Positions 1 to 35,318 are shown, counted from the stretch's first letter. The stretch: 35,318 nt of DNA from an uncultured Colwellia sp. (GCA_913061365.1 CAJXUT010000008.1:1-35318); one strand, 5' to 3'. The notes: generated by a model from the letters alone, not told the origin. Program-made: numbers and translations.

Positions 1-24
1 GCGTCAGATGTGTATAAGAGACAG
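1..24. other. Nextera transposase adapter remnant (non-genomic)
   Basis: gcgtcagatgtgtataagagacag matches the Nextera read-1 adapter/mosaic end. Confidence 0.97.
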
Positions 25-221
25 ATATAATATTATTTTGATAATTAGTGCCAAGCAAAAAAAGTAAAACATCAAAAAATAAATACGTAAAGCCAAACTG
101 TGTTGGAAAAATAAATATATTACGGTTTGATAATTTATGTTGAAATTTACTAGGGGCTCTTCGACTAAGCCAGCGCTCAAAACGTTGACTAATCACTCTT
201 TTAACGGTTTTATTAATTTTG

Positions 222-1181
222 CTAATCATTCAACGGGTTCAGCACGTTCACACTATCTAGAATTTGCGCGCTGATGCTAGTAGTATCATGCTGCTGACTT
301 TCCATAATATCTTGCTCTAATCTATGTTCACAAACATTATAAAAGACGGCTTTAATATCATCCGGTAGCACAAAGTCTCTACCATCAATAAAAGCCCATG
401 CTTTGGCTGCACTAAGTAAAGCTTTGCCTGCACGAGGTGACAATGGTTTACACACTATTTTAGTTTCTGTTTCTGCTATATATTGCCCTCTACTAATACG
501 ACATAGTGCAATAATGTATTCAATTATTTTGTCTGAAGCATGTATTTTTTGAATATTATTTTGCATGTCGCTCAAGGTTTCAGTATCAATAAGATCCGGT
601 AGCTCTTGAGTTTTTGTTGGTGCTAAACTGTCAGCAAGCAAAATATTTTTTTCTGCTTCAACACTAGGAAAGCCCAAAGAAATTTTCATCATAAAACGAT
701 CTAGCTGGGATTCTGGTAAGGGATATGTTCCCGCATGAAATAATGGGTTTTGTGTTGCTATGACAAAAAAGGGTTTGGGTAATGTATGAGTTATTCCATC
801 AATACTCACCTGATTTTCAGCCATTGCTTCTAATAGAGCACTTTGTGTTTTTGGACTAGCACGATTAATTTCATCCCCAAGAACCACTTGATTAAAGATA
901 GGTCCTTGGTGAAGTTCAAACTGTTTGTTATCACTATTAAATATAGAAATACCCACTATATCTGAAGGTAGTAAATCACTGGTAAATTGGGTACGTTGAT
1001 AGCTTAGGTTTAACGTATTAGCTAACGTTCGTGCAAGTGTTGTTTTACCCATGCCGGGTAAATCTTCAATCAATAAATGACCTTGAGCAAGTAAACAAGC
1101 AAGTGCTAAACGACATTCATGCGGTTTGCCTATAACACTAGATTCAATTCGGTTTAAAACGGCAAGAAGTGTTTTTTGCAT
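222..1181 (-). CDS. MoxR-family AAA ATPase
   Basis: Walker A GMGKTT, GDEINRASPKTQSALLEAMAE, ATQNP; typical MoxR architecture. Confidence 0.92.
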   Translation of the reverse strand: MQKTLLAVLNRIESSVIGKPHECRLALACLLAQGHLLIEDLPGMGKTTLARTLANTLNLSYQRTQFTSDLLPSDIVGISIFNSDNKQFELHQGPIFNQVVLGDEINRASPKTQSALLEAMAENQVSIDGITHTLPKPFFVIATQNPLFHAGTYPLPESQLDRFMMKISLGFPSVEAEKNILLADSLAPTKTQELPDLIDTETLSDMQNNIQKIHASDKIIEYIIALCRISRGQYIAETETKIVCKPLSPRAGKALLSAAKAWAFIDGRDFVLPDDIKAVFYNVCEHRLEQDIMESQQHDTTSISAQILDSVNVLNPLND

Positions 1182-1314
1182 AAAAAAAGCCTACCTAAAT
1201 ACAGTTATTTAAGTAAGCTTTTTAGCACGATTAGCTTATATTTGATAGATAAAGCGTCTTAAATATCAGTCACTAATACCTAGAATCTATCAATAATCCG
1301 ATGAAGTTTGCTTA

Positions 1315-2367
1315 TTAAGCACTTCTTCTTGCGATTACTGCATCAGATAACTGTGCTAATAAAGTTTCAGTATCATTCCAACCAATACAAGCGTCGGTAA
1401 TACTTTGACCATAAACTTCAGCTTTACCATTAACCAGTTTTTGATTGCCTTCAACTAAGTTACTTTCAACCATAACACCAAAAATATTTTGATCACCTTC
1501 ACTGATTTGATTACTCACATCAGTAGAAACTAACATTTGGTTTTCAAACTTTTTACTTGAATTAGCATGGCTAAAATCAATCATAATTTTAGTGTTTAAT
1601 TCGTTTTCAGCTAATTGCTCAGTTACCGCTTTAACACTTTCTTTATCAAAGTTTGTTGTCTTACCACCACGTAAAATAATATGACAATCAGTATTACCTG
1701 TGGTTTCAACAATGGCCGCATGACCAAACTTAGTTACTGATAAAAAGTGATGTGAAGCAGCAGCAGAACCAATTGCATCAATTGCAATTTTAAAGCCACC
1801 ATCCGTACCATTTTTAAAACCTACTGGGCAAGACAAGCCTGAAGCTAATTCACGGTGAACTTGTGATTCGGTAGTACGTGCACCAATGGCACCCCAACAC
1901 ATAAAATCAGCCATATATTGTGGCGTGATCATATCTAAAAACTCACCAGCTGTTGGCAAGCCTAGTTCGTTTAGTTGTAGTAATAATTCACGACCAATAC
2001 GTAAACCATCATTTAACTTAAAAGTGTTATCCATATACGGGTCATTTATAAGTCCTTTCCAACCAACGGTTGTACGAGGTTTCTCAAAGTAAACACGCAT
2101 AACAATTTCTAAATTATCTTTATATTTTTCACGTAATTTAACTAAACGCTCACCGTACTCTAGTGCGGCTTTAGGATCATGAATTGAACAAGGGCCAATA
2201 ATCACTAATACACGATCATCTTTATGATTAAAAATATTGTGAATTGCTGCTCTACCAGAAACAACCGATTTAGTTGCTTTTTCTGACGCTGGGAATCGTT
2301 CTAGTAATGCGATAGGAGGTAATAAGTCTTTAATTTTATTGATGCGCACATCGTCAGTTTGATACAT
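1315..2367 (-). CDS. aroG: 3-deoxy-7-phosphoheptulonate synthase (class I, AroG-like)
   Basis: MYQTDDVRINKIKDLLPPIALLERFPA and GPCSIHDPKAALEYGERL, near-identical in pattern to AroG. Confidence 0.93.
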   Translation of the reverse strand: MYQTDDVRINKIKDLLPPIALLERFPASEKATKSVVSGRAAIHNIFNHKDDRVLVIIGPCSIHDPKAALEYGERLVKLREKYKDNLEIVMRVYFEKPRTTVGWKGLINDPYMDNTFKLNDGLRIGRELLLQLNELGLPTAGEFLDMITPQYMADFMCWGAIGARTTESQVHRELASGLSCPVGFKNGTDGGFKIAIDAIGSAAASHHFLSVTKFGHAAIVETTGNTDCHIILRGGKTTNFDKESVKAVTEQLAENELNTKIMIDFSHANSSKKFENQMLVSTDVSNQISEGDQNIFGVMVESNLVEGNQKLVNGKAEVYGQSITDACIGWNDTETLLAQLSDAVIARRSA

Positions 2368-2691
2368 AATATTTCTCTTTTTTTACCTCTTCAGGAGGTA
2401 GCTTAAATATAGACGTCTAGATAGATACTTCAAGTAATAATTTATCAGTGTTGGCGCATTAATACTAGTGTATTCAAATGATAAGGATGAAAAAATAACA
2501 ATATTTTTGTTATCAATCTCGAACAATTTTCAATCTTATATACTTTAACAGCTACGCTGTATTATTTGACGTATAAATAATGTTCGATTGATAGTTTTCT
2601 TATTGTCCCCTCATATAAATTATATTCAAATACTGCACTTTACAATGTTAAGGGTATAATTATATACAGGTAAACACGCTAAGGAAAAATA

Positions 2692-3687
2692 ATGATTAAT
2701 GCTACATTGCCATTACTCGATCTACACCGACATCTTGACGGTAATATTCGCCCGACAACTATTTGGCAACTTGCTAATCAAAATGCCATCACTTTGCCAA
2801 CTAATAGTTTAGAAACCTTTATACCTTATGTACAAATACAAGAGAGTGAACCTAATTTATTAGCTTTTTTGAAAAAGCTCGACTGGGGCGTAGCGGTTCT
2901 AAAAAACCTTGATGATATAAAACGTGTTGCTTATGAAAATGTAGAAGATGCATTTAATGCAGGTTTAGCCTATGCCGAATTACGGTTTTCACCTTATTAC
3001 ATGGCGATGAATCACAATTTATTAATCGCTGATGTGGTTGCAGCCATTATTGATGGTGTGCAATTAGGTATGCAGTCATTCGATATAAAAATAAACTTGA
3101 TTGGTATATTAAGTCGTACCTTTGGTGTTAAACAATGCCAGCTTGAATTAGATGCATTGTTATTATACAAAGATAATCTGGTGGCGATTGATCTTGCTGG
3201 TGATGAATACAATTTTCCTGGGGCGTTATTTGTTGATCATTTTAAGCAAGTTCAAAACGCTGGATTACAAGTAACAGTTCATGCAGGTGAAGCCGGTAAT
3301 TCACAAAGTGTATGGCAAGCAATAACAGAATTAGGCGCAACACGCATTGGTCACGGTGTTGCGACTATTAATGACGAAAAACTAATGACTTATATGATAA
3401 ATAATAATATTGCCATCGAATCATGTTTAACCTCTAACTACCAAACAGGAACCGTGAAAGATTTAAGTCAGCATCCACTAAAAGGGTTTCTTGATTTTGG
3501 TATCAAAGCTTGTCTTAATACAGATGATCCTGCTGTGCAAGGGATTGAAATTAAAAATGAATTTGAGGTTGCTAGAAATACATTACAGTTTAGTCATAAC
3601 GAAATAAATCAATTACAAAAAAATGCTATCGAGGTTAGTTTTTTATCAGCTAATGAGAAAAAATCATTATTATCTATGGGTAATTAA
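2692..3687 (+). CDS. add: adenosine deaminase
   Basis: LDLHRHLDGNIR, VHAGEAG, RIGHGV, SCLTSNYQTG, LNTDDPAV motifs. Confidence 0.93.
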   Translation: MINATLPLLDLHRHLDGNIRPTTIWQLANQNAITLPTNSLETFIPYVQIQESEPNLLAFLKKLDWGVAVLKNLDDIKRVAYENVEDAFNAGLAYAELRFSPYYMAMNHNLLIADVVAAIIDGVQLGMQSFDIKINLIGILSRTFGVKQCQLELDALLLYKDNLVAIDLAGDEYNFPGALFVDHFKQVQNAGLQVTVHAGEAGNSQSVWQAITELGATRIGHGVATINDEKLMTYMINNNIAIESCLTSNYQTGTVKDLSQHPLKGFLDFGIKACLNTDDPAVQGIEIKNEFEVARNTLQFSHNEINQLQKNAIEVSFLSANEKKSLLSMGN

Positions 3688-3806
3688 TGAAAGTATCTTG
3701 ATTTTCATTTGTCTTTTTAGCTATAAATAATTTTGTGCAATTCAAGCTAAATTTTTTCACAATGCACTCAACAAAATAATAACACATTAAATTAAAAGGA
3801 AATTTT

Positions 3807-3977
3807 ATGGCAGAAGTCTTATTATCATTAGCCACTGGTGCATTTGTTGGCATTTTATTTTCAGTGTTAAAACTGCCCTTACCTGCCCCACCTGTTATTT
3901 CTGGAATAGCCGGTATCGCGGGAATTTATCTTGGAGGTATAGGCTATCAATGGTTAATGGAGCGTTTTTTTAGCTAA
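3807..3977 (+). CDS. XapX-domain small membrane protein (56 aa)
   Basis: ORF not in supplied track: MAEVLLSLATGAFVGILFSVLKLPLPAPPVISGIAGIAGIYLGGIGYQWLMERFFS; upstream AAAGGA. Confidence 0.8.
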   Translation: MAEVLLSLATGAFVGILFSVLKLPLPAPPVISGIAGIAGIYLGGIGYQWLMERFFS

Positions 3978-4150
3978 GCCATTTAATAATAACTAAAACG
4001 TTTAATTTATTACGACAAATTGATAATATTTATCGCTAAGCATTAAATAAGTAAAACACCCTTGCTAGCAGCATCTACTGAAACAGTATGTAGATCTGGC
4101 TAAAAACTTACTTATATATAATTTCTAAACCAACAGACAAGGGACATTTC

Positions 4151-4855
4151 ATGGCCACTCCACATATATCTGCCAATATGGGCGACTTCGCTGAAACAGT
4201 TTTAATGCCAGGCGATCCTCTACGAGCAAAGTTTATAGCTGAAAATTTTCTAGACGATGCCAAATGTATCACTGAAGTACGTAACATGCTCGGTTATACT
4301 GGCACATATAAAGGACAGAAAGTATCCGTTATGGGTTCAGGTATGGGTATTCCATCCATATCAATTTACGCTACCGAGTTATATAAAGACTTTGGTGTAG
4401 AGAATATTATCCGCATTGGTTCTTGTGGCGCAGTTAGAGACGACATAAAAATTCGCGATATTATTATTGGTATGGCAGCAAGTACCGATTCAAATGTTAA
4501 TAGACAACGTCTTAATCAGTGGGACTTTGCTGCAACTGCAGATTTTTCATTATTACACCGTGTGGTTAATACCGCTGAACGTCTCAAACAGGAAATTCAT
4601 GTAGGTAATATTTTTACTGCTGATTTATTCTATACACCCCAACCAGAAATGTTTGCACAAATGGAAAAGTACGGTATTTTAGCCGTAGAAATGGAAGCTG
4701 CCGGATTATACGGCGTTGCAGCCGAGTACGGTAAAAAAGCCTTAACGGTATTAACGGTGTCCGATCACATTAAAACAGGTGAGCAAACCAGCTCTGACGA
4801 ACGTGAAAGTACATTTAAAGACATGATGGAATTAACACTAGAAAGCATTTTATAA
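4151..4855 (+). CDS. deoD: purine-nucleoside phosphorylase
   Basis: [56 protein letters not shown]. Confidence 0.96.
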
Positions 4856-5203
4856 GTATCAGCAATTTCTCTTAATGACTATTGAGTTTATGGCGAAAAA
4901 TCCTAAACTCAATAAAAATATAATAACATTTTATTTGATTGAGTATATACGGCACACATTTTCTTGTTATTCCCCTGATATGTTTCTGAACTGACAACTT
5001 TATTCTTTCAGTTGATATTAAGTTTGTGGAACAAAATGTTCCACAAACTGGCAGTATTCTGTGGTCAGGTCTAAAATATAAGTAAGAAATATCAAAATAA
5101 ATTCCTTTTGGGGATCTTGTCTAAGATGTATATCGAAACTGTTTCCACGTCTTACGAGATCGATTCTAGTAAAAAGTATACCGGTTAAACGGGAGAAACT
5201 GTC

Positions 5204-5404
5204 ATGTACAAGACTATTACAGCAACATACGTAGATAAAACAGCGCTTATAAATATCGCTGATGAACTAATAAATAAGGATATTCCAAGGGAAAACTTTT
5301 TCATCGATGAAGAAAAATATCAGGTCAAGGTAATGATGCCTGAGTATACCGAACCAGAAATAATGGATATTCTCAATCGTCATAAACCGACTGAAGTTCA
5401 TTAG
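5204..5404 (+). CDS. small uncharacterised protein (66 aa)
   Basis: ORF with GGGAGAA ribosome-binding site; structured leader upstream. Confidence 0.7.
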   Translation: MYKTITATYVDKTALINIADELINKDIPRENFFIDEEKYQVKVMMPEYTEPEIMDILNRHKPTEVH

Positions 5405-5555
5405 ACATGTAACCGTAACAAGCTGTCATGAGGCCTAACCTCTGACAGCGCATTATTTATTTAAAATAGATAGATGACTAAATAGTGCTAATCTATGTTT
5501 ACCGTGTAGAAGATTAAACTCCATCATTATGTAAGTTCTTAGAAGTAAAAGCGCT

Positions 5556-6449
5556 TTAATCTAACAGCATTCTCCCTTCTCGCATTATTTCTTGAGATAT
5601 TTCTTTATTAATTCCTTTTACTAATATCCAGCTATGCCAATAAAGTGTTTGTATTAATTGCTTTTGTGGACATAGTTTTACTAGCTCACCCGATGCTAGT
5701 TCAGTTTTTATTTGTAATTCAGGTAGTAAGCAGTAAGCAACACCTTGTTTTGCTAACTCAACAAATGCTTCTGAAGAACGTACACTATGGCAATAATATT
5801 CACTGGATGCTAAACCAAAATGTTTGCTTATAAAGCGATTATGGGTATCATCTTTATGATCGTAACTAATTGCAGGTGCCATTGTTAACGAAGATTTTGT
5901 GACACCTTGTTTAAAATATTTTTGCTGAAAGCTCTTAGAGCACACTAAGCAATAATTCATCTTACCTAATTCAAAAGAACGATAACCTTTTAATGGCTTT
6001 TTAATTACACTTACCGCACCCGTTGCTTCACCTGTACGTAATTTATCTAACGTATGCTTTTCGTGGGCTATAAGTAAATTTAGCTCAACCAAATGCTCTT
6101 TTAATACTGGAGTTACTGCCTTTAAAAACCACGTTGCCATACTATCAGCATTAAGTGCTAAAGAAATTTTCATCGGTTTGCTTGGTTTATCAGGTAACAG
6201 CTCAGGTAGTAGTTCATTTTCTAGCTGTTGAACTTTTTTAAAGTGCGTTAATAGTTGCTCACCAATTGCTGTTAACTCAATAGGTTGACTACGAATGAGA
6301 ATAGGATGGCCTATATTTTCTTCTAATAATTTAATACGTTGAGAAATAGCCGATTGTGAAATAAAGAGTTTATTAGCTGCAAGTTCAAAACTTTGCATTT
6401 CTATAATTGAAGATAACGCAGTTAACAATTTATAATCAAAAAATGACAT
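5556..6449 (-). CDS. argP: LysR-family regulator, ArgP (IciA)-like
   Basis: N-terminal LysR HTH (LAANKLFISQSAISQRIKLLEENIG); divergent from a LysE/ArgO exporter. Confidence 0.85.
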   Translation of the reverse strand: MSFFDYKLLTALSSIIEMQSFELAANKLFISQSAISQRIKLLEENIGHPILIRSQPIELTAIGEQLLTHFKKVQQLENELLPELLPDKPSKPMKISLALNADSMATWFLKAVTPVLKEHLVELNLLIAHEKHTLDKLRTGEATGAVSVIKKPLKGYRSFELGKMNYCLVCSKSFQQKYFKQGVTKSSLTMAPAISYDHKDDTHNRFISKHFGLASSEYYCHSVRSSEAFVELAKQGVAYCLLPELQIKTELASGELVKLCPQKQLIQTLYWHSWILVKGINKEISQEIMREGRMLLD

Positions 6450-6563
6450 AAGAATAATTAATGTATATTAAATTTTATTAATTATATTAAATTAAAATCT
6501 GCACGTAAACTCTCCTTGTTTTCTGTTTAAACCATTTACGCATTCACAATTAAGGGAAGTTTT

Positions 6564-7184
6564 ATGATCATTATGGCAGCTGTTAAAGGCTTTATTCTAA
6601 CATTGAGCATGATCATGCCTATTGGCAGCCAAAATTCCATGTTATTAACACAAGGTATCAAAAAAGATCACCATCTGATAACCGCAGGGTTATTTATTGC
6701 TTATGACGCAATACTCATTTCTTTAGGCGTATTAGGCGGAGGAATAATTTTAGCCAGTAATGATGCACTTTTTTCTTTGCTGACGTGGGGTGGAATTCTA
6801 TTTTTGCTCGCTTACGGTACGATGTCGTTCAAAGCAGCGTTTATAGGCATTAAAAATGATAGTGATAAGGTAGTAAATAAAAAGTCGCTTAAAATTATTT
6901 TTCTAACTAGCTTAATCGTTACTTTTTTAAACCCGCATGCTTATATCGACACAGTCATGGTCATTGGGAGTGTGGGTGGCCAATATACTGGTGATGCCAG
7001 AATTTACTTTTTAATTGGCGCTATCACTGGATCAATTGTATGGTTTTCTACACTGGCATTCGGTGCTGCAAAATTGTCAGTGCAGCTTAGTAGACCAAGA
7101 ATTAAAAGTGCTATTGATGGGATTATTGGTTTAGTTATGTGGTTTATTGCTTGGTCACTATTTACCTCTTGGGCAGCAAGTTAA
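6564..7184 (+). CDS. argO: LysE/ArgO-family amino-acid exporter
   Basis: PIGSQNSMLLTQGIKKDH, FLNPHAYIDTVMVIGSVGGQY motifs; adjacent argP. Confidence 0.88.
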   Translation: MIIMAAVKGFILTLSMIMPIGSQNSMLLTQGIKKDHHLITAGLFIAYDAILISLGVLGGGIILASNDALFSLLTWGGILFLLAYGTMSFKAAFIGIKNDSDKVVNKKSLKIIFLTSLIVTFLNPHAYIDTVMVIGSVGGQYTGDARIYFLIGAITGSIVWFSTLAFGAAKLSVQLSRPRIKSAIDGIIGLVMWFIAWSLFTSWAAS

Positions 7185-7211
7185 TCAGTAAAATTTGATT
7201 TTATTAATCGC

Positions 7212-8495
7212 TCATTCATTAAAGTTGAGTACAGGCAAAAAGCTTTTACCATAAGCCATTGCGTCTACTTTAAAAAGCTCGGCGAGTGTTTGCCCTAAGT
7301 CTGCAAATGTTGCTCGTTTTCCAAGATTAACAGAAGATAAGTTTTGGTGATAACAAAGCAAAGGAACAAACTCACGAGTGTGATCATTTCCTGGCCATGT
7401 TGGGTCACAACCATGATCTGCCGTTAAAAACAAAATATCATCTTCATTCATTTGAGCATAAATTTCAGGTAAACGTAGGTCAAAACTTTCCAATGCTTGA
7501 GCATAACCTACAGCGTCACGCCTGTGCCCGTAGTCTTGGTCAAAGTTAACTAAATTGGTAAAAATAAGACTATTATCTGGAGTTGATTTAAGTTGCGTTA
7601 AAGTTGCATCTACTAATGCATTAATACCTGTTGCTTTAATATTTTGAGAAATACCTTGATGAGCAAAAATATCCGCTATTTTCCCCACACTAACCACCAA
7701 CCCTCCAGCTTGTGTTATTTTATCTAATACGGTGGGGGCTGGCGGTAACACGGCATAATCTCGTCGATTACCTGTGCGAGAAAAAGCATTGTCCCCTTGA
7801 CTGTTTTGCTCAGTCCCAATAAATGGCCTAGCAATAACGCGTCCTATATTAAGGTCGCTTTCTGATAAAAGTTCTCTTACTTGCTCACAATACCGGTAAA
7901 GGTTATCCAGTCCAAAGTGTTCTTCATGAGCAGCAACTTGAAAAACACTATCAGCTGAGGTGTAGCAAATAGGTAAACCTGTTTGGATGTGTTCACAACC
8001 TAATCGGTTAATAACCTCAACACCTGATGCATGGCAATTACCTAAAAGACCGCTGTAACCTGTTTTATGATTAATAGCTGAAATAAGTGCGCTATTAAAA
8101 GAGTTTTGCTTCTTAGCAAAATAATCCCAATGAAATAATACGGGTACACCTGCCATTTCCCAATGCCCACTGGGAGTATCTTTACCGGTACTTAATTCGT
8201 TCATGTAGCCAAAAGCACCATGTTGAGGCCTTTTATAAAATTCAGTAAATTTTTTGCCTGAAGTTGTTATTTCCTCTTCCAACATTTGCCAAATTTGTGA
8301 GCTACTGGCTTGTTTACTTAATTCAAACAAGCCAAGGTTTCCTAAGTTGGGTAAATCGATAACTTTATTTTCTTTTCGTAAGTAATCCCTAGCAATGTTA
8401 ATTAAAGTATTTGCGCCAATATCACCAAAAGTTTCGGCATCCGTTGAATATCCAACACCAAAACTATCTAATACTATAATTACTGCTCTTGCCAT
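7212..8495 (-). CDS. deoB: phosphopentomutase
   Basis: ARAVIIVLDSFGVGYSTDA; GKDTPSGHWEMAG; TADHGCDPTWPGNDHTRE. Confidence 0.94.
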   Translation of the reverse strand: MARAVIIVLDSFGVGYSTDAETFGDIGANTLINIARDYLRKENKVIDLPNLGNLGLFELSKQASSSQIWQMLEEEITTSGKKFTEFYKRPQHGAFGYMNELSTGKDTPSGHWEMAGVPVLFHWDYFAKKQNSFNSALISAINHKTGYSGLLGNCHASGVEVINRLGCEHIQTGLPICYTSADSVFQVAAHEEHFGLDNLYRYCEQVRELLSESDLNIGRVIARPFIGTEQNSQGDNAFSRTGNRRDYAVLPPAPTVLDKITQAGGLVVSVGKIADIFAHQGISQNIKATGINALVDATLTQLKSTPDNSLIFTNLVNFDQDYGHRRDAVGYAQALESFDLRLPEIYAQMNEDDILFLTADHGCDPTWPGNDHTREFVPLLCYHQNLSSVNLGKRATFADLGQTLAELFKVDAMAYGKSFLPVLNFNE

Positions 8496-8643
8496 GACAT
8501 CACTCTTAATAAAATTGAGTTAACCAACTAGTCAACTTATGCTTATTTATGTTAACTTAATGTTTTTATCATGATTAGCCAAGCTATTTATATTATAAAT
8601 ACATGACTTCTCTTATTTAGCTCATATTTCACTGGATTCATCG

Positions 8644-9285
8644 ATGACCCACCCGAGTAAAACAACTGTAATTGCCATTGTGGGCGCTTCTGCTTCAGGA
8701 AAATCTCTCTTAGCGCAAACTATTTATGATGAATTACTGCCAGAGCTTGGTTGTGATGGAATTTCTATCATTAAAGAAGACGCTTATTATCGCGATCAAT
8801 CACATTTATTGATGGACGAAAGAGTTAACACTAATTATGACCATCCCAAAGCGTTTGAGCATGAGTTGCTTAGTTCACATTTAGCTTCACTCATTGCACA
8901 ACAACCTATTGAATGCCCAATATATTGTTATAAAACGCACACACGAACTACGCAAACCATTAACATTAAGCCAACAAAAATAATTTTAGTTGAAGGTATT
9001 TTATTACTTTCTAATCCACAATTACGCGATTGTTTTGATATTAAAGTTTACATGGATACGCCACTTGATATTTGTTTGATCAGAAGAATAGAGCGTGACA
9101 CCAAAGAGCGAGAACGTAGCTTAGAGTCGATAACTAATCAGTATTTAACAACCGTTCGACCTATGTATTATCAATTTATTGAACCATCAAAAGAATGGGC
9201 TGATATTCTGATTACTCGCGGCGGTAAAAATCGTATGGCAATACAAATGTTGAAAGCTGAAATTAGACAGCTACATAGCTCATAA
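8644..9285 (+). CDS. udk: uridine kinase
   Basis: IVGASASGKSLLA P-loop; DAYYRD; NYDHPKAFEHELL; RRIERDTKERERS. Confidence 0.92.
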   Translation: MTHPSKTTVIAIVGASASGKSLLAQTIYDELLPELGCDGISIIKEDAYYRDQSHLLMDERVNTNYDHPKAFEHELLSSHLASLIAQQPIECPIYCYKTHTRTTQTINIKPTKIILVEGILLLSNPQLRDCFDIKVYMDTPLDICLIRRIERDTKERERSLESITNQYLTTVRPMYYQFIEPSKEWADILITRGGKNRMAIQMLKAEIRQLHSS

Positions 9286-9310
9286 ATAATAAAAATAACA
9301 TGAGGTTTCG

Positions 9311-10555
9311 ATGGAACTAGCTACAATTAGAGGTTTATTAGGTATTGGCGTTTTACTTGCCATCGCAGTACTTTTATCTAAAAAAAGACAAGCCATTAAT
9401 TTTCGTACCGTTGGTTGGGCTTTTGTTATTCAAATCAGTTTAGGTGCCTTTGTTCTCTATACTTCCTTTGGTAAAGACGCATTAGCTTCAATTTCTAATG
9501 GTGTTCAAGAGGTTATTAATAGCGCTAACGTAGGTATTACTTTTTTATTTGGCGGTTTAGGTACTGATGCAATGTTTGATAACGGTGTAGGTTTTGTTTT
9601 TGCCGTTAGAGTTTTACCCGTTATTATCTTTTTCTCTTCATTAATTTCTGTGCTTTATTACCTTGGGATAATGCAATGGGTGGTTCGAATTATTGGTGGC
9701 GCTTTACAAAAACTACTTAAAACCAGTAAGCCTGAATCATTATCTGCTACAGCAAATATTTTTGTGGGTCAAACTGAGGCCCCTTTAGTTATTCGTCCTT
9801 ATATTGCCAAGATGACCCAATCTGAATTATTTGCCATTATGGTAGGCGGTTTAGCGTCTGTTGCCGGCTCAATTTTAGCGGGCTATGCTGGTTTGGGTAT
9901 TGATTTAAAATATTTAATCGCTGCTTCTTTTATGGCTGCTCCCGGCGGTTTGTTAATGGCAAAAATTATCATGCCGGAAACAGAACATGAAAAAATAGCT
10001 CAAGAAAAATTGCTTACTGAAGACATCGGTGAGCAACCGAGTAATGTTATCGATGCTGCAGCATCTGGTGCAGCATCTGGGTTGAAATTAGCCGTTAATG
10101 TAGGTGCCATGTTACTTGCCTTTATAGCACTCATTGCCCTATTGAATACATTGGTAGGTGGCACCTCAAGCTTACTTGGCTTTGAAGGTATTACTATCGA
10201 GTGGATATTAGGTTATTTATTCGCGCCTATTGCCTATCTCATCGGTGTACCAAGTGCTGAAATGTTACAAGCAGGTAGCTTTATTGGCCAAAAAATTGTA
10301 GTAAATGAATTTTTTGCTTATGTTAATTTTGTTGAAGTTAAAGACAGCCTTAGTGCTTCCACTCAAGCCATTGTTACCTTTGCATTATGTGGATTTGCCA
10401 ACTTATCTTCTATTGCTATTTTATTGGGTGGCATTGGCTCAATGGCTCCCAATAGACGTCATGATATTGCCAAGCTAGGTATGAAAGCCATGATTGCTGC
10501 CACATTAGCCAATTTAATGAGCGCGGCAATTGCTGGCGTGTTTCTATCCCTATAA
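9311..10555 (+). CDS. concentrative nucleoside transporter (CNT/NupC family)
   Basis: [50 protein letters not shown] motifs. Confidence 0.92.
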
Positions 10556-10587
10556 TTTTTACTTACACCTTTTAAAAAGTACTCGCT

Positions 10588-11385
10588 ATGAAAGTCCAAA
10601 AAAACATTGAAAAAAAAGCAGCAACCTTAGCAATAAGCTTAATGGATTTAACCAGCTTAACTGATCAAGAAACCCCGCAAGAAATAGAGAAACTTTGCCA
10701 ACAAGCTAAATCTCAAGGGGGTGATACAGCTGCCATTTGTATTTTTCCACGCTTTATTCCTTTAGCTAAAAAAAAGTTACAGCAGCAAGGTACTCCTCAT
10801 ATTAAAATTGCCACAGTGGTTAACTTTCCCCATGGTAATGACGATGTTGCAATTGCTATAGCCGAAACTAAAGCTGCTGTTGCCTATGGCGCTGATGAAG
10901 TGGATGTGGTTTTTCCATATAAGGCACTAATTAGCGGTGATATTCATGTTGGATTAGAGCTTATTGAAGCATGTAAACAGGCTTGCCCAAAAAAAGTATT
11001 ACTAAAAGTTATTATAGAATCAGGTGAATTAAAAACACCTGAGTTAATAAAACTTGCCAGTGAGGTCGCCATTCGTGCTGGTGCAGACTTTATTAAAACG
11101 TCCACAGGAAAAGTTGCAATCAATGCAACACCCGATGCAGCAAAAATAATGCTTAATGTTATAAAGTCGACAAATAATGACACTATCGACACAGGCTTTA
11201 AAGCCGCAGGAGGAGTTAGAAATGTAGACGACGCTTTAGTTTATTTAACTTTAGCAAAAGACATATTAGGTGATAACTGGACTACTTCTAAACATTTCAG
11301 GTTTGGTGCTAGTAGCTTACTTGATAACTTACTTTCGACACTTAACTTCACTGATGAAAAAGCTAACTCATCAAACAACTACTAA
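10588..11385 (+). CDS. deoC: deoxyribose-phosphate aldolase
   Basis: [46 protein letters not shown]. Confidence 0.93.
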
Positions 11386-11400
11386 TAAATTGGCAACATT

Positions 11401-11982
11401 ATGGCGCAACTTTACTTTTATTATTCATCAATGAATGCAGGTAAATCTACCCATTTATTACAATCTTCATATAACTATAATGAGTGCGGACTACGCACCA
11501 TTTTATTTACAGCACAAATTGATGATCGGTATACAAAAGGTAAAGTATCTTCACGGTTAGGTATTGATGCTGATGCTAAGTTATTTGACTTGAAAACTGA
11601 TATTTACAATGAAGTTAAGCTCATACAAACAAAAGAAGCGATTGCTTGTGTCTTAATCGACGAAGCTCAATTTTTAACCAAAGAACAAGTAAGTCAGCTA
11701 ACCGAGGTTGTTGATGAATTAAATATACCTGTTTTAGCTTATGGTATTCGTACTGATTTTTTGGGGCAAACATTTAGCGGTAGTGCCGCTTTACTGGCAT
11801 GGGCTGATAAGTTAGTAGAGCTAAAAACAATTTGTCATTGTGGCAGAAAAGCCAACTTTGTTATTCGCTTAAATAGCGACGGTCAAGCCGCTACACATGG
11901 CGAACAAGTAGAAATTGGCGGTAACGAACGCTATCAAGCCTTATGTCGAAAGCATTTTAAAGAATATGTTAATTTACAATAA
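11401..11982 (+). CDS. tdk: thymidine kinase
   Basis: [42 protein letters not shown]; zinc-binding C.C..K / C. Confidence 0.95.
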
Positions 11983-12001
11983 CTTAAAAAATAACTCAAC
12001 A

Positions 12002-12262
12002 TTACTTAAGTAACGCGTGACCTTCTGGAAGCTGTTTTGCAATCCATAAAGCAAGTTTATGTTTCATATGCGGCTGGTCTTCACTTTCTACGGCAAGAGG
12101 CTGAATTAACTTATCATTTACTAATAAACGATAAAGACTCTCTATCTTATCTTTTGCTGAGTTCGTTGCTGCAAAGCTTTTGTAACCTCTATTTACGGCA
12201 TACTTTTCACCAATAACCAGTGCTTTTTTTAATAACTCAGCTTCATTTTTTAATTTTTTCAT
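12002..12262 (-). CDS. small DUF5062-like protein
   Basis: 86-aa protein with EDQPHMKHKLALWIAKQLPEGH; family call from recollection. Confidence 0.5.
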   Translation of the reverse strand: MKKLKNEAELLKKALVIGEKYAVNRGYKSFAATNSAKDKIESLYRLLVNDKLIQPLAVESEDQPHMKHKLALWIAKQLPEGHALLK

Positions 12263-12380
12263 TTTGATAACTTCTTAATATTCAAACTAAAGTTAAGATG
12301 CGTTAAAAGTTAATGCAAGTCAATCGACTATTGTCACTATTTGAGAATTCGATTAAAAACTATTCTTTATTCTATAAACT

Positions 12381-13109
12381 CTAAAATTCATATTCAATCG
12401 CCATACGAAGAATATGCCCCTTACTGCGGCTATCAACTCCTGTGATAAAGCCAGCTTCCCATTTAAGTTGCTTTTGACCATTAAAGCGTTGAATTCCCAT
12501 AAACGCGGGGCCAATACCTAAATAATTTTCACCTGAATATAGTTCGATAGCAGGCTGGAATTGTTCAAGATAACGATAACGATACTGTAAGCGAAACTCT
12601 GTCTCAAATTCACTTATGATAGTATTTCCCCATTCATAAATAATGAAGCCGTTAAGCGTAAGGCTTGTGCGACCAAACTCTTTTTCTATTAGAACACCTG
12701 ATGTAATTTCCCAATTTTTTTGTCTATGTTCTTTTTCAATTTCAAATAACAATCCCCAATCAGCCCAATATTCGCCCTGCTCAGTCAACATCCAACGAGC
12801 CTCAATCTCATATGAACTCAACTTAAAGTTATCATTAGCATCACGTTCACCAACCAAATAAAGTTCTAGCATAAGACTGTCTGTTAATGATTGACCATAA
12901 GCAAAACGTTGAGCAAACTTATTATCTTCACTGTCTTGAAGTGAAAATAGTCGCCACTCAACTTCACGCTCATTAGGTAATACATAAGGGTGATAGACTT
13001 TATCTACTACAACACCGTCGGCATGAACCATGGCACTAAAACTGAATAATAAAATGGCACTAATAAAGTTAAACCAACAAGACTGATTCATGAGTTGGAT
13101 GGCTTTCAT
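12381..13109 (-). CDS. putative outer-membrane beta-barrel protein, last gene of redox operon
   Basis: Start refined to MKAIQLMNQSC (ATGA overlap with upstream stop); signal peptide ending ...VHA, alternating beta-strand pattern, C-terminal aromatic YEF. Confidence 0.6.
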   Translation of the reverse strand: MKAIQLMNQSCWFNFISAILLFSFSAMVHADGVVVDKVYHPYVLPNEREVEWRLFSLQDSEDNKFAQRFAYGQSLTDSLMLELYLVGERDANDNFKLSSYEIEARWMLTEQGEYWADWGLLFEIEKEHRQKNWEITSGVLIEKEFGRTSLTLNGFIIYEWGNTIISEFETEFRLQYRYRYLEQFQPAIELYSGENYLGIGPAFMGIQRFNGQKQLKWEAGFITGVDSRSKGHILRMAIEYEF

Positions 13110-13918
13110 AGAGCTTCTCCAGAAGTAAAACGGACAAAGGATCGATTTGTGCTCAGGTATACAGGAATAATAAAGGCACATATATAGACAATAAGCTGCA
13201 TAAGTGAAGGGGTTGTTTCATAGCCAATAAGAACACGGAGTAATTGCCCAATTTCAGAGCTTTCAGTGATAAAGTTGCTACTATTCCACAGACTATAACT
13301 TAACGGTAAAACGTCCACTTGTTGTAAAAGTACAATCGACTGCATTAACTGAGCTAGAGCAAAAAATAGTAAAAAGTAGTTTGAAGTTTTCTTATGAAGA
13401 CTAGCATCACAATAGCGTAGGAAAAAGAAGAGTAGAATAGCAGCACTGATACAAATACCAACTGCTAAAATAATACCAACAAATAATGATTCAACCCCTG
13501 AATATTCTCCTGTCAACGATTGCGTCCAATAACTTGTTAAATACAGCATAAAGTTTGAGCTATTTAGCGTCAAAACTAATAATAAAATAACTAGAGATAA
13601 ACTTTTTTGAGCCCTGCTATAAAGGTGCTTATTACCCAACAAAAATACTAAGGCACAACATAAATAAATTAGAATAAAGCCCGCTGAAAAGACAAACTCA
13701 GTTCCTTTGCCATCAAAAAGTTGCGATATTTCTTCCATAAAGTAATTTAATAAAAGTACCAATATAATAACCAAAATATTTAGAGCAACGATTTTTTTAA
13801 TGGTAACAATCCTTTTAGAGCTTTCTAAATTCTCAGTTAAGCATAATAATAACAATGCAATCACAATAAACATGGGTAACGCACTTTGTAGAAAGATAAT
13901 AATTGTATTAATTAACAT
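13106..13918 (-). CDS. polytopic membrane protein, distantly FTR1-like
   Basis: Start refined to MLINTIIIFLQSALPMF; about 7 hydrophobic segments; follows a cupredoxin gene. Confidence 0.5.
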   Translation of the reverse strand: MLINTIIIFLQSALPMFIVIALLLLCLTENLESSKRIVTIKKIVALNILVIILVLLLNYFMEEISQLFDGKGTEFVFSAGFILIYLCCALVFLLGNKHLYSRAQKSLSLVILLLVLTLNSSNFMLYLTSYWTQSLTGEYSGVESLFVGIILAVGICISAAILLFFFLRYCDASLHKKTSNYFLLFFALAQLMQSIVLLQQVDVLPLSYSLWNSSNFITESSEIGQLLRVLIGYETTPSLMQLIVYICAFIIPVYLSTNRSFVRFTSGEAL

Positions 13919-14354
13919 GCTGTTCCCCTTCTTTAAGTGCTGTTTCATCATCCAACTCTTTTTTAGGGATTTGTGTATCCACAACAATCACTTTTCCTCG
14001 TGCACTATTTGGATGGTATTCACCAAAAAACTGATATTCGCCTTCTGGCAACGGTCCAATAAAAATAATTGCTTCTTGCTTGGGAAAAAGAACTTTTTCT
14101 CGATTTAAATCAAAGCTGTCAAATTCTTCAACACTATGATCATGGTTCAAGATAACTAACTTAACTTTTTTATTTCTAGGGATAGTGATTTTCGCAGGAT
14201 AAAAAAGATGATTTTTTAAGGCTAGATGGAATTCAGGACGTTTCGCTTCAGCAGTTAAACTAAACAAACAAAGTAAGTTAATTAATACGGTCAGTGTATA
14301 GGCATTTAGGAATCCCTTAAGAAGCTTATCAATCATCTCCCTGCTCCTTTTCAA
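13908..14354 (-). CDS. periplasmic cupredoxin-domain protein
   Basis: Signal peptide; FYPAKITIPRNKKVKLVILNHDHSVEEFDS...PLPEGEYQFFGEYHP cupredoxin pattern. Confidence 0.75.
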   Translation of the reverse strand: MKRSREMIDKLLKGFLNAYTLTVLINLLCLFSLTAEAKRPEFHLALKNHLFYPAKITIPRNKKVKLVILNHDHSVEEFDSFDLNREKVLFPKQEAIIFIGPLPEGEYQFFGEYHPNSARGKVIVVDTQIPKKELDDETALKEGEQHVN

Positions 14355-15780
14355 GTGCTATACCTTTAAAATATACAACAACACACAGCCCTTGCAGCAA
14401 AGTTGATTGAGATAGCTCTATATTGGCACCATGAACGTCAGCAATATGTTTAACAATAGTTAAACCTAATCCGCATCCTTGCACATCTGAATTATGTTGA
14501 TCGCCGCCTACGCGATAAAAACGGTCAAAAATTCGTTGATATTCCTTAGGGTCAATACCCGAGCCTGAATCTTCAACACACAATGCTATTTTTTTATTCC
14601 CTCTATTTTTTTCTTCATTAATTAACTTAACCGAAACGTAAATTTTTCCGCCTGTTGGTGTGTATTTGTTTGCATTAGAAATCAAGTTAATGGCTAGTAA
14701 ATGTATAGAAAACTCATGCGCAAATAAGAAAACATCATCACTTTCTAACACGATAGTTTGTTCTTTCATCGCGATATCATTATAAAGTTCAGCAACAACT
14801 TGTTGTAACAATGAGTTCAAATTGAAACGTGTGCTGTTTTGAATTATTTGCGAAGTATTAGTGCGATTTAAATTTAAAATTTGATCGATCACATGTCCCA
14901 TTCTATCAACACTATTGGTCAATTCTTTTACCGAATCAAAATGACGAATATCATTTGCCGTAACAGCTAAGTCTTTTGAAGATAAATGCGTGGAAAAATC
15001 CTGTGTGATGTTATGAACGTTAATTTTCAGCACACTAAGTGGTGTTTTTAACTCATGGGCAGCATCTTCTGCAAAATGCCTTTCCCGTTGAAATGCAGTA
15101 GCTAAACGGGAGAATAGCTGATTTAAGGTTATAACAATATCAGCCAATTCAGTGTTATTAACCGCTAAATTTAGGGGACTAAAATCATTGGTATTACGTT
15201 GCCCAAGCTCTGTACGTAGTTGATGTAACGGCTTTAAACCTTGCGTGATAATGAGATAAATTAGAAAAGATAGAATAACTATTGCAATAATCATAGGTGT
15301 TACTGCTGCTAGGATAAGATCTTGAGCTAAGGCAAATTGAGTTTGTAGCGGTTGTGCAACAATTACGCTGATAGATGGATAATTTTGATCATCTTGTTCA
15401 TTAGATAAAGTAACAACACGCCAACGATTATTTAAAAAATTTACCTCTGAAAAGAAAATAAACTCTTTATTTAAATGGTTATTAGATAATTCAGGGGCAA
15501 TAATAAGGTGATCGGGTGCATTATTACTTTTAATGATTAAAGTGTTATTTTTCCAAACTTGAAAAGCAAAACTACCTTGCTGCGCTACCTGTGTTACTTG
15601 CCCTATTTTGCTCGTTGTCGTTTGAACAGCCATTAACGTTTGAGCAATATCAATTAACTGTTGATCGAACTGCTTTTCAGCTCGTGACATACTCACTTTA
15701 TAGCCCTGAATAGCAGCAATAAAGGTAATTAATGTTAATACAGAAAAGAGGGTTAGAACCAAATAGCGGCGAATGCTCAA
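14329..15780 (-). CDS. sensor histidine kinase (QseC-like)
   Basis: FAEDAAHELKTPLSVLK H-box, NLISNANKYTP, EDSGSGID, GCGLGLTIVK; two TM segments. Confidence 0.93.
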   Translation of the reverse strand: MSIRRYLVLTLFSVLTLITFIAAIQGYKVSMSRAEKQFDQQLIDIAQTLMAVQTTTSKIGQVTQVAQQGSFAFQVWKNNTLIIKSNNAPDHLIIAPELSNNHLNKEFIFFSEVNFLNNRWRVVTLSNEQDDQNYPSISVIVAQPLQTQFALAQDLILAAVTPMIIAIVILSFLIYLIITQGLKPLHQLRTELGQRNTNDFSPLNLAVNNTELADIVITLNQLFSRLATAFQRERHFAEDAAHELKTPLSVLKINVHNITQDFSTHLSSKDLAVTANDIRHFDSVKELTNSVDRMGHVIDQILNLNRTNTSQIIQNSTRFNLNSLLQQVVAELYNDIAMKEQTIVLESDDVFLFAHEFSIHLLAINLISNANKYTPTGGKIYVSVKLINEEKNRGNKKIALCVEDSGSGIDPKEYQRIFDRFYRVGGDQHNSDVQGCGLGLTIVKHIADVHGANIELSQSTLLQGLCVVVYFKGIALEKEQGDD

Positions 15781-15797
15781 AGCTTAGTACTCATTAC

Positions 15798-16478
15798 TTA
15801 ATATGAATTATTAATAATGTAGCCAACACCACGTACATTTTGAATAAATTTATCAGGTAAATTTTTTCTTAATTTATGAATATGAACTTCAACAGCATTA
15901 CTCAATACTTCTTCACCCCAATGGTATAGCTTTGACTCAATTTGTTCCCGAGATAGTATACGGCCTGCATTTTCCATCAACGCTTTTAACACCATAAACT
16001 CCTTTTTAGAAAAATGGCATTCTATTTCAGTATCTGCGTTATCACCACCGACAAATACTTTATGAGCAAAGGTATCTAGCTTAACTTGTCCCACACAAAT
16101 AAGTGCAGAGCTAGCAGTGCCTAATCTACGTTCAATAACTCGTAATCTCGCCATCAATTCTTGTATCTCAAAAGGCTTAACTAGGTAATCATCAGCGCCA
16201 TAATCAAGCCCTTTAATTTTACTTTCAAGTGAGTCGCGTGCGGTTAAAATGATAACTGGCAATGATGATTTTTGCTTACGCAATTGATTTAACACCTCAA
16301 GCCCATCGATATCAGGTAAGCCTAAATCCAAAATAATCATATCTTGATCGGGTGCAGATAAGGCATTTAATGCGACTTTGCCTTGATTTACATGATTAAC
16401 TACAAACCCTTCACTTTTTAATGATACCTGCAAAGCGCTAGCCAGTGGTAAATCATCTTCAACTAATAATATTCTCAT
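15798..16478 (-). CDS. OmpR-family response regulator (QseB/PmrA-like)
   Basis: MRILLVEDDLPLA...LDLGLPDIDGLEVL...ARDSLESKIKGLDYGADDYLVKPF; winged-helix ...SNAVEVHIHKLRKNL. Confidence 0.94.
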   Translation of the reverse strand: MRILLVEDDLPLASALQVSLKSEGFVVNHVNQGKVALNALSAPDQDMIILDLGLPDIDGLEVLNQLRKQKSSLPVIILTARDSLESKIKGLDYGADDYLVKPFEIQELMARLRVIERRLGTASSALICVGQVKLDTFAHKVFVGGDNADTEIECHFSKKEFMVLKALMENAGRILSREQIESKLYHWGEEVLSNAVEVHIHKLRKNLPDKFIQNVRGVGYIINNSY

Positions 16479-16517
16479 ATCACTGCTACCTCTTGCTTAC
16501 TGTTTTCATGGGTATAC

Positions 16518-17432
16518 TTATCTTCTAGCCCAAAATTTAATGTCTTGTTGCTCTAAAAATTGCTCCGCATGAGCGCCTTGAAGTAAAGCAAGTGTTGCGA
16601 GTATTCCTGCTTGAATACATTGAGGTGCAACAACAGTAATTGATCGTGGTGCTTCATTAATTGGCCAGCCTGTTTTTGCATTCAAAATATGGCTATATCG
16701 TTTACCCTCATGAATAAGAAATCGACGAGCATCACCGCTAGTTGCCAGTGCACCTGAATTTAACGAAATAATCATATCTGTATGGTTGTTGTCGGTATTG
16801 TCTGGGTGTTCAATGGCTACTTGCCAAGGTTCGTTGTTGCCACGAGCACAAGTTACAGCTAAATCGCCACCTAAATTAACTAATACAGGACTATCAGTTA
16901 ACTGTTTTGCAAGGATAATAGCGCGGTCAACCGCATATTCTTTACCTATACCACCAAAATCAATTTCCATTCCTTTTGCTAAAGTTATTTGTTTTTGATC
17001 AAAGTGAATTTTTTGCCAACCAACACATGCTAAAGCATCATTAACTTGTTCTTCTATTGGAAAATCATCATATCGGCTTTTGTTACCATGAAAAGACCAG
17101 ACTTTTCTAAGTACACCAGAGCTGATATCAAACAAGCCATCACTTAATTGATAGCATTGTTCAGCAAAGTTTAGTAATAAATAGGTTTCTTCATCGATAG
17201 TAACTGGCTTTGTCGCATTGTTATTAATAGCACTGCAAATACTATGTTGATTATATCGGCTATATTTATCTTCAATACGCCAAACTTCTGTTGCAAGCGT
17301 ATTACCAAGCGTCGTTGCTAATTGCTTGTCAGAAGTTTGTATTATGACCTCACAAGGACTTGCCATGGCCGTAAATGTTATGCCATAGCTGTCTTTATTC
17401 TTTACTAGCTGTATTGATCTACCTGTATTCAA
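16518..17432 (-). CDS. apbE: FAD:protein FMN transferase (ApbE family)
   Basis: FTAMASPCEVII, YSRYNQHS, DFGGIGKEYAVDRA, LVNLGGDLA, SGDARRFLIHEGKRYSHILNAKTGWP. Confidence 0.92.
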   Translation of the reverse strand: MNTGRSIQLVKNKDSYGITFTAMASPCEVIIQTSDKQLATTLGNTLATEVWRIEDKYSRYNQHSICSAINNNATKPVTIDEETYLLLNFAEQCYQLSDGLFDISSGVLRKVWSFHGNKSRYDDFPIEEQVNDALACVGWQKIHFDQKQITLAKGMEIDFGGIGKEYAVDRAIILAKQLTDSPVLVNLGGDLAVTCARGNNEPWQVAIEHPDNTDNNHTDMIISLNSGALATSGDARRFLIHEGKRYSHILNAKTGWPINEAPRSITVVAPQCIQAGILATLALLQGAHAEQFLEQQDIKFWARR

Positions 17433-17450
17433 GTATTTCTCATCAGAAAA

Positions 17451-18776
17451 TTAGAAAGAGTATGTAACTTGGGCAATAATAGCATCAATAGTTGGGTAAA
17501 GATCTAATTCTTTGAGCGCGCCCGGTGCTTCAAAACCTGCATCCGTAGGAGCTTGACGATAATATTCCAATCTAAATGATAAGTCATGACCGTTATTAAC
17601 TAACAAACCGTATTTTAAGCCGACTGTAAACGTAGACATTTCACCTATACGATAATCTGCGCTAGCATAAGTGGGTAAAGCAGCACCATCAATTAAAAAT
17701 GGCTGATAAAACTCTGCCGCACTTTGTTGATAGAATCTAAAATGTGGTTGCAAATAACTTTGCGTACCAAATGCATCACCTAGTGGAATTCTAAAACGCG
17801 TATCAATAGTATGTGAATCAATTTTCCAGTCATCCCACATATAGCGATAAGAAACATCAAGAACTGTGCTATCAAAGTGATAAAGAGCTTGAGCATAAAG
17901 ACTTTGTTTAACTCTAGAATCAGGACGAGACTCATATATATTATCTTGAGTAAGACCACTCACACCGTCAACAACTGATATCACTTTAAATGGGTCAGTT
18001 AAATAGCCATCTACTGTTGCGTAAGAGTAATTAAACTGAGTAATCATTCTTCGATTAATAACTTGTGTAAAGCCTAATAAAACTTCGGTAGTGGTTTTAG
18101 TATCATCTGCTCCAATACGTGTATTAGCAAAATCATCATCCCAAGTTGCTGAATTACTATCACCAATTAACATAGAGCTTAACGCTTGAGGAAGACCTCC
18201 CTCAGGCGTAAAGGTATCTTGAAAGTAACTAAAGCCAGCTGAGATAGTTGAGTTTTTTCTATCAAAGTCAAAAGCTAAATTACCATTAACACCTAGCGAT
18301 AAATAATCATATTCTTTTGATATATGAACACCACCATTAGCAGTGTAATTTGGTGCTATTGCTTGAGTCCATTGGGCATTAAGTTGAACACGTGTATCTT
18401 GAAACGTATCATCAAGTGGCGTATCACCTGCAGTAACGGTGTATTGCCCGTTACCTGAAGGTCGAGTAAATGTTTGTACTGTAGGCTGTGCTACTGCGCC
18501 ATTAGCTGAAGCCCCTGTTAAGGCATCAATGGTTAATTTTAAATTAAGTACTTCATCACCAACAAAGGTTTTTTTAGCATTGAAAATAGCTTCCCCTGCA
18601 CTCACTCTATCGGCTTCGCTATAAAATAAGAATGCACTGTCAAATTCCCAAGTGTTTTCTTCTACTCCGCTATTAGAGTCTGTTTCTGCTTGAGATACAT
18701 TACTTGTACCAAGCAAAGCCGCAGTAGCAAGCGTTAATGCCGCTTTAATATTGGTATTTATATTTTTATGTTTCAT
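17451..18776 (-). CDS. DUF3570-family outer-membrane beta-barrel protein
   Basis: Signal peptide, LTIDALTGASANGAVAQPT, beta-barrel pattern, C-terminal aromatic F; adjacent DUF4266 and apbE. Confidence 0.82.
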   Translation of the reverse strand: MKHKNINTNIKAALTLATAALLGTSNVSQAETDSNSGVEENTWEFDSAFLFYSEADRVSAGEAIFNAKKTFVGDEVLNLKLTIDALTGASANGAVAQPTVQTFTRPSGNGQYTVTAGDTPLDDTFQDTRVQLNAQWTQAIAPNYTANGGVHISKEYDYLSLGVNGNLAFDFDRKNSTISAGFSYFQDTFTPEGGLPQALSSMLIGDSNSATWDDDFANTRIGADDTKTTTEVLLGFTQVINRRMITQFNYSYATVDGYLTDPFKVISVVDGVSGLTQDNIYESRPDSRVKQSLYAQALYHFDSTVLDVSYRYMWDDWKIDSHTIDTRFRIPLGDAFGTQSYLQPHFRFYQQSAAEFYQPFLIDGAALPTYASADYRIGEMSTFTVGLKYGLLVNNGHDLSFRLEYYRQAPTDAGFEAPGALKELDLYPTIDAIIAQVTYSF

Positions 18777-18838
18777 AAATTACTGTCTATTTCGTGTTGT
18801 TTACTGTTGCATACCGAGATGTATAGTTAAAAGGTGTA

Positions 18839-19069
18839 TTAATTACAGCCACAACCACCGCCACCAAAGCCTTTACCACCACTTGATGCTTCCTTACTAA
18901 AATAAATATGATCATCAAGAGAAGAATCTATAGGAGTTGAATTTAACGACATTTCATCTCTGGCTAGCAAATCTCGCTCCCATGGCTCTACACCTAAACT
19001 TGCGCAACCAGTGGCAACAACAATAAGTGGAACAACTAATATTAATTTAATATTTTTTCTCATAATCAA
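18839..19069 (-). CDS. DUF4266-family small lipoprotein
   Basis: Lipobox VVATGCASLG; VEPWERDLLARDEM; C-terminal GKGFGGGGCGCN. Confidence 0.82.
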   Translation of the reverse strand: MIMRKNIKLILVVPLIVVATGCASLGVEPWERDLLARDEMSLNSTPIDSSLDDHIYFSKEASSGGKGFGGGGCGCN

Positions 19070-19074
19070 CGGCC

Positions 19075-19596
19075 TTATTTGATTGTTTCAATTGGGGTAA
19101 GTAAGTGCTCTATTTCTTGCTGGTATAACGAGATTTTATTGGTATAAAAACCGGTGTGACGAGATTTTATTTTGCCATCTCTTCCTATCAACATGCTGCT
19201 GGGCATTCCCTGTATTTTAAAGTGTTTTGCGATTTTTCCTTTAGGATCGTAGACAACGGTAAAATTAGCTGGCATTTCACTCAGGAATTTAGTCGCTAAC
19301 GCTTTGTTTGCGTCTAAATTAACGCTAATCACACTAAAACCTTGTTGCTTATATTTTGCTTCGATTTTATTCAGCCAAGGGAATGATTTTCTACATGGCC
19401 CACACCATGAGGCCCAAAAATCTAAATATATGACTTCTCCTGCATGTTCAGCTAACGCTTGTTCTAGAGCAACTTGACTGGTGACATTTTCTTGCTCATA
19501 ACTATGGCTCACAAAACTAATCACCATAAATAGAGAAAAAATAAAATATGAAAATTTCTTTAATAAATATTGCAAACGAATACCTAATATAAACAA
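19075..19596 (-). CDS. TlpA/ResA-like thioredoxin-fold protein
   Basis: LDFWASWCGPCRKSFPWLN; signal/anchor segment. Precise start uncertain. Confidence 0.88.
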   Translation of the reverse strand: MFILGIRLQYLLKKFSYFIFSLFMVISFVSHSYEQENVTSQVALEQALAEHAGEVIYLDFWASWCGPCRKSFPWLNKIEAKYKQQGFSVISVNLDANKALATKFLSEMPANFTVVYDPKGKIAKHFKIQGMPSSMLIGRDGKIKSRHTGFYTNKISLYQQEIEHLLTPIETIK

Positions 19597-19680
19597 TTGA
19601 TTGAATAATTAATTATACCCAAGCCATTTCAAGATGCGAGTTTCGGCTAAAGGTTAAAATTGATGATAACGATTACGATA

Positions 19681-19707
19681 CTTAAGTTTTCTTAACATAA
19701 TCTTAAG
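19681..19707. promoter_or_regulatory. candidate QseB/PmrA-type response-regulator box (three CTTAA(G/C) repeats)
   Basis: CTTAAGttttCTTAACataatCTTAAG at 19681, 19691, 19702; helical-phase spacing; upstream of the operon encoding the RR. Confidence 0.5.
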
Positions 19708-19895
19708 AACAGTAAATATTCAGTTTTTAGTGTTCGTCAGCTGATAAAACAAGCTAATTACTTATTATTTTACTAATTGTTAATATTATGGTTGATTTTT
19801 ATAGTAGAACTGGCAAAGTGTCGCTAACAATTAGTGTTGTTACACTAATTAATCTCACAATTTGACTTACTATTAATTAAAGGAGTAGCGCTTCA

Positions 19896-21560
19896 ATGTG
19901 TTCGATCTTTGGTATACTAGATATAAAAACAGGTGCTCAAGCACTTCGTCCAACCGCTTTAGAATGTTCTCGCTTATTACGTCACCGTGGTCCTGATTGG
20001 TCAGGCATATACAATAGCGACAATGCAATACTAGTTCATGAACGTTTATCTATTGTAGATACAGAGCATGGTGCTCAACCTTTATATAATGAAGACAAAA
20101 CTCATGTACTTGCCGTAAACGGTGAAATATATAACCACAAAGCGTTAGAAGCAGAATTAACGGTAGATTTTGATTTCAAAACCGCTTCTGATTGTGAAGT
20201 TATACTTCCTTTATATAAAGAACATGGCGTTGACTTTGTAGATAAATTACAAGGCATGTTTGCTTTTATTGTATACAACGAAACAGATAATTCTTATTTA
20301 GTTGCTCGTGACCACATGGGTATTATTCCTCTTTACACAGGCTATGATGCTGACGGTAACTTTTATGTTGCCTCTGAAATGAAAGCACTTATGCCTATTT
20401 GTAAAACAGTAAGTGAATTTCCTCCAGGGCATATTCTAGATAGCCGTGTTGGTGAATTACAACGTTATTACAAACGTAACTGGCAAGATTACGCAGCGAT
20501 TAAGGATAACACCACCAGCACAACTAAAATTCGCGAAGCATTAGAAGAGTCAGTAAAAAGTCACTTAATGACTGATGTACCTTACGGTGTATTGTTGTCA
20601 GGTGGCTTAGATTCTTCATTAATCTCTGCAATCACACAAAAATTTGCTGCTCGTCGTATTGAAGAAAATGATTTATCAGAAGCTTGGTGGCCAAAAGTTC
20701 ACTCGTTTGCTTGTGGTTTAGAAGGCTCTCCAGATTTAGTTGCAGCGCAAACAGTTGCTGACAGTATTGGTACTATTCATCACAGTGTTATCTTCACCGA
20801 ACAAGAAGGTATTGATGCACTTAAAGAAGTTATCTATCACTTAGAGACATATGATGTAACGACTATTCGTGCATCTACCCCTATGTACTTAATGGCACGA
20901 AAAATTAAAGCCATGGGTATTAAAATGGTACTTTCAGGTGAAGGCGCAGATGAAATATTTGGTGGTTATTTATACTTCCATAAAGCACCTAACGCACAAG
21001 AATTTCATGAAGAGTTAAACCGTAAATTAGATCGCTTACACAAGTTTGATTGTTTACGCGCTAACAAATCAATGTCTGCTTGGGGTATTGAAGCCCGTGT
21101 CCCATTTTTAGATAAACACTTTATGGATGTTGCTATGCGCATCAATCCTGAAGATAAAATGTGTGGCAACGGCAAAATGGAAAAAGCAATTTTACGTGAT
21201 TCTTTTGAAGGTTATTTACCAAAAGAAATCCTTTGGCGTCAAAAAGAGCAATTTTCTGACGGTGTAGGTTATTCTTGGATTGATGGCTTAAGAGCTCATG
21301 TTGAATCACTGGTAACTGATCAACAGCTTGAAAACGCGCATATCAGGTTCCCAGTGAATACACCTGATAACAAAGAAGGTTATTACTACCGTACTATTTT
21401 TGAAGAGAAATACCCATTAGCAACTGCTGCTGATTGTGTTATAGGCGGTAAATCTGTTGCTTGTAGTACAGAAGAAGCACTTGCTTGGGATGAAAGCTTT
21501 AAAGATAATGCCGATCCATCAGGTCGTGCAGTATTAAGTGTACATAACGAAAGTTATTAA
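19896..21560 (+). CDS. asnB: asparagine synthase (glutamine-hydrolysing) B
   Basis: MCSIFGILDIKTGAQALRP; HRGPDWSGIY; LLSGGLDSSLISAI; LSGEGADEIFGGYLYF. Confidence 0.96.
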   Translation: MCSIFGILDIKTGAQALRPTALECSRLLRHRGPDWSGIYNSDNAILVHERLSIVDTEHGAQPLYNEDKTHVLAVNGEIYNHKALEAELTVDFDFKTASDCEVILPLYKEHGVDFVDKLQGMFAFIVYNETDNSYLVARDHMGIIPLYTGYDADGNFYVASEMKALMPICKTVSEFPPGHILDSRVGELQRYYKRNWQDYAAIKDNTTSTTKIREALEESVKSHLMTDVPYGVLLSGGLDSSLISAITQKFAARRIEENDLSEAWWPKVHSFACGLEGSPDLVAAQTVADSIGTIHHSVIFTEQEGIDALKEVIYHLETYDVTTIRASTPMYLMARKIKAMGIKMVLSGEGADEIFGGYLYFHKAPNAQEFHEELNRKLDRLHKFDCLRANKSMSAWGIEARVPFLDKHFMDVAMRINPEDKMCGNGKMEKAILRDSFEGYLPKEILWRQKEQFSDGVGYSWIDGLRAHVESLVTDQQLENAHIRFPVNTPDNKEGYYYRTIFEEKYPLATAADCVIGGKSVACSTEEALAWDESFKDNADPSGRAVLSVHNESY

Positions 21561-21568
21561 CAGTTAAA
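21541..21568. repeat. attL: 28-bp exact direct repeat at the 3' end of asnB
   Basis: tacataacgaaagttattaacagttaaa, identical to 34736-34763. Confidence 0.9.
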
Positions 21569-21663
21569 TTTGCTTTTATGGGTTTGGTGTGATTTTTCAT
21601 GCCAAACCACTAAAAGGCAAGGTTTTTGCTTTGTTGTTGTATCAACAAAATAAGGCAAAATAA

Positions 21664-22569
21664 ATGGAACTTTTTTTAAATAACTGTCAAAACAACCCTG
21701 TAAACTCTTTTTTATTGACGTTAGAGTCAAAATTTAGCGCCAATACTTACCTTTCCCGTATCTCAATTTTTTGTGATTTCTTCTTTAAAACACGCGATTT
21801 TGATGAGTGCAAATGGTCAGAATTAAACCACATAGCAATACTTCAGTACATGCGCTATGAAACAAACAATGATAAAGCTCACACCACAATCAATTTAACT
21901 ATCTCTGCACTGAAAAGTGTTGCTTATGAGTGTTGGCAACAGAAAATCATTGATATTGAATGTTACACCCGTATAAAGATGATTAAAAAGCTAAAAGGCA
22001 CTCGTGCTGCCGCAGGGCGTGTATTGCAAGCCAGTGAAATAGAAAAAATTAAATGTTACTTTAAGAATCATAGCGACATAAGGAATACAAGAAACTACGC
22101 CCTTTTTGCCCTTGCTTGTGGTGCAGGACTTAGGCGGCGTGAAATTATATTGCTTAACATTGCCAACATTAAAAACGGCACTGTATTAGTTCATGGCAAA
22201 GGGAATAAGTCGCGAACTATATTTTTATCAGGCTTTGTTATTGATGCGGTAAATAGTTGGCTTAACGCTTTAAACAGGAAGAGCGGCGCGTTATTCTCAA
22301 GCATTAATAAAAATAACGAGGTATCGACAACCCGCATCTCGTCAATGGGTGTTGGCGTTGTTATTAATCAGATAATAGATGAGGTTGGAATTGAGCATTT
22401 TACACCGCACGACCTAAGAAGAACGTTTGCCACAACACTACTAGAAGTTGGCGCGGATAAAATAGCCGTGCAACGGTTAATGGGACATTCATCACTTAAT
22501 ACAACGATTGTTTACGATAGGCGCGGAGAGAAAACCCAAAGAACAGCGATTGAAATGCTACCTTTTTAA
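21664..22569 (+). CDS. int: tyrosine recombinase / integrase
   Basis: GAGLRRREI..., HGKGNKSRTIFL, HDLRRTFATTLLEVGAD, LMGHSSLNTTIVYDR: R-H-R-H-Y catalytic set. Confidence 0.95.
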   Translation: MELFLNNCQNNPVNSFLLTLESKFSANTYLSRISIFCDFFFKTRDFDECKWSELNHIAILQYMRYETNNDKAHTTINLTISALKSVAYECWQQKIIDIECYTRIKMIKKLKGTRAAAGRVLQASEIEKIKCYFKNHSDIRNTRNYALFALACGAGLRRREIILLNIANIKNGTVLVHGKGNKSRTIFLSGFVIDAVNSWLNALNRKSGALFSSINKNNEVSTTRISSMGVGVVINQIIDEVGIEHFTPHDLRRTFATTLLEVGADKIAVQRLMGHSSLNTTIVYDRRGEKTQRTAIEMLPF

Positions 22570-22597
22570 ACTTAATTAACCTGGTAACGTCACACAT

Positions 22598-22624
22598 AAA
22601 AAAACCGCCTAGATAGCGGTTTTT
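22598..22624. terminator. intrinsic (bidirectional) terminator after int
   Basis: AAAACCGC-CTAGATA-GCGGTTTT with flanking A/T runs. Confidence 0.85.
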
Positions 22625-22637
22625 GTTATTGGCTTAT

Positions 22638-22799
22638 TTAATCGTCTTTTCTTCTTAACTGCACCGACTCAACAACCGATAACCGAACATCAAAATGATT
22701 AAACTTTTTGTTAATTTGGTGAAGAATACCAAGCCCCACCACAGCGGGTGCTGTCAACCCAATACTAGAGGCTGATTCCAAAAGTGTAAATATATCCAT
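22638..22799 (-). CDS. small hydrophobic phage protein (53 aa)
   Basis: ORF not in supplied track: MDIFTLLESASSIGLTAPAVVGLGILHQINKKFNHFDVRLSVVESVQLRRKDD; TAATG overlap with upstream gene. Confidence 0.6.
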   Translation of the reverse strand: MDIFTLLESASSIGLTAPAVVGLGILHQINKKFNHFDVRLSVVESVQLRRKDD

Positions 22800-23038
22800 T
22801 ACCTGACCACCATTAAAGCATCAACTAAATTATACGTGGCACAATAATCAACACCCACATCAACACCGCGATTTTTAAGCGTGGTTTTTATTACTTTTCT
22901 AAACTCTTTATCCGTTGAATTACAATAAACTTTACTTACATCACCGACTTTGTAAGTACCAGAGCAACTCTGCAATCCACTCAGTAACAACCCTATCAAT
23001 AAAAATACTGTTGTCATAATCTTAGTGCGTAATGTCAT
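22799..23038 (-). CDS. small phage lipoprotein-like protein
   Basis: Signal sequence LLIGLLLSGLQSC; in phage gene array. Confidence 0.55.
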   Translation of the reverse strand: MTLRTKIMTTVFLLIGLLLSGLQSCSGTYKVGDVSKVYCNSTDKEFRKVIKTTLKNRGVDVGVDYCATYNLVDALMVVR

Positions 23039-23264
23039 AAATCCACCCCCCTAATGTTTGATTTTCTTTACCTGTTAATGTTTGCACAACCGAGTTAACG
23101 CCACGGTTGAAAATATTGGTTTGGCTGACTGGGTTTAGTGCATCGCCGACCGTTTCAACGGCTTTTGCCGCTTGTCGCTTGGTGTACCAAATACCAACAA
23201 CACCCAAAACACCGACCGCAGCCACGGCCCCCACTTTCGAGTTCAATAGCTTTTCTTTATTCAT
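23022..23264 (-). CDS. small single-TM phage protein, probable virion membrane protein
   Basis: MNKEKLLNSKVGAVAAVGVLGVVGIWYTKRQA...GDALNPVSQTNIFNRGVNSVVQTLTG. Confidence 0.6.
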   Translation of the reverse strand: MNKEKLLNSKVGAVAAVGVLGVVGIWYTKRQAAKAVETVGDALNPVSQTNIFNRGVNSVVQTLTGKENQTLGGWIYDITH

Positions 23265-23364
23265 TATCAACAATTCCTTTGGTATGCGCTTTTAATTGAT
23301 AAATAGCCGTTGCACACATTGAAGCAATAACGATTGCCCCAAGTGCGGTTTTTAAATATTTCAT
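23257..23364 (-). CDS. very small single-TM phage protein (35 aa)
   Basis: ORF not in supplied track: MKYLKTALGAIVIASMCATAIYQLKAHTKGIVDNE; overlaps start of next gene. Confidence 0.5.
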   Translation of the reverse strand: MKYLKTALGAIVIASMCATAIYQLKAHTKGIVDNE

Positions 23365-23903
23365 TATGTGAACATCTCCGAAGTTTCACCCATACGATGT
23401 AGACGAGCAATAACAAAGCTTTCTTGTTTTGCCAGTCGCTCACCTTCTCGCGCTTGCTCAATGGTAAACGCACCCTTTGAACCTTCAAACACTGACATGT
23501 GCAACATTAATTCAGGTAGCATTGCAGGGCTAACATATTCATTCGGTGATAATTGCAAGCGGTCAGGATGCGACACGTAATCAATATAAGCTTGTGTGTG
23601 GTTATTTTCTTCCGTTCCACTTGGAGCCCATTTATTGATAATTGCATTTAACGTATTATCGCCACGTTCTAAATATTGCAGCAAAATAATATACCCTGCA
23701 CGAAAGCCGTATTCAGGGCTTTGAAATTCTTCAAAAATTGGGTCGAGATTTAGCGCGCGTTCGCCCGTCCAATCTGCCGACTCTTTAATATTTAGCGGAT
23801 TGTTATTGCGAACGTTTTTAGGTTTTTTAGTCATAAAAAAATATCCTATTGGTAAAATTAATAATGTGACTGTATAAAGACTAGGTTTCATTACCACCCC
23901 CAA
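23364..23903 (-). CDS. phage virion-associated protein with NNNPLNI motif, possible peptidoglycan hydrolase
   Basis: N-terminal TM then KNVRNNNPLNIKESADWTGE...YGFRAGYIILLQYLERGDNTLNAIINKWAP, a widespread phage family. Confidence 0.7.
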   Translation of the reverse strand: MGVVMKPSLYTVTLLILPIGYFFMTKKPKNVRNNNPLNIKESADWTGERALNLDPIFEEFQSPEYGFRAGYIILLQYLERGDNTLNAIINKWAPSGTEENNHTQAYIDYVSHPDRLQLSPNEYVSPAMLPELMLHMSVFEGSKGAFTIEQAREGERLAKQESFVIARLHRMGETSEMFT

Positions 23904-25354
23904 ACCTCACAATAACAAACATAATCGCCGCTTTGGTTGCGGTACACATTCACAGTACCTAAAGTTTTATTTACTACGCGCAACTCATATTCATCATTTT
24001 CCCGCTTTATCTTTGCATCAAAGCGATACACGTTTACATAAACGCCCGACCCATTATCTGACTGCCTAGACAAGAACCCTTTAGCAACAACACCGCGAAT
24101 GGCCGAATACAACTCAACACTAATATCATCATCTAAAAGATATGAACCTGCCCTTGCAACGTTAACCTCACCTGTAAAATGTATTAGTGAACCGTCGACC
24201 CTTGTTTTCTTTGTCCCGTCAAACTTTTTTGAGGCACTAGAAAAAAAACCCTGCCAAGCAAAGGCTGGGTTTCCTGATATAGCATTCTGCTTGGCTGTAT
24301 CAAGCACGTTCACCGCTGACCCTGCCGCAATATTCAACATGTTATTTTCAAGCGTGGCAAGCGAATACGAACCCTCAGGAAAAAACACAGGTCTTTTCAT
24401 ATTTACATCATTGTAAATATTACTATTATGATAATAGACCTCTGAAAATGTCCCGTTGTAATTTGGCGAAACTGTTACAGAACTAACAAAATGACAACTG
24501 GCAAAATGACAGTATCTTGCATTTTCCTCTTTGATTTCAACTATTGACAGCTCGCAACCCGTAAACGTCACGCCATTAGAATTTAAAAGATGTATATCAC
24601 CTGCATAAACCTCACAGCCTGAAAAATTAAAAGCTGAAACCGTTATATTGTCTGTAAAAATATTTACTGTATTGTGATTAATTGTTAAACCAGAACAAAC
24701 ACCGTGCGCATCATTGGCACCGCCAACCAAATGCACCCCCGTTAAGTTATCGGTAACGGTTACGGCTGAATAATTATTATTACCCCCTTTAATCCGCAAA
24801 CCTGTATCATTGCCAAAAATAGAGCCTATCGCGGTTTTATTGTATTCTGAGCGCGTACCCTCATTTATACCCGTTACATTGTCTTTAATGACAAAATTAC
24901 TTAAATGATTTCCTTGGTGCCTATCAACACATTCATTACGCTGATAAGCATCACCCTTAAAATCTTTAATGGTTACGTTTTGGGTTTTTGTTTCAACCTT
25001 ACCTAACGCACTAACACCAATAACATTCGTACCTATGTCAGTTTTTCCATTACCAGTGTAATTTATCCCATCAGAAACAGACCTATTTCCATGCTTTAAC
25101 GCGATAACTGTTGCAGGTCTAACCTCTGCACCATAACCAAATATTGTTTGGTCATCTTGCAGCGTAATATCGGCTTTGTAATAATTACCGTCCTTTGGCT
25201 TAGGAACAAAGACCGATAAACCAGTCGCCACCGCCCTTGCGAATGCGGCAGTATTATCCTTTGAATTCCCGCTTGCTTTTGCGCCAAAATTAACAACATT
25301 AACGATGCTGTGCCTTGCATCTATTGCGGAAAGTGAAACCGAAGAGCTACTCAT
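23891..25354 (-). CDS. beta-helix tailspike-like / pectate-lyase-fold receptor-binding protein
   Basis: NVVNFGAKASGNSKDNTAAFARAVATG...VFVPKPKDGNYY pectate_lyase_3-type N-terminus followed by repetitive beta-helix-like sequence. Confidence 0.75.
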   Translation of the reverse strand: MSSSSVSLSAIDARHSIVNVVNFGAKASGNSKDNTAAFARAVATGLSVFVPKPKDGNYYKADITLQDDQTIFGYGAEVRPATVIALKHGNRSVSDGINYTGNGKTDIGTNVIGVSALGKVETKTQNVTIKDFKGDAYQRNECVDRHQGNHLSNFVIKDNVTGINEGTRSEYNKTAIGSIFGNDTGLRIKGGNNNYSAVTVTDNLTGVHLVGGANDAHGVCSGLTINHNTVNIFTDNITVSAFNFSGCEVYAGDIHLLNSNGVTFTGCELSIVEIKEENARYCHFASCHFVSSVTVSPNYNGTFSEVYYHNSNIYNDVNMKRPVFFPEGSYSLATLENNMLNIAAGSAVNVLDTAKQNAISGNPAFAWQGFFSSASKKFDGTKKTRVDGSLIHFTGEVNVARAGSYLLDDDISVELYSAIRGVVAKGFLSRQSDNGSGVYVNVYRFDAKIKRENDEYELRVVNKTLGTVNVYRNQSGDYVCYCEVWGW

Positions 25355-25977
25355 TAAATTAACTCCAAAACATCGACAAAAACACTTGAGCCGCCCGCAT
25401 TAAACGCCCAAAGTTCTCCAGACGTGTCCATGTAATCCACCACTCCAACATCAAGATAACCACCACTTGAATCACTAACGGTATTATCACCACCCAATGA
25501 AACACCATTGAATTGGTCGCTTCGAATATTGATGCGGTTACTTTTGCGTGTACCTGCATCAAATAACTTAGTAGCAACATCAGGAAGGCATTCAACACGT
25601 GGTTTATGGGTGTTTGTTATTGCTGATAAAGTAGCAACCGTCCAAGCGCCTTGTTGCGCAACTGCACCAATCGTAAATGCTTCATCAAAATGCACTTCGA
25701 TAGGTGACGTATTAATTATTTCAGTGCGTGTTACTTGTGCTTTTTTACCGATAGCTGTACTTGTAATAACAAAATCAATAACGACCTGCTCATTAGTCAT
25801 GTTTTGCAATGTTATTTTAGGTCTATCACCAATGTTGATTTGGTCGCTCGTTTCCAGTGGTATATCTTCAAGCCCTTTAGCTGAAAGCTCAACAGAGCCG
25901 CTAAGACTTATTACCGTAAAAATACCACCGCTAGAATTTATGGTTTTCTTTTCATAGCCCGCTAATGTTAATTTCAT
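25354..25977 (-). CDS. putative vertex/spike-base structural protein
   Basis: beta-rich 207 aa, lies immediately upstream of and overlaps the spike gene; TAATG coupling with 25977..26363. Confidence 0.45.
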   Translation of the reverse strand: MKLTLAGYEKKTINSSGGIFTVISLSGSVELSAKGLEDIPLETSDQINIGDRPKITLQNMTNEQVVIDFVITSTAIGKKAQVTRTEIINTSPIEVHFDEAFTIGAVAQQGAWTVATLSAITNTHKPRVECLPDVATKLFDAGTRKSNRINIRSDQFNGVSLGGDNTVSDSSGGYLDVGVVDYMDTSGELWAFNAGGSSVFVDVLELI

Positions 25978-26363
25978 TATTTAGCTGCCTTTTTTTTATC
26001 GTTCGACATATTTGAGGAAACAACGACCGCAAGCACTATCGCGCCCACAATACTAATACCCGCTAAATAGATTGTTTTAGTTGTTTTTAAATCACCCGTT
26101 TTAATTTCTGTCGCTAAATCTTGGACTGAATCAATCGCCTTATTACTAATCGTTGAGACTCGCTCATTTGCATTACCTGCAAACTCTAGCGCGTCCGAGC
26201 TGATTTCTTCTATTGCGCCAAAACTTAACGCGATTGCGTCATGGTCAGTTAATACAAGTGAATTTCCATCACTCGCCGTTATCTGTACACCCGATTCATT
26301 ACTGGCGTTATTGGTTTCCGTTAACGTTTGATTGGTTGTTGCGCTTTTTGAACTGCCGCCCAT
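25977..26363 (-). CDS. small membrane-anchored structural protein (MGGSS N-terminus, C-terminal TM)
   Basis: MGGSSKSATTNQTLTETNN...TIYLAGISIVGAIVLAVVVSSNM. Confidence 0.55.
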   Translation of the reverse strand: MGGSSKSATTNQTLTETNNASNESGVQITASDGNSLVLTDHDAIALSFGAIEEISSDALEFAGNANERVSTISNKAIDSVQDLATEIKTGDLKTTKTIYLAGISIVGAIVLAVVVSSNMSNDKKKAAK

Positions 26364-26716
26364 TAGAGGGTTCTCCTAAAAATACTCTCGACAAACTCAA
26401 AGTCTTGTCTGATTAATTTTAATATTGCGGGTCGTTTTGTATGAAAACGAATTGAAGAAAAGCCGCTATTTTTAACGGCTTGAATAACACCTGTAATAAT
26501 TTCGCCCAAGTTTTCACCCTCAAAACAACACACAACAAGCTCTTTGTTTTCGGCGCGGGTTAGCATATAAGCCTGACCCTTTTGCAATCTCCAACATTGA
26601 GCTATACCGCTATCGCATTGCTTTTTAAGTGCCACACCATCATCACCAACCGATTTTGATAAATATGGCGCAGCTTGGGCGAATGTTATTTTTTCAGCTA
26701 TTACTTTTTCTTCCAC
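26363..26716 (-). CDS. phage protein, possible GNAT-like fold
   Basis: Start refined to GTG 26716 (VEEKVIAEKITF); ENLGEIITGVIQAVKNSGFSSIRFHTKRPAILKLI. Confidence 0.4.
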   Translation of the reverse strand: MEEKVIAEKITFAQAAPYLSKSVGDDGVALKKQCDSGIAQCWRLQKGQAYMLTRAENKELVVCCFEGENLGEIITGVIQAVKNSGFSSIRFHTKRPAILKLIRQDFEFVESIFRRTL

Positions 26717-26910
26717 ACGTAAATTCCACCAATAACCGCGATTGAGATAACAGAAAGCCCCGTGACCCACGGCGGCATTGATATGCCTTTGTTGATATTT
26801 AACCCGCCTTGCGTTGCATTGGTGGTTGAGTAAACATCGCCCGAAGTGGCAGAGCTACCCATATCGGCAGATAAACCACCGCCACCCGTAAGGCTTGCCA
26901 TGCCGCCCAT
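26701..26910 (-). CDS. small single-TM structural protein
   Basis: MGGMASLTGGGGLSADMGSS...WVTGLSVISIAVIGGIYVWKKK. Confidence 0.55.
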   Translation of the reverse strand: MGGMASLTGGGGLSADMGSSATSGDVYSTTNATQGGLNINKGISMPPWVTGLSVISIAVIGGIYVWKKK

Positions 26911-27215
26911 TATTTGACAGCCTTATAAACAACACCCGCAACCAACAATCCACCAAAACCAATCGCTGAATACAAGCCGATTTTTTTATAATTGATATTT
27001 ATTGAGTCGTTAACAACAATTGTCTCCCCTGCTTGCGTTTCACCGCGTTCAGGTTGGTAGATTGTGTCAGTATTGCCATTGGCATAATTGACGGGCTTTA
27101 TCGTTTCACGACTAGATTCGCTAAACTTGGCATTTACATAAGTATTAGCCAAGCCCACGAACGCATCAAAATAGCCGCCGTTATCTTCTTGTGATTTCTC
27201 AACAATAGATTCCAT
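26910..27215 (-). CDS. small single-TM structural protein
   Basis: C-terminal TM IGLYSAIGFGGLLVAGVVYKAVK directly downstream of capsid gene. Confidence 0.55.
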   Translation of the reverse strand: MESIVEKSQEDNGGYFDAFVGLANTYVNAKFSESSRETIKPVNYANGNTDTIYQPERGETQAGETIVVNDSININYKKIGLYSAIGFGGLLVAGVVYKAVK

Positions 27216-27225
27216 GCGTTACCCC

Positions 27226-28035
27226 TTAAGCAGCTTCAAGCACTTCAAATAACACAGGAATGTTACCCGCAGCACTAACTGTTGGCTTTATCTCGAAAGA
27301 CTTACCCGCCGTTTGTAATGAATCCATCAAGTTAAAGCCAGACGCGATAGCATCAAAGTGCATGTAGCCCGCTTGCTTGTTTCGCTTAAAACGACTTAAC
27401 ATCAAATCATTTTGTGCTGTACTCATATTCCAACGTTCTAAGCGGTTATGCTTAATCGTTAAGTTGGTAATATTGGCTGTTTTCATGTGCATACGCTGAA
27501 TGCGTGGACCGCGTGAAAAAGTACTAAAGTTATTTAAACCCGTGGCGCTTGCATCAATATCAAGTACATATTTACGCGGGACATAAACGCGTTGCTCTAA
27601 AGCGCCACCGATTTCTAATCGACCACGTTGACGAATAAAGCCCGCGATTTCTGGCGAATCACCATCGTTGGTTTGCTGTGCAGTAGCGGCAGCAATTTTT
27701 AAGGTAAGCGTTAATTTATCTTGTGCAGTAGTTACAAGACCCGTTAGATTTTGACCGTCTTCTGTGCGACCTGTTAAATCATCAAATGGCACAATGAAAA
27801 TACCCGCCGCGATTGCATCAGGGTTTTTGTACGCTTCAATCATGCGTAAATCTTCACCCGTTAAATCGTAAATTACATCGCCATTAAGCTTTAATTGTGC
27901 TTGTAATAATTGGTCATTATCCATATTGGTCATTAAGACGATATCAGATAAGACCGCGCCCGTTTCGATGTGCATAGTGGTTTTACCCGCCCATACAATA
28001 GAAACATTATCGAGTTGTTGATTAGTATGGCGCAT
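27226..28035 (-). CDS. major capsid protein, PM2 P2-like (double jelly roll)
   Basis: about 269 aa (start refined to MRHTNQQL), size and pattern of viral coat protein P2 family; embedded among TM virion genes next to packaging ATPase. Confidence 0.75.
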   Translation of the reverse strand: MRHTNQQLDNVSIVWAGKTTMHIETGAVLSDIVLMTNMDNDQLLQAQLKLNGDVIYDLTGEDLRMIEAYKNPDAIAAGIFIVPFDDLTGRTEDGQNLTGLVTTAQDKLTLTLKIAAATAQQTNDGDSPEIAGFIRQRGRLEIGGALEQRVYVPRKYVLDIDASATGLNNFSTFSRGPRIQRMHMKTANITNLTIKHNRLERWNMSTAQNDLMLSRFKRNKQAGYMHFDAIASGFNLMDSLQTAGKSFEIKPTVSAAGNIPVLFEVLEAA

Positions 28036-28036
28036 A

Positions 28037-28147
28037 TTATTTACCACCTAAGAATTTAACAGCGTCAACGTTATTTGATGCGTAAACAACCGCACCAGAT
28101 ACCGCAACGGCAATAAGGGCAGATAGCCCAATAGTTTTGTAGTTCAT
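28037..28147 (-). CDS. 36-aa single-TM protein, probable minor virion membrane protein
   Basis: ORF not in supplied track: MNYKTIGLSALIAVAVSGAVVYASNNVDAVKFLGGK; stop abuts capsid-gene start. Confidence 0.6.
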   Translation of the reverse strand: MNYKTIGLSALIAVAVSGAVVYASNNVDAVKFLGGK

Positions 28148-28268
28148 AGTCGAACCCTTATTAAAAATGAATGTATAAATCGGTTTTGAGTAGAACAAAT
28201 GATTCCAAATTGATTCAACAAGTATTCGGAAACGATTCGGAATTGCATTTTTAAAATCAAGGCAATAA

Positions 28269-28292
28269 AAAACCGCGCAATTGCGCGGTTTT
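28269..28292. terminator. intrinsic terminator, perfect 24-bp palindrome
   Basis: AAAACCGCGCAATTGCGCGGTTTT between packaging ATPase and capsid module. Confidence 0.85.
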
Positions 28293-28311
28293 AAAGGGTT
28301 ATTCGGAAATA

Positions 28312-29130
28312 CTAACTTACTACTTTATAGCTGCCATTTTTATCAATTTCTTTTTGCTCAACACTCCAGTTTTTAGTTAAATAATTAGATTGTGGTACAT
28401 AAGCGGCCATTTTTTCAAACGTGCCACCCGCCTCACTGTAAAGATAATGTACTTTTGTTCTGACTATTTCGTCTAACTGTTCGGCAAACATTGAAAGCTT
28501 GACGTTTCTATGACCTAAATCAATGACATCAACAGCACGACAACCTAACTCTTTAATAACGCGGTTTTGGTCATTTAAGCCGCCTTGAGCACCTATCACT
28601 TTAATAGGTGAATTATTCCAAATAGTTTTTGGCACTTCTGCACTACGCTGAAAAATAGCAATAGCTCGTAGGCCAAATTTACGGCCACCCGTCCAAATTT
28701 TACCAATGATACTTTCATCTTTTTGGTTGCTTTCTGAGTACTCGCCGAACTCTTCAAAAACAGTGTATAAAATACGATTACCATCAGCCGCAGCCCACGC
28801 AAGCGAACCAAACCAATGTGCCTCTTTAATCAATGATTTTTTACGCTCTTTTTCACTGTTACCCGTTAACTTTGGCGTATAAGCCAAAATAAACGGCTTA
28901 CCCGTAGCCCATGCTTTTTGAAATATTTTTGCAAAGTTCATGCGAGTTTTATATTGATAAACCTTGCGACCTGCTAGTTTTTTATATTCACCATGCGGGT
29001 CAAAAATAATAACGGGATATTTTGCAGGGATAATGCCTAGCGCATTCATGGCAACACCTTTGCCGCCACCCGTCATACAACAAACACTTGTGTGTTTTGC
29101 ATTTCTCGCAGTGTTAGCATTTATCGCCAC
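28312..29130 (-). CDS. P9/A32-type genome-packaging ATPase (FtsK/HerA superfamily)
   Basis: CCMTGGGKGVAMNAL Walker A, VIIFDPHGEYKKLAG, ILYTVFEEFGE Walker B. Confidence 0.8.
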   Translation of the reverse strand: MAINANTARNAKHTSVCCMTGGGKGVAMNALGIIPAKYPVIIFDPHGEYKKLAGRKVYQYKTRMNFAKIFQKAWATGKPFILAYTPKLTGNSEKERKKSLIKEAHWFGSLAWAAADGNRILYTVFEEFGEYSESNQKDESIIGKIWTGGRKFGLRAIAIFQRSAEVPKTIWNNSPIKVIGAQGGLNDQNRVIKELGCRAVDVIDLGHRNVKLSMFAEQLDEIVRTKVHYLYSEAGGTFEKMAAYVPQSNYLTKNWSVEQKEIDKNGSYKVVS

Positions 29131-29659
29131 TAGTCATCACCTCGCTTGTTTTCTCATTATTGACTTGTAACCAAATAGGTAAACCCGCAACACCAACACC
29201 GACCGCAGCCATTACTTCAGGAATCCAAGAATCCAAATCGACACCATCAGGGTTTACATTTATTTTAGGCTTGTATTTTTGAATAAGCGGCGCAGTTAAC
29301 ACAGCAAAAATAGTGGTCGGCATTTCACCAATCACAATTTCCTTACCTGTTAACTCACTGGCTATTTTTGTTATTTGACCGAGGCCCGCAATAGCAATAC
29401 CCATTGCTTGCTCAGCACTAACTTTTGTTTGTGCTTGCTCTTCATTGCTCGAATGCTCGCTTTTTTCTTTCTGCTCGCTTTCTGCTTGCGTGGCGGTTGC
29501 CTCGCCTAGAATATCGTCTAATTCGGAATTATCCACGCTATACATGGGAATACTGTCATTATTGCTTTCGGAATTTTCCAAAATCATATTCGAAACTTCT
29601 TCGGACCTTTTCAAACGCAAAACGCCACGGCTTTGATTATTTTCACTGGCTTGTTCCAA
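29114..29659 (-). CDS. phage membrane protein of unknown function
   Basis: acidic N-terminus, hydrophobic C-terminal segment VMAAVGVGVAGLPIWLQV. Confidence 0.5.
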   Translation of the reverse strand: MEQASENNQSRGVLRLKRSEEVSNMILENSESNNDSIPMYSVDNSELDDILGEATATQAESEQKEKSEHSSNEEQAQTKVSAEQAMGIAIAGLGQITKIASELTGKEIVIGEMPTTIFAVLTAPLIQKYKPKINVNPDGVDLDSWIPEVMAAVGVGVAGLPIWLQVNNEKTSEVMTSGDKC

Positions 29660-29662
29660 AAT

Positions 29663-30070
29663 CTACCCCTTTAATTTACTTAACTGATAAACGCCACCAC
29701 CAAAAACAGCAGCACCAAAAACACCTAGTGCTATTTTTAAAAAACCACCTCGCTTTGGTGATTCTGTCTCGAATTCTTCACTTTCAACCTTAATGCCTGA
29801 TTCCAAATTTTCAGGTAAATCGTTTTGCTCAGGCTTAAAATCACCCGCTTGCTTGTCTTGCGTGTTTTTACTGGAATTATTCGGAATTGATTTAAAGAAT
29901 TCACCCTTAACGCCAATATCTTCTTTTGCTTGCGCCTGAATCTCATTGGCTACATCTGTATTAACAAGACTGCCGCATTTATTAACGCAATGGATATACG
30001 CTAATTTCTTGCCGTTTTTTCTATGCCGAACTTCGGCAATTCGCCCACAACTACATATAGTTTGTAACAT
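29663..30070 (-). CDS. zinc-ribbon plus C-terminal TM phage protein
   Basis: CSCGRIAEVRHRKNGKKLAYIHCVNKCG ... GGFLKIALGVFGAAVFGGGVYQL. Confidence 0.55.
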   Translation of the reverse strand: MLQTICSCGRIAEVRHRKNGKKLAYIHCVNKCGSLVNTDVANEIQAQAKEDIGVKGEFFKSIPNNSSKNTQDKQAGDFKPEQNDLPENLESGIKVESEEFETESPKRGGFLKIALGVFGAAVFGGGVYQLSKLKG

Positions 30071-30073
30071 GGT

Positions 30074-30259
30074 TTAAGTCTCCTTATTCGACTTTTGGAA
30101 TTTTGCGACCATTGGTGGTATTTTTGCCATAAAAGCAATAAACCCAAAAACAGCCATAATAAAAATATAACTTTGAAATAATATAAAGAAAGCACCGCCC
30201 ACTATTACACCAAGCGCAAATACAAAGGCGAAAGCATAAAGTAGATTAGTGTTTTTCAT
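30074..30259 (-). CDS. small two-TM phage protein
   Basis: 61 aa, two hydrophobic segments. Confidence 0.5.
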   Translation of the reverse strand: MKNTNLLYAFAFVFALGVIVGGAFFILFQSYIFIMAVFGFIAFMAKIPPMVAKFQKSNKET

Positions 30260-30448
30260 TTAGTTTATTTCAACTTTTACTTCGGCTTTTTCGCCATTTT
30301 CATCAACTAAGTTTTGACCAATATCAATACCGACTGCCAACCCTTCGGCAACACCTTCTTTTTGACCATCTTCACGACCTGTTACATAAATTATTGCGCC
30401 ACTGATAGCACCCATTGCTGTCGCCCATAAAACATTTATATTTTTCAT
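30260..30448 (-). CDS. small TM phage protein
   Basis: 62 aa: NVLWATAMGAISGAIIYVTGREDGQKEG. Confidence 0.5.
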   Translation of the reverse strand: MKNINVLWATAMGAISGAIIYVTGREDGQKEGVAEGLAVGIDIGQNLVDENGEKAEVKVEIN

Positions 30449-30452
30449 TTTT

Positions 30453-30701
30453 TCACCTTTTATTTTTTAACTTTAAGATTATTTTTCCGTTCTTTTTCCG
30501 GGCTTTTGATGTGAAGCCGTTTTTAATTAATTGCACCTGATAATTATCAATCGTCTGGTTTTTATCAAGCTCATTCAATGCCATTTCAAAGTCATTTTTT
30601 GGCTTGTTATATGGCTTTTCTTCCATATCAAAAGATAGTGATACTTCTTTTTTATTTGTACTATTATCAACTGTCGTTGACCTAGAAGAACAACCACCCA
30701 T
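30453..30701 (-). CDS. small phage protein with MGGCSS N-terminus
   Basis: Start refined to MGGCSSRSTTVDNSTN: TAATG overlap with rep stop. Confidence 0.55.
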   Translation of the reverse strand: MGGCSSRSTTVDNSTNKKEVSLSFDMEEKPYNKPKNDFEMALNELDKNQTIDNYQVQLIKNGFTSKARKKNGKIILKLKNKR

Positions 30702-32830
30702 TACGCCACCTGCTCCCATTGCCTACCAAATTCATCAATCATAATATTATCGTTTGCGCTAACCATTTCGTACTGGTTGCGTTGTTCAGCCCATACCCAC
30801 GTAATTTCACTTGTCTCCAGTAATTCAGCATAGTTATACCAATATCGGCGATTTTCCTTTACTGCTTCAATGGTTGCGGCTTTTAATTCCGACCATTGAT
30901 TGTATTGATTGGTTTTTACATCACCCGACCAAAAGCGCGAACGCATCGCCCACCCTATAAAATCAGTTGCTTGTTTTTCATTTAAATTACTAATGGCAAA
31001 TTCGTTAATAAAAGGTAATTCGTGCAATTGCTCATTGCTTGATTTGATAGCTTTGTCACCATCAACTAAACGTGCTTTTAATTTTTCAATATAACCGGCA
31101 CGTTTATCAGTAAACTTTTCTTTGATTTTATTAACGTTAGTCATTTTAACGACCAAGCCTTTTTCCTTGGCTCGCTGCTGAGTACAAGCAATTGTTTCTG
31201 CATTTATTGTTGCTTTTTTACGATGAAGTTTTTCGCGTAATTCGCCCAAAATAGCCAAGAAATTATCGGCGTAAAATTCACCGATACATTCCCATTTAGG
31301 CGCGCGAGCACTTGAAGAAATATTATAACGATTACCGCGTATTTCACCTTGGTCGCTTGCGTTGCCTTTTGCTAAATAACCAACGGCTTTTAGTAAATAA
31401 TTACTTGCTGCTTCTGGCGTTTTGATTCTTTCAAGCTTGGCGAACCCATGCCCCCAGATACTTTCTAAACGTTCAGCCCACGCACGAAAAACAGGTTTTT
31501 CAACATTCCATCGCATCATTACATGCACATGCGGGTTTTTTTCTCCTTTGTCATTTTCTGGCATTTCAGCAACCCACATGTAATCAAGTGGGGCGGCTTT
31601 TTCACATTCACCATAGATATTTTCTAAGAATTCACTTGAACCATGTTTACGGGGATTAAACCTAACTAATTCGTCTAACTCGCTATCAACATTAAATGTT
31701 TCACCATCACTATAAAACGGGTCCACGTATTCAGGGCAAATCATAGGTAAAGAAGAGTTTATTTTTTGAGTGTTATTTGAGTAAACAACGTCAACACAAG
31801 AATTTTCAGGCGCAGGAATTTCGATAAATCGCGGCTTCCATCCGTTTTGGTATCTTTTTTGGCTTGCATCAAAAAAACGACTGACTTCTTTACCAATGGT
31901 TGATACTGGCTCAAACTCAACGCTTGACCAAGGGCCACTAGCAGCAACACCATTTAAATACGCTTTGCATTTTTCAGCTTTTTCTATATCTAATTCGTTA
32001 TTTGTTTGACCGTAATCACCATGAATTCCATCAATACAACGAACAACACCCCATTTATATTTTCGTGTTTTGCCTTTAGGTATCGCGGCTATTTCTAATA
32101 CTCTTTTTCTCGCTTCACTATCAAACGTCAACGTTAAAAACGTTGTATAACCACCACGACACGCTGACAAATAAGCACCACTCTCTAAAATGCTTTTAAC
32201 AGCCCTTTTTGTAAGGTTTTCAGTGAACCTTGTACCAACGGACGATGGTGGCGCACTTTTTGAGCCTAATGCACCCGTTTCAAGCCCTAAACGATAATTG
32301 CCCGACCACTCTTGATGATACATGCGGACACAAGTTTTTGTTTCTTTGCTAATGGTGCGCACAAAATCACCGCTCGCAACGTTATATACATTTGTTTTTG
32401 TCTCATCACCTATAGCACCAACTTTCGGCAATGATGAGAAATACTGAGCTTGTGAAATTGTTTTTCTACTTGGCAATGACAATGGCTCAGGACAAGTATG
32501 CAAGCGAGCGTTAAAACTTTCTTTTTCGATTCTAGCGAGTTCCAAATTACTAGTTTTTCTTTTTCTTAATGCCTTGCCTTGCTTAAGGCGTTTTTCTTGA
32601 TTCAAACTAGCAAAAAAGTCTGTCGGACTTTTGGACCTCTTGACTAGGCTATTACTAACAAGCTTCAAAGCTTCGCTTTTTGCTTCCGCTGCGCGGGGCT
32701 TTCCTGCCTCAATAATTTCTAATGCTGCCGTCATTGCTTGAGCTTTTTGCAATGCCGCTTTTGCTGGAACTAAAAAAAGCGGCTTTAGTAGCCGCTCGTT
32801 ATTGGTGATTTTATTATTTAATTTACTCAT
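30701..32830 (-). CDS. rep: HUH rolling-circle replication initiator (phage GPA / PM2 P12-like)
   Basis: HUH motif NPHVHVMMRW (31523-31531), Tyr motif NYLLKAVGYLAKG, RGNRYNIS; 709 aa. Confidence 0.88.
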   Translation of the reverse strand: MSKLNNKITNNERLLKPLFLVPAKAALQKAQAMTAALEIIEAGKPRAAEAKSEALKLVSNSLVKRSKSPTDFFASLNQEKRLKQGKALRKRKTSNLELARIEKESFNARLHTCPEPLSLPSRKTISQAQYFSSLPKVGAIGDETKTNVYNVASGDFVRTISKETKTCVRMYHQEWSGNYRLGLETGALGSKSAPPSSVGTRFTENLTKRAVKSILESGAYLSACRGGYTTFLTLTFDSEARKRVLEIAAIPKGKTRKYKWGVVRCIDGIHGDYGQTNNELDIEKAEKCKAYLNGVAASGPWSSVEFEPVSTIGKEVSRFFDASQKRYQNGWKPRFIEIPAPENSCVDVVYSNNTQKINSSLPMICPEYVDPFYSDGETFNVDSELDELVRFNPRKHGSSEFLENIYGECEKAAPLDYMWVAEMPENDKGEKNPHVHVMMRWNVEKPVFRAWAERLESIWGHGFAKLERIKTPEAASNYLLKAVGYLAKGNASDQGEIRGNRYNISSSARAPKWECIGEFYADNFLAILGELREKLHRKKATINAETIACTQQRAKEKGLVVKMTNVNKIKEKFTDKRAGYIEKLKARLVDGDKAIKSSNEQLHELPFINEFAISNLNEKQATDFIGWAMRSRFWSGDVKTNQYNQWSELKAATIEAVKENRRYWYNYAELLETSEITWVWAEQRNQYEMVSANDNIMIDEFGRQWEQVA
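32772..32796 (-). terminator. intrinsic terminator within 5' coding region of rep
   Basis: minus strand AGCGGCT-ACTAA-AGCCGCT-TTTTTT: 7-bp GC-rich stem, 5-nt loop, T-run. Confidence 0.7.
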
Positions 32831-33600
32831 ACCGGTGTGTCACATTTCAACGCCGCACGACTGGCTTTTTTTCTGCAATTTTGATGGGCATGTTTTGCCT
32901 TACCTTTAACGATTCGACCGCAGCCACAATTACACTTTTCACCTGGTGTTGTCACACTTTGGTAAATCGCTAAATCTATAATTTCAGCCAAGTACTGACT
33001 CATAACCAATGGCACAGCGTTACCAATAACGGTTTTTTTTCCTTTAACGGAAAAGTGCTCAAGCTCACCAACAAAATCACAACCTTGTATTTGTGCCATT
33101 TCTTTTAAAGATAAACTATCCTGGCAAGTCACAGCACGATGAGTTGTGGGCGGGTTGTTTTTGATGATTGGATTTAATAAATATTCACCTGGCGCGTCAC
33201 ACTTAAAACCAAAAGTAAAAATTCTTCTACGACTTGCTATAGGATTAAACCAAGAAAGGTCTAATTCAAAACGCTGTATACGATAACCATCAACCACGAA
33301 CTCAGGCACACCAACAACGTTCTCATGCAAAAACCAAAGCGGCTTAACATTGGTAACAACTCGAATAAATTGATTTAGCATCTCAAGACTGTAATCTTTA
33401 GGGTTACGATTTAGGCGGCTAAAATCCTGACAAGGAGAGCCACCGATTACACCATCACAAAAACCTTGTGGCGGTTTGAAATCTCTAATATCTGAGCCTA
33501 AAAACTTATCACCCGCACTAACAACGCAAAAGTTATTATTAACAAACCCTTTACCGAATAGGTCAATACCTGAAAATAAAGACAACACAAGGCGATTCAC
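32827..33600 (-). CDS. C5 cytosine DNA methyltransferase with C-terminal zinc-finger-like tail
   Basis: LFSGIDLFGKG, GGSPCQDFS, ENVVGV, ASRRRIFTFG, IGNAVPLVMSQ; CNCGCGRIVKGKAKHAHQNCRKKASR tail. Confidence 0.9.
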   Translation of the reverse strand: MNRLVLSLFSGIDLFGKGFVNNNFCVVSAGDKFLGSDIRDFKPPQGFCDGVIGGSPCQDFSRLNRNPKDYSLEMLNQFIRVVTNVKPLWFLHENVVGVPEFVVDGYRIQRFELDLSWFNPIASRRRIFTFGFKCDAPGEYLLNPIIKNNPPTTHRAVTCQDSLSLKEMAQIQGCDFVGELEHFSVKGKKTVIGNAVPLVMSQYLAEIIDLAIYQSVTTPGEKCNCGCGRIVKGKAKHAHQNCRKKASRAALKCDTPV

Positions 33601-33818
33601 GGCAAAACCCTCCTTTCTGAAAGGCTAATTTTTTCACCTAATTCAAGTAATCTTTCTGAAATTGGATTATTCCACCCTACAACAACCGAAAACGAAACAG
33701 AAAAGCCACGGGCCAACCCCATAGGATAATCAGTTATACTCTCTGGTTTTTTGGATTCTTTCATCCAATACAATGATTGTTGTAAAAGGTATTTTTCTGC
33801 CTCACCTAAAATAGCCAC
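33597..33818 (-). CDS. small phage protein of unknown function
   Basis: start refined to GTG just after upstream stop (VAILGEAEKYLLQQSLYWMKES). Confidence 0.4.
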   Translation of the reverse strand: MAILGEAEKYLLQQSLYWMKESKKPESITDYPMGLARGFSVSFSVVVGWNNPISERLLELGEKISLSERRVLP

Positions 33819-33820
33819 GA

Positions 33821-34078
33821 TTAAACCCCTGCCACAGTTGCACAATGACGAGCCAAAGCGGTTAATCCATCTAGTTTACGACGAGTTTTTTTGAATTGGT
33901 TTTGCTCGATTTTATGAGCTTTTAATTTTTGCTTGAATGATGAAACGTAAAGGTTAACGGTTTCTTGATTTGACTTGTTACTTTCGATTACTTGTGCAGC
34001 CATACGACGAATCATATTGTCGTGCGCTATTGCGTCAAAGTTTTTGATTTTATGAGGTTGTTCGATTTGTTCAGTCAT
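33821..34078 (-). CDS. small early phage protein
   Basis: 85 aa, first gene of the leftward array, after the divergent control region. Confidence 0.5.
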   Translation of the reverse strand: MTEQIEQPHKIKNFDAIAHDNMIRRMAAQVIESNKSNQETVNLYVSSFKQKLKAHKIEQNQFKKTRRKLDGLTALARHCATVAGV

Positions 34079-34104
34079 TGTTCAGATTCCTTAAAGTATT
34101 ATTA

Positions 34105-34154
34105 CCTTGTTTAGAAATACTCGGTGGTTTGTTGCAACGCCCCACCGAGCCAAG
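34105..34154. repeat. nested inverted repeat in control region
   Basis: CTCGGTGG (34120-34127)/CCACCGAG (34142-34149), outer CCTTG/CAAGG. Confidence 0.6.
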
Positions 34155-34292
34155 GAACTAATTTTTGCTTTCGGGCAATAGACTGAAATGAACTAAAGAG
34201 CGTCAACAACATCAGGCAAAACGGCTTGTACCGCGAAAGCAGTAATACGTTACAGCCCCTTACAACACTTTGTCAACACACCCTTACACATG

Positions 34293-34321
34293 TTGCAAAA
34301 GGTGTCACATGGGACTAAACT
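34293..34321 (+). promoter_or_regulatory. candidate sigma70 promoter for the HTH gene
   Basis: TTGCAA-17 bp-TAAACT. Confidence 0.35.
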
Positions 34322-34352
34322 TAAATAGTCAACAACAATCAGGTAAAACAAA

Positions 34353-34601
34353 ATGAACCTACAAGACGTATTGAATAAGGTCTGCAACGGAGTTTCAGAT
34401 AATAAGACTTCTCAAAAACTTGGTATAACAAGAACTTCGTTCAGTAGATATAGAAACGGGCATACAATACCTGATGATTCTATCTTAGATAAAATGGCTG
34501 AAATTAGCGGCTTAGACCCTACAGAAGTTTACCTCGCCGCATACGCTGAAAAAGTACACAACCCCAAGGTTGCAGAGGCTTTCCGTCATTTGGCAGCATA
34601 A
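34353..34601 (+). CDS. HTH phage regulator (DUF3693-like / Cro-CI type)
   Basis: NKTSQKLGITRTSFSRYRNGHTIPDDSILDKMAEISGLDPTEVYLAAYAEK; divergent from the early array. Confidence 0.75.
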   Translation: MNLQDVLNKVCNGVSDNKTSQKLGITRTSFSRYRNGHTIPDDSILDKMAEISGLDPTEVYLAAYAEKVHNPKVAEAFRHLAA

Positions 34602-34628
34602 AAAAAGGCCGCATATTTTGCGACCTTT
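34602..34628. terminator. probable intrinsic terminator of the HTH gene
   Basis: AAAAAAGGcCGCA-TATTT-TGCGaCCTTT. Confidence 0.6.
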
Positions 34629-34735
34629 AATACCTAGTTTTACCCTATTCGTAAATTTTACGTAAATAATATTTAACAAAAAAACAGATAAAAATAAACT
34701 CTATTTAAACAATGACTTACGAAAAAGTTAACTTT

Positions 34736-34763
34736 TACATAACGAAAGTTATTAACAGTTAAA
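34736..34763. repeat. attR of provirus 1 / attL of a second element
   Basis: 28-bp identical copy of 21541-21568. Confidence 0.9.
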
Positions 34764-34861
34764 ATTATACTTTTAGCGGTTTGGTCCATTTATTGGCACC
34801 AAATCGTTAAAAGGCAAGTTTTTTGCTTTATTGTTGATTCAACAAAAATAAGGCAAAATAA

Positions 34862-35286
34862 ATGGAACTTTTTTCTAAAACTCACCTAAATAACCCAGTA
34901 AATTCATTTCTGTTGACCCTAGAGTCAAAATTCAGCGTAAACACATACCATTCAAGAATATCAATTTTTTGTGCTTTTTATTTTAAAACACGCGATTTTG
35001 ACAAATGTCAGTGGTCAGAATTAAACCATATAGCAATACTTCAATATATGCGTTTTGAGACTAATAACAACAAAGCTCATACTACAATAAATCTTTCCCT
35101 TTCAGCGCTTAAGAGCGTTGCATGTGAATGTTGGCAACAAAAAATCATTGATATTGAATGTTATACACGCATTAAAATGATTAAAAAGTTAAAAGGTACA
35201 CGAGCCGTTGCTGGACGAGTACTAAAGAAAAGTGAAATAGAAAAGATAAAAAAGCACTTTAAAACCCGGAATGATAATAGAAATAT
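34862..35286 (+). CDS. int: second, divergent integrase (5' part; truncated by contig end)
   Basis: MELFSKTHLNNPVNSFLLTLESKFSVNTYHSRISIFCAFYFKTRDFDKCQWSELNHIAILQYMRFETNNNKAHTTINLSLSALKSV...; about 80% aa identity by eye to the 21664 integrase. Confidence 0.92.
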
Positions 35287-35318
35287 CTGTCTCTTATACA
35301 CATCTCCGAGCCCACGAG
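35287..35318. other. Nextera transposase adapter remnant (non-genomic)
   Basis: ctgtctcttatacacatctccgagcccacgag matches the Nextera read-2 adapter (reverse complement). Confidence 0.97.

Follow-up and report, generated by a model that had tools for sequence, protein, structure and literature searches.

A nine-gene Colwellia operon joins an ApbE-DUF3570 flavin core to a cupredoxin-FTR1-barrel module and may encode an envelope iron-redox system

The window analyzed in this study, a stretch of 35,318 nucleotides from an uncultured Colwellia sp. (CAJXUT010000008.1), carries a minus-strand operon in which, judged by gene content, two units are joined: a flavin core (TlpA, DUF4266, DUF3570 and ApbE) and a separable module of a response regulator (RR), a sensor histidine kinase (HK), a cupredoxin, an FTR1 homologue and a 12-strand barrel. 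The reading favored here, which we regard as an evenly balanced proposition, is that the operon encodes an iron-redox system of the cell envelope, regulated as one unit, with its flavin close to the surface of the cell. The flavin part is of a known kind; the joining of the modules, the predicted surface placement and two altered enzymes, ApbE and FTR1, are new.

All nine ORFs of the original prediction (12381-19596) were confirmed by ORF reading, with short gaps or overlaps between them. Pfam matches were strong for seven of the labels, from TlpA to the cupredoxin (Table 1). The label FTR1-like holds at the level of the family, with the REXXE motif absent, and the outer membrane protein (OMP), for which no family match was obtained, holds as a modeled 12-strand barrel. 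Corrected likely starts are ATG 19063 (DUF4266), ATG 13918 (FTR1 homologue), ATG 13109 (OMP) and, from comparison with relatives, an in-frame TTG at ~19575 (TlpA). The original prediction did not note that ApbE is signal-less and altered in its triad, that the operator is specific to the operon, or that two separable modules were joined.

Table 1. Features of the operon, in window coordinates, with Pfam, NCBIfam, PDB or model support.
Feature	Coordinates	Strand	Basis
Predicted operator CTTAAG-ATTAT-GTTAAG	19691..19707	-	Sequence; TTAAG recurs a third time 10 bp on, ~19680
TlpA/ResA-like periplasmic thioredoxin, WASWCGPC	19075..19596	-	Pfam Redoxin/thioredoxin 2.9e-21; TTG start from comparison with relatives
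DUF4266 small lipoprotein, lipobox ATGC, C-terminal GGGCGCN	18839..19069	-	PF14086 1.1e-22
DUF3570, modeled 16-stranded outer-membrane barrel	17451..18776	-	PF12094 9.3e-153; AlphaFold2; Foldseek
ApbE recognition motif DALTGAS, predicted FMN residue Ser90	18507..18527	-	Motif rule PMC12052999
ApbE flavin transferase, no evident signal peptide, Gly276 at triad Asp position	16518..17432	-	PF02424 1.9e-67
OmpR-family RR, best NCBIfam model PmrA (below cut-off)	15798..16478	-	Pfam 1.5e-29; NCBIfam
Sensor HK with 2CSK_N domain	14329..15780	-	Pfam 3.5e-20
FtrB/EfeO-type cupredoxin, carboxylates replacing Cu ligands	13908..14336	-	PF13473 (cupredoxin_1) 2.2e-27; PDB 8VUK FtrB 1.5e-12
FTR1-family membrane protein, QSALP for REXXE	13106..13918	-	NCBIfam EfeU, weak; relatives' profile
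12-stranded outer-membrane barrel protein	12381..13109	-	AlphaFold2 pLDDT 84.0; Foldseek

Flavinylation of DUF3570 proteins by ApbE has been reported in Chlorobium luteolum (Meheust et al., eLife 2021, PMC8238504), so the main inference of the original prediction is published in kind. That paper also describes clusters of DUF3570 with DUF4266 and thioredoxin-like genes, notes the CXC tail of DUF4266, suggests a thiol/flavin electron path, and gives two [S/T]GA[S/T] motifs per DUF3570 protein and a further 316 ApbE-DUF3570 clusters from which DsbD is absent. The window operon resembles its “DsbD systems” in having all four genes (ApbE, DUF3570, DUF4266 and thioredoxin), the target motif and the DUF4266 CXC tail, which is kept as GGGCGCN in 131/137 homologues. 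It differs from those systems in having no DsbD in the cluster and one motif instead of two, and it adds the RR-HK and cupredoxin-FTR1-barrel module. The DsbD gene of this genome is found on a separate contig (G000:C290). A TTAAG repeat near dsbD was rejected as regulon evidence, the intergenic stretch being short and A/T-rich and the repeat unconserved before dsbD in most relatives. Our literature search found no paper besides PMC8238504 that names DUF3570 or DUF4266, and the consulted passages of PMC8238504 give neither a barrel fold nor a flavin side for DUF3570. Flavinylation sites have also been placed in outer-membrane proteins (2024 paper, PMC11334425), so that location may have been recognized before.

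In the motif D-x-x-[ST]-G-A-[ST], the residue that receives FMN from ApbE is the final Ser/Thr (PMC12052999). The motif DALTGAS lies where it was originally placed, at residues 84-90 of DUF3570, and because FMN goes on its last residue the expected attachment site is Ser90, not Thr87; the test mutant is then S90A in place of the T87A proposed earlier. Conservation of the motif across DUF3570, Thr87 included, was borne out: it is present in 110/111 ApbE-linked DUF3570s, the sole exception having undetermined residues, both Thr87 and Ser90 are conserved, and Ser90 is invariant in the homologue alignment. As a sequence feature the match is not due to chance, and it is the single [S/T]GA[S/T] motif in the window protein. 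By sequence DUF3570 is not an NqrC/RnfG-type protein: Pfam gave no FMN_bind (PF04205) match, and its one match besides DUF3570 was to Usher, weak and below threshold. The motif Gly is lost in three DUF3570s of ApbE-less clusters (L061-L063) and the motif is retained in four closer relatives without a neighboring ApbE; thus, loss of the motif without ApbE is true of the distant group only. We infer that DUF3570 is flavinylated in this organism. As a separate observation on the distant group, the DUF4266 tail is kept in L061 and L062. The L062 cluster adjoins a protein whose hydrazine-synthase-alpha middle domain was checked, and L063 appears likewise by its similar ends.

DUF3570 was modeled with AlphaFold2 from 58 sequences, and the strand count is our own. 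The model is a 16-strand barrel (pLDDT 87.1), and Foldseek matched it to outer-membrane barrels, FadL, OmpG and AlgE among them. Neither DUF3570 nor the second barrel has a near sequence relative of solved structure. Modeled loops have a mean of 19.5 residues on one side and 4.0 on the other. The long-loop side is predicted to be extracellular provided that both termini are periplasmic, a placement that follows from the predicted model and a general topology rule for such barrels. In the model the motif spans the top of strand 3 and the first part of a loop of 36 residues. Near-invariant residues (n=84) would lie mostly on the long-loop side, with 67 there and 16 opposite. Outer-membrane barrels usually vary in their extracellular loops, so this clustering suggests a functional site at the extracellular side. 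The modeled barrel and the conserved motif support the earlier proposal of a barrel substrate with an ApbE motif in a metal-linked operon, and its attachment residue, Thr87, had to be given up.

The ApbE of this operon type is unusual. Most of its homologues have ~20-30 residues ahead of the conserved MAS.C motif, and a simple hydrophobicity scan, with a few results affected by uncertain starts, gave no clear signal peptide or lipobox in them. Aligned to the triad of V. cholerae ApbE (Ser241/His257/Asp285), the window enzyme keeps Ser232 and His248 and has Gly276 for Asp. This position is Gly in 111/111 homologues of the main set, and in 16 further loci it reads mostly AG, with one AD. The second, lipoprotein-type ApbE of the genome retains the triad Asp. 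Without this residue the subfamily may have little or no ApbE activity.

The FTR1 homologue gave no significant Pfam match and a weak NCBIfam EfeU match (4.6e-5). A profile built from its relatives also finds canonical REXXE-bearing FTR1 proteins, placing all of them in one family. At the REXXE position, in the first transmembrane helix, the window protein reads QSALP; across the alteromonad clade Pro stands in place of the final Glu (xxxLP; one xxxFP), and relatives outside that clade have REXXE intact (REVLE etc.). Plain iron import by this protein is unsupported because the iron-binding motif is lost. The closest PDB entry to the cupredoxin is 8VUK, FtrB of Brucella. In alignment with it, the Fe(II)-site residues E84/E86/E93/D119 become E/D/E/E and His121 is kept, Gly stands at the FtrB Cu ligand D118, and Cys/Met copper ligands are absent. 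Foldseek matched the model of the second barrel to FapF, KdgM, a COG4313 channel and, weakly, PcoB. The window shares with FtrABCD and EfeUO an FtrB-type cupredoxin adjoining an FTR1-family protein, and differs from them in an FTR1 without REXXE, an extra outer-membrane barrel and a two-component system. No members of the P19/FtrA, FtrD or EfeB families were found in the operon. In a separate set of loci (L150:5064-6620, minus strand, and L151-L156), ORFs of ~515-526 aa fuse a REXXE-bearing FTR1 permease to a 12-strand barrel. A signal-peptide-like segment with an AxA-type site at the junction suggests a precursor cleaved by signal peptidase. The 530-aa “OMP” ORFs of L147 and L148 were rejected as fusions, the FTR1 homologue there being a separate ORF.

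The best NCBIfam model for the RR is PmrA, with a score under the model cut-off. The Fe(II) sensor motif of BqsS is RExxE. No RExxE-like motif was found in the N-terminal sensor region of the HK, and BqsS-type sensing was rejected for this reason; no recognized metal motif was found in the sensor HK either. The predicted operator fits the BqsR consensus TTAAG(N)6TTAAG (PMC4682146). The strict form, CTTAAGN5STTAAG, has one match in the 3.79 Mb genome, before the operon, and a looser form occurs at 14 places. Upstream of unique core operons TTAAG-N6-TTAAG was present in 56/91, compared with 20/667 control upstream regions, and the reversed pattern in 1/91. Among loci where the module comes first or stands apart, several have the operator ahead of the RR (L022, L127, L135, L158, L163, L242 and L244). 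The PmrA-like RR and the TTAAG(N)6TTAAG site are thus held in common with BqsRS/PmrAB-type systems, from which the window differs in its sensor (2CSK_N, no RExxE) and in the restriction of the strict operator to one genome site.

The two units occur both apart and together. The five-gene module without DUF3570 is found on Pseudoalteromonas and Alteromonas plasmids, and many Colwellia, Rheinheimera, Shewanella and Thalassotalea loci carry the core but not the module. Of the Colwellia genomes in which the FTR1 homologue is clear (E below 1e-20), 17/17 have the core and 16/17 have it on the same contig; a module apart from the core was not found in the Colwellia genomes searched. Joined layouts include the module first (L127, L134, L135, L242, L244), divergent (L116) and convergent (L163) arrangements, which represent the variety of layout and not its frequency because most were retrieved by way of DUF3570. 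Downstream of ApbE in L032 and L055, solute-binding protein genes replace the RR-HK-cupredoxin module; that of L055 belongs to family 3 (Pfam) and that of L032 is similar in N-terminal sequence.

These distributions bear on whether the two units serve one function. The flavin core could have a general envelope thiol-redox or respiratory role, with the cupredoxin, FTR1 homologue and barrel performing a separate metal function under the same regulator and stress signal. The many loci with a core alone and the plasmids with a module alone agree with such a division. We nevertheless consider it unlikely, though deserving some weight, since the modules are repeatedly joined in several layouts under one shared operator and, in the Colwellia genomes searched, the module was not found away from its core. 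The metal could also be copper instead of iron, making this a copper-responsive periplasmic redox system. The cupredoxin fold, the weak match of the second barrel to the copper channel PcoB and the scores of HK and RR with heavy-metal models would fit. However, the cupredoxin lacks Cys/Met ligands, has Gly at D118 and keeps the Fe(II)-site residues, and relatives of the module carry FTR1 iron permeases with REXXE intact, which makes copper quite improbable.

The altered ApbE raises a further doubt, namely that the Gly-bearing protein is a non-catalytic relative and DUF3570 is unflavinylated in this lineage. Asp285 counts among the three conserved residues described for the active site, and its replacement extends through the main set and most of the further loci. 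Yet the target motif is strongly conserved, the triad Ser and His are retained, and the C. luteolum pair, compared here irrespective of its triad residues, is active (PMC8238504). We accordingly see little likelihood in a non-catalytic ApbE.

In the favored reading of an envelope iron-redox system, the signal-less ApbE would attach FMN to Ser90 of DUF3570, probably before export, and DUF3570 would sit in the outer membrane as the modeled 16-stranded barrel with its flavin at or near the extracellular mouth. TlpA, reduced by the separately encoded DsbD, would pass electrons to the DUF4266 CXC tail and on to the flavin, as in the thiol/flavin path suggested by Meheust et al. (2021). At the outer surface the flavin could then reduce Fe(III) or a different metal, whose handling in the periplasm and outer membrane would fall to the Fe(II)-type cupredoxin, FTR1 homologue and second barrel. 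The PmrA-like RR would turn on all nine genes through the one operator. Both iron as the substrate and this direction of electron flow are inferred. A more specific and rather doubtful version is a haem-free outer-membrane conduit, in which thioredoxin would feed a DUF4266 CXC tail in the lumen of the 16-stranded DUF3570 and, through it, a covalent FMN at the outer opening of the barrel; an ApbE working without its triad Asp would have attached this flavin in the cytosol, ahead of export.

Discussion of electron transfer at the outer membrane mostly centers on multihaem cytochromes in porins. Mtr-type porin-cytochrome conduits are similar in concept to the system proposed here, an outer-membrane barrel bringing a redox cofactor toward the surface; the DUF3570 system would use flavin and thiols, not haems, and no sequence relation is claimed. 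If the proposal is correct, a thiol-fed flavinylated barrel would be a second route moving electrons to the surface, in many marine bacteria. DUF3570 and DUF4266 would gain a testable role, and the export of a chain bearing a covalent flavin would call for explanation. The operon would also illustrate an iron permease family losing its iron motif on joining a flavin system.

Elsewhere in the window (21664-33600), a tyrosine recombinase adjoins asnB. After it comes a group of minus-strand genes that includes those for a PM2-like coat protein P2, an ATPase of HerA/DUF87 type and a replication protein of G2P type. This region is probably a corticovirus-like provirus.
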